A stretch of DNA of 64,000 bases from Scilla litardierei. Its lineage: Eukaryota > Streptophyta > Magnoliopsida > Asparagales > Asparagaceae. The stretch spans positions 147,581,266 through 147,645,265 of the forward strand of contig CM061142.1 in NCBI GenBank assembly GCA_030789695.1, in the 5' to 3' direction. A model generated the notes under the pieces. It was given only the letters and a program-made list of their open reading frames with translations, was not told the DNA's origin and searched no databases. Position 1 is the stretch's first letter; every line of letters begins with the position of its first letter. The position numbers and the translations under genes were made by a program. Shown in pieces: positions 1 to 64,000 of this stretch.

Positions 1-720
1 CCATTCCCTAGGCGTTCTCTATTTGATTTGATATTTCGCACTTTTGTCTGACGATTGTGACAGGATCGCCCAAGGCAATTATCCCTCTAAATAGCCAGGT
101 TGATTAGGAGCAAGCACGGTCATTCGTCCTCCCTGTGTTCGATACCCGCTCGCCGCTATACCGTGCGCTTGCGGTAAAACTACAACCGTCGCCTCGGGAC
201 GTGTACGCCGGGGCGCGAACAGTCGCAACCACACTCTCCAGCTGTTGATAGCAGGTGAAGACGATTCGCTCTGATACCAAATGATAGGATCCGCTACGGT
301 TTTTTATGGATATAGTTAGGTTTCTTAATGAAAAGGTAAGATTTTTAGTGGAAAGGAACTTTTAGGGTTTAATAAAAGAGATATGGGGAAAAGATGCGAT
401 TTTTATTGATATAAACTGAATAAAAAAGATACAATATAGATTTGAGTTCTTTCGAGGGGAACTCGATCTTCCTTGGCCATGTTAGAGAGGTGGACCGTTC
501 TCTCAAGCTTCTTTTCGAGACGAAGCCGCAATCTCCCGATGAAAAGTTTTCGTCTCTCAAGATTCAACACACCCTCTCTAATCCTCATAGTCCCATATAA
601 ATAATAAAATGAAAATACAAAATTGCAGAAATAACCCTGACGCTGAAAATCGCAAAAAAAAGACCCCCCAAAAACTGAAAATTAGGAAAACTCACCTAAG
701 ACTCCAAAAATTCCAAACCT
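1..720 (-). mobile_element. Minus-strand LTR retroelement fragment: internal sequence, primer site and partial LTR
   Basis: At 268-279 the complement of TGGTATCAGAGC, the initiator-Met tRNA primer-binding site, precedes an LTR whose terminal CA falls at about 282. The element's interior therefore extends left beyond the window. The LTR probably runs from 282 to between 560 and 720; its outer end is not defined. No gag motif is readable in the 280 bases of interior. Confidence 0.5.
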
Positions 721-831
721 GCCCTTTTCCATAGAATGCAGACTCATCAGTTTCAAGGCAAATATATACATTAGTTCTCCCATGCAAACCAAATACATAT
801 CTTCTGGCATTGAAAGCCATTAAATTAAAAA

Positions 832-1120
832 TTAAAAACTGTTACAAGTACTGGAGAAATGGACATTACCAGAATCCTCTTCATCATTTTGACTTGTGAA
901 GAACGGAGTGAGATAATTCTTATCCAATGCAGTGAAAGATGTGGTACTGCAAAAGAAACACAAGGGCAAGTAGGTTAAGAAATGAACATTTACATACACA
1001 TGAAGCATACAGATCAAAATACCTTTTATGGAATTCTTTGAGTTTCATCTTTAGCCTGCTGCCAGACGATGATCCCTCATCATATGATGGTGAAATGTAC
1101 CCATTATTCTCTTCAAAGCT
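832..1120 (-). CDS. NHX5/6: NHX exons 19-20 of those visible, C-terminal tail and stop (1023-1120, 832-946)
   Basis: The first exon reads [20 protein letters not shown] then [12 protein letters not shown], and the last reads [18 protein letters not shown] followed by an acidic QNDEED stretch. They are split by a 76-nt intron (GTATTTTG to TTTGCAG). This is the short hydrophilic tail typical of the endosomal NHX class. The TAA stop is at 832-834. A GT dinucleotide inside the last exon (869-868) leaves open an alternative end. No polyadenylation site is claimed; AT-rich sequence follows to about 780. Confidence 0.92.
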
Positions 1121-4100
1121 CTGCCAACAGTGAAGAAGTAATCAATAGTTCAATTAAAGATTTAATTATAAAATTAAAGCTACCAGAGATATGGAACAAT
1201 CACAATCAGTAACCAAGGTGATAAATATAATAAAATTAACAAGACCAATATGTTCCAAACAGAAAATCCAGAACTAGCTAGGGCATTTGGTTCAGGCCTT
1301 GCCCAAACCCAAACCACAGAATGTCCCACGTTTTTTTGGAGAATTTCATCCTTGGGCTTGGGTGGCAAAATTTCAGCGTAACTGAAGTGAACTAGAGTTG
1401 GCCCTCAACATATATTATAACAACATATTAAATATATATTACAATACCAGTGGGTTAATATAGTTCTAATTTTAGTGCTTTTACTCTTTTAAATAACAGT
1501 TTAACCTGATAAACCTAAAGCAATGTAATCTAATTCAAGCTTTAACCAGATCTATAGGTTGGGTTTGTGCAGTGAAAAGGTTGTGCCAGTTGACCCTTTC
1601 CTGAACCCCACGTCTTCAAACACAATAAACCTAAAAGCTAAACTAGCTTGAAATGTGGTTCTCATGTGTCCAAGTGTGAACCAATTTGGATTCAGTCAGT
1701 GTGGGATTAAATCCATCTTTTTAATAGCCTCTAAGGTGCTGAAGGCAACGAAATAGTAACAACGATAACGATAACGATTATTATTATTATTATTATTTTA
1801 ATATAAATAAATAAAATCAAGAATTTGCTAAATCCAAGTTGTAGCACTAAAATATAATCACAGACACAACAAACTGATCGAACCCGAGTTATTTATAAAA
1901 AATGTTGATCAAAATTCAAAAATCTAATGCAAATTAACTAACGACATATTAAGATGTAAGCAATGTAAAAATTTCCCTTTTTTTTTCCTTTTCAATTGAT
2001 CTCTTAACTCATCTGGAAAAAAGGTGGGTAAGGGTCCGGAGGGATCATCAATGGTGAGAAACAAGAAGGGTACGGAAGAATTGAGCAGAGAAGATGGCGG
2101 GGTAGTTGAAGGTGGATGAGAAAAGGAAGTGGTAAATGTACTAATTTAAATCATGACATCAATTAAATGGAGAACATATATAATTTGGCTGGGTTGCCCT
2201 TTTTTTGATAGAGGAGATCTACAAGCATCAAGAAGACCAACTCTAAATGATATCAAGTATTTGCAAACCAGACACTGAGTGACATAGATGACACAACAAG
2301 TAAGGCAAGTCGGTTGTCCAGATCTAGTATGTAGTCACATCCAAAATGAAGTCTATTCCAACTAGGATTTTAAGTCTTAAATAGATTTTCCGAGTATGAA
2401 TGTAGGACTTAATGAGATAATTCGAAAACGATGCAATCCTACTAGACTTAGGAGTCCTAACCTCATAGGGAATAAGGTAGCATATTCTGCTCCAATAAAT
2501 AGAGAAAATTTTTATTATAAAATCAATCCAACATTGGTCAACAATGCAGCTCCCCACTCCCAAACCATAGAAAAACAAAATCAATTGCCCTAGGCAACTA
2601 GCGGTAAACCATGAGATGGGGATTTTCCAACTTTCATCGTCAGAATTATTTTTCTCTGCAACCCTGATCCATCATCAATTGTATTGGAGTGAGTGATGTT
2701 AGTGGTTATGCCCTAAGCCAAATACTTGGATCTTAAGTTATGTCATTTTTTATTTTAAAATGATTCTCTTAATGTTATTATTATATTGTGTGTAAGTTTC
2801 ATTATGATAATATTTGAATAGCTGTTTAATGTAATTCTAAATATCTCTAGTCATTCATCACTAAAGGTATACTGATGAATTAAGACTAGTATAAGTTTGG
2901 TTGATAATTATGAGATAATTATATATATGGTGATACAAATCAAACTTATAGGTACTTGTTGTAGAACAATGTACTGGATAAACTCGCTATGAGATCATTG
3001 CTTGGATCAGTGTCATAAATGATCTCATAATAGTTATGTCATAGAATTTTTAGACATGAGATCATCATAGTTTCCTACGTTAAGAACATCATGTTTTAAC
3101 ATAACCAAACGTTAATCTTTAATCAGATGATCATAAAGGTTATGATTGAACATAATGAGAATTATGCAGAGGAAAGTGAATAAACAAAATGGAATTTGTC
3201 CCTCTCTTATGATAGAGATATCTAATGGGCCCCTCGATCAGTAGGACTGAGAAATGCATAGTCGTGCTCAGATGAATTGATACATGATCAATGTCATTTG
3301 ATTTTATCAATCTACTTAGCAATCGAGAAATTAAATATTTGAACAATATAAGTATGACACTGTCCATGACCTATATTCAAATCAGATATCGTGTGACAAA
3401 AAGATTATGACATATTCTATTGGTTAGGTTAATATCGGACTAACTATGTTCATATTAATTGGGAATTCATAATGTCTTGATATGGACCACTTGTGACTTG
3501 TGGGCTTATTTTGAGAAAATGAAAAACCCTAGTTGCGGATAAGAAGGTAGCACCCTTGCAATTTCTGTTCGTGACGTTCGTGTGTGGATATTGGTATAGG
3601 GTAGTCGTTCATCAAAGCAGCACCTGCTGTCCGGTTCATTCGAATAGTCAACAAAGGTTAGTAATCACAGTCGAATCAATTGAAACGCATAGACCTTTGG
3701 AGGGTTTCTGTTTTTCCGTTACGTATTAGTTTGTTATGCTTACAGTAAACCCAACAATTGATGCCCTATATAATCAATTATGGATCATCTATAACAAACA
3801 TGAACCATATTCAAATTCAATTGAAATTCAAAACCATACCCAATAATAACCCACGTAGAAAGTGGTTTGGACGAGTTGCCCATGTATAAACTAGCCCAAA
3901 CATTCACTCTAATGTTGTGATTATGATCACGGATCCAAATGCCCGTTAGGATTGGTTTTAGGTAGGTTAGGATTGAAGGCCAGGGTTGGGTTAGGAGGAA
4001 CCTCAACATCATAAACCCTAGCATAAAGTTGCAATACAAACACTAACATTTGTTCTCCGTATAAAAATAGGAATATCATTTTGCAAAAGATATTCCATAA

Positions 4101-7100
4101 ATCAAACAGTAAAGTAATAAGATAAATAGTTTTCTAAACATTATAACATATGTTCAATCACTGCGGCTGCATTAAAATATAACCACTCTCTTGCAAGAAA
4201 TATAGAATAGTAGCTCATATGGAAAGGCAAAAAACATTTACAGGGTAAAGAAAGAAATGCCACATATGTGGATGTATTATTTTGGTGCAACTAAGTAATT
4301 TAATTAAGCTGTAAAAATATGTAGTTTTAGGCTCCACCTCTCCAAGTGGAACGTCATTGACATCGCCTACAACTTCCAGTGCCTCTAGCATGGTACCTGT
4401 TGAGCCTCCAATTAATAGCACCTGCGTAATCAGTAATCAGTCCGGCAAAATCAAATATTTACATTTTTAAGTTTACTTTTTCATACAGAGAGATTGCATT
4501 ATGAAGCAAATAAAAATACAGATACAGAGAAATTGCATTATGAAGCAAATAAAATTACAGGTAAAACATCAATCCAAAATAAAATAAAAGGATGCATGCT
4601 GCATCAGAAATTCTATTCTTAAAGACTGCAAAAAAATTGTGATCTTCAATAACAATCAAGTAAATGAGCTGTTGTCAAGACACCTCCATCTAGTGCCAAT
4701 ACTCTCTTGTTTGGAAGAAAATCTGTATGCATATGTTTTCGGCTTTTTAGTTGTTAATTTCCGGATGAGCTCTACAGTCAATGCCTTGACAGCATAGAGT
4801 ACATATATTGTTAAACACTGGTAAAGCAATCAGTAGTTTCTTGAATATAAATCTAAACAAATAATTCTAATGCATTCAAAAGAGGAAGAATGGTCAGAAT
4901 CTATAAACTTGCAATGAATGCGGCTTTATGCCAAAATGTGGCTTCAGTTTTATGTACCATGACTCGTACCATTCAAGTAATTCGAGCTTTGACCAACCTC
5001 AGATCATGTTTACATGTTCTGTGCTTTCTTTGCCTCCAAACACCAACTCCCCATGCCAGGCACGCACGCTGCACAAGCCTGGAACTCCCACCACATTTTT
5101 ACCACTAATGTAGGCTTAGTCTTTTCCATCTATATTAATATCTATTCTTAACCTTTTTAAATTGTAATAACACTAACACATTACTATGAATGTTCGTGCA
5201 ATAAAAATATTTTTAAAAATCTCAATTATATTTCAAAATGATTATTTTAATTTTCGGTGAATTTTTCTGAGCTCATGTTGACCTCAACCCCGTCAACCTG
5301 GACGCAACCTGTTTTCACCCCTTAAATAAAATCTCTTTCACAATCTCTCATTATCTCTTTCTTTTTTTCCTTTTTTCTTTTTTTTCTATTTCACCCGTAT
5401 GATGGAGGCAGCGGCATGTGACAACCCGTGAAACAGTCCACAAAATGTGTCATAACTTATGGAAACTTTTCTCTTCCATGTTATCCATGATTTCCGTGCT
5501 TCTTCCTCTTAATCTTCCCCGCAATTCGGCTCCCATCTCCCTCCCATAACACCATCTTGAAGGGTTTTTAGGAGACATCCATAGGGATTTCCCAATCATC
5601 TAGCCATATGCTTAACAGATGTCGGAAGAAAAAACGAAATCATAAAAACCATAAAAATCATATTTTTATGAAAAAATCTTACAAAAAAATCTTACAGAAA
5701 AATAAAACCCTTTGCAGGATCTATACTATCTAGGAGGTTGACGAACCAACCTTGCAAAAATAGATCTATAAAAATACTGCTATTAAAATAAATCTAAAGA
5801 ACATACATTTATTCTTGCAGTTGCAAAAACAATTCCTTTAGAACAATTGTCCTGAAGCAATCCAACGCCTCGTCACGGAGCGACCACTTGCTTTATAAAG
5901 TTTCACCTTAGAAGAAACCCCGTCAAGTTTCAGTTCAGTCCGATCTCCCTTCAAATTTTCCTAGAACTTGGAAAGAACAAAAATGAAAAAGGAAGAGCTA
6001 AAATTTGGTCACTTTTAGATCGAGCTTTGCTCACTCAAATATGAAGAGCTCTCTTGATCAAGACCTGTGTACCTTTGGCGGAATGGATGGAGCCATATTT
6101 ATGGGGTGAGCTGAGCCTTTCTATCAATGTCACATCTGATGTGGTACTATTCAGAAAAACTCTTTTAACTCAAGTTTTTTCCCTAATGGGACTTAATTTT
6201 GAGCAATCGTTTCTTCCTCATCGGCAAATCCCAGAAGCCAAATGAGATATCATCTCAAAGAGCTTGACACCGAGAGTGCATAGAAATTGACGTCACTCAT
6301 TTTCGAGATCATTTGACCCCTCAAATCGATCATCAAAGTTGACACAAAACCATGCCCCAACGAGGTTGAGCCCATAGGGTTGCACCAGAGCTCGCGCTCA
6401 ATATGCACTCGAGCCATGCTCAGGCACAGCCCGAACCATGTTCAGCCTGTAGCCCGAGCGTTAGACTCGGGCTGCTAGCCGCCCAAGCATGTGCTCAGGC
6501 ACTGGCAGCCCAAGTATCAGCTCGGGTGTTGGCAGCCCGAGTCCGAGCTCGGGCCTAAAAGCTGGTCCGGCCATGCCCCGAACCCCGCTTTGGGTTTTTC
6601 TATGCTCTTTAGAATGGTCGATTTTTACGTCACATCCTATGTGACCGGAATCTCCTTTGCAACCAATTTGCGACGTTTTAGTTCTCATGTATCATATGCA
6701 TGTATCTTTTCTCTTGATAACTAAACGAGTATCTCAACTTATGTGAGACCCTACAGCCCGACCCAGATCCTATTACAGATAGGACTCATAACCCCTGACG
6801 ACGGTGACGGGGAGTAGCAAGTGTCATCCTTGATTCGGTGTCATCATTATGTGGTATGCCCCTTTGACATGAGCTTATCAAAATTACTGACTATACCAGT
6901 GATGAATGACGCAGTTTTAATCCATCCGTCATAATTATGTCGCTGCGAAGCCTAGGATATGGTTGACTGTCAACCCCTAATAGCTTCACGATCAGATCAG
7001 TATTGTTCAGTCTTACCTTGTCTTTATTGAATCACATTCAATATAGCACGTCTAAAGATTTCACTAAGGACCGTACTGACTCTTCAATACTAATTCTCCA

Positions 7101-10100
7101 TAACGGACGAGATAAATCCTCATCTTGGTCACTACTCCCCTCGTCCGCTTCAAGTGCCACCCAACCAAATACATTCCAACAGGCATTGCCTCGAAGCTAG
7201 ATCAGAGATCTAAATGACACCGTTCACGCACAAATTCATACAGTGACATCAAGTCAGAGAATCAACTTGCCTATCATTACAGAGAGCTACCATTGACAAA
7301 TCGGTATGTGCTACCATGTGACAGCACTCATTGGGTCGTTCAGTGAACTCATTCTCTAATAAGCACATGTATCTCGTCTTCGATTTCGTCAAATCGAACA
7401 ATCATCAGATCATCGTCACCAACACTTGGTGAAGACAAAAACACAATAGTCTATCTGACGCATCGATGTCCTATCTTGATGCATCTACGACTACGAACAT
7501 TTCTAGGTTTATGCTTCAGACGGTCTAAACATTTCTACATGATCGTGATCTACATCTCGATGTATGTTTGACATTGCATTAAGCCTCAAGACTTTATCTA
7601 AGTATTAATGTAGACAAAAATTTATTTATATCCAGACAAAGGATACCAAATACAGATAATTGGTCTCGAGTGCATACATCTCTCAACACCTCTATCATCT
7701 CCCTATTTAACCCTAACTTTAACGCACTCTCTCTCACCGATCTCTCCTCTCTCTTTGATCTTCCTCTCCATCCATCTTTTTGATTCGAGCAACAGCAGCA
7801 GCAACTATAACCAACCAACGAGGCGGCATGACCCAGAGACGACTTTTTTTCTTCATCTATTTCTCACCAGTGATAAGTATGTTCCCCTGCTTTAATTTAC
7901 AACCTCGATAAACTCAGCCCGTTGTGATGATGGTTGTGATTTTGAATTCTTAAGGTTGTTTGCATGAGCTTGCAATTCTATGGGTTTGCTTGCTATATTT
8001 ATGGCTGCTTTGTCCTTTTTTGTTGTTGAGGGATTTCGTTGGCTTTAGCGTTGTCTTACTTCTTAGGATCACTGATGGAGGTTTAGTTGGATTTTGAGAG
8101 TTATGCACATGTGCTTATTGTTTGGGGCTCGTCTTACCATTTTGGGCTGTTTTACAATTTATACATGTTGGTTATGTGTTCAGCCCCGCCTTAAGGATTG
8201 TTCTTGCCTTGTTCTTGCCTGTTATTTAGGTTTTCCTGCTTCTCGGTGGGGTTTCGAATCTGCAAGGGATGTCACCCTCTGAGTCACTGCAACTCTCAGT
8301 GATCTGTTTGGCTATTAAATGTGATTTGCAGTGGTCCTCTGAACCTGGTTGTGTACTGTAAAGGCAGTTACTTATCTAAAGGTGCACTGCTATGACTTTG
8401 GCCTCCTGGTCATGTACTGCCAAGGCATTTTAGCTGCTAGATGTGGCCCACCAAGTGTTCTTGGTCACTGTTTGTGTTCAACTACCGTTTTCAATCTTTT
8501 TTTATATCCTACTGTAATCATCATTTGTGACACAAGTTCATATTGATGCTAATACGATGAATGTTGCATTGATATGTAAATGAGTATTCTTACTCATTTG
8601 TTGAAAGATAAATAAATCTTGAGGCTAATCTTGAGATATAATATTTTACTCTTAATGGCGTTGGCCTAAAATTGTTTTTGGGATATTAAACTGTTGGCAT
8701 ATGATGGACACATAGATGAAGAGAAATTGTTAGATCTAATTTTTAACATCAACCCCCTTATAGTTGTGATTTGGAACACGCTAGTGTTAACTTATCAATT
8801 ATGTTTGTTATATTGATGATATGATTATGTTCATACTGCTTAATATGGTTGCTTGTATCGGTTATATGTGAGCTCGGTATGCTATTAATTTACAGCTCCT
8901 TTCATGCAAAGGCCAAGTCATATCAATGCGAATCATTATATGTTACTATATACCTTGGGAATGACATTGATATTGTCTCATCCTTTTATGATATGCTGTT
9001 ATGTTCCTTTCGTCATGTTATTAAACTTAATCCTTCCTTTAATAAATGGATTTAATGACAGTATAACTAATCTGCTAAACAAATACTACGTTTCATCATG
9101 CCTTTAGTGTTCACATGATGTCATTGTATAAATAGTTAACTATATTTGCAGTACGATTTTACAACATACATATTCATTAATGTATTCTAGTCATTATTCA
9201 CGATCATTGCACACAATTACATGTTCGTGATACTGGATCTCACATTATTCTTGATTATTGTACTTGATTACATGATATTACACATGTTTACCATACTAGA
9301 CACTGCATTACTATAGAATACCAGTGGTTTGAAACTCGTTCCCTTAAAAGTACAGAAGCAATAAGAGTCCTTATTGTATCCGTATTTTCTGTCTTCCAGC
9401 AACTGAGGTGTGATTATATTATTGTATCAATGCTTTCAAATGGAAGTATGGTTATATTATTGTCTTCATATTTTTTGCTCTCTAGTAATGAAAATGAGAT
9501 CATTTATTGTTAGCACACTCGAGTGTGCAACTTCACGATCTATATTAATATCGGTTCATGTACCTTGTAGTTATGCCATCTTCCTTATAATCTCCTCTAT
9601 TTTTCATTTTTGTACTTGGACATTTCCATCAACACATACATTTTGAACATTACGCATACCTTTTAGTGCAATAGTTGTCTTTGCTTACATTCATCGAATT
9701 TGACCCTATGTATGCAGCTCAAAATAAAATAGCATTTGTATTAATAAAAATGATGCCAATGTGGGCAAGATACTCAAATTAATTTTAAATAAAAGCAAAA
9801 AGAAAATACAAGGGCAAGCTGGAAAATGTTTAGGATGGTGCTACAAAGAATAAGTATAGGGGGATCAAGTGTTCTTTCCATGTGACCGGCAGAAGTATGG
9901 CATACATCGCAAGAAATATAGAGCCTGCAACATTCTGATAGGAACGAAAAGGAAATCTGCGATTTTATTAATAAAACTGAAAATAAAAGGGATAGTTGAT
10001 TACAATTGTATGGGTAATCGCCCTCCCAAGACGCCGATTAATTGGGGATGTCCGCACCCTCCCTAGGACCAAGAGAATTCTCTCTCTATTATGAAAATAA

Positions 10101-13100
10101 TCAAATCAATAGCATGCCTAGGGCCGGATATCCTCCATCTTATTTATAATAATCCAAATCAATGTCTAATGACCCAAATACCCCTACATTAATCCAAATA
10201 ACACAAAGCCCTCAAAATGCCCCTTTAATGATCCGGATCTATCATTGCTCCACCCCTGAAAATCCATCTTGTCCTCAAGGTGGTGCATGAGGTGTGTGGG
10301 GCTTCCGTTCCAAGCTCTGATTGCATGCCTCCTCCCGGGTCAAACGGATGTGATTGTTCTCCACCGCTTCCAATGACGTCCGAAAATTACAGTCGGGCCA
10401 AGGCGGGGCCCAAAGGGCGTCGTCGGGCTCCCACAAACAATCTGGAGGGTCATCGTCGTCGTGCTGCTGGAAGGACTCTGTCGCTCGCGGTTTTGGGCCC
10501 AAAAATCCAAATCCTCGATGTCCGACGTCTCGGAGGGCTCGTCGTTGCCGTTAAAGGGCCGACAGCCCCCATGGGGGACCCGGGAGGGGCCGGCGCCCCT
10601 TCTGGAGGGGCAGTAGCGCCCCTGCAGTTGGGACGGTAGCCCTCCTGGGGGCCCCAGGAGGGGCTGGCGCCCCTTCCCGAGGGGTGGCAGCCCCCCGGGG
10701 GCTTGAAGAGGGGTGCCCCCTCTATTTTGTTGCCGAAATGTGTGTCTTTCGATGTTTCGCTGTCGAAAAAGACCTCTTTTGCCCTAGATCTGAGTTTTCG
10801 CCCAGATCTGAAATTTACACCGCCATCAGATACAGATCTGAAACTTCCGTCGCCTTCAAATATGAAAAATTCAGGGCCTTTAGATCTGCCGTGAACTCCT
10901 TCAGATCTTGTTTTTATTCTTGGCGTGATTGTTGCAACTGGAGACATAATTGCATAGCGATCTCCATCCTTTCCTGCCTGAATCTCCTCCAATCCGCCAT
11001 GGATCGTTGCTTTGATACCAAAATGATAGAAAGCAAAAGGGAATCTGCGATTCTATCAATAAAAACTGAAAATAAAAGGGATAGTTGATTACAATTGTAG
11101 GGGTAATCGCCCTCCGAAGACGCTGATTGATTGGAGACGTCCACACCATCCCTAGGACCAAGAGAATTCTCTCTCTATTATGAAAATAATCAAATCAATA
11201 GCATGCCTAGGGCCGGCTAGTCTCCCCCTTATTTATAATAATCTAACTCAATGTCTAATGACCCAAATACCCCTACATTAATCCAAATAACACAAAGCCC
11301 CCAAAAATGCCCCTTTAATGGGCCGGACTGTCACATTCCTTGCATATGGGAAAATGTGATCAGTATGATTTAATACTACTGTAACATGCTAATAAAGGCA
11401 TGTCAGACAGGTACAAAAGCAATAGATGTCATACTCATTTTCACGAACAAGGTCTAATTGGTAATTGAAAATAACATAAAAGCATAATGTGAAAGTTGAA
11501 ATACAGTAAATCAGTTTTGTACTCAGATTATCAGATGCGTGAACAATAAAATAAGCTTAAAATGTAAAGAAGTTTGATAATCTTTATAAGATTTAAATTA
11601 AAAAGAAAGCTCCCACAATTCATGAGCAACATTATCTTCTGAAGGGAAGAAACTCTATAAATCAGCAGTCTTTTTTAGACTCATAAACTGACACTTTATG
11701 CAGGCCTCTGCAGACCAAAGCCGGTAGTTGTGGACCAGGGTCTTCCCAAAATTAGAGAGAGGACATGTTTGCAGAGCAGAGTGCGCAATTATCCTACATA
11801 ACTAAGATCCTAGACCTTAAAATCATACAGCCAGACTTCGGTCAAGTTGGTGACTTTTAGCTATACGGTCAGCAACCGAATCAGCTCTAGACCCACAGAT
11901 CACAACAGTCTTCAACAATATTAGCATCCCTTTTATATCTTAATTAAAGTAAAAATTAACGATCATATATGTCTCACCAATAAGCAAATAGTGCACAATG
12001 GAATAAAGATATGGAAGAAGTATGAGCATGAAATCGCAAAAATCATGGTTTAATATACTCTCAAATCCAAGTTGACCCATGTTCAAATCAGATAATAAAT
12101 GGAAACCACACCTACCGTCAAAACAATTATTGCAGTAGTAGCTGTCAGTATTGTTTGGCCATGTCCATCAGGAAGATCATGAACTGATTGCAGGGCAAGA
12201 GCAAATGCCATGGCCCCTCTAAGTCCTGTTTATATAAAACATAGTATTATTGCACAAATCAAATTTCATTTGAGCATTTAAAAGAAGGCTACCAGCTCAC
12301 CACTATACCAAAGGGCCTTCTGATGCTTCAAGGGTATTTGGCGACTTGCTGGTCGAACCAAGTTGATCAAGTAAGCGCAAGAGAATACATTTGCCGCCCT
12401 TCAAAATTGCAAGCAATATGGTTAATGTGATGTAGGAATTAGTCCATATCACATTTAATAACAGCAGAATACTAAAGATAAATATGAGGATGGACAAAAA
12501 TAAATTACAACATCATAAGGAAATATCAGCTGACGTGGGTTTTTCAACATGGGAATTGCTATTGGGACAGACCTAATTGCTGAGTTCACAGACCTTCTAT
12601 TTTTTTGAAAAATGTCAAAACTACCCTTTAACAAATCTTTTTAAAACCCCCCCAAAACCCCTTAGAATTGTTGAGTTTAAAGACATTTTCACTATCGGTG
12701 TACAGACTTCTTTTGCTCTCTCTTTTGCTCTCTGTTGCTTCCATCATAGAGAGCTTCTTCATGTGTTAATGTCTTGTGTTCTTGGAATTGATTCTTCGTC
12801 TTCTTCAGCTTCTGCTTCCCAAGCTCCTGCCTTTGCCCGCCTTTCTCGTCGCAAATGCCCGTTGGGCATCTCGAGATATGTGAAACAATGAATCTCACTC
12901 GCTTCATAATCATATGATGTTTCTGTTTTAAGGTTGAGATTTTTAAGCTACCCAGTTATGGGAGTTTTGGATATGAGGTTTGGATATATCATCTGCAAAC
13001 CTAGATGGAAATTTAACATCAAACCAGCTGTGAGATTTTTTTCCCCCTCCTCTTTCATTTTGATGGTAATTTTGTGGTCAAATTTTGTAGGGTTCCTGTG

Positions 13101-16100
13101 GCATTGGGATGTGCACAGTCTTTGATGCCGTTGCACAGTGTGACTGCTTCAGCATTGCTCAACTCAAAGTTTTTGACAAAGCCCGGAGGCTGGGCTTGGC
13201 TATCAGAAGGTAATCTCTTTTTTGTTTACTGCTCTTTGAATCAAATTTATGTTTCTAGAAGTTAGCGTTACGATCACCTGAACATCAAGGCTTCATTTGG
13301 TTTGAAGGGGGAACCAAATCATGGAATTTCAATTCCATGTTGATTAGTAATTCCTGCACAAAAGAGATCGAGAGATCAACAGAGAGGGAAGGAGGGTAAT
13401 TTTTTCATTCTCGGTCTGTAAACTCAGCACAAATGCATTTTAGGTCTGTGCACAATAGCAAAAATTAGGAGGTCTGTGAACTCAGCAATTAGGTTTGTCC
13501 CAATAGCAATTCCCTTTCAACATGAATAGAAAAAAAGAAAAAAATTAAAATGGTTACCTATGTTTTACCTATTTAGCATAACCAAACTTTAACAAACAGG
13601 GATTTTCCGTCTCAATAAAATACCCTAGAATTAAAATATAAGATATGTGCATCAATCCAGAACTCCCATCATATTTTTGTCAGGAGGACACTTATATTAT
13701 GGACAATGGAGATGAACTTTTGACAAGATCTGTAGACTGGATGCTGTTAAGGGAACTGAACTTTTGACCAAAAAAATATTAAGTTTAAAGAAGACACAAC
13801 ATGGCTGCCAAATTGCATCGCATACTATAATGTGCTGTACTAAACTGGCAGAATCTACCATTTAATACGTACATTGATAAGACAGATGGCTTGCTCTTTC
13901 AAAAGCTAAGCATATGCTTGTTAAATATAACGATTACCTATTATCCTATCAACTCTACAGCAAATATATGAATAGTTATAAAGAAAAAGAACCCAATAAT
14001 TAAGTGAAATCCAGGTGCACAGATTCAGTTTAACATCCATCAAAAAATCTACACATTAACAAAAACTTGCCCTAGCTGGAAGATAATTCTATGAAAATCT
14101 TTAGAGTGTAATGACTCAAAACATCCCCAACGTTTTCGTAAAAATCACTTTAAGTGCCCCTAACATTTTTTTTACATCACTCTACACCCCTAAGCAGTCG
14201 ATTTTCTTTATTAATAATCGAAATGCCCTCTTTTTCTTCATCATCCTCTTCTTCCTTATCCTCCTCCCGTTGGTGTTTCTTCTTCTCATTTTTTTTTATT
14301 TCTTATTCTTCTTTTGTTGCTTTCTTCAACCCCTTCTTTCTTTTTCTCAACCTAGCATCGGCTTATTCCTTGATGCTGGCCTAGGATCCCCGCCCTCTCT
14401 ATCGGACCCCCCCCCCCTCCCCTACTTCCAGGGAGATGTGAATCCCATCCACCTCCACCACCTAGAGCATCATCTTCGATGCCACGAGAGTGGCATGAGT
14501 GATCAAAGAAGACGAAAAAGAAAAAGAAGAAAAAGAGGAGAAGAAAAAGAGAAGCAAAGCGAAGCAGAGAAAATGAATGGAGGATGCGGAGGAGAAGAAA
14601 GAGCAACCGAAGGAGAAGAAAGAATGAGGGGGGAGAAAGAAAAAGCAGGATGAGGAGAAGAAAGAATACGAAGAAGAAAATAAGATGATATTTTGATCAT
14701 TAATTTAAAAATGACAGCTGTGATGTAAAAAACATTAAGATACTAGAGTAATTTTCAGGAAAACATTAGAGAAGTTTTGAGTCATTACCCAATCTCACAT
14801 TTTGAAGTTTATATGTTATGGTTAAAAAAGGAAGGAATCATTGCATGGCAAAAAGTGCCTTCCAGTAAGAAATCATGTTGAAGCATCTAACACATAAAGA
14901 CATATACAGGATCTACAAATCATTAGATGTTTTTATGACAAGTTTGAGCCTTCCAAAATTAACATACATTAAACTTAAAGACAAGCCAAGAAATTTTTCC
15001 TTAGCCTTAATCTACAACCTGAGTTACCTTTGCATGTCAAAAATGATGTCATGAATAAATTAATAGGGTATGCTAAGTGAAAAATATCCCATGTATTGTA
15101 TGTGCATTCCCAATACTGTATATGCATTAATCAAATGTCAAGAACTTAAATTAAAACCCCAACAAATAAGGAAAGAAGAAAATGAAGAGAGCAGAAGCTC
15201 AATTGACATATAAATATTTCTCCCTAAATTTTTTGCTATAAGTGTAAATGAACGACTATTGAAGAGGTTTGACTTGTCTAAATAATTGATTTTCAACCAA
15301 ACGAAACAATAGTATTACGTGATGTACTAGTATAAGATCAATGTGACCATGCCCTCATAAAAATCTACTTTTCGCTATGTAGATTAAATTTTTCCACTAA
15401 AACCAATTGCAATATTAAGAGCCTTGAAATTAACAAATGTGTGGAGAGTGTTTTTTAAAAATTACATAAGGTTGACAGCTCAGAGAAATCCACAAGCCAT
15501 GGAACACGTCTTATCATCGTCTAGATGTTGTGATGCTACCTTATCAAATGCAATGATTATCGGAGACCAGCTTTATCAAATTTAATCATTACACAAGGAT
15601 GAAATTTTTAAACCTATTTTATCAAGAGCCACAACGGATGTGATAACTAATATTTCTAAGTTTGGAGATAACTATAATCTTAGGCAAAGAACATTAATTA
15701 AGCGTGAGTCAGAAAACACACTCTGCTGTCTTTCCTACATTATACACCAAAAATATAGAATACAAACAAGTTGGCTCTATAAGGAACAAATAAGTAATAC
15801 TTCGGTAAAGAAAATGGATAATGCTAGATGAAAATACAAGTAGGTCTGCAACTGTTTAAGTACATCAGATTCAAACTAAGCTCAGTAGATAAAATAAATA
15901 TATAGATATCTAACTATGTTGATGGGAATCAATCATTTTGGGCGAACAAGATAAAATCCAAATCAGAAGTTTAATGAGGATGAAGATACCTTGCAACTCC
16001 TATAAATAACTGTGACATTCCAACAAAAGAAAAGGTCAAGGATACATGAAATTAATGATGACCTTCAACCAGCAAGAAAAATTTTACACACTAGAGAGAT

Positions 16101-18489
16101 TAAAAAGGATACAATTGAAAAAAAGATAAACCCAATATGTGACCAGCTGTGTTGTTCCATGGCAATGTCAAAACCCATATATATGAATCTGCATGTGAGA
16201 AATGTATAACAATTAACAACAAAAAGTTCTCAGAGAAAAATTGCTCACTGCATATTCATCAACCATTAATCTGGACATTACTTACACAAAAGTTTCTGCT
16301 AAAGAAGATATCAAGTGGAAAAAGGCAGCCGTGAACCGTTGAGAATCTTCTGACAAATTTGAGAATGTATAGCGCTTCATGACCTGGAAGACAGTGGCAA
16401 AGTACAGAATAATTCAACATCAAAGGAAGACTATAGATAGCCATACTAGAAACTCAAATGGTACAGAACTATGGATCACTCACAATTCCTGTAAACAATA
16501 TTGAAACAATACCAGACAGGCCAAGCCCTTCAGCTAACATGTACCTGGAAGATGTCGGAAATTGATTAATAGCATGCATTTGGATGACGGTGTAAAAAAG
16601 TTAAAGAGGGTCCACGATATGCTTACGAGAAATAAGGAAAGAGGACAAAGAGGCAAGATTCCAGATTATGAAGACTGCAAACATGAATCAAGGGATATAT
16701 AATTTGCCCTTTTCTTCAGACAAACAACAGTAGCACAGAAAAAAAGAGTAGAGTTGGTGGATAACACTTACTTGTCAATATCCAACCCTGCATACTTAAA
16801 AAGGTGCTCAGTAGTTAAGGTTTTCCAAGACAGTATATGATGAAAATATATGCACAATACTTACAAAATGTAGATAGTTTTCTTATGAAGGACATTCAGA
16901 ATATGCAAGTAATTAATATGTATGACCTTGAAGTATGTAACATATATAAATAATTACAAATAACTATAATCCTAGTTTCCATTTTTCCTATGGATTGGTG
17001 CAATCGAAAGGATTGGCTTGTTTGGCTCAAATTTTTTATAACAAATGCTAAGTATTATTATCCAAAAAGCAGGCCAATCTATTGGATTAATAAATGGAGG
17101 TCTTCACCTTTTGCTAATCCAAATGATCTTTTAGTCACAAAGCCGCTAATTAACTACAAATTGATAACATATGATGGAATTATAATGGCATCCAAACAAA
17201 CCTTGGATTATAAACAAAAGGATTTTTACAGCTTGGAATATAAGGGTAATCCAATGCATACTTCTACAAGATAAGCCCCGTTGGATTTTCATTCCAACAT
17301 CCACACAAGCCTTTAAGGGTAATAGGAAAATTATTTCAAATAATTAGACTAGTCGTAAATTAACACTTGAAGGCATGGCTCCATGACATATATCTATAAA
17401 ATAGGCATGGTATTGCGAGACAATTTTTTACACTTCTACTTTCTAATTTTATTAAAAGTCGGTAGCTTTAATTTAATTTACAAAATTCAACCAAACTAGA
17501 GAAAACATTTGGCTTTCTATTTTCTTCAAAAACATTCTACTTGGACCAAGTTTTGGCAAACACAAGGCTAGGCCCACCGTCCCCCATCTGGAGTCCATAT
17601 TTTGGAGTCTTGAACCGTTATGATAGAAACAAAATTCTAATAAGAAGATGGAACATAAAATTTGGAAGATGAATTTTCTTCAATTATTTTCATCACCCAC
17701 CAAACTAAAATAAATGAAGCTCACAATAATCTCTCACAAAAATACCTTATACACTTACAAATTCTCACAAAATCCCATTAAAACTCCTTGAAACCACATT
17801 GGTAGAATTAAATCCTAGACCCCTTATTTATACTAATCCATAAACTCATAAACTGAGTTGAACTACAACATACAATTGCCTTTCAAATTGGAATCTAAAT
17901 AATATATGACTTTGCACAAAAAAGATATATATATATCCCAAAAATGTACCCGAGGTCGACCTCAGGCAGCAATACCTGAGCACACCCCCGCTGTTCGGGG
18001 TTTGTAAGTTTTTTTTTTGAAATGTTTTTTTGCAGTAGGTATATATATATACTTGTTATGTAGCTTCCCACAAAATTTCAGGTCAATCTGACACTGTTTG
18101 GGCCTCCGTTTATCGATTTCAAAAACGTTGCGCAAAACTGTCCAGGTCGACCTCAGGCAGCAATACCTGAGCACACCCCCGCTGTTCGGGATTTGTAAGT
18201 ATTTTTTTGAAATGTTTTTTTGCAGTAGGTATATATACTTGTTATGTAGCTCCCCACAAAATTTCAAGTCAATCCGACACCGTTTGGGCCTCAGTCCATC
18301 GATTTCAAAAACGTTTTTTAAATCGATACACGGAGGCCCAAACGGTGTAGGATTTACCTGAAATTTTGTGGGGAGCTACATAACAAGTATATCTACCTAC
18401 TGAAAAAAAATTCAAAAATATACTTACAAACCCCGAACAGCGGGGGTGTGCTCAGGTATTGCTGCCTGAGGTCGACCTCGGGCACATTT

Positions 18490-18541
<52 letters not shown>

Positions 18542-21500
18542 CATAAACAAGGATACTTGGGGGCGCCTAACATCTCGGCTACGATTGGGGGCGCCGGCCC
18601 TAGGAGAGATACTTGGGGGTCTCCGGCGCCTGAGTTCCGATGTGTGGGTCGAACCAGCGAGATCTGCCTTCGAGATCCGTGCGTGGGTGCCAGATCCAGA
18701 TCGCCATCAGCCGTCTGTCGGATTCATTGAACGCCGTCCTTTCCGGCGTTCCAGTGATCCGACGTTTTGAAGCGGCATTCAACGTCGAGATCCACTCCGA
18801 GTTCCAATGGTCCGACGTTCCTGTGATCCGCCTGATCCGGCGATCTGACCGACGATTTCGAGCTCCTGATCCGGTACCTTTGAGTGCCTGATCCAACGGG
18901 CGCCTTCGGCCTTTGACTGATGCTGCCTTGTTCCTGTCCGACGACTGTGCTGTCGGATCCTGCGAATCAAGGGTTATTCTAGCCCTCGAGTTCCTGATCC
19001 GGCGACCGGGCCCGGATCCGGCGAGCTGCTGTCGGACCCGACTGGCCTGTCAGTGTTCGCGTCTGGGTGACAGATCTTTCTGATCAGTATCGCATCTGCT
19101 CCGACGGCGAGGGCTTCTCCTCTGGCGATGAGGTCGAGGCCATCTACTGCAGATCCAGATCCGGCCTGCTCTCAAGGTACCACGTGTAGATCATGGGCAG
19201 CAGATCCAATCCCGCCTGTATTAACGCGGGAAACCCTTATCATCGATGTTCTCCTTACTATCTTCAAAGGATATCAACATCTGCTGTAGCAAAGTCAACA
19301 CCCAATTACGTTGAAGAATACCCTCCACTACAATGGAATTCTACTAACATTCGGAAGGAGAAAGCTGCTGGCCAATCACCTACTCCTTTGAGGGTGGCGA
19401 AGACTGGTCGTAAAACCTGGAGTTCGTTGTTTTCTATAGGGCGGTCTGTTGAAAAGGTTAGCAAATGCTCTTACTATCCTCCTCGGGAGGTTCCTTCAGG
19501 CAAGACCGTCCCCTGGATCCCGCAGGAAGCAATCTCTATAAATGTTGCAAAATGGGGACGAACACTAGCCGGTTATGTTGTGGGTGACAACCCTTTCTAT
19601 TCTTATCTTCGTGCATGTGTCCATCGTTTGTGGCGGCCAAAGGGTACTCTGCAGGTCCACTCTAAGGAAATGGTTTTTTCTTCTTCGTGTTTGAGTTGGA
19701 GGAAGATTGCAGCAGGGTACTCCAAAGAGGGCCTTGGATGTTTGATAAAAGGGTGATAGTGCTGCGACGCTGGACTCCAGACCTCACAATGGACAGAGAT
19801 CTTCTGTCATCAATTCAAGTATGGGTAAGATTTCCTGACCTGCCCCTTAAATTTTGGTCTACAGAATGCATAAGAATAATTGCTAGCTTCATGGGGAAGC
19901 CTCTATTTCTGGATAAGGCTACAGCTTTAAGTGAAAGGTAAACCTATGCACGATGCTTTGTTGAAATTGATGCAAAGACCAAATTGCAAAAAACAATAGA
20001 GATTGCTGTGGAGGATGAGGAGAATGTGATCATTAAAATCGAATATGAAAACTTGCCTCCAAGTTGTCCAACGTGTGAGTGCTTTGGGCATTCATCCTCT
20101 CAATGTCCGTTTAAGAAGGTTTAGGTGGAAAAAGGCAAATCTAAACTGTTTGCGGATGGGAGTGTGTTAATTAATGAAGGGAATGATACGAGCAGATGTT
20201 TTTCAGCTACTGTGGCCCGGACAATAGAGACTGGAGGCCCGTCTGGTATAGAGACTGGAGGCCAATCAAATAGAAATGTAGATGTTACTTATGGTGAGGC
20301 AGCGGATATACATGTAATTCCAAAATCTACGAGACCTGGAGGCCCTTCTGGTAGTGATCGCGTTGATGACCCTGACAATGTTGGTGATGGAAATGCTGAT
20401 GAAGATGAATATGAGGAAGAATGGGTGGAAGAATTTGATGGAGATGCTACACCGACAAACCAAGAGTGGGAGGATGAAATGTGTCCGCTTAGCTCCTATC
20501 TTAAAGACACTTAAAAAGATTTGTTTGGATCCACCTCGACGGAAAAGCTCAAGGAATACTCGGAATCCTAACGATAGTTAGGATTCCTTGCTCTCTTTTA
20601 GAGTTGAAGGATTATTTATGTTTTAGCTTCATTGAGTTATATGTTTAGTTCTATTTGTAGACCAATATTGTAATTTGTTGAGTATATGAATAAAGTTGCT
20701 GACCCTTATATATATATAAGGAAACCTAACTAAAGTAGGGTTCAAATTATATTTTGAGTCAAATCCTAACAATCTCCCTCTTGACTCAAAATTGAGCATC
20801 TTCCTTCCTGGATAATTAATGTCTCTAACGCAAATCATCCGTGTAACGGCCTTCAACGAACCATTAACAACTTCACCTTTAGCAGAAATCTACTTCGTCT
20901 TAGACTAAAAATTCCATAATCTAATTTGACTCGAGCCTTCACCGGCAACTTGGAAGCCATCACTCGCACCTTCCTTTGTAGTTACCAACCCCTCAGAATG
21001 CATTACCATCATCTTCCTTTGTAGTTAACTAGCACCTTAAAATGTAACTTCCTTGCTTTGTGATCCATCAACTCGATCAAATCATAATAACTTAGTATCG
21101 ATCAGGAAAAACTAAAGAATCTTATTAAATCATCAGTAACCTTTAGTAGGTCTAATTTCTTAACAATTTCTTCTTTTTCCATTTCTTCTTTTTCTTGGTA
21201 CCTCTCTCTATTATTCGACACCATCACAGTCACCATCTTGAAAGTTCAAATGCAAATTCATTACCTCATTCGATACCAATATGCTATTATATAAGTAAAA
21301 CTTATATAAGAAAAGAAAACATCAATTTTAAATTATGAATTTTCTCCAATTTTATTCATTACCCATCAAACTATAATACATAAAGCTCATTATATTCTTG
21401 CAAAACCCCGATAAACCTTCTTTAAAATACATTGATACAATTAGTTCCAACAGCACTTATTTATACTAGTTCATAAACTCCTAAACCAACTCCTAAACCA

Positions 21501-24500
21501 AATTGAACCATTATACACAATTATCGTTCAAATTAGAATCATAAATAATATAGGACTCGCACAAAAAGATAAAAATAAAAAATAAAACCTAACTTACTTA
21601 GGATTCAAATTAGATTTTGAGTCAAATCCTATCATGAAAAAATTGAGGATCCAGATTTGATAATATGGATATACCTCCAGCAAAATGTCTCAGCTTGGAA
21701 ATTGCTCCTCTTTGCACCATGTCCTTTTTCTTACTATTTTATTTCCTACTGAGTGTAGCAAGGCTCTTTCTCTTTGGCGAGATTGTTTGATAACCTTTGA
21801 CGCAGGTTTGGCTCCCCTTAAAAAATAAATAGTCTATTATGCAATTGAGAGAGTTCCCCACGACCAAAAGCTGTCTACTACAAAAGGGTTGATAAAGGGT
21901 GGCTAAGATTTGGCCACCTCAGCCTAGAAGGGATGGCTGGCCGGAATGGGTTTTGAGGTGTCTACTGGGACGTGGGTGTAGCGATTGGTGTATTGTTGGG
22001 TGCACTTAATTAAAGGGGTTGATTGATTGATTGAGGATGGGCGAGAGCTTCCCACGTAATTATAGAGGTGGCAAAATGCACTAGGTCCTATTCAACCCGA
22101 CACGACCCAAACTTAGCCTCTTGTGCCGTATATGGGTAAGGGCCAATCCGGGTCGGGTAGAATCCCAGTCAACTCGACCGACCCGGATAAAATACAAGTC
22201 AACTCGACCGACCCGAATAAAATCTGGGCCGGGTATGAGTATGACCCATCAACCTGGATGACCAGAATTTTATCCATTTATATGTTATAATATATAATTA
22301 ATATTATCGATACATATAATGGTCACGCCATTGGGAATGTTGGTTACCGATTCTGTGGGCTTGAGGATAGGTCGCTGGTTCGAGTCTCGTTAAATGCATT
22401 GCTTTTAGAGTTTTCTGTTTCAAATTTTAAATAATAGGATGTATTGAATCAATATAAATTTGTTGAAAATCAATAGTTAGCAAATAGCTTTGTAGCTTAG
22501 TGGTAATGTCCTATGTGCTGCTACCCAAGGTCGCGGGATCGAGTCTCCTCTCCGCCGTAGTTTGCTTTACATTGAGGACATCCTTTTTACTTTCAGTCCC
22601 AACACGGCCACCTGAACCCGACCTGAACCCGACCTGCAAAACGAATAGGGTCGGGTTCGGGTGAACACGGGTTACAGCGGGTCGGGTACGAGTTTCCGGA
22701 CCGTGACACGGATCTAATCAGGGTCGGGTTTGAGTATACCCGTATCCGAGTCGGGTCAGATATGACCCGACCTGGACCCGACCCGACCCGTTTGCCACCC
22801 CTACGTAATTACATGTTTGTTATTGACCTTTCAAAATCTCAAAGGGTGTGCCCCTGAACTGGCCAAACCTATTGACCTGACTCTCCTGCTGACCTGACTC
22901 TCCTGCTGACTTGGCTAACTAGCTGACCTTGCCTAGCCAGCCTGACCTTGCCCAACCAGCCTGACCTGACCTCTCTGCCTAACCTGCCTGATTGACATCC
23001 CAGCAGTGACCTACCTTACCTGGCCTATCAGCCTGACCTGCAAGACGAACCTTTCCCAGCCGGCCTGACTTGACCTCCCAGCCTGACCTATCTGACCTTA
23101 TCAGCAAGCATGGCCTGACATGGCGAACCTGATCTATCTGAGATCACGTGGCTACCCTAATCTGCCTGGCCTGACCAGCCTGGCCTGACCCTACCAGACC
23201 AGCCTGACCACATGTAACCCATAGATAATACCCACACACCCACCCATCATTCTATCTTTTGTCTCTTTGTGTGGACACCGCGTCCTTTGTGCTAATTTTT
23301 GTGTTTCAGTGACTGTGCGTTGGTTATTTCTAGTAAATAAATAAATTAGAATTATATAGGTAAAATTGTGAATCAAATGAAACATATGTTATCTGAAAAA
23401 TGCATATGTACACTCGTATATGAATTCTAGACAGCATTAGTTGAACTCAAATAGCTAAAATAATATTTCTCAATTATGTGTTACAGGTAACATGATATGG
23501 ACCTAATTTGAATTTTAGATAGATTCCCTTTTTATTTTATTTTTATTTTAGATTTCAGATAAAGTTTGAGTTTGAGTCCATTGAATATTCTATTTATTTT
23601 AAGTCTTTAGTTATTTTATTTTCGGGCCTTTTATTTATTCTAAGTCTTTTAATTATTTTAGAAATTGTTATTATATATTGAATGTAAATTTTGAAATCCA
23701 AGTTGTAAACCTATATAAAGCTACAAACTTATTTATTTTTTAGATTGATCAATGAATAATAGAAGTTTTAGCGTAAACTTTTAGTTTCTCTATAAAAATC
23801 AAATCTTTCGCATTGGTGTGTGAGAGTGAACTTAGTTGCATATGCGAAAGGTCCGAAAAATCTCTATATGTGAGGCATACGAGTTGGTGATCGTTAGATT
23901 TTTGAGGTGCGAGATCCAACAAGTTATCAACTTCCAAACTTTCATTATTTCTCAAATCCCCACCACATCCCTTCTTGCTTCTGTTTTGCATTAAATTTTG
24001 TATTAGATCTAGATTCTATATCAAGTTTTAAAAACCTTACCTTTTTCATTCTTGTTATCTTTTTCCTCATAAAAATCGTTTTTTCTTTTAGTAAGGTTTT
24101 AGATCGAATATTTAAAAAACATATTTTTCTTTTCTTCTTTTTCACTTCTTTTTCTTTATCATCGTCTTTAAATCTTTAGGATTTTAGATTTAAAACCCCT
24201 AACTTTTCTTCATCTTTTCCCCCTCATCATAAAAACCACATTTTTTTCTTTTTCATTTTTTCAATTAGATTTGGATTTTTTACAAAGTGAGATTAAAAAT
24301 ATTCAAAAAAGAGGGATTAAAAAGAGAGGTCAAAAAAGAGAGACAATTAAAGAAAATGAGAGATAAAAACAAAAAAGAGAGATAAAACGAAAAAAATAAA
24401 AGTAAAATTCAAGAAAAAACAAGTAGAAAAAATTATTTTAAAACAAGAGAAGCAAAAAAACTTTTTACCATCCATACCATCACAAACCCTAGCTCTGTTG

Positions 24501-27500
24501 CCACCCACATCCATCGCCGCCTTCGTCATATCAGGCTTGTTAATCTTTCATGTGATACAATCTAAAGGACTGATTGAAAATTTTATGCACCTGAAAGTAC
24601 TACTGATATTGATGAAGGTTTATAAGAATCCGATGCTTAAGCTAATATTATTATGTATCTACATATAACACTTGAAAATGAGAGATTGTCGAAGGACCAG
24701 TAGTTTTCATACATACATCAAAGTACATGATAAGTCTTACAAATTAATAATTGATGAATGTGATTGTATTAATATTATCGCCAAATCAGCCTTAGAAAAA
24801 AGGGTCTAATAATAGTTGAGCCTCACCCACGGCTATATAATATCAGTTGGATTGATTAGACTGCTTAATTCCATTACCCAACGATGTTTACTAACTATCC
24901 ATTTTACGACCTACTATGATCTCATTTGGTATGATGTTATACACAAAGATGTAGCACATGTTTTGCTAGAAAGACATTAGTTGTACGACCTATTTATGAT
25001 GAGTTTTCAGTGATCAACTACACATGCATTCATATTTAAACAGAAAAAAAGTGAGTTGAAACCTTTCCAACCTAAGATTCGAATTGCTCAAGAGACTGGG
25101 TTGACCTCTGGTAGATCCTAGGGCTTGTTTGTGGAAAAATACGATTTTTAGTGGAGAAAACAAGAGAAAAGAGGAATTGTTATAATATTTTCAGATCTGG
25201 AAATAACAAAGATAAGCCCCAATTCGAGATGGGGAGATCTCCTAACTTTCTATTCGAGAAAAAAGACTAATTCTACAAAGTCGACACCTTGACCTAGGGT
25301 TTACAATCTCCAAAATAAGCATTAGAGAACCATTAGGGCCGGCTAATCCCTATTAACACAATAAACTGCAGTTTTGCATAAAGCCCCCATAATCTTCAAA
25401 ATTGCATAAAACACCCCCCAAGTCAGAATTTACGAGTTTGCCCCTGAAGTTGCTCCTACATGTCTCCTCCGATATGTGATAATCGTATCATTACTCCCAC
25501 AAAAATTGCCACCTTGTCCTCAAGATGGAAGTCTGAAAATTGATGGCTGGTCACCTCCTGGGACTCATATGTAGCATCATAATCCAGCAAACCCCTCCAC
25601 CTGATAGTACCTCATGGTCTCCTACTACGCTCTGACGAACAACTTGGACCTCCTGTGGCTCCAGCAATACCTCCATGTCCTCAGTCAGAGTGGGTGGAAG
25701 AGCAGGTGACAAAGTGTGGTCTCCAATCGCCCGTCGTAGCTGGTGGATGGTGGACGTAGTAGGTAGTTGTAGACGATATGCCACCTTCCCAATTTTAGCC
25801 AACACCTCAAAAGGACCATAATAGCGTGCCGCCAGCTTTTCATTATTCCTTTGTGCCACTGTCTTCTATCTATACGATCGCAGCTTCAGATACACCTTGT
25901 CGTCCACCTCAAAATACACATCTCTCATGTGCAGGTCTTGCCCTTGTCTTCATAATCTGATGTGCTCTCAACAAGTGTCACTTCAACTCCTCCAATATCA
26001 TGTCTCTCTCCTCCAAGTGTTCCTCCACCTGAGACACAGGGGTCGTCCCTCGGCTGTAGTGTATCAGCGGAGGAGGGTCTCGCCCGTAAAGAATGCGAAA
26101 AGGGGTGCTCTGCGCCGCCGAGTGGTAAGAGGTATTGTACAAATATTCTGCCCACGCCAACCACTTAGCCCACGGCTTCAGTGACTCTGATGCAAAACAT
26201 CACAAATATGTCTATACGCTCATGTTCACCACATCCGTCTGGCCATCTGTCTACGAGTGGTAGGCTGTGCTCCCCTTCAAAGTGGTTCCCTACACCTTGA
26301 ATAGTTCCCTCCAAAAACTACTCAAGAAGACTGTCGTCAATCTGATACAATAGAGGCAGGAAACCCATGCAGACACACCACCTCCTTCATGAAAGCCCTA
26401 GCTACTGTTACTGTGGTGTATGGATGCCGTAGGAAAATGAAATGGGCGTACTTGTTGAGGCGGTCCACCACGAAAAATATGACAGTGAAGCCCTCTGACC
26501 TCGGCAGCCTCTCAATAAAGTCCATGATAATGTCCTCCCAGACCCTCTGGTAATGCTAGTGGCTGGAATAGTCCTGTGGGAGCCATCGCCAAATATTTGT
26601 GACACTTGCAGACGTCACACTCCGCTACTAAACGCGGGATATCCCTCTTCATCCCTTGCCAGTACAGCTCTCTGGCCATCCTCCTGTAGGTCTGATGATC
26701 CCCAAAATGACCCCCACCGAGCTGACATGGAACTTCCGAAAATCGTCTGTATATGGAAAGACCCCCCGTAGTAGCAACAACCGCCCCGTGTATAGCATCC
26801 TCTGCTCACTCAGTGTATACCCTGGATACTCTGTAGATCCCTGCTGCAGCGCCTCCCGTTCAATGTCAGCCATTCATCAGCCTCTATCTCCCGTGCCAGA
26901 GGCTCCCAGTCTAGCAGTACCGGCACAGAAATCGTTGCCACCACTGCTACCTCTTCTCTGCGAGACAAAGCATCCGATGCCTTGTTCTCCAAGCATGGCA
27001 TGTACTGAATCTCGAACTGGTAGTGGACCAACTTGGAGAGCCACTTCTGATACTCCTCTGTAACTATGTGCTACTCCAACAGTTACTTCAAACTTAGCTG
27101 ATCAGTCCGTACTACAAACTTCCTCCCCAGCAGATAAAGCCGCCACTTCTGTATGAACAGTACTATCGTCATCAGCTCCCTCTCATAAACTGACTTCATA
27201 AACTGACTTCAGCCGTGATCGAGCTGACAGCACCTGGCTGAAGTAGGCCACCGGTCGCTGATCCTGCATAAGAACCGCCCCAACCCATATCTTGACGTGT
27301 CTGTCTCCACCACAAATGACCTGCTGAAATCAGGCAAAACTAGTACGGGCACTGTCGACATCACCTGCTTCAAGGCCTCGAACACCCTCGTCGCCTCCTC
27401 TCCCCAGTGAAATTTGTCCTTCAACTACTCCATCAATGACCAAGCAATCGTGTTGTACCCCTGGACAAACTTCCGATAGTATCCCGCCAGGCCTAAGAAC

Positions 27501-30500
27501 CCCCGCAATCCTCGCAGTGTCGTAGGACGGGGCCAATCTAACATGGCCATAACCTTCGACCTATCTGCTGTAACCCCATCTGTTGATACCACATGACCCA
27601 AGTACTCCACCTGAGACTGCCCAAAAAGACACTTCTTCATATTGGCGTACAGCTGATGCTGCTGCAACTCCTACAACGCCACCTGCAAGTGCCCTACATG
27701 CTCCTTCAAGATAATGTTGGAAACAAGAATATCGTCAAAAAATACCAGTATAAACCTCCTGAAGTAGGAGCGGAATACCTTGTTCATCAAGGCATGAAAT
27801 GTAGCTGGGGCGTTCACAGCTCAAATGGTATGACCAGAAACTCATAGTGTCCCTCATGCATCCTGAACGTCGTCTTCGGAACATCCGTTGCCCTCATCTG
27901 TATCTGGTGGTACCCTGACTTCAAATCTATCTTCGAAAACACTGTGGCAACATGTAGCTCATCAAGCAACTCATCAATCACTGGAATCGGGAATTTATCC
28001 GACACTGTTTCCTTATTCAGGGCTCGGTAATCCACACAGAAGCACCAGCTGCCATCTTTCTTCTTCACGAGCAGAACCTGGCTAGACAATGGACTCACGC
28101 TCGGCTGGATCACCCCTGCCTACAACATCTCCCCCAACATCCTCTTAATCTCATCCTTCTGTGCCTGGGAGGTATCGGTATGGTCGCACACTGATAAGAG
28201 AAATTCCCTCTCTCACGACAATAGCGTGCTTATGGTCTCATGGCGGTGGTAGACCATGCGCGGTCTGAAACCCCCCCAAACTGGCTGAGCAACTCCTCCA
28301 ACTCTGTCGCCAACTCCTGCTCTCGCCACACATCGCCCTCCTCTAATGATAGTCCCTGAAACTCCACCAAGAATCCCCCTCCTGTCGACTGAAGTGCTCT
28401 GGTCATGGCTCTATAAGAAACTTGGAAACGGCATAGACTGGGGTCCCCTGCAAGACTACGGTACATCCCCATCCTGATACTCCAGCCTGAGTATCACCCA
28501 ATTGGTCTTCATGTCTACGAGTTTCTGCAACCACTTCATCCCCAAGATGATATTTGTACTCCCCAGCTCCAACGGAAGGAAATCGACACCGATCTGAACC
28601 TCCTGGATCGTAAGGAGCAAACCCCTACAAATGCCACTACTCTGTGCCACCTGTCCCGTCCCCAGCACCACTCCAAACATGCATATGTCATTGATCTCCA
28701 ACCTCAGTCTCTCCACCAGCTGGTGGGAAATGAAATTGTGGGTAGCCCCACTATCGACAACACCATCACCTCCAGCTCTGCAATCTGTCCTACCAACTTC
28801 ATGGTGTGGTTTGTAGTGAACCTCACCACAGAGCTGAGAGAAACCTCTGACAGGTCCAAATGTGGGTGTTCCTGATCATCCTCCTCGTCAGCCTCCCACT
28901 TTATCGCGTCCTCTCCGTTCTCGTCAGCCACTATCAGTATCTGCAATCTACGGTTGCCACAACGGTGCCCAGGAGAAAATTTCTTAACACGCTTGAAACA
29001 CAGCCTATTGGCTCTCTTCTCTCGAATCTCAGCCTCAGTCATCCGTCGTATCTGTCCCGGGTCGTGCCTCATCCCATCTCTCCCTGTTGGCCCCTGTCCC
29101 TACAGCTGGTGCTCCTCTCGTGACCACCTTCGGCCCTCATGTAGGTGCATGCTCCTGAAAAGAGGATCCTCCCAAGCCCCACGGGCCTTCCTCTTATGGC
29201 CCAGCCTGTCCTCTACTATCCTCATCAAGCTCATGCAATCTCGCAGACTCGTCGGCCTGCGAGACCTCACCTCTGATTTGAAAGTCAGCTTCAACCACTT
29301 CGTGAAGTTTCCCTCTAGTAACTCTCCCAACCCAACATTGATCCGACTAACCAACATCTCAAACTTCTTGATGTAATCTCTCACGGTCTCGTCCTGCCTC
29401 AGAGCATAAAACCTCTCAAAATTAGTGCATGCAAGTACCTCCCCGAAACGCTCCAGCAAAAGCGTAGTAAACTCCTCTCACTTATGGAAAGACCGGTCAT
29501 GCTGCGTCCATCGATACCACGACAACGCTTCCCCCTCCATGCAGACCCCAACGGTCCTAATCCACTCCTCTTGTATCATAGATATCTCAAAGTATCTCTC
29601 GACCATGTACAGCCAAGAATCTGGGTCCTCTCCCTCGTTGACGGGCATCTTAAGCTTCCTTACTCAGTTTTTCGCACAAAGCCCTCATGGAGTTCCTCTC
29701 CCGTGCAAATAATCATGGCGTCGATGTGGCGGGTGGCGTGGTACCCTATATCCAGGGCCTCCGTCTCTCCCGTCCATCACGTTGCCTCCCCAATCAGCTC
29801 CTCATCCACCTCTGTAGTGCCAACGATCAGCCTCGTGGTCCACGTCACTGTCATCATGCCCCATCTCACGTCCTTGAGGCCCTCCCTCGTAGAAATCAAC
29901 TTCCTCATCATCGCGATGCCGGTCAAACCTCTCGCCCCCTACTATCCAAATCCATCTCGATGGGCCGCTGGAGGCTTAAGTTGGGGCCGGTAGCCCATAT
30001 CCTATCGTCGGGGGCCTAGGCGGGCAGCCATGCCCTTCGGTTCACCGGAAGGCCCTACAGGCCCTTGCGGGCTCGCTAGGGCTCGGTGTTGCCTGGCAAG
30101 CCGCCAGGGCATCGCGCGGCCCCCGATGAACTGCCAGGGTGCCGCATGTGACCTGGTAGGTCGTCGGGACCCTGTGGTCCTCGGAAGCTTCGTCGCGCTC
30201 CTTCGATGCCTCTTTCGCCTTCCCGGATGTCGAGAAACTCTTGTCGCGTCCTTTCGTCTTCGTGGAAGTCGAAATCCTCATCATCCGTCACTAGATCTGC
30301 ATCCGAAAGAAGCCCTTTGCGATACGGATCAATCTTCTCCTTTCCCTTCTCTAAAGCCCTCGCCTTTTTCTCCAGATCTAGGGTTTCGGCTTGTTGGGAA
30401 TCCTTCTTCGTCAAATCATCAAATCGTTGGTGCATGTTTCCATGAGTAACGTAAACTTCCGATCAAAATCGCTCATTTGCTCGTCGACGCTCTGCTTAAT

Positions 30501-33500
30501 CGTTTCATGGATCTCACCTTCAATCTTCGCCAACTTCTCTTACAACACTTCAACTGTAAGGTTTTCTGGGTCCTTAGGCCATAAAATCAACGTCCGGCCC
30601 AAGTCGATCGGACGACGAAACCATAAAAGCAGCGGAAAATAGATCTAAAACATTTTCTAAATCAAGCCCTAAAGAAACAACCCTAGCCAGAATCTCTCTA
30701 TCATGGGGTTGGGTCCGACCAACTCCTAAGGATAGCTCTATCAACCTATATGCAATTATAAACGCATTTTAATTAAACTACATACCTTTCACTTCGTTTC
30801 CGCAGAATACGAAGCGTCGTTTTTAGCAACATTTCTTTATCTCCGAATCGATGCCCTGTGTCGCTTCTCCCGAGCCGAACCGCGTCCCGAATCAAGCAAC
30901 ACCATGTCGCCGCGCTAACCACGCGCCAAAGAAAGTTTCACCTTGAGTGGATTCTCCGTCAAGACTTCGGATCCAATCCAAACTTCTTCGTAGCTTTGCT
31001 AGAGCCTGATCAGGAGCAAGAAAGAATTTGGAAGAAAGAGATAATATTAATTTTCAGTCTTAATCCAAGCGTGCTCAAAACTTTTTAGAGCTTCTCGAAT
31101 TTGAAAACTTGGTGCGAGTTTCAAGGAGTAATGTAGGCCCCTATTTATATAGGCAGCTGACCTCTCCCCTTCTCATCATATCCGATGTGGGACTAAAAAC
31201 TTTGTAGGAAAAATCAATTATAAGTTTGCCTTTGCGAAGGCCAAACTTTGATGAATTTTTTCTCCTTTACCGTTGAGCTTCGCAAGTGATACAACCTATC
31301 AAATCGAAGAGCACTGAACGGTAAACGCATAGAAACAAACGGGGATCTATTCCGACTCCGTTTGACCCTTCAAACGTAACCCCAAAGTTTAGCAAAAACC
31401 TATTTTCTGCTGAAAATTTCAGCCGTCAAAAGACCCTAGGGTTTCTCAAATCCTTGTGGGCCCCACGTGGGGCCCACCAGCTAATGGCGACAGATTTGTT
31501 GCACCCGCCTGCTACAGCAGGCGGGCCCTACATCCGTGGGCCGTGCACAGAACGCGCATGCGTGCACAGTGCACAGGAAGGCCTCGCCCGCATAAAGCGG
31601 GCGGGCCTTGCCTGCTTTGATGTGGGCCCTGCCTGGGCCCAAGCCCAGGCGCCCGGCCTGGGCTTGCCCAGTTGGCCAGCGCATGGGCTTGGTCCCAGGC
31701 TGCAGCTGGGCCTAATTTTAAGGGGCTTATTTTCAAAAAAACAGCTTTAACACGTTAAAGCTTTTCGGCTTTATCTACCTTGGGCCTTTTGTGCTCTATT
31801 TAATTCTCCTTTTAAACAGACTTTCTGGGCCCGTTTAGACTCCGATTTGGACGCGGTTTTCTTTGTGACTTTCACAGGAAAATCATATTCCGTGTCTATG
31901 CCTTTATATAATAAATAGGCTCGTAAATAATTTGCGATGTATTTAAAACATATTGCATCAAATGCAATTTAAACACACATCCTAAATATTCTAAAGCTTT
32001 TGTCACAAACATTTTGTGATGTATTAATTCTCGTGCATCAAATGCATCATCTCCTTTAATTATAAATATTACTTGACGAAAGTCTCACTCTGTGTGAGAC
32101 CATACAGCCTGACCCTACTACAGGTGGGGCTTGAAACTTCAGACAATAGTAACCATGAGCAGCAGGTGTCGTCTCTGTTTCGGTATCGTGTTAACTAATT
32201 GACATGAGTGTTGTCGGGACCACCTTAACTGTGTACGTGATGAATACCGCAGTTTTAGTCCCTTCGTCAAAACTATGTCGCCTAGTCAAACCTAGGGTAC
32301 GATCAAACTGTCAACCCTAACAACTTGGACTTGGTTAGTCTCCATCGGTCTTTAGTCAAATAATGTTGGACTTCTTCCAACATACTTTAGCCAAAGTTTT
32401 TCACTAAAGACCGAACCAACACATGCGACACTAACTCCACATAACGGGAGAGACGAATCCTTTCTAGGTCATTACTCTCCTCGCACACTTCAAGTGTCAC
32501 CCAACCAAAGACCTTTCGACAGGCCTTGCCTCAAAGCTATATCAGTGATCTAAGTGACACCGTTCACGTACAAGTTCATACAATGACCTCAAGTCTAAGT
32601 ACCAACTAGCCTATCATCACTGAGTTATCACTGACAGATTTGTTATGTTTAACCATGTGATAACTCTCGTTGGGTCGTTCGGTGAACTCATTCTCCAATG
32701 AGCACCTGTGTCTCGTCTCCGACTTTACCAAGTCGATCGACCATGAGATCATCGTCACCACTCCATGGTGAAGACAAAGACACAATGGTCTATGATGTTT
32801 TGATATCCTTGTCTCGAAACATCTACGACCACGAACGATTTCAGACTCATGCTACTAACGGTCAAACAATTCTACATGATCGAGATCCTCAATTCGATAC
32901 TTGGTTTAACCTTACATTAAGTCTCAGGACTTTACCTAAGGTCTAATGTTGACTACATTATTATTAACTTAGGTTGTTTGTACATGAACACATAGATAAA
33001 TTGCCTCGAGGGCATACTCATCTCCCAACATCAACACTATCTTTCGACCTCGTATTCGCCATGGATCAACTGCTCTGATACCACTTTGGTAAATCATAGT
33101 GCTTGTTTGTGGAAAAATAGGGTTTTTAGTGGAGGAAACATGAGAAAAGAGGAATTTTTATAATATTTTCAGATCTAGAAATAACAAAGATAAGCCCCGA
33201 TTCGAGATGGGAATATCTCCTAACTTTCTATTCGAGAAGAAAGTCTAATTCTACAAAGTCGACACCTTGGCCTAGGGTTTACAATCTCCAAAATAAGCAA
33301 AAGAGAATCATTAGTGCTGGCTAATCCCTATTAACACAATAAACCGTAGTTTTGCATTAAAGCCCCCCTAATTTTCAAATTTGCATAAAACACCCCCCAA
33401 AAGTCAGAATTTAGGAGTTTGCCCCTGAAGTTGATCATGCGCACCTCCTCCGATATGTGATAATCGTATCAACTTCCGACGAGCCAAGCATAAGGAAGTT

Positions 33501-34913
33501 TTGGATGTTAAAAAAACTTGAGTCTACAACCTTATTAGAAATTAAGTTTGAGCCTGAATCTGAGATGAACCTACATCTACAATACAATCTGAGCCACGCG
33601 ATGAACATATGCTAGCACATATCTTGAAGACATAGTTTGAGAAAATTGAGCATATAGAGTTTGCCATCACAGATCATCCATATTCTACCAACAAGCAGAT
33701 CTATATGCATTCATCTTTTATTATTTGAAAGAACTTTCAAAAGATAATCATCTGTAAATCTACATCCTGCTATATTGCAAAGCTCATGGATGCATCTTCT
33801 CTGATTACAAAGGACGGTTGATTTCAGTCATGTTGTGTTATTCATGTCGTCATTCACAAGGTTAAGTTCTCAAGCCAGTAAAAATAATAGGGATCCCATT
33901 TGAATTTGAAGTTCTCAAGCCAGTAAAAATGATAAAATGGTAGTGATCCAATTTGATTTTTGATAGGATCTTTTTTTATTTTAATTTTAGATTTTAGATA
34001 GAATTTGAGTCCATTAAGTATTCTATTTATGTTGAGTCTTTTGGTTTATTTTATTTAGGATAGAGTTTAAATTATTTTTAGTCTTTTATTTATTTTAGTT
34101 CGTTTAGTTACTTTAGAATTTTTATCACATATTAAATGTAAATTTTGAAAATCAAGTTGTAATCCTATATAAAGGCTACAAACTAGCTTATTTTTTAGAT
34201 AGACAAATAAAGAATAGAAATTTTGGTGTAAATTTTTAGTTTCTCAATAAAAATCAAATCTTTTGCATTGGTATGCGAGAGTGTGCTTGGTTTTCTGGGC
34301 AAGAGGTCTGCATGCGAGGTATGCAAGTTTGTGATAATTAGATTTTCGGGATATGAGATCCGAAAAGTTATCAAATTCCGAACTTTCCTTCATTTCTAAA
34401 TCCCCACCACATCCCTTCCAGCTTCCGTCCTGCGTCATAACAGCTAACATGACAATTATACAATAAAGTCTAGAGAATATAAAATTAGACGTTCATCAAC
34501 ATGCATGCATGTATAGTTATGTATTATTTATTTATGCATTCATAAATATGTGTTGCAAAAGGATATCAATGCTGAAGTGAATCCAACTCCAACCCCTGCA
34601 AAACAGAGTATCTGTTAAAAATGTTCTTAAAACAAAAAACAAAAACTTGAGAAAAAACAAGTAAGGCTGCAGAAAACAGAAAGCTAAAAGATTAGAAGCT
34701 CATATGAAGTTATGTACTAATTTGAATTTTTCAAACCCTATTGTTTGGCATAGAAAGCTGTCAAATAAATGATGTGCAATGAAAAAAAAATTTCCAAATT
34801 TAAGCAATAATAAGAAAAATGCTTTCAGCATTCATATTTAGAAAATACATTAGTCAATATTTACAACTAACTTATTAATAACTATAGATGTAAAAAAGGG
34901 CACCTCCCCCCCC

Positions 34914-34956
<43 letters not shown>

Positions 34957-37900
34957 ATGCCAGGCATGAGCAAGATGCCACAAGCGAACGAAAATATTTA
35001 ATTTCTTGTGGATGTGGGTGCATCCAAACTATTTATTCAGATGTTATGGTAACGGCACATCAAAAATAGTTAAGTTCAAAATTAGGTAATATAATAGCTT
35101 AAACTGAAAGATTACAAAAACAAGCTCAGGTGAAACGCTACTTATTGTTCTCTACCAACCAAGTGATCTCTCAGAACTTTATGATCAGGAACATAGAACG
35201 GAATTGCAGATGTATATCAAGCATCTTGGAACAGTCCAGCTAACTGCCAATGCAGGAATGTTTTGCATAAAGAGAAAAATACAATATCTTTCATAATGAT
35301 TATATGAATCACAATCATTGTTAAGATATATCATATGAAGGTCAGGAGTTAGGACTTCAAACAAAATGCATTTAAATATTGACACAATGCCCAATTTATA
35401 TCCCTCCTAAAACTGCACATCATATATTAATGTACTATGTTTTGATTTGAATACTACAAAGACTCCAAACTAACATAACTAACGACTGGCAAACTGGTAT
35501 ATGTAGTGACAGATGATCCCCTTCTCTAAAGAGGGGGGAACATATAAACATAATAAGCTTCAACTCAACCTAGAATAAACATCAATTTACTCTCCCTTTA
35601 GGAGAAGGCCAACCAAACCAGATGCACATTACCATTCTATTCAGTAAATGCAAATGAAATGCTGATGTTTCCATGTCAAAATAAGATGTAAAAAGAACTT
35701 ACTAAAATGATATTCATATAAAGAGTTGAATCAGCTGACTGACCTGAAGACAGTGAGCCAACGAATGTTTCAAGAAACCTCACTACAAGTATAAATAAAT
35801 TCTGCCCAGAAGCTTGACTTCTTACTGATGACATTGTTCTGCACCGAAAGTATCACCATATTTAAAATTTAAAGCAAAAGGAACACATGGAGGAAAGACA
35901 CATACTCAAGCCCTTGGAACTAACCTGTATAAGGAAATTGCCATCTTCAATATTGCCAAGATTAACAAGAAAATGTTCAGGTAAGAAATAATTTTATTAC
36001 CAAATAAAACTATGTAATAACATTTTAGAATAAGTATCGGATACCAGCAAATGGGAACAACACTCACTGCATCATTTAGAACAGATTCTCCAAACACCAA
36101 GGCATAAAGGTTCACATCAGTCCCAAGTTCCTGTAGCAGATAGAAATGCATTAGCATAGCATGTTTGCATCAAGTGCAAATTTAACATTCAAGAGAAAAG
36201 TTCTCGGTACAAATTTGTCAGTCGTAGGTTAGTGGTAGAAGGTGATTAGTTTTCTTTGACGGATGGTATTTCCTCGATGGATGACTGCATAATATAGTAT
36301 CTGTATCACTTTTTTTCTCTTCTTCTACTTTTTTGTGTGTGCATGCACATGCGTGGAAAATAGTCCATAGCCTGGTGCAAACAGGGTTTGAACCTCATAC
36401 ATCTAGCATGGTGCACTTTTCCAAGTTTGCTACAGTGGCACTTTCATATTGGCTAGTATTTGGCAACAGTAACTTATAATGAAGTTCATCTGATGATACC
36501 AAAATAAGACAAGTATTGATGCGGAACGGAAGGGGGAAAGGTGTGGAGGAAATTGGGGAAGAACTATGGATTTGATTTGATATACTTTCAGGCCTCGCAC
36601 CCCGAAGATATGACAATCACATATTCCAAGTCTAGCATGTGAAGATTTTTCGAACCTCACATCCAAGCAACCAAGCCTCCTCCCGCACCTCTCATGCTCA
36701 AGATTTTTCAAGTGGCAAATAATATTTGCACAACTTTAAATTTTATTTAATAACTCAACTCAATGATCTAAAAGTTTGATAATAAAGCCATATTTATAGG
36801 CAAATAAAGACAAATTTATTCGTACTCAAACTCTTGAGTAGACTCAAATTAAGGGAGAGCACGGTCTCAAACCGGCGGTTTGGGACCTAAACCGAACCAG
36901 ACCGTATAAGTAGCGATTTCTCATAGGCCAGACCAAACCAGACCGTCAGACCGACGGTTTCTGAGCCGACGAAAACCGCTTGGAGCGGTTTGGTTTGGTT
37001 TGGAACCGCGGTTCAGACATATGATGACAGAAGATCCCCTCGTATATCCAATTTTGCTAAATATAGACTTTGTCTTTGAAATAATTTCTTGACATTGCTT
37101 TATTAAACCCCAACCAGCAGATCTGAGATCCGAATCAGCAGCTTAAACGACTCATTACATCAGTTCCTCGTTCCCCCAGCAAACCCACTGCGACCACCGA
37201 AGATGGGTTGCGCGACTGCGTCGAACAGCTTCTCAATGCCGGCGTCGGACTGCTTCTCAACTGAAAGAGAAGAATAAATAAGAAGATGAATACGAAGAAA
37301 AACAACAAGAAGAAGAAAGAAAAAGAACGATGAGGAGAGGTTTACCTGTTCCTGGTGTTGGCGATGGCTGATGGGCTGACCGCTGATGGAGAATTAGCGA
37401 TGCTCAAACGGGAAAAAAACAAATGCAGTCTGAACTCTGAAGAGTGAAGACTGGAGATTGAAGAAGGCAGATAGCCAAATATGGCCGGTGCGGCGCCGCT
37501 CAGTCTAAAGGCCTTAGCCTAGGGTTCCTAGGGACTAGGGTTTAAATCCCAACAGATTTTCAGCACAATATATAATATATGTTAGGAGTCGGTTCGGTTC
37601 GGTTTAAACGGTTTCGACAGGGTGAAACCAAACCAGACCATATAAGTGGCGGTTTCCAACGATTGAGACCAAACCAGACCGATGGAGAGCGGTTCGGTTC
37701 GGTTTTTGGCTCGGTCTGGTTCGGTCCGGTTCGGTTCGGGCGGTTTGAGCAAACCGTGCTCACCCCTAACTCAAATAAAGACTCATAAATAGACTCACTC
37801 TCAGATAAATAAAAATTAAAGAGATTTATTTAGAATATGAAAACCTAAATTTTTTTAAATATGAAACTAACTAAAAGACTCGGATTCTTTTTAAACAGGA

Positions 37901-40900
37901 AACCAAAAGGACATAAAAATTTATTAAATCTAAAAAAGATTAAAGACCACAAATACTAAACCGACTTAAACTCTAATAACAACGTCGAATCCAAGTTGGA
38001 TTCCTATCAATTGTTCCCGATTTTGAAGATTCGCCACCTGCTTAATAATGACAATGATTCGATAGAAAAAAGTAGTTGGAGAATATTTATCCTTCAACTT
38101 CGAAATAAACCAACAATGTAAACTTGTAAATGGCATCTCCTGACGAACGTATCAAAATCATAAAAGATAGAAAGACATGCAAACATGCTTGTTGGTAAGA
38201 TGAAAAGAATATGGGATGATAAACTCAATATGCTCAACTTATTTAAGCTCAACAAGTAGCTCAAATACCGGCTTCAATGTGAACTTCAATTAAGATGTTA
38301 ATTCAAATAATGTCTCAGACTTTACTTCTAACTTCAGTTTCATCTCAGGCGTAGGGTCGTGATCTGATTGAAGCCTACTTGCAGACTCGGGTTCTAGCTC
38401 AACCTTAATCATAGACTCATACTCAGGATCAATCTTGGGCTCGGGCTCGGGCTCGGGCTCTGACTAGGATTAATTATGGACTCAATCTCGGACTCTTGTT
38501 CATGTTGAGGCTTCATTATGCTTGTCTTCATAGAGTTTAACTAATTCTTTTGATCAACTCAACCCTTCTGTTGGGACGGGATCAGCACAAATTTCTACTA
38601 CCTAAACATTAAGGTGTGTGTTTAACCTTTCAAAAAATCCTTACATCTAGGTCGTACAACCAAGACCTACCTAACAAAACGTGTGGCTTCCAGTGATATA
38701 ACATCATAACAACTATGATCATTCGAGCTCGAAATCTAGATAGGTATTAAATTACATTGGGTAACTCGATGAACGATTTTATCAACTCAAGTGACGGTAT
38801 ATATGGTTATGAGTGAAGTTTGGTTTTTAGACACATCATCTCTAAACTGATATAAAGATAATATTAACACAACTATCTCCATCATCATCAATTTATAGAA
38901 ATTATCTTCTTCCTTGATGTAGGTATAAAAATATTACTCTTTTGTCAATCTTCTTCGCCATTGGGTAGTGCAAATAAATACATGATGATATTCAGATAGC
39001 GCTAAACTCATATAAGTCATCATCTGCGTCATTAGCGCCATCCTCATGCATATCAGTTGCTTCTGTCATTCCTCTAAAATATATAATCACTCGAATTGGC
39101 TTGTAACTAGCTCAAATAGTTTGAAAAGCATGCTTAAACGGTTTCAAAACCACTAAAATAATGAACCTAGAACAAAAATAGCTGAAAATCCCTCAAAACT
39201 TTGAAATCATATTGGATCCAGGTCGGTTGAACATAAATCATATCAGGTTTGCTTTAGTTGGATCTACGTCAGCTGAACTTAAATCATATTGGATTTGATT
39301 TGGGTTCAAATCATGAAGCGGATTGGACCTGCTACTATTAGGTCGGATTAAGATCCAAATTACTAAAACAAAATTCAGTCTCTGATATAAGACTTGATCT
39401 ACTTAGGATTTATGGCTACAAGGTTTTGATTCTTGATGATGACGACCACCAAAAGGTGTGATGGCAACTGAGGGGAACCGCGACCATGGTGAATCACGAT
39501 AATGACATCGACGGTGCCTAGACATGATGACAGCGCTGACCATATAATAGGATGTCAATGGTGACAGTGACAATGGAGGAGAATGATGATAATGGTAACT
39601 ATATGTTGGGTCGATGATGAAGTGGTTGTTGGTGAGGGAAGCCAATGATGATAACAAATGCACGTGAGGTGGCAGCAGAGGCAGACGACGTGGTGGCAAT
39701 GGTCAGAGGACGTCGATGTCGATGAAGGCCCTGACGACGACAGTGATGACAACAATGACAATGATCGTCGTTGGCGATGGCGACAATGACAAGGAGAATA
39801 GTCATCGGAGGCAGCTGCGAGAACGGAGTTTGGAATCAACGACGATCAAGGTTGTTACTATTGAAATTGATGGAGAAGATGATGGCATGGTGTGGCGCTA
39901 ACAGAGAAGGTGACATGAGGGCTATGTTTTGAGTTTCATTTTTATGTGGGGTTTCGGTGGTAATAAAGGAGAAGATTATCAATATAAATTTTCTTTTTTG
40001 ATTATTTTGCTGGAAATGAAGAAATTTTTGGTTGTAACTAATACCTAATTAAAGAGAAGTAAAAAGGATGATGATGATGATAGGATGATGAAAGATCTAC
40101 ATCGAAAAACATGATTTTTAGATTTGATACCCAATTGATGCTGAACGGAAAGGGGGAAAGATGTGACTGGAAAAATGGGAAAGAACTTACTATGGATTAG
40201 ACGGAATTCCACGCCTCGTATCCCAACGAGAACTGATGATCATCATTTCAACACCTCGCACAAGAAGATTTTTTTGGACCTAACGCAAGCACACTCACAC
40301 ACCTTTCACGCCCAAGATTTTTCAAGTAGCAAACAAATATTTATACCTCTAAATTTTATTCAATAACTCAAATTAATAATCTAAAAGTTTGATTACAAAG
40401 TCATATTTATATGTAAAACAAAGACTAATATGACTCCTACTGAAACTCTTAAATAGACTTAAATAAAGATTCCAAAATAGACTCAAACATTTAAATAAAT
40501 AAAAATAAAAAAGATTGTTTCGAACGGAAAACTCAAAAAAGTCTGAAATTCCTTAGACAAGAAGCTAACTGAAAGACTGGAATTCCTTTTTAAAAGGAAC
40601 CCAAAAGGACTCAAATAACTCTGAAAGGACTCAAATACCACAAATACCAAACCGGCCCAAACTCAAATAACAAAGTCGAATACAAGTTGGATTCCCATCA
40701 AGTATTCTTGTATTATATGGTTGAACATGGCGGACGCATAATTCTCTGTTGGACTAAGTATCCTTGTTGGCTGGCAAGATGAGAGAGATCTTTCGTCATT
40801 TAAGGAAACTTGAAGTAAATTAGTAGCATGTTGCAGGTTCAATACATATCTCTAAAGTCACTGCTTATCTTTTTAAGACAAGCAAGGGTTATTAAGAAAT

Positions 40901-41911
40901 TACAAAGAAAAAATATGCTGTTAATTCAAATATGGAAATACAAAAAACTATGGTTTTCCTTATATGTTAGCTCCTCTTGTGCATATCCCTGACAAAGTCC
41001 CAGTCCTTTATATCCCACAGATTAATATCATAAGGACGAGGTAAACGCAATCTTCTCCAAGTTCATTATTATAAATTTTGGAATGAATTAAAGATTTAAC
41101 TCAATTCTACTATCAACCACGGAAGTAGCAGCGAAAAAGATACACATGGAGAAACAGGGAAAAACTGCATGCCTGGAATATGGCCAACACAGTTACAGGA
41201 TCAGTTGCTGATATAAGCGCTCCAAACATAAGACACTCAACCAATGGTAATCTATACATGAAGTACATTAATCCACCAAGGTAACTGCAAATGAATAAAG
41301 CAAACCATCAGTTTCAGAGGAAATAGTGAAAACCTTCTTCTGTGACATGTTAGGTTTTAAGGTAAAGAAATTTGCTTACACCAAAATGCCAGTAACTATT
41401 GAAGCGATAAAAGTCCCAAAAATAGCAAATGTGACAATGGCACCAAAATTTGAAAAGAATGGTTTCTGTCAAGAAAGTTGGAAGACTAAGTCACATACAA
41501 ATTTAATGCAGGTCCAGAATCAAGAAGATTTTATAGGCATGGCAAACTTACTGGAGATAAGCTGAACCCTGACTGGGTAGGTTGACAGTCAAGGAAAACA
41601 CAGTATGATATTATGCATGTTCCACTAAATCAATCAAAAAAGGCAAGACAAAAACAGAGAAACTAAAAAGTTCATGCCTTGGGCACATCAAAGGATATAA
41701 TATAATTGGGGGCAACAAGAAGAGGAAGAAAAATTCTTCATGGAAATTGAACCACGTCCTGAAAGGAAGTAAAGTTAATTAAATACAAGATAATAAACAG
41801 TAGCATGCAGGTTCAAACAAAAACCTAAAACAGTAAAATACATGTTTGTAAAGACAAACCTTGTGTTGGTTTCCGTATTTGAAATATTAGCAAGTCCCCC
41901 AACAATTAAAC
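832..41911 (-). CDS. NHX5/6: Endosomal Na+(K+)/H+ antiporter, NHX5/NHX6 type; 20 exons, 5' end missing
   Basis: Intracellular cation/proton exchanger of the CPA1 family; family members act in Golgi, trans-Golgi and prevacuolar membranes, exchanging K+ or Na+ for H+ to set lumenal pH. Exons in transcript order: 41860-41911, 41699-41758, 41552-41576, 41380-41465, 41173-41284, 36068-36130, 35925-35944, 35744-35838, 34567-34595, 16772-16803, 16627-16674, 16484-16544, 16286-16383, 16113-16188, 15990-16009, 12301-12398, 12116-12225, 4338-4421, 1023-1120, 832-946. The sum is 1382 nt, beginning with the last two bases of a Gly codon and ending in TAA, with all phases compatible and no stop. Hallmarks seen: [27 protein letters not shown] (amiloride-site region), [33 protein letters not shown] with the ND pair, [14 protein letters not shown], and tail [15 protein letters not shown]. 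About 75 N-terminal residues are not found. NHX5 and NHX6 cannot be told apart. A GT at 869-868 could allow further splicing of the last exon. Confidence 0.93.
1777..1798. repeat. (ATT)n microsatellite
   Basis: Seven perfect ATT units follow a short GATAAC repeat inside the 3217-nt NHX intron. Confidence 0.85.
2697..3756. mobile_element. Probable solo LTR, about 1060 bp
   Basis: The block begins TGTTAGTGGTTATGCCC and ends AAACCCAACA, so has TG...CA termini. It is flanked by AGTGA and ATTGA, a five-base duplication with one mismatch. No primer site or coding region adjoins either side. It lies in the intron between the exons at 4338 and 1120. Orientation was not determined. Confidence 0.55.
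4338..4421 (-). CDS. NHX5/6: NHX exon 18 of those visible
   Basis: Eighty-four bases encode 28 residues beginning [20 protein letters not shown], the end of the last membrane segment and the start of the cytosolic tail. The acceptor is ACGCAG and the donor is AG followed by GTGGAG. Reading past the donor gives sequence unlike the family, so the exon end is placed at GGAGAG. Both flanking introns are kilobases long. Confidence 0.92.
4486..4560. repeat. Two-copy tandem repeat, unit about 37 bp
   Basis: Two adjacent copies of an ACAGAGARATTGCATTATG-containing unit differ at only a few bases. They lie in intron sequence just upstream of the exon at 4338-4421, with no visible function. Confidence 0.75.
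4561..5619. other. Intron sequence without recognised content
   Basis: AT-rich intron sequence with long pyrimidine stretches near 5340-5395. I see no conserved coding block, terminal repeats or tRNA-like structure. Confidence 0.6.
5620..7688. mobile_element. LTR-like block, same family as the solo LTR at 30555-33030
   Basis: The block runs from TGTCGGAAG to CATCTCTCAACA and shares several segments in the same order with 30555-33030. These include a GTTTCACCTT segment, the GTGAGACC-TACAGCC-GACCC segment, the ACTCCTCGTCCGC/ACTCTCCTCGCAC region, and a common end GGCATAC/TGCATAC followed by TCTC(C/T)CAACA. No five-base duplication was found, so it may be truncated or rearranged. There is no primer site next to it. 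Confidence 0.55.
7689..9935. other. Long intron stretch with no recognised gene
   Basis: The first 180 bases are CT-rich, with CAGCAGCAG, and resemble a plant 5' leader on the plus strand. What follows is T-rich, intron-like sequence. No open frame with recognisable domains and no terminal repeats were found. It may be a captured gene leader or decayed transposon. Confidence 0.4.
9936..11333 (-). mobile_element. Complete non-autonomous LTR retroelement, 1398 bp (TRIM-like)
   Basis: Two direct LTRs (9936-10244 and 11024-11333, about 310 bp) share nearly the same sequence and end TG...CA. The element is flanked by a perfect CATTC duplication at 9931-9935 and 11334-11338. A primer site complementary to initiator-Met tRNA (TGGTATCAAAGC, one mismatch) lies just inside the right LTR, fixing a minus orientation. 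The 779-bp interior has no pol domains. Its 3' end still encodes [11 protein letters not shown], resembling the chromovirus pol C-terminus, so the element looks like a Ty3/gypsy deletion derivative. Confidence 0.88.
10450..10992 (-). CDS. Unknown Pro/Gly-rich ORF of the non-autonomous LTR element, 180 aa
   Basis: The frame fills most of the element interior. It has a basic, Ser/Arg-rich first half and a Pro/Gly/Ala-rich second half ending near FGPKTASDR. The second half is clearly similar to the ORF of the element at 55379-57077 (APAPPGSP..., RRRT.. [11 protein letters not shown]). A different upstream frame starting [13 protein letters not shown] lies just after the primer site and stops early, so a frameshift may have separated the true start. 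No known domain; it may be a relic gag. Function is unknown. Confidence 0.45.
   Translation of the reverse strand: MEEIQAGKDGDRYAIMSPVATITPRIKTRSEGVHGRSKGPEFFIFEGDGSFRSVSDGGVNFRSGRKLRSRAKEVFFDSETSKDTHFGNKIEGAPLFKPPGGCHPSGRGASPSWGPQEGYRPNCRGATAPPEGAPAPPGSPMGAVGPLTATTSPPRRRTSRIWIFGPKTASDRVLPAARRR
12116..12398 (-). CDS. NHX5/6: NHX exons 16-17 of those visible (12301-12398, 12116-12225)
   Basis: The 98-nt exon encodes [20 protein letters not shown] and continues to HQKALWYS. It ends one base into the Gly codon of the next block. After a 75-nt intron (GTGAGC to AACAG) the 110-nt exon encodes [20 protein letters not shown], then [16 protein letters not shown]. The [12 protein letters not shown] block with its Arg is strongly conserved in NHE and NHX exchangers. 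The donor of the second exon is GTAGGT and the downstream intron spans 4422-12115, enlarged by an LTR-like block and a short LTR element. Confidence 0.94.
12551..13514 (+). mobile_element. Pack-MULE-like element, 964 bp, with gene fragment
   Basis: Terminal inverted repeats start GGGAATTGCTATTGGGACA on both strands and extend at least 46 bp with one mismatch. A perfect 9-bp duplication TTTCAACAT flanks it (12542-12550, 13515-13523), the size made by Mutator-like elements. The interior carries a plant-gene-like segment with an exon bounded by TTTTGTAG and GTAATC, not a transposase. It sits in the NHX intron between exons 12398 and 15990, opposite in strand to the gene. Confidence 0.88.
12768..13210 (+). 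pseudogene. Captured fragment resembling the plant NFD6-like small mitochondrial protein family
   Basis: Two pieces are visible. A Ser-rich N-terminal segment from ATG at 12768 includes [17 protein letters not shown]. An exon at about 13091-13210 follows a TTTTGTAG acceptor and reads [20 protein letters not shown] then ALLNSKF. The motif [17 protein letters not shown] recalls the NUCLEAR FUSION DEFECTIVE 6-like family of short mitochondrial plant proteins; I match this from memory. The N-terminal segment hits a stop without an obvious donor. The fragment is bounded by the Mutator-like inverted repeats, so I infer capture. Probably not a functional gene. Confidence 0.55.
14104..14790. mobile_element. 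Short element with terminal inverted repeats, about 690 bp
   Basis: Left end GTAATGACTCAAAAC...TTTTTACATCAC recurs inverted at the right end (14715-14790), with about 70 bases of imperfect match. The interior is a CT-rich then GA-rich strand-asymmetric block (14220-14680), whose long frames are low complexity. No clean target duplication was found. It is likely a MITE or non-autonomous MULE. Confidence 0.6.
15990..16803 (-). CDS. NHX5/6: NHX exons 10-15 of those visible (16772-16803, 16627-16674, 16484-16544, 16286-16383, 16113-16188, 15990-16009)
   Basis: This compact cluster resumes the gene after the 17.8-kb intron. The 32-nt exon follows an AC acceptor and reads [10 protein letters not shown]. 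Then come [52 protein letters not shown] onward to [10 protein letters not shown], and [20 protein letters not shown] ending in FFSI. That exon's donor is GTATCCTTTT, a U12-type GT-AG signal. The final exon is a 20-nt microexon (LFIGVA plus two bases of Arg). Together these encode the middle membrane domain. Ordinary donors such as GTAAGT and GTGAGT separate the other exons, and the small introns look free of transposons. Confidence 0.93.
16010..16112 (-). other. U12-type GT-AG intron, 103 nt
   Basis: The donor is GTATCCTTTT, matching the U12 GT-AG consensus, and the acceptor is GTCACAG. A branch-like ATCCTTGAC is present, but its adenosine is about 26 nt from the acceptor, longer than the usual 10-20 nt. 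The intron joins the FFSI exon to the 20-nt LFIGVA microexon in frame. Confidence 0.8.
17943..18489. repeat. Fold-back element with direct and inverted 190-bp copies
   Basis: A unit beginning AGGTCGACCTCAGGCAGC occurs at 17953 and again at 18144 in direct orientation, then once inverted at about 18312-18480. Outer ends are AATGTACCCGAGG and its inverted form AAATGTGCCCGAGG. It is flanked on both sides by TA-rich repeats, suggesting insertion into a (TA)n tract. Confidence 0.8.
18493..18539. repeat. (TA)n microsatellite
   Basis: About 23 perfect TA units directly follow the fold-back element. Confidence 0.95.
19193..20515 (+). pseudogene. LINE ORF1-like protein remnant (DUF4283 plus CCHC-like zinc knuckle), frameshifted
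   Basis: The N-terminal part, in frame from 19193, contains [17 protein letters not shown] and [11 protein letters not shown]. At about 19680 the similarity passes to another frame with [24 protein letters not shown] and [13 protein letters not shown], the DUF4283 core. It continues through a stop at 19939 to [20 protein letters not shown], a zf-CCHC_4-type knuckle, and a further stop near 20122. An acidic tail (20125-20514) follows. This layout is that of plant L1-type LINE ORF1. No reverse transcriptase ORF2 follows, so the copy is incomplete. It sits inside the LTR split described above. Confidence 0.75.
21635..22054. other. Unassigned intron sequence
   Basis: Sequence between the small LTR element and the hAT element. 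I see no intact coding block, terminal repeats or RNA-like structure. Confidence 0.5.
22063..22803. mobile_element. Non-autonomous hAT element, 741 bp
   Basis: Ends TAGAGGTGGCAAAATG and, inverted, TAGGGGTGGCAAACGG are typical hAT termini. A perfect 8-bp duplication CGTAATTA flanks it (22055-22062, 22804-22811). Both arms are rich in GGGTCGGGT-like units. No transposase is present. The centre carries tRNA-like promoter boxes. Confidence 0.9.
22378..22560 (+). repeat. SINE-like tRNA-derived sequence inside the hAT element
   Basis: TAGCTTAGTGG (22493-22503) and GGGATCGAGTC (22535-22545) resemble the A and B boxes of an RNA polymerase III promoter at suitable spacing. A second B-box-like GGTTCGAGTCT lies at 22378-22388 after a similar GGTCGC stretch. 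No cloverleaf with a complete acceptor stem is seen. Confidence 0.4.
22853..23215. repeat. Imperfect CCTGACC-type tandem repeat
   Basis: About 360 bases consist of degenerate units built on CCTGACC, CAGCCTGACC and CTGCTGACC. There is no fixed period or open frame. It lies between the hAT element and the nested LTR block. Confidence 0.75.
25500..25859 (-). pseudogene. Gypsy integrase C-terminus with chromodomain-like tail
   Basis: [20 protein letters not shown] is the conserved integrase end. A frameshift near 25600 leads into a tail reading [13 protein letters not shown] and [13 protein letters not shown]. Such a chromodomain and HLEDKV ending is typical of plant chromoviruses. It ends a few bases before the left LTR. 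Confidence 0.75.
26337..26880 (-). pseudogene. Gypsy integrase fragment
   Basis: The N-terminal zinc-binding region is in pieces near 26870-26620 (CDVCK...). The core reads [20 protein letters not shown] then [19 protein letters not shown]. The frame ends at 26337 and continues in others toward 25900. Confidence 0.8.
27209..28113 (-). pseudogene. Gypsy reverse transcriptase, frameshifted
   Basis: [47 protein letters not shown] and an FFDDIL catalytic box (about 27735-27750) are all visible. Then [11 protein letters not shown] and [12 protein letters not shown] mark the thumb and connection. A frameshift after VIPFEL and others near 27670 and 27425 break the frame. RNase H follows to about 27000. 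Confidence 0.85.
28456..28860 (-). pseudogene. Gypsy aspartic protease fragment
   Basis: The N-terminal side reads [19 protein letters not shown]. The C-terminal side reads [20 protein letters not shown], the conserved end of gypsy retropepsins. The catalytic DSGATHNF region is damaged by a frameshift near 28720, so it is not expected to work. Confidence 0.7.
28700..33062 (-). pseudogene. Gypsy gag, interrupted by a solo LTR and frameshifts
   Basis: The frame starts MANTRSKDS at 33062, next to the primer site, and resumes at 30549 after the solo LTR. A charged segment ([18 protein letters not shown]) is followed by the retrotransposon gag core around 29460-29100 ([20 protein letters not shown]). 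A knuckle-like stretch near 29000 reads [16 protein letters not shown], where the usual CFKC Cys is Arg. Several stops separate the pieces. Confidence 0.75.
30555..33030. mobile_element. Solo LTR, 2476 bp, inside gypsy gag
   Basis: The block begins TGTAAGGTTTTCTGGG and ends CATCTCCCAACA. A perfect TCAAC duplication flanks it (30550-30554, 33031-33035). It has no internal coding region. Excising it with one TCAAC rejoins the gag start to its body. It is related to 5620-7688. Confidence 0.9.
34567..36130 (-). CDS. NHX5/6: NHX exons 6-9 of those visible (36068-36130, 35925-35944, 35744-35838, 34567-34595)
   Basis: The 63-nt exon encodes [20 protein letters not shown] plus A, holding the conserved Asn-Asp of the transport site; its donor is GTGAGT. 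The next exon is only 20 nt (MAISLY plus two bases of Arg) with donor GTTAGT. The 95-nt exon encodes [20 protein letters not shown] and continues to [11 protein letters not shown]. The last, 29 nt, encodes [10 protein letters not shown] and stops at the donor ATATCCTTTT of a minor-class AT-AC intron. Acceptors are TACAG, TGAAG, GTGCAG and TTGCAG. The C10-G40 homopolymer block at 34906-34955 lies in the intron between the last two exons. Confidence 0.93.
34906..34955. repeat. C10-G40 homopolymer block
   Basis: Ten C bases are followed directly by forty G bases in an otherwise AT-rich intron. Such a block is unusual and may be a sequencing or assembly artefact. Confidence 0.95.
36517..40700 (-). 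mobile_element. LTR element, 4184 bp, non-coding interior
   Basis: The left LTR is 36517-38009 (including a 919-bp hAT) and the right LTR is 40136-40700. Both begin TGATGC and end CCTATCA or CCCATCA. A perfect AGTAT duplication flanks them (36512-36516, 40701-40705). A TGGGTATCAAATC primer-like site next to the right LTR implies minus orientation. The interior (38010-40135) has GATGATG-rich and GGGCTC-repeat stretches but no gag or pol motif, so it is non-autonomous. Confidence 0.9.
36850..37768. mobile_element. Non-autonomous hAT element, 919 bp
   Basis: Ends TAAGGGAGAGCACGG and, inverted, TAGGGGTGAGCACGG are hAT-like. A perfect 8-bp duplication ACTCAAAT flanks it (36842-36849, 37769-37776). 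The arms are built of CGGTTTGG- and GGTTCGG-like units. The interior (about 37080-37480) is unrelated sequence with no transposase. Confidence 0.92.
41173..41911 (-). CDS. NHX5/6: NHX exons 1-5 of those visible (41860-41911, 41699-41758, 41552-41576, 41380-41465, 41173-41284)
   Basis: These five exons encode the early membrane segments. The first starts after ATGGCAG and supplies the last two bases of a Gly codon, then [17 protein letters not shown]. The second gives [19 protein letters not shown] and ends at an AT-AC donor. The third is a 25-nt microexon, QSGFSLSP. The fourth gives [19 protein letters not shown] onward, donor GTGTAAGC region. The fifth gives a block ending in [17 protein letters not shown] and has a GC donor (CAG then GCATGC). 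All junction phases agree. No exon ending in G with the expected LPEASASLLI-like block was found between 41912 and 64000. Confidence 0.93.
41577..41698 (-). other. U12-type AT-AC intron, 122 nt
   Basis: The intron begins ATATCCTTTG, a perfect match to the minor-class donor, and ends CCTAC, so the termini are AT and AC. A branch-site match TTCCTTGAC sits with its branch adenosine 12 nt before the intron end. Only this choice joins the [11 protein letters not shown] exon to QSGFSLSP in frame; no GT-AG pair does so. All three signals agree with the U12-dependent consensus. Confidence 0.93.
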
Positions 41912-42899
41912 CTGCCATGCAAAAATAAAGCATGTTTATATTGAACAGATTGAATTGGCAGTTGTTTATGCTACTTTTCTTTATGAACCCTTCCTTTGGA
42001 ATTGAACTACAAACAAGGTTGGGACAATGATAATCATGTTTATTCAAATGGAATATTTTTTGAAAGAAACAACCTTAAGCGCATAAACATTGTTACCTAG
42101 TCGAATGTGAAACAACTGTTTGTAAGGACCCTCGCTATGGGGAAAACACTAGAAAGTGGGTTGAATAGTGTTTATGCAATTGAAAAAGATAGTTACACCA
42201 ATTTAAATTCTTAACCAACAAATAGTGCGGAATAGAAAATAAACCCAAATTGAAACAAATGCAAACGCAAGGATGTTTCAAGGGTTTGGATTACCCAAGT
42301 CACTTTCCGACTTGTTCCCGGTAATCCTACGTCCCTTCCACCCGGTTAACAACCGGATACTCAAGTTAGAACGCTAATTTGAGGTTTCCTTAAACCCCAC
42401 TTGTAGCAACCCTACAAGTGAAATCAAAATACAATCGATTGACCTTGACTCACACAACTTGGGAACAAGCAAACCACTCTCACAACCCGAGAGTAAATTA
42501 AAATAACGAAAGTTATGAAATATGAAATTAAGCAACACTTATAATCAATTATGCCTTGAAGTAGAACTTGAAAGAGAAGTGTGTTGTGTGTTGAGAAGAC
42601 TCTCTTGGAAGAGAGGAAAGCCATTTCTCTTGACTGCACCAAATGCCTAGAAGATTTCTCTTTGGTTCTAGTTTGGAGAGCAAGGGATTGAAGATTGAAA
42701 ATCTAGGGCTTTAGAGCTTGGGAGCTTTGATCTTGAGAGAATGAAAGCTTGAATCAATTAGCAAGAGAGTTGGTAGATCATTAGCCTCTCAATGGAACAG
42801 TAGAGGCTTCTTAAATAGGTTTCTCAAACCCCTCAACCGAAAACAGCAAAAACCCCTTTGAAATCCGTGAGAAAAAACTCAACGGATAGAATCTGCGCC

Positions 42900-43560
42900 C
42901 GCTACAGTCGACTGTTGACGAATCCACAGTCGACTGCTGCACAGTCAGAGAGGGTAGGTGAGAATTCATAACGGTAACTTACCACGTGGACAGTCGACTG
43001 ATGAGGGATAGACAGTCGACTGTTGAACCAACAGGCGACTGTAAATCCTACTACAGGCGACTGGCCGTAAGTTGGGTATGTTGAAGAAATCTGGAAAACA
43101 TCTGGGAGAACAGGACAGACGACTGATGAAGAGAAGACAGTCGACTGTTAATCAGAACAGGCGACTGTAATTCCTTCTACAGACGATTGTCAAAACCCTG
43201 GGTTTACCAGAGAGTTGAGTCAACAATTAGGCTCAAGGACGACGACTGTTGTAGCATTGACAGTCGACTGTTCCCTTGGACAATCGACTGTAAATCCAAC
43301 ATAAGTCGACTGGCCAGATTAAACAGACAGATAGACTTTGGGCTAAAGACAGACAGGCGACTGATTCACAAAACACAGTCGACTGTCACTTGGACAGGCG
43401 CCTGTGAATCGTTCATAAGTCATCTGTGAGAGTTAACGCAGAGAAGCCCAAAACTAGACTGTAAAGTTTGTGCATAACAGGCGACTGTAGAACCAAACAC
43501 AGTCGACTGTTTTTGAGACAGGCGACTGTATATTGTTCAGCAGTCGACTGTTATAAACAA
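42900..43560. repeat. Array of near-palindromic CAGTCGACTG motifs in the left LTR
   Basis: About ten exact or one-base variants of CAGTCGACTG and a similar number of CAGGCGACTG or CAGACGACTG variants occur at irregular 15-50 base spacing. The same array is in the other LTR at about 53870-54530. Units are short palindromes, with no constant spacer. Confidence 0.92.
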
Positions 43561-43946
43561 TACATGCACAATCTAGATAGAAATGAATTGGAGTCTAAGG
43601 AAGGTTGTTCTAATGATGTCCTAAGACTGAAATGAAGATGTGTGTGTGCTCCAACAAAGTTCTACTTCTAAGCTACATACTAGAAGAGAAACAAGAAAGT
43701 TACATTTGACGAACTCTCTCTTCTATCCAACGCATGAGCTTGAAGTCTTCTAGGAGATTCAATCACCATCTACGATCCTCATATCCATTTCATTTGCTTT
43801 CAATGATCTTTGAGTATCATCCATTGCAAGTAGATCTTCATAATAAGCTTAAGCAATGGATTAACTGCAAAATAGGGGATTAGTCACAAGTATTTATGTT
43901 TGCTCATCATTAACACCAAGTAGGAAGAAGTCCAATACTCAACATT

Positions 43947-44255
43947 CCCCCCTTATTGATGATGACAAACAAACATAAACAAAAAGATAAATAATTGTGC
44001 TTAAAGGAAAACTTAATCCCCCTACATAGATGCCAATCAAGTTAATCAATAAATATTGGGGCATCTATATATCAATTGAAGCAAATGAGTAAGATATGCA
44101 TGAATAAAATGAATTCATGAAATCTAGGATTTAAAATCCCTATTCATTGTATCTTACTCCCCCTGAATCTAAGGCAACTTCAATCTTAGATTCAAGTGTT
44201 ATTAGTATGTACTTAGCACATTCATTATAAAGCTATATGTTTATTTCTCTCCCCC
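43947..44255 (-). promoter_or_regulatory. Multiple polypurine tracts upstream of the 3' LTR
   Basis: On the minus strand, G-rich purine tracts fall at 44251-44255, 44159-44163, 44018-44022 and 43947-43952; the last touches the LTR. Repeated polypurine tracts are a known Sirevirus trait. They prime plus-strand DNA synthesis. Confidence 0.7.
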
Positions 44256-44700
44256 TATGGCATTATCCAAAAAGTGAGTAAAATAACAACAATCGTGCTA
44301 AATAAGAACTAGTAACAATTACGAGAGATTAAAGATATACAAATCAAAAACTCATAAAATGACATCATACGCTTATGTGATTAGAGGAAGGGAAGTCCAA
44401 TATCAACATTACATCTCAAAAACACATCACATGAAGAATACAGCATATACTGAGACAATATCTCATAATTCACACAGATATGATAAGCAATTATACAATG
44501 TGTGAAACAGACAAATAAACTAAAATATCATATGTGTGTGTGTGTGAAAGACGACATGAGTACAAGTCATATGAACATTACCATGTCCATCAAAATGATC
44601 AAAAAAAATACAATATCATCATAGTTATATATCCTCACTACACAAAATATCCATCATACAAACAACAAAGAACTACTCAACCCTAACCAAAACAAAAATT

Positions 44701-46626
44701 CTAGGTCTTAGGGTGAGTGTCACGAGGTGCAGCAGCAGATGAAACTGTCTCTGGATCAACAGGGGTATCCTCTGGAGGAGGAGGAGCAGCAGCAACACCC
44801 TGAGAAGCAGCTACGCCAGTGTGCAAGATAATCTCAGTGATGACTGGAGGAGGCTGACGAGGCTGAGGAGGAATAAATCGCATGAGGTGCTCAGGGAAGG
44901 GCATACTCGGAAGCTGAAATGACAGAAACGCCAACTCATACAGACCAAAAACCATCTCAAACAGAATGTCATGAGAGAGTGGAGCATAGGTAGATGGCTG
45001 GTCTGCAGGAGGAACCGTTGAGGAAAACGAAGCAGAAGTGGATTTCCTCTTCTTAGATGCAGACTGCAGAGCCGAAGAAGACTTCGACTTTGCAGAAGCA
45101 TCTAGAAGAGGACCAAAAGGCACGGGCTCGTATAGAGACAAGTCAATCCCAAAATGACGAAAAACAAGTGTAAAAAGACCACCGTAAGGAATATGGGAGG
45201 AAGCAGAAGTGAACTCGACCTTGTCCATCCTATCAAGGAGGATGCCGGCCCAGTTCACGGACATGCCGGAGAAGATCGCGTACATAAACCTAAATATCTC
45301 CTGGGAAGGCTAGTCAGAAGTAGGAATGGCAATATTGCGGGGCGGGGCGGGTATTTAACTACCCAAGCTTGCCCCGCCCCGTCTGCAGGCCGGGCCGGGG
45401 CGGGCCTCGGGCCGAGACGGGTCGGGTAATTTCTTACCAAAACCGGGTCGGGCCGGGTTGGGTCAGGTCATTACTGACATCCGTATGAATCCCAAATAAA
45501 AGTTTTATTTGGGGTTTGGGAGAATTGTGATTTATTGGTAATTTGGAATTGGGAATTGGCCTAATTGGAAGAACATTGGAACAGAGTATGAGTTATGTGA
45601 TATAGGCAGACCGCATGGTTCGCATCAAAATAGTAAGGTTTTTTTAGAACCTCTATAGTTTATCGGGGTGGGGCGGGGCGGGGCGGGTTGCATACAAAGA
45701 CCAAGCTTGCCTCGACCCGTCTGCAGGCCGGGGCGGGTCGGGTCAAAACCGTAGCGGGTCGGGTCGGTCGGGTCGGGGCAGGTCATTACTGCCATCCCTA
45801 GTCAGAAGATCCGTACTTCGGCAAGATATTGGACTTCACCACAAGGTGAACAACCCAACCCCTAGCCGAGAACATGGAAGACCTAACACCAGCAGATAAA
45901 ACAGAGGGTATCTCACGAAACATGTCCCGAATGACAGACTGATCAAGCTCATCAATATCTGAAATAGAGATATCAGAAGGAAGGGATCCAGTGGAGGGAA
46001 TCCTAAGAATGATCCCTAAAAGAGCAGGATCAATGCGAATGGGGGTCCCCTGGACGACGGTGTCAATAACTCCAGTGGAAGCATACTCACCGCGAATGCG
46101 GTTAGCATAGAAAAGCTTAACCAAAAATGGATAAGCACGAGGGGACTCGCTCTGAGAGAAGCGAAAAAGATTAGCCAAGCGAGTAGCAGATAAAATCTCA
46201 GATAATCTCTCAGAGGTGAAAGCAGGGAAGACAATAAATCGCTCTCTAAGAAGTTTGATCCCTAGGAGAGAGTGAAACTTTGCCAAGCACAAATCATCTC
46301 AGCAAAAGGGAATGAGGGGATCAGAGGGTGGCACGACAGGGGTTTCTTCTTCGGAGCTCGACACAGAGGGTGAAGGATGAGCCTCAACGGAAGGCTCATT
46401 GATGCGAACACCAATGGGCTTGCGATGACGCTTCAAGAGAGGCTCAGCTTCAGATGAAGAAGACGCAGAAGAAGGAGAATAACCCTCGAAGAAGAGCGAG
46501 AGAGAGAATCGGCTTTCTTGGTTCGGGCCTTATAGGGTTCTTTGTTTTTTTTGCAGTAGCAGGCCTAGGAACCCTAGCACGCTTAGAAGGAATAGTCTTT
46601 CCCTTATTCTTGGTCTTGAGAGCCAT
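44701..46626 (-). pseudogene. Envelope-like (plant transposon protein) ORF of the copia element, split by a hAT
   Basis: The frame starts MALKTKNKGKTIPSKRARVP at 46626 with a basic leader. It shifts near 46480 into a Ser/Glu-rich stretch and has a stop near 46308. A conserved region (46292-45809) includes LLRERFIVFPAF and PYLVKLFY-like blocks, resembling the putative plant transposon protein family (Transposase_32). Across a 480-bp hAT it continues at 45312 with FSGMSVNWAGILLDRMDKVE and GGLFTLVFRHFGIDL. A Ser/Pro-rich tail ends at 44701. No clear signal peptide or membrane segment is seen in the intact parts. Its role is unknown; such ORFs are called envelope-like by position. Confidence 0.75.
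45321..45800. mobile_element. Non-autonomous hAT element, 480 bp
   Basis: Ends TAGGAATGGCAATATTGC and, inverted, TAGGGATGGCAGTAATGAC are hAT-like. A perfect 8-bp duplication GTCAGAAG flanks it (45313-45320, 45801-45808). GGGCGGGGC- and GGTCGGG-rich arms. It interrupts the envelope-like ORF in frame position, so inserted after the copia element. Confidence 0.93.
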
Positions 46627-46977
46627 TGCACAATCAAACGAAGAGAGGCGCAATCGACAGAAGATATGAACAAAAATCGCACGAGAGAGACAACGAACGA
46701 AAGAACCAACGAGAGGAAAACAAACCAAGGCGAAAGGCACGAAGAGACCATCAAGGTCCGAGCGACGCAATCGACAGATGAGACGACGGAAAAAAATCTT
46801 TGGAGGAGCGATCAATTGAGGGTTTGAATTGGGGAGACGAAGCGGTTTCTATCGGATGAGAGAAAATTTCGATCGAAATGAACTCTCTCGATCAAATACC
46901 GAAAGGGCAAAAAATTTCTGGGCCGTTGGATCAAAGAATCGACGGCTCAGATCAAATGAGCGAACCACCACAATAGG

Positions 46978-47330
46978 AGACAGTCGACTGTAGAACAAAG
47001 TCAGCCGACTGGTCGAAGTGATAAGAGATAGGCTTAAATTGGCAGACAGTCGACTGTTAAGTAACTTACAGTCGCCTGTCCATGAGACAGTCGACTGTAT
47101 TATACTCATCAGTCGACGGACTAAGAATCAATAAAATTGATGATAAAACAGAGACTACTGACAAAAATAGACGGGCGCCTGATGACGAAACTGCACTCGC
47201 ATGTTGAGCCAACAGTCGACTGTAAATTTGTCATCAGTCGCTTGGACGAAAGATACAGTCTGCTGACAGAGAAGATAGAGTATGGCAGTCGACTGTCGAA
47301 GGAAAGACAATCGTCTGTCCTGGTCCAAAA
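46978..47330. repeat. Internal CAGTCGACTG motif cluster
   Basis: At least seven related motifs (CAGTCGACTGT, CAGTCGCCTGT, CAGCCGACTGG) lie between the RNase H end and the start of the envelope-like ORF, outside the LTRs. Confidence 0.85.
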
Positions 47331-47607
47331 ATGCACAGGGAGGTTAAAATCCAGAGGATATGCACAACTCACCCTAGGACCTATACTCTAACATAATCTC
47401 ATCATAAAATCAATATCAAACGATAAATCATTTATACCATAAATCTCTTAAAACAATCTGAAAGCTCACGTAATTACAGAAATCTCAATAGCCTTTCTTA
47501 AAACCAATATATGATATATCAAATGAAGAGAGGCAACATGATGATATGAGTTCAAAAGAAGTTATAACAAGTAATTTGAACTCCTAAATTTCAGATTCAC
47601 CCATAAT

Positions 47608-48855
47608 TCATAATTCTCCACGCAACCTCACAAATGAATCTTCTTTAAGAGGTTTTGTGAAGATGTCGGCGATTTGTTTTTGGGTTTCAATGTACTCTAA
47701 GTTGATGTCCTTCTTAGCTACATAATCATTAATAAAGCGGTGTCTCACATCTATGTGTTTGGTACGGGAGTGATGTACCGGATTCTTGGAAAGACATATA
47801 GCACTTTGGTTATCAACCATGATAGGAAAAGTATCACAATTGACACCAATCTCTAAGAGTATATCTCATCCAAAGAACTTGTGCACATGCAACACCCGCG
47901 GCAATATATTCCGCTTCAGTCGTGGACAATGATACCGAGTTCTGTTTCTTGGAAAACCAAGAGACTAAGGAATTTCCTAAGAAATGGCAAGTGCCACTAG
48001 TACTTTTCCTATCGGATTTGCATCCGGCAAAGTCGGCATCACTATATGAGATTAACTCATATGTGCTAGATTTAGTGTAAATTAACCTATAATCTAGAGA
48101 ATGATTGAGATAACGAAAAATTCGTTTAACCGCAATCAAGTGTGACTCTTTAGATCTAGCATGATATCTAGCATACAAGCATAAGGAAAACATGATATCG
48201 GGCCTACTAGCAGCTAAATAGAGTAAGCTACCGATCATACCTCGATATAGACGAACGTCTACATCTTTTCTGTTCTCATCCTTGTGTAGATGGGTTGTCG
48301 TACTCATGGGAGTCCTTTTGCTTGAAGATGATTCCATCCCGAATCGCTTGATAAGCTCCCTTGTGTACTTGGTTTGATGTATGAAAGTCTCATCCTTCAT
48401 TTGTCGAATTAGCAATCCAAGGAAATAGTTGAGCTCTCCCATGTGGCTCATTTCAAATTCATCCTTCATGGACTTAGAAAATTCTTAACAAAGATTAAAG
48501 TTAGTAGAACCAAATATTATATCGTCTACATAAACTTGAATCAATAAGATGTCATTTTCATAATCCTTAATGAAAAGTGATGAATCAACTTCACCCATTT
48601 TAAAACCTAAATCCAAAAGAAAGGTCTTGAGTCGATCATACCAAGCTCTAGGAGCTTGTCTCAACCAATACACCGCTTTCTTAAGTTTGAAAACATGGTT
48701 TGGAAATTTTTCATGAATAAAACCGAGAGGTTGAAAAACATACACTTCTTCATTGACAATCTCATTTAAAATGCACTTTTAACATCCATTTGAAATAATT
48801 TAAAATTCTTATAAGATGTAAAAGATAAAAGCAATCTAATAGCTTCTAATCTAGC
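47608..48855 (-). pseudogene. Copia reverse transcriptase and RNase H, frameshifted
   Basis: RT motifs are LFQMDVKSAF (near 48800, frame broken on both sides), VYWLRQAPRAWYDRL and the YVDDIIFGSTN catalytic box (about 48500-48540). A TAA stands where a Glu codon is expected at about 48484. Then MGELNYFLGLLIRQ, SRPDIMFSLCLYARY and the RNase H blocks SLSTTEAEYIAAGVACAQ, DNQSAICLSKNPVHHSRTKH and IADIFTKPL. A further frameshift lies near 47830. At least four lesions are visible. Confidence 0.88.
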
Positions 48856-50350
48856 TACGGGGCAAAGGATTCTTCGAAATCGATACCTTCCTCTTGCCGG
48901 TAGCCTTGAGTTACTAACCTTGCTTTGTTCCTTGTGATGACCCCGTTCTCATCGGTCTTGTTCTTGAAGATCCATTTGGTCCCAATAACTTGATGACCAC
49001 TTGAAAGAGGAACGAGCTCCCAAACTTCATTTCTCTCGAATTGTATTAGTTCTTCTTCCATTGCCACTATCCAAGTCCTATCCTCACAAGCTTCTTGGAT
49101 GTCATTTGGCTCAATGGCAGAGACAAATGCGCAATGAGAGAATTCTTCAATTCTACACCTCGTTCGAACACCCACACCAATATCTCTAATAATTTGGTCA
49201 TGTGGATGGTTGCGAACGGTTGGGTAAGCTTTGGGTATTCCTGCATCACTTGGAACAACTTCAACAGTGTCATTAGTAGTGTTAGTCTCAATAATTGAAT
49301 CATTAATCTTGACATTACTAAGAGAATCACATATAGCATCTACACTATCATCAATTACATGAGGAAAATCAAAATCTTCATAAAATGATACGTGCAGTGA
49401 TTCCTCGATCATTGAAGAAGTTTTGTTGTATATCCGGTAGGCTTTGCTACGTATGGAATATCCAACAAAAATTCCTTCATCGGATCTTGGCTCACATTTA
49501 TCTAAATTACCAAAGGTGTTCTTGATAAAACATTTCGAACCAAAAACTCGAAAATATTTAACTTGCGGCTTTTTGTCATAAAATAACTCAAAACAAGTTT
49601 TGTTCGTTCGGTGTCTCACTAAGATCCTATTGAGCACATAGCATGCCGTGTGCACCGTCTCTGCCCAAAATTGAAGTCCAAGATGACTATCATGGAGCAT
49701 AGTACGAACACACTCAATAAGAGTCCTATTCTTTCTCTCTACAACACCATTTTGTGGTGGTGCCCGAGGAAAAGAAAAATTGTGATTTATCCCGGTGTCA
49801 TCACAAAACTTTGTAAAAAAACTCATTCTCAAATTCTCCTCCATGATCACTACGGATAGTGATAATCGTGGATCCTAAGAGATTCTGAATCTTCTTTGCA
49901 AATATGGTAAACTCTTCACAAGCTTCATTCTTATTAGTTAAGAATGAAACCCAAGTAAATCTAGAGAAGTCGTCAACGACAACTAATCCATAACGAGCAT
50001 TGCCTAAAGAAGCGGTTCTAGTTAGCCCAAACAAATCTAGATGAAGTAGTTTTAGGGGCCTCTTAGAAGTAATGCCCTCTTTAAGCTTAAAAGATGATTT
50101 ACTAAGTTTACCTCTTTGACATGAATCACAAAAGTTTTTCTTACTAAAAGCAATTTTTAGAAAACCTTTGACTAGATCATGCTTAGCTAACTTATATAAG
50201 TGTTTGAAATGAACATGACCAAAATGGCGATGCCATAATAGTTGTTCATTAGTATTAGCAACTAAGCAATGTTATACGGTTTTAGGCAAGCTCAAATAAT
50301 AAATATTTTTACGCCTAATACCGGTAAATAAAACATTTGAATTAGAATCA
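48855..50350 (-). pseudogene. Copia integrase and RT N-terminus
   Basis: The HHCC zinc region lies near 50240-50100 (WHRHFGHVHFKHLYKL and CDSCQRGK). The catalytic core shows LHLDLFGLTR, VVVDDFSRFTWVSFL, IRSDHGGEFEN and, after a frameshift at about 49830, PPQNGVVERKNRTLIECVR, giving the D, D and E residues. The frame ends with WELVPLSSGHQVIGTKWIFK and EEGIDFEESFAP at 48855, the start of the RT. A single-base loss there breaks it from the rest. Confidence 0.88.
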
Positions 50351-50439
50351 ACAATGTTACACAATCCTTCTCCAAAGTTAACCTTGTAACCTTTGTCACA
50401 AAGTTGACTAATGGAAATGAGGTTGTCATAAACCACTAA

Positions 50440-50650
50440 CTAAAAGTACATTAGTAATTAAAGGTTTGGAGGAGTTTCCGACTATACCTACTCCAATGAT
50501 GGTTCCCTTTTGGTTACCTCCAAAAGTAACCATTGCACCGTTCTTGATGCTAATCACTTCGGAGAGTAATGAAGGATCTCCCGTCATGTGTTTGGAGCAA
50601 CCACTATCGAGAATCCATCCTTTCCTTAGAGCTAGTTTGATCTTTATTGC
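50440..50650 (-). pseudogene. Copia aspartic protease
   Basis: GWILDSGCSKHMTGD carries the catalytic DSG, followed by VTFGGNQKGTIIGVGIVGN. It lies between the gag C-terminal region and the integrase zinc region. Flanking stops mean it is no longer in one frame with both neighbours. Confidence 0.85.
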
Positions 50651-50699
50651 TCTTTTTCTTTCTCTTGGTTACCTACATAGTATACTATAAGCTCATGGT

Positions 50700-53059
50700 A
50701 CCCAATTTTTGTTGGGTCCAAGGGATTAGCCCTTTGGAAGCCAAGTCCAAGTGGACTTCTGCTTCCCAACATAATTACCATTATTAACAACATCATGGAA
50801 ATAGGAAGCAACATATGCATTCCTATCATTTAAGCTAGTGTTCTTAGGACCCCAAATGGTGTATGTTTTGGGAGTCCTTTTCCTAGTTGCATGCATAGTG
50901 GTTAGATTTCTATGTGGTGCATGCTTCTTAGGAACATGGTTTCTAGCATAAAAATGAGGTGGTGGATATGCATTGGACATATGAGGATTATATGTATGCT
51001 TGGGAACATGCATGTTTGTATGAAACATATGGGTCATGCATGACATGTGGAGGATGTGCATACATGTAAGAATGATGTGTATAAGTATATGGGTGTTTAG
51101 GAACACGTACATGAGTATTTCTCATGTGAGGATTTGTACATGTCCGTGGGTGTGGAGCATAAAAAGTGTCATGATTATCCACTTGTGAAATAGGAGATTT
51201 CCTACGTGGATGAAAGTTTGTGTACATGTAAACATGGCTTCTCTTTTGGTTTCCACCCTTAATGGGTTTCTTGCCAAAAGAAAGAGACGGTGAAATGGTG
51301 ACTTTCTTGGTAGGTTTGCTACCTATAGTGTCTTTGACACCACTTGTGGATGCACCGGAGGATGGCATCACAAAGTCTATAGTGACATCACTATAAGAGG
51401 TGCGTGCATTGGATGCATTTGCTTCCACAAAACCAAGACCAACAGGATGTGTGCCGAAAATTGGTTTGCTAGCAAATCGTCCAATTGTCCTTTTCCCTTA
51501 TTGAATCTCACAATTCGGGAGGACATGAGCTCATATTTCTCTTTAAGAGAAGAAATATTGGTATCCAAGGTGGACACACGTGCTTTGAGCTCGTGCACTT
51601 GGGTTTTAAGAGAATCATTCTCTAAATCCAATTGTGTGTGTCGTGAAACTAGATTACTATTATCCTTAAGATGTGTTTGATCTAGTTGAGATTTGAGGGT
51701 ATTCACCGCATTTCTCAAAGTGACATTTTAAGAAGCTAAATTCGCTTTCTCAAGGGTTAAAGTATCAACAATGGTGTCATTGTTGATAATGCATGGAATG
51801 GATGGATTGCTAACATTTAATTTCTTTAAGCTAGTCTATTTAAGCATTAAAGATTGATACCTAGCAAATAATTCTTCATTAGCAATACGCAATTCATCCA
51901 TAGTTACCTCGGTTTCATCCATGTCGGAATCACTCTCATCGGAGAGCGAATCTTCTCGGGCCATGAAGCGCATGTGTGCACTTTCACCCTTCTCATCTTC
52001 GGATTCGCTTGATGAGTCTTCACTTGAATCATCGAATGTACCTACTAGTCCTTTCTTCTTGTCTTTCTTATTCTTGTCGGACTTGTGGTACTTCGGAGCC
52101 TTCCACTTTTCTTTGTTTCGTAGCATTGAGCAATCCTTCTTGATGTGCCCTCGCTTATTACACTTAATGCAAAGAGAGGAAGAGTGATTAGTAGAATCAA
52201 ATCTATTCTTAGAGGGAAAGTTACCTTTTCGAAAGAAGCGTTGGAACTTCTTTGCCATTTGGGCCATTTCACCCAAGTCCATCTCATTTTCTGATTCTTC
52301 ACTATCTGAGGATGAGGAATTGGCGTTAAATGCCAAAGCTTTCTTCTTGGCCTCCGAAGGGTTCATCATAGCTCGAATCTTTAATCGGTTCTCCCGTCTT
52401 ACTTCATAAGACATGAGAGTCCCGATAATGTTCACAACTGTGTAAGTCTTCAAGTCGTTGACCTCCTCGATGGCGATAGCTCTTCTTTCTCATTTGGATA
52501 TCATTCCCATTATGATCTTCCTTACCTTATCTTATTGGGAATAGACTTGTCCGAGAGCTTCCAATTCATTAGTGATATCGGTAAAACGTCCATACATCGA
52601 TGCTATGCTTTCATTATCCTGCATATGAAACATATCGAAGTTTTGCACGGCAACATAGAGTTTAGAAAGGTTTACCGTGTTCGTTCCCTCATGGGTAACG
52701 ACGAGATGGTTCCAAATTTGATATGCACTCTTACATGTGCATATATTGTTGAACTCATCTGGGTCCAACGCACAATGAAGAGCGTTCATTGCCTTTGCGT
52801 TGTTGACTTTGGCGGATTTCTCGGAAGTCGTCCATTTTTCGAAATCATCTTCGGTAGGCTCGACGTATTCCTTGTGGAAGGTTCTCCAAAGGGAAGCACT
52901 CCTTAGGAACGTCTCCATCCGGCATTTCCAATAGCCGAAATTCATGCCATTGAAACGCGGAGAATGCACCGTTGATTGTCCTTCGAAAACTGTGGACGCT
53001 CCATCACGATCGTGATTGTTGTACGAAGTCGGTGGAAGAACGTTATTGTTGGATGCCAT
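50700..53059 (-). pseudogene. Copia gag with CCHC knuckle and coiled-coil region
   Basis: The first frame starts MASNNNVLPPTSY at 53059, just inside the primer site, and covers the UBN2-type gag core (GMNFGYWKCRMETFLRS, HLVVTHEGTN). Two in-frame stops near 52530 and 52495 break it. From 52453 it continues to a zinc knuckle CIKCNKRGHIKKDC (about 52175-52130) and acidic Ser-rich stretch. Next, a predicted coiled coil (51718-51480: NTLKSQLDQTHLK, LKARVSTLDTNIS) and a His/Pro-rich region with many HMSN/HT repeats (51230-50880). Long gag with coiled coil suits Sireviruses. Confidence 0.85.
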
Positions 53060-53869
53060 AGCTATAAACCTTGCGCTCTGATACCAATTGTAAGGACACT
53101 GACTATGGGGAAAACACTAGAAGGGGGTTGAATAGTGTTTATGCAATTTAAAAAGATAGTTACACCAATTTAAATTCCTAACCAATAAATAGTGCGGAAT
53201 AGAAAATAAACCCAAATTGAAACAAATGCAAACGCAAGGATGTTTCAATGGTTCGGATTACCCAAGTCACTTCCCGACTTGTTCCAGGTAATCTTACGTC
53301 CCTTCCACCCGGTTAACAACCGGATACTCAAGTTAGAACCCTAACTTGAGGTTTCCTTAAAACCCACTTGTAGCAACCCTACAAGTGAAATCAAAATACA
53401 ATCGATTGACCTTGACTCCCACAACTTGGGAACAAGCAAACCACTCTCACAACCCGAGAGTAGATTCAAACAACGAAAGTTATGAAATATGAAATTAAGC
53501 AACACTTACAATCACCTATGCCTTGAAGTAGAACTTGAAGGAGAAGTGTGTTGTGTGTTGAGAAGACTCTCTTGGAAGAGAGGGAAGCTCTTTCTCTTGA
53601 CTGCACCAAATGCCTAGAAGATTTCTCTTTGGTTCTAGTTTGGAGAGCAAGGGATTGAAGATTGGAAATCTAGGGCTTTAGAGCTTGAGAGCTTTGATCT
53701 TGAGAGAATGAACGCTTGAATCTATTAGCAAGAGAGTTGGTAGATCATTAGCCTCTCAATGGAACAGTAGAGGCTTCTTAAATAGGTTTCTCAAACCCCT
53801 CAACCAAAAATAGCAAAAACCCCTTTGAAATCCGTGAGGAAAAACTCAACGGATAGAATCTGCGCCCGC

Positions 53870-54530
53870 GACATTCGACTGTTGACGAATCCACAGTCGA
53901 CTGCTGCACAGTCAGAGAGGGTGGGTGAGAATTCATAACGGTAACTTACCACGTAGACAGTCGACTGATGAGGGATAGACAGTCGACTGATTAACCAACA
54001 GGCGACTGTAAATCCTACTACATGCGACTGGCCGTAAGTTGGGTATGTTGAAGAAATCTGAAAAACATCTGGGAGAACAGGACAGACACTGATGAAGAGA
54101 AGACAGTCGACTGTTAATCAGAACAGGCGACTGTAATTCCTTCTACAGACGATTGTCAAAACCCTGAGTTTTCCAAAGAGTTGAGTCAACAATTACGCTC
54201 AAGGACAGACGACTGTTGTAGCATTGACAGTCGACTGTTCCATTGGACAATCGACTATAAATCCAACATAAGTCGATTGGCCAGAATAAACAGACAGATA
54301 GACTTTGGGCTAAAGACAGACAGGCGACTGATTCACAAAACACAGTCGACTGTCACTTGGACAAGCGCCTGTGAATCATTCATAAGTCGCCTGTGAGAGT
54401 TAAAGCAGAGAAGTCCAAAACTAAACTGTAAAAGTTTGTGCATAACAGGCGACTGTAGAACCAAACACAGTCGACTGTTTTTGAGACAGGTGACTGTATA
54501 TTGTTCAGCAGTCGACTGTTATAAACAATA
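53870..54530. repeat. Array of near-palindromic CAGTCGACTG motifs in the right LTR
   Basis: Positional equivalent of the array in the left LTR. A few units differ by single substitutions or small deletions (for example at 54084). Confidence 0.92.
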
Positions 54531-54909
54531 CATGCACAATCTAGATAGAAATGAATTGGAGTCTAAGGAAGGTTGTTCTAATGATGTCCTAAGACTGAAA
54601 TGAAGATGTGTGTGTGCTCCAACAAAGTTCTACTTCTAAGCTACATACTAGAAGAGAAACAAGAAAGTTACATTTGACGAACTCTCTCTTCTATCCAACG
54701 CATGAGCTTGAAGTCTTCTAGGAGATTCAATCACCATCTACGATCCTCCAATCCATTTCATTTGCTTTCAATGATCTTTAAGTATCATCCATTGCAAGTA
54801 GATCTTCATAATAAGCTTAGACAATGGATTAACTACAAAATAGGGGATTAGTCACAAGTATTTATGTTTGCTCATCATTAACACCAAGTAGGAAGAAGTC
54901 CAATACTCA

Positions 54910-55373
54910 ATATTGTTGCTCCCAAAATAAGTTAAATATGGATGCAAAAGTGTAGTAAGCAAAATTTATACTACAGCAAAAAAGGCAACAAAAAAACTTA
55001 ATGACTAACATGAAGCCGATTAAATAAAAAGATGCAAAAATGAGCTTTAAAATGAGAGTACTGACTGTCTGATACTAAATAAGATGTCAAATAAAACGTG
55101 AAAAACATGGCTCAAGTTTAGATGAAAGTTTAGCAAACAGATGTATATGCAAGGTTAAAAAATAAGACTATGCAACCGGGAGATGGGGATGTTAGGCATG
55201 AGTTCTTTGGGAACGAAGGTCCCACTGCTTCAAGAATAAGCACTTAAAATACTTAAATGAGTGTATTCATCGTTAATAACTGAAGTGGAGCAAGAGGTAA
55301 GAGAAAGTGCATGAGATATAAATATAATCTCTCTCCACATGCCACACGTTAGGGGTTCAAAATACTTGGTGAA
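54910..55373. other. Unassigned sequence between two LTR elements
   Basis: AT-rich sequence; may be part of the 5' flank of the gypsy to the right, since the non-autonomous element was inserted into it. No exon or promoter motif is supported. Confidence 0.4.
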
Positions 55374-55378
55374 CCATC

Positions 55379-57077
55379 TGATGCGGATGATATTTGCAGG
55401 GAAATTGCTATGCACACAACAAGCTGTGAGAGAATTGCTTTACACACTACAATCGGGGTTATAAGAGGCCAGCCGGCCATAAAGTATGGGGATCGGAAAA
55501 TTGTGAAAGAAAGTTCATTTCTTAGTTTATTATTCCTTAGATCAATTGTATTAGGATTTTCCTATTTTCCTTAGATTAATCTCTATTTAGTTGTTTCATC
55601 TATTTGTAGTCGTTATTTAGCGAGTAGTTGAATTGTAGTAGGATTTCCTTTAATTTCATATCTGAGTTTTCAATAAAAATCCTCGTTTTACCATCAAACC
55701 CCTAGCAAAACGCATCATTTGGTATCAGAGCATCAGATACATGGCGAACACACAATCTATGGAACGGATCGAGTCGTTGGAAAAGAGGATGGAAAGGATT
55801 GAAACACGAGTCAATGAAGGATTTTTACACGCCCGAAAAGAGGATGCCGAGTTAGCCGCAAGGATCAGAGAGAAAATAAAGGAGAATCAGGTGAAAACTG
55901 AAACAAAATTGACGACGATAGCGGAGGCAATAGCGGCGTTGACCATGAACTTCAACTCAAAGATAGATCCAAGCAAAAAGGAGCCACCTTTGTCGGCGAG
56001 GAAAGATCTTCAAGTTTCAGATCCAGATCTTCAAGTTTCAGTACCAGATCTGAAAATTTCAGTACCAGATCCAGAGCTAAAGGCGACACCTTTGGTCTCG
56101 GAGCTCCACCCCCACAGCAATCCGGAGTCAGATCTGGGTTTAACCACAGATCTATGGTCAAAGATGACGCTTCGGCAAGGAAGCGGCGAGAGGTGCTCTT
56201 ATCGGCAGCAAAACAGGGAGGGGCACCCCTCCAGGGTATTCCCGAGGGGCTGCCTTCCCTCCTTGAACCCAAGGGGGCGCTGCCTCCCCTCTTGGGGCCC
56301 CACGGGGGCTGCCGCCCCTCCTGGGACCACCAGGGGCTGTCGTCCCTCCTGGGGGTTCCAGGGGGCTGCCACTCCTACTGCAGGGGCTGCCGCCCCTCCT
56401 GGAGCCCCCACGGGCGCATCCGGCCTTTCAACAGCGACGACGAGGCCTCTGAGACGCCGAACAGCGGGGATTTGGCTTTTTGGGCCCAAAACAGCGAGCG
56501 ACAGGGCCCTTCCAGTAGTGCAACGACGACGACGACCATCCAAAATATTTGTGGGGCCTAACGACGCTTTTTGGATCCCGCCTTGGCCCGACGATATTTT
56601 TCCGGACGTCGTTGAAAGTGGTGGGGACCAATCTCATCCGTTTAAACCGAGAGGAGACTTGCAATCGACCTGGTGGAACGGATGACCCACGGACATCATG
56701 CACCACCTTGAGCACAAGATGGATTTTCAGGGGCAGAGTAGTGATGCGGCTGATATTTGGGGGGAAATTGCTATGCACACAACAAGCTGGGAGAGAATTG
56801 CTTTGCACACTACAGTCGGGGTTATAAGAGGCCAGCCGGCCCTGGAGTATGGGGATCGAAAAATTGGGAAAGAAAGTTCGTTTCTTAGTTTATTATTCCT
56901 TAGATCAATTGTATTAGGATTTTCCTATTTCCCTTAGATTAATCTCTATTGAGTTGTTCTATCTCGTAGTCGTTATTTAGCGAGTAGTTGAATTGTAATA
57001 GGATTTCCTTTAATTTCAGATCTAAGTTTTCAATAAAAATCCTCTTTTTACCATCAAAACCCTAGCGAAACGCATCA
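55379..57077 (+). mobile_element. Complete non-autonomous LTR retroelement, 1699 bp
   Basis: LTRs are 55379-55717 (339 bp) and 56742-57077 (336 bp), each TGATGCGG...GCATCA. A perfect CCATC duplication flanks them (55374-55378, 57078-57082). The primer site TGGTATCAGAGC is at 55720-55731 and a purine tract (TTTTCAGGGGCAGAG) precedes the 3' LTR. The interior encodes one ORF and no pol; near its end HHLEHKMDFQG resembles a chromovirus pol tail. It is related to 9936-11333 in its coding region. Confidence 0.93.
55741..56685 (+). CDS. Unknown ORF of the non-autonomous LTR element, 314 aa
   Basis: The ATG lies 10 bases after the primer site. Residues 1-80 are charged heptad-like helix (MERIESLEKRMERIETRVNE), suggesting a coiled coil, as at the start of related gypsy gag proteins. 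Residues 85-150 hold repeated DLQVS/DLKIS-type units. A Pro/Gly/Ala-rich stretch (about 165-230) has CPS and APP repeats, then [18 protein letters not shown] and a final segment with FWIPPWPDDIFPDVVESGGD. The second half resembles the ORF at 10450-10992. No zinc knuckle or enzyme motif is seen. It may be a relic gag used in trans; this is inference. Confidence 0.6.
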   Translation: MANTQSMERIESLEKRMERIETRVNEGFLHARKEDAELAARIREKIKENQVKTETKLTTIAEAIAALTMNFNSKIDPSKKEPPLSARKDLQVSDPDLQVSVPDLKISVPDPELKATPLVSELHPHSNPESDLGLTTDLWSKMTLRQGSGERCSYRQQNREGHPSRVFPRGCLPSLNPRGRCLPSWGPTGAAAPPGTTRGCRPSWGFQGAATPTAGAAAPPGAPTGASGLSTATTRPLRRRTAGIWLFGPKTASDRALPVVQRRRRPSKIFVGPNDAFWIPPWPDDIFPDVVESGGDQSHPFKPRGDLQSTWWNG

Positions 57078-57512
57078 CCATCACAACTCACAATGGATGC
57101 TTCACACTTAGTCTACATGGTTTAAATTGGGTGAGGATGAATATACAAGCAATTTGAAAGCCGTTTGCCTATGAATCTACTAATCCATGTTCTCTCGTTG
57201 AGAAACAGTTCCTTTAACGACCACGTTGCACGTTAGAAAAAGTTGTCAAACCTACATTATTTTGTACTAGGCGTCCACGAACCCTTGTTTGGAGATACAG
57301 CCTTTCATCTCGAAGAAAAAGCTTAGAGAGCGGCCTCCTCTCCTAAAGAGGTCCAATTATCAGTTATTTTCATATTTCTTCTCCAATCAAAAATTTCATT
57401 TTTTTCCCTTTTCCACTTTAATCCAATTTTTATTCCAAAACGCTAGCGCATCGCATCAAATTGGTATCAGAGCGATACGATCTAAATAGCAACCCACGAG
57501 ATCTAAGGAGAA

Positions 57513-59100
57513 ACATGAGATCTTGGAAGAGAAGTTCGACGGCGAGATCAAGGAGATCAAGAAAAGCATAGTGGATAAAGGAGCCCAGACTAATCAGAAA
57601 TTCCAACAAGTCCTACAAGTCCTAAGTCAAACGAACCCACAAGTTGCGGCATTGACAGTCAATTAGATCAGATATGGCTGAAACCCTAAATCCCGAACAA
57701 AAGGCGAAGACTTTAGCAAAGGGAAAGGAAAAGGTCGAGTCTTTTCACGAGGAACTTACAAATCTGGTATCAGAGGAGGAGGATCGCGTCTTCAAAGGAG
57801 GCGATAAGGCGCGACAACGAGGAACAAGACCCCGTGAGTGACGGGGGAGGCACCGGAGGCCAACGAGGCCACGCGAGGCCGCCAGAAGCCTCGCGGCCCA
57901 CCATGGCTACGCCACCATGGTGGGCAGCCATGGCTTCCAGGAGTCTGAGCGGCCATGTCAGGGCTCTTGTGGGCCCCTGATCGCCCGCCAAGGCCCAGCC
58001 AAGCGTCGGCTGGGCCGCCAGGGCACTATGGCCCCTAGTAGCCCACCAAGGCCTCGGCCAGCAGCAGGCAAGCCGCTAGGGTTTCCTGACATGGCGACGG
58101 GCCGACAACGAGTAATGGAGCATATGTGGCAGCACAAGGGTTTCGACAAAGGGTTGGAGGCGCTTCGGGAGGACTACGTGCAGATTTTGGCAAGGGAAGG
58201 CCTCAGCAGCTCGATCTGGAGTACGAGGACTATGACCGGTATCATGAGGATGCTCATGAAGAGTTCGGAGATGGAAGGGATCCGACTAGGGAGAGGTCGA
58301 CTAGGAGAATGATAAGGGGGAGAACAGAGCCCAAGTTGGAGAATATTATGGCCTCATGACCCGTACCAGTCACACCACGACCTTCACAAGGGATGAGGAG
58401 CACTTGGGAGAATTACAGCACATAACAGGGTCGGGAAATTGAAGATGTCGATCTTTAAGGAGGTCGAGTCAGATGGGTGGATCTACATGGCCGAGCGGTA
58501 TTTCGAGATCTCGCACATTTATGAAACAGAGTGTTTGAGGGCCATGGGGTGCATGGGGCTATGCATGGCGGGGGAGGCTCTATCTTGGTACAGATGGAGA
58601 CAACAAGCAACAACTGTTTCTTAGTGGGAGTTCAAAGTTTGCCTCCTAGACTGGTTCAGGGAGACCCAGGGGAGACATGTACGAGCAGCCATATACACTG
58701 AGGCAGGAGGGACTGGTCAGTGACTACATAAAGAAATTTGAAATGCTGACAGGCCGTGTTCGTAGAGGTTCAGAAGAGTCCTTAGAGTGGTGCTTCATGA
58801 AAGAACTAAAACTCAGCATTCGAACGGAGTTGCGGATTCAGATGTCAAGAGGATTATTAGACATGATGCAACTAGCCAGGATGACTGAGGATAGGCTACC
58901 AGAGCAGCGGCGTGCCAAAGGAGCGTGGGAATGATCCTCTTTTCGTGAAAAGGCACCGACAGGGGGGGCAGAAGGCAATCACAAGAGGATGAGCGCACAA
59001 TAAGGAGAGAAGCAAAGAGGCACGACAAGTGGACAGATTAGGCGAATGACATAGACCGAGATGAGGGAGAAGCGTGTCAATGGACTTTGCTTTAAGTGCG
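57513..59100 (+). pseudogene. Gypsy gag, broken
   Basis: Charged N-terminal segments near 57513-57800 precede the retrotransposon gag core near 58440-58930 ([38 protein letters not shown]). Stops at several points, such as 58623, split it. A degenerate knuckle region lies near 59080 (FKCDEKFSPWHRC-like). Confidence 0.75.
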
Positions 59101-59155
59101 ACGAGAAGTTTTCACCATGGCACCGATGTGACGATCGTATCTTATAGCGCTGATA

Positions 59156-59600
59156 GTGAATGCCGAGGATAAGGACGCTGTGGTGGAGCTTGATGCAGGT
59201 GAGAGAGGATCAGGAACACTTACGGACATTGCGAAGCTATCACCCAACTCCGTGGTAGGGTTCACACCAAACCACACCATAAAGTTGACAGGACGTGTAG
59301 CAGAACAGGAGGTCACGGCGTTGGTGTTGGTGGATAGTGTGGCTACCCACAATTTCATCTCTCGCAGACTGTGGAGTAGAATAGGTTACAGCTTAGTGAC
59401 ACGGGCTGTTTCGGAGTGGTGCTTGAGACAGACCATGTAGCACAGTGTCGAGGACTTATACTGACTATACAGATGGTAAAGATCGTAGTGACCGTCCTTC
59501 CTCTAAAGTTTGGCAGCATGGATATTATCTTGGGCATGCGGTGGTTGCAGATGCTGGGAGACACTAAGACTAATTGGAAGTGCTCAAGCTGAAATACCAG
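59156..59600 (+). pseudogene. Gypsy aspartic protease
   Basis: FTPNHTIKLTGRVAEQEVTA precedes VLVDSVATHNFISRRLW, where the usual Gly of the catalytic DSGAT motif is Val. FGSMDIILGMRWLQ-like sequence follows in another frame near 59510-59560. The active-site change and frameshift make it non-functional. Confidence 0.78.
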
Positions 59601-59989
59601 GAGGGGGAGGACCATCGTGTGGCAGGGGGGACCCTTGTTTATGTTGTTCCATGGTTTCCTTCAAACTGATGGCCAAAGCTCTCCAGGTCTCGGGAGGAGG
59701 GTTCTTGGTGGAGTTTCAGGTGCTGACAGTCGACAAGGAGGACGGACAACAGAAGCAATAGATACAGTCGGAGCTAGAGCAGTTGTTGAGTCAGTTTGAG
59801 GAGGTTTTTCAGACCCATGTGGTCTTCCACCTCCATGAGACCACGCGCACGCAATCGTTCTACGAGAGGGTGTCCCCTGTTAGCGTGCGTCTCTTTAGAT
59901 ATCATCAGGTGCAAAGGGATGAGATTTAGATGATGGTGGAGGAGATGTTGCAGGCCAGCGTCATCCAACTGAGTGTGAACCCATTCTCG

Positions 59990-61080
59990 AGTTAGTGAAG
60001 AAGGGCGGCAGCTGGCAGTTTTGCGTAGACTACATAGCCCTGAATAAGGAGACAATACCTGACAAGTTTTCAACCTCCGTAATTGACGAGCTGCTAGAGG
60101 AGCTACATGGTGCTGCGGTATTCTCAAAGTTGGATCAGATCAGAATGCAAGCTGCATACATTCCAAAGATCACCTTCAGGACGCACGATGGACATTACAA
60201 GTTCCTAGTTATGCCCTTCGGCCTAACAAATGTCCCGACGACATTTCAGGCGCTTATGAACAAGGTCATTCGGCCTTACTTGCGGAGATTTGTCCTTGTC
60301 TTTTTTATGACATATTGATTTACAGTCACACCATGGAGGAACATGTAGGCCACTTACAAACCGTGTTGCAGGAGTTATAGGAGCACCAGCATTTGCAAAC
60401 AAGAAGAACTGTCTTTTTGTGCAGCCTCGAGTGGAATATTTGGGACATGTTGTGTCGACAGAGGGGTGGCGACGGACAGGATGAAGATTTATGTTATACT
60501 GTATTGGTCACGCCCTACCACGTTGTGAACCTTGCTCGGTTTCTTAGGACTGACAGTGTACTACCGGAAGTTTGTACATGGATATAGCACTATAGCTTGG
60601 TCTTTGACAAAGCAGCTAAAGGACAGCTTTTGGTAGGAAGATGACGCTACTAGAGCATTTAAGACATTGAAGCAAGCGATGTCTATGGTGCCAGTGCTCG
60701 CATGATCTGACTTTAGCCTACCTTTCGTATTGGAGACTGACGCCTCAGGGTATGGTCTGGGTGTCATGTTGATGCAGGACCAACGTCCAGTGGATTATTT
60801 CAATCAGGTCCTGACAGCAATCGAGGCTGAAATCGGTGTATGAGCAGGAATTAATGGCAATAGTGCTCTCCATACAGAAATGGCGGCCCTATCTATTTGG
60901 CAGAAGATTCATTGTGCGGACTGATCAAAGGAGTTTAAAGTGCCTATTGGAGCAGTGCATGGTCATCGAGGAGCACCAGAGATGATTTTCCAAGCTCGTT
61001 GATTACACATTCGAAATCCAATATAGTCCAGGCTTAACGAATAAGGCGGTGGATGTCATATCCTGCAGAGAGGATATGGT
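59990..61080 (+). pseudogene. Gypsy reverse transcriptase and RNase H
   Basis: [37 protein letters not shown] and [20 protein letters not shown] are clear. The catalytic box near 60300 is damaged by a frameshift (YDIL rather than YDDIL). The segment between FSKLD and IRMQ lacks the usual GYHQ residues. RNase H traces lie near 60720-61060. Confidence 0.82.
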
Positions 61081-61479
61081 GGAGGTGGCATTATCTCAGT
61101 GCCAGTCTTACTTGATTGGGAGCCCCAGTGGAGGGAGACAGGTCGATGAGGGGTGGACTCAAATCGAGAGGCACTGTAGCAGAGGTCGACAGAGCATTCT
61201 GGTTACACACTGACTGGGCAAAGGTTACTGTACCAAGGACGTCTGGTATTACCGCGGACTTCATCACATACCCCCATGATCTTTCAGGAGGTCCATGACA
61301 GCACGATGGGAGGACATTCGGGAGGTGCAGCAGACATATAGGAGGATGGCGAGAGAGCTCTATTAGCCAGGGATGGAGAGAGACATCACTAAGTTGGTGG
61401 TAGAGTGTGACATCTACCAGCGTCACAAGTACTTAGCTATGGCACCCGCAGGATTGCTACAGCCATTAGCATTACTGAA

Positions 61480-61740
61480 GAGGGCATGGGAGATCAGTAT
61501 GGACTTTATTGAGGGTCTACCGTGATCTAGAGGTTTCTATGTCATATTTGTTGTTGACTGTCCCAGCAAATATGCACATTTCATAGCTCTACGGCATCCT
61601 TATATAACAGTGACAGTGGCGGCCGCATTTATGAAGGATGTAGTCTGCCTACATGGGTTCCCAACGTCAATTGTCTCCGACATAGATAAAGTGTTCGTGA
61701 GCAGTTTTTGGAGGGAGTTGTTCAGGGCAAGGTTTAAGAT
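61480..61740 (+). pseudogene. Gypsy integrase fragment
   Basis: ISMDFIEGLP-like sequence near 61490 and [20 protein letters not shown], then FWRELFRARF, are the integrase core. The reading breaks off at the left end of the inserted TIR element. Confidence 0.78.
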
Positions 61741-62895
61741 TTCGGCCGATACCCATGCGTATCGCTCGTATCGTATCGGTATTGGTGGGTAACGATACCG
61801 AAACTCGGGGTTACTTTCGGTATCGGCCGATACTGAACGGTACTATTCAGTTTCAGCCGATACTGACCGATACCGTTCAGTTTCGGCCGAAACAGACCGG
61901 TACCGTTCAATATCGGACAAAGACGGAGGAAGAAGAATGTATAATTAAATAAAAATTCTCTAAAAACCCCAAAAATTTCGTGAATCAAGAGGTTGCAAAG
62001 AAAGCTCGGTTAAAAGAGAGGAGAAAATCATAGGGGTTCGACTTGAAAATAATGAAGAATTGGATGAAGAAGAGGCAAAACCAAGAACAAATTGCTGAAA
62101 AAAGAAGAAAAAGGAAAAAGGGGGAAGAAAAAATTGAACTCACCGCATCGCATCGTCGCATCGCCGAACCCGCCCCCTGCCTCGTCGAACACGCCTCTTG
62201 CCTCGCCGCCCCACCTCGACCATCTAGCGTGAGAGAGACAGAGAGCAAAGAGAGAGAGAAAGAGAGGCCCGAGTCGTCTGTCAGGAGCGGCTGCGTTTTT
62301 TAAAAGGCAAACTTGTAAATAAGTGGTATGTGCGTAGAGTAAAATAGTCGGTGCACATAGCAAGCGGATTTTTTGTGGCAACCATGTAAATAAGTGGTAT
62401 GTGCGCAAATCAAAATGGTGGGTGCGCAAAGCAATGTCCAACGATTTTTTTGGCAAACTTGTAAATAAGTGGTTTGTGCGCAAGGTAAAACGATGGGTGC
62501 GCAAGACAAGCTTTAGGATCTATTTATTTTTCTAATATTTAGTATTTAAGTACCAAACTTTAGGTATTTAGTATTTGATATAATTACGAACTCAAATTTA
62601 GTTTATCTATTTAATATGTAGTATTTGATAGTATATGATTAATATTTTAGTTTATTAAGTATTTAATAGTATTTGATAGGTTTAGATTGAAGAATCTCCA
62701 AAACCATCACTATGTCTATATATTATATACATATTTAAAGTATCTCCGAAACCAAAACCGATACCCGAAACGAAACCGCCGAAACTGACGATACGGACGA
62801 AACCGAAACTTGCTTCCGAAACCGCCGAATTGGGCGATACCGATACCGAAACCTAAATTTTAGAAAGAACGATACCGAGGCCGAGACCTAAAACC
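61730..62895. mobile_element. TIR-bearing element inserted in the gypsy integrase
   Basis: Left CAAGGTTTAAGATTTCGGCC and right (inverted) CAAGGTTTTAGGTCTCGGCC form imperfect terminal inverted repeats. Both ends are rich in CGATACCG/TTTCGGCCGA units. The reading CTCATGAGTGCTGAC after 62895 may resume the gypsy integrase. No target duplication could be defined and no transposase is encoded. Confidence 0.6.
62306..62512. repeat. Three-copy minisatellite, unit about 72 bp
   Basis: Copies start with GGCAA(A/C)(C)TTGTAAATAAGTGG at 62306, 62377 and 62452, each followed by TGTGCG and a GGTGCGCA-like segment. It lies inside the TIR element. Confidence 0.85.
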
Positions 62896-64000
62896 TTGCT
62901 CATGAGTGCTGACAATATTTCCAAATAAGCTGTAGTGAGACTGCTACCTCCCTCTCTATCTTGCGAAGGAAATTTGATCTTATAAACAAAGAATGGTTTG
63001 TGTGATTATAATGTCATTGTGTAAAGATTTGGCTGTGTGCGCTAATGGGTTCAATCTTTATTGTGCACAAATACATCTAATTTTAATAAAATTTATATAG
63101 TGCCTTAAAACTTTTGGCGTTTTTCAGCACAATTTTAAATTTTCATGTAAAACTAAATTTCCTGCAATAGAATGTTTAAGTTTCTTAAACTCCAGTTTAT
63201 TTTAACTGTTGACCAAATCACCTTAGAATTACATTATTCCAGACTTGTAACATTGGAACAAATTCTTTTTTACAGCTAGTGATAAAATAAGTTGGATGGC
63301 AAGCCCATGCCACTATTCTGATAACAGTATAAATGTTGTTCATGTTCTTAGTTCAACTTCATGTGAACTCCTTTTTTACCAGAAGTATTCCCCCTTTAAG
63401 TAAAACAATGTTCAATATAACTCACATATCTCATGGGGGGCCACAATTTGGCCAGAACCAAAAAAAACTGTATGGGAGCAACATAATTTGGGTAAAATGA
63501 TTTGGTTCTACAAAAGCTCCCGTTCCATGTAGTTTACAGATTATATCTTTTGACATTTCAGTTGAGGTTTGATTATTATTATTTTTTGAAAACCAAACTA
63601 AACTGAATGATATAACTGCAGATCTAGGTTTGGTTTGCTTTACAAAGTTCAATCTTCTGCTACTAGTTTATTTCTGGTTTTGTGCAACACAATCGAACGG
63701 GATGATATAGGTGAACAACTAAATGAATATGATAAATTACATAATAAGCATATTTATGTATCACAAACCTACAGAGTTATTTAAATGAGAAACAGAGTAA
63801 CCCCCCCCCCCCCCCCGGGGGGGGGAATCACGTTGTTCTCTTTCAAAATATCTTTCCCACTCGTCTTTTCTCTCTCATCCAGTCTCTTCACTAAGGTTTC
63901 ATCTTCCATCAACCCACAGCATCAAAAACCCTTGGTTTCCATACACATCTAAGTCATCATCAAGCTTCACCTCTACCACCTCCACCCATGTTTATAAAGA
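62896..64000. other. Unassigned AT-rich sequence with no recognised NHX exon
   Basis: I looked here for the missing NHX N-terminal exons on the minus strand and found none. The only notable feature is a C16-G9 block. Confidence 0.5.
63801..63825. repeat. C16-G9 homopolymer block
   Basis: Sixteen C bases followed by nine G bases. The same C-then-G layout as at 34906-34955, in unrelated surroundings. Confidence 0.95.

Follow-up and report, generated by a model that had tools for sequence, protein, structure and literature searches.

A 17.8-kb AT-AC intron of the U12 type, lengthened by transposons, in an NHX5/6-type antiporter gene of Scilla litardierei

A 17,763-bp intron with AT-AC ends interrupts an NHX5/6-type antiporter gene in the 64-kb stretch of the Scilla litardierei genome analyzed here (the window, C13:147581266-147645265, within a 3.68-Gb assembly). 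With a probability of roughly 0.8, we read it as an old, conserved U12-type intron of a working gene, which was lengthened by transposons and is most likely removed whole by the minor spliceosome.

Gene layout and splice signals

The gene lies on the minus strand (870..41911, with 870 as a provisional 3′ limit) and has 20 coding exons in the window. Joined from 41911 to 870, these gave a single open frame of 447 codons. Exon 1, which encodes the N-terminus, was found 2.8 kb past the window edge (C13:147648247-147648055), beyond an intron 1 of 24,878 bp, and was open too, which bears out the open frame described in the initial annotation. The PF00999 domain (Na_H_Exchanger) was present in all of the best 120 of 5,085 matches to the window protein. 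Among these, the highest identity over the full query was 89%, with the Elaeis guineensis exchanger 6, and no protein in the matches listed was more than 89% identical. A 50-row tree placed the protein with the palm pair, in the monocot set (SH-aLRT 82), although no set was strongly supported. Judged by its closest homologues, NHX5/6 (exchanger 6), the gene is a plant endosomal Na+,K+/H+ antiporter of the NHX5/6 type.

The focal intron (16804..34566, minus strand, phase 0) is flanked by two small exons on the same strand, of 29 nt upstream (34567..34595) and 32 nt downstream (16772..16803). The next introns beyond these exons, of 1,148 bp upstream and 97 bp downstream, were U2-type by their ends. 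The 5′ splice site ATATCCTTTT (34557..34566, minus strand) fits the U12 AT-AC criterion ATATCCTT(T). U12 branch sites are close to TTCCTTAAC and usually lie about 10-20 nt ahead of the intron 3′ end. Here, AACCTTAAC (16814..16822, minus strand) matched TTCCTTAAC at 7/9 positions, about 10-12 nt before the junction, and no polypyrimidine tract was visible near it. The 3′ end reads CCTTAACTACTGAGCAC, with a terminal AC.

Taken by themselves, these motifs are near chance level and weak evidence for a U12 intron. In the 64 kb, ATATCCTTTT occurred once over both strands together, where a dinucleotide model predicts 0.2 occurrences per strand, and CCTTAAC lying 8-16 nt ahead of an AC was found twice on the minus strand versus 1.45 expected. 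Two features count against the reading as a working U12-type intron, namely the 2/9 branch site positions off consensus and a decoy donor, ATATCCTTTG, within the intron at 19274. The evidence is instead that the motifs coincide at the sole junction required by the protein, together with conservation elsewhere. When donors 34585-34520 were scanned against acceptors 16880-16773, only 34567/16803 (AT..AC) yielded the conserved 21-residue peptide. A chance origin of the motifs was rejected, since the junction is both unique in the scan and conserved. The coordinates, donor, branch site and terminal AC of the initial annotation were thus confirmed, as was its in-frame join of conserved NHX blocks. 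By its sequence, the focal intron is of the U12 type, AT-AC subtype, a class already known and of a conserved kind.

The window gene has three U12-type introns in all. The other two are short and on the minus strand: an AT-AC intron of 122 bp (41577..41698), with ATATCCTTTG, TTCCTTGAC and a final AC, and a GT-AG intron of 103 bp (16010..16112), with GTATCCTTTTT and a branch-like ATCCTTGAC that lies farther than usual from the intron end, at about 27 nt. Two exons measured only 20 nt (35944-35925 and 16009-15990), with equal sizes in the second gene copy described below. The 5,042-bp intron at 41172-36131 had a GC donor (CAG|GCATGC), where the second copy has a GT donor.

Transposons and the second gene copy

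The focal intron had been described as packed with nested transposons, and an LTR element was indeed found within another LTR element. The outer one (23493..34437, plus strand, antisense to the gene) had LTRs of about 500 bp (23493-23993 and 33938-34437) and a perfect 5-bp TSD, TAACA, at 23488-23492 and 34438-34442. Its right edge lies 124 nt away from the focal donor, and a search for coding sequence in its own internal part found none. The inner, Gypsy-type element (25109..33471, minus strand, the gene's strand) had LTRs of 382 bp (25109-25490) and 385 bp (33087-33471), and a TSD matching at 4/5 bases (ACCTC/ACTTC). On the gene's strand, Pfam recognized a protease, an RT, an integrase zinc domain and Tf2-1 SH3 in this element, all in broken frames; a gag match was below the cut-off. 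The AAGTGGTATCAGAGC adjoining its LTR resembles a tRNA-Met primer site. Together, the two elements make up 10,945 of the 17,763 bp (62%). The LTR divergence was 0.092 substitutions per site for the inner and 0.230 for the outer element, computed with LTR limits slightly different from the final ones.

Further repeats were a fold-back unit at about 17941..18489 (no strand assigned), with TA runs on its flanks, and a DUF4283 open frame at 19666..19938 (plus strand; Pfam, 94 bits), in a segment near 19190-20511 that we take to be LINE-type. A segment at 32006..32953 (no strand assigned) was 71% like window 6660-7615, another at 24683-25109 was 66% like window 38951-38532, and the pair 17619-17933 / 21285-21577 shared 66% identity. 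The frames 30079-30462 and 17965-18375 had no Pfam matches at the thresholds used. Of the at least seven insertions counted in the initial annotation, two are proven by their TSDs, and the further repeat segments have no defined bounds; seven is a possible number. Outside the focal intron, the window had a second, inverted Gypsy-like stretch (58920-61727), 67.6% like 26295-29180 of the inner element. Inside the 24.9-kb intron 1 there was a Copia-type element (42120-54914), with 1.83-kb LTRs that were 96.5% identical (K2P 0.036).

The same genome carries a full second NHX5/6 copy, at C7:167991284-167890704, with 21 coding exons and an open frame. Its small exons (29, 32, 25, 20 and 20 nt) are as in the window copy, and it too has three U12-type introns. 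At the focal position there is an AT-AC intron of 11,173 bp, starting with ATATCCTTTTC and having TCCTTAAC ahead of GGATAC. The donor of its intron 1 (C7:167991100) reads GTATCCTCAC, which is U12-like, and GTAATCTCAA in the window copy; this is probably chance.

Between the two focal introns there was one match of 721 bp, with 65% identity and in opposite orientation, and nothing else at E 1e-4. Shared transposon insertions behind both introns were rejected on this ground, and the two introns have probably grown independently. Once the two gene copies had parted, transposons, mainly the LTR-in-LTR insertion, would have brought the window intron to 17.8 kb, and the C7 intron would have been lengthened separately to 11.2 kb. 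Nested LTR elements are difficult to assemble, and transposon sequence misplaced between two exons could mimic a long intron. We consider such an artefact extremely improbable, given a window without any N in an 825-Mb contig, the TSDs around both elements, and the long intron at the focal position of the C7 copy.

Conservation and probable continued use of the gene

Traces of the focal intron were recognized in deposited plant proteins. ALISF (14 proteins) or ALISL (1), with additional residues ahead of LFKY, was read in 15 of 170 fetched proteins, a sample deliberately enriched for such cases, so that 15/170 is no frequency. This is the translation expected of an ATATCC(TT) donor misread by a predictor without AT-AC introns. 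The proteins were all from eudicots: Penstemon, Lactuca, Gossypium (3), Hibiscus (2), Ambrosia, Raphanus, Syzygium, Olea, Sesamum (2), Taraxacum and Nepenthes. At the gene's other AT-AC intron, an IILYP read-through was found in 12/170 proteins, including the monocot Musa. The direct junction was present in 18/18 “lgn” proteins among the best 120 of 5,085 matches. Their contigs (1.7-2.5 kb) look like cDNA, being short and holding the whole frame. Together with the C7 copy, the protein read-throughs, as indirect evidence, indicate that the focal intron is conserved in position among plants. Predictors often misread the focal junction in other plants, and therefore U12 introns of this kind are probably under-reported.

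The spurious residues at AT-AC junctions in deposited NHX6-type proteins represent a systematic annotation error (P0107, P0113, P0121-P0126, P0128-P0130, P0132, P0133, P0145 and P0149).

The window and C7 copies differed by a dS of 1.01 and a dN of 0.096. The dN/dS of 0.095 (bootstrap 0.064-0.127; 509 codons) points to a constrained gene, and spans the entire time since the duplication, mostly predating the insertions. The initial annotation had reckoned with an intact NHX copy elsewhere and a silent one here. The intact copy exists and could carry the function. Poor splicing of the focal intron would be costly, since its retention stops translation after 8 codons and skipping both small flanking exons shifts the frame. 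A window copy that is silent or being lost, with the C7 copy doing the work, is nevertheless very unlikely. All exons of the window copy are open. Its protein had one change in 255 columns at least 97% conserved across the other 120 rows of the alignment, and 36 of the 121 rows change none, these rows being best matches and hence a favourable sample. Lineage-only amino-acid changes numbered 24-27 in the window copy versus 30-41 in the C7 copy, and were fewer in the window copy against 6/6 outgroup proteins.

A simulation of the frame (1,341 nt) argues in the same direction. If free of constraint, the frame stayed open in 0.55% of the runs since the inner insertion and in 0/4000 since the outer one, with kappa 2, three quarters of the indels shifting the frame, and LTRs and gene mutating equally fast; if LTRs mutate more rapidly than genes, as they may, the simulation is too strict. 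A pseudogene was rejected as unlikely on the conserved columns, the simulation and the fewer lineage-only changes. The window copy does not appear to be decaying, and the case for its continued use is strong.

Intron length, proposed removal and known systems

The six U12-type introns of the two copies measured 100, 101, 103, 122, 11,173 and 17,763 bp. Four of their 34 U2-type introns were longer than 10 kb (13.3, 24.9, 28.4 and 36.2 kb), and the two classes did not differ significantly in length (p 0.19, few data). Intron lengths correlated between the copies (rho 0.81). The focal size is striking, yet it accords with the large size of other introns in this gene.

Among the titles and abstracts searched, none gave a plant U12 intron above 10 kb, which is not proof of absence, and 17,763 bp is far above the lengths reported in the plant examples compared. 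U12 intron lengths are described as tracking genome size or U2 lengths (PMC7367187, PMC10639083), retention as favouring short minor introns and alternative splicing long ones (PMC6717393), and longer CBP20 U12 introns as better spliced, over a range of 76-2733 nt (PMC5932401). Since U12 length follows genome size and retention favours short introns, length sets no known limit, and a long U12 intron is expected in kind in a 3.7-Gb genome. On these accounts, the earlier suggestion that length is hard for the minor spliceosome is unsupported; one published finding does fit its worry, namely that long minor introns undergo alternative splicing more often (PMC6717393). The suggestion that the intron tests how far exon definition can reach was off target. 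Exon definition here spans the 29- and 32-nt exons, and the 17.8 kb must be bridged by the cross-intron pairing that follows.

With respect to the machinery, we detected one match for the U12 snRNA in the genome, with a TCCCACATCG element upstream, which we take to be like the plant snRNA promoter element. The U6atac snRNA had seven matches above cut-off. In the proposed removal, U11 and U12 would recognize the focal 5′ splice site and branch site, and factors at the neighboring U2 sites would help across the small flanking exons. The donor of the 97-bp intron, bound by U1 and 32 nt downstream, would be a likely aid. The ends of the focal intron would be brought together afterwards, and the intron most likely removed as one unit. 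Exon-bridging with the major spliceosome reportedly involves minor introns (PMC8034651), and their intron bridging is reported to be different owing to the cooperative binding of both ends by the U11/U12 di-snRNP (PMC3584512).

The intron could also be removed in stages, with internal U2-type sites, or a cryptic exon, spliced first and the minor spliceosome closing a shorter remainder. Many U2-like sites must occur in 17.8 kb of transposon sequence, SRSF10 is reported to have a U2 intron nested within an AT-AC intron (PMC8329584), and the same commoner alternative splicing of long minor introns would fit. No candidate internal exon came up in an unsystematic look, and we consider staged removal unlikely. 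Compared with it, removal as one unit is the preferred reading. Its strictest form, in which a single U12 event pairs the 29- and 32-nt exons over 17.8 kb of nested transposons, and over 11.2 kb in the case of the paralogue, is put forward tentatively, at somewhat under even odds. If true, the plant minor spliceosome would be efficient without close ends or normal-sized exons, and intron length would cost nothing visible to selection. The focal intron had 18 AATAAA strings in sense and 17 in antisense. With these sense strings and the inner element in the gene's orientation, protection from premature polyadenylation, known from IBM2-dependent rice genes (PMC7145194), may matter more than splicing distance.

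The focal length is remarkable, its cause ordinary. Its value lies in the ready-made controls. The paralogues, with AT-AC introns of 17.8 and 11.2 kb, form a natural test of a plant U12 length limit. As built-in controls, each gene has two short U12 introns (100-122 bp); U2-type introns of 13-36 kb and the very small flanking exons (29 and 32 nt) lie alongside for comparison.

Among the closest known systems is NHX5/NHX6 of Arabidopsis, of the same family. U12-dependent splicing of these genes reportedly fails in minor-spliceosome mutants (PMC4892727, PMC3422263), and u11-48k mutants show defects in the U12 introns of AtNHX5 and AtNHX6 (PMC4892727). The positional match of the focal intron rests on the protein read-throughs of other plants. 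CBP20 of land plants likewise has a conserved U12 intron beside a small exon (34 bp); the length of this intron differs greatly among species, reportedly from 76 to 2733 nt (PMC5932401), versus 17,763 and 11,173 bp here. In the IBM2/EDM2-dependent genes of Arabidopsis and rice, a long, heterochromatic, LTR-bearing intron must be read through, as in the focal intron, but the issue described there is premature polyadenylation and not U12 introns (PMC7145194).
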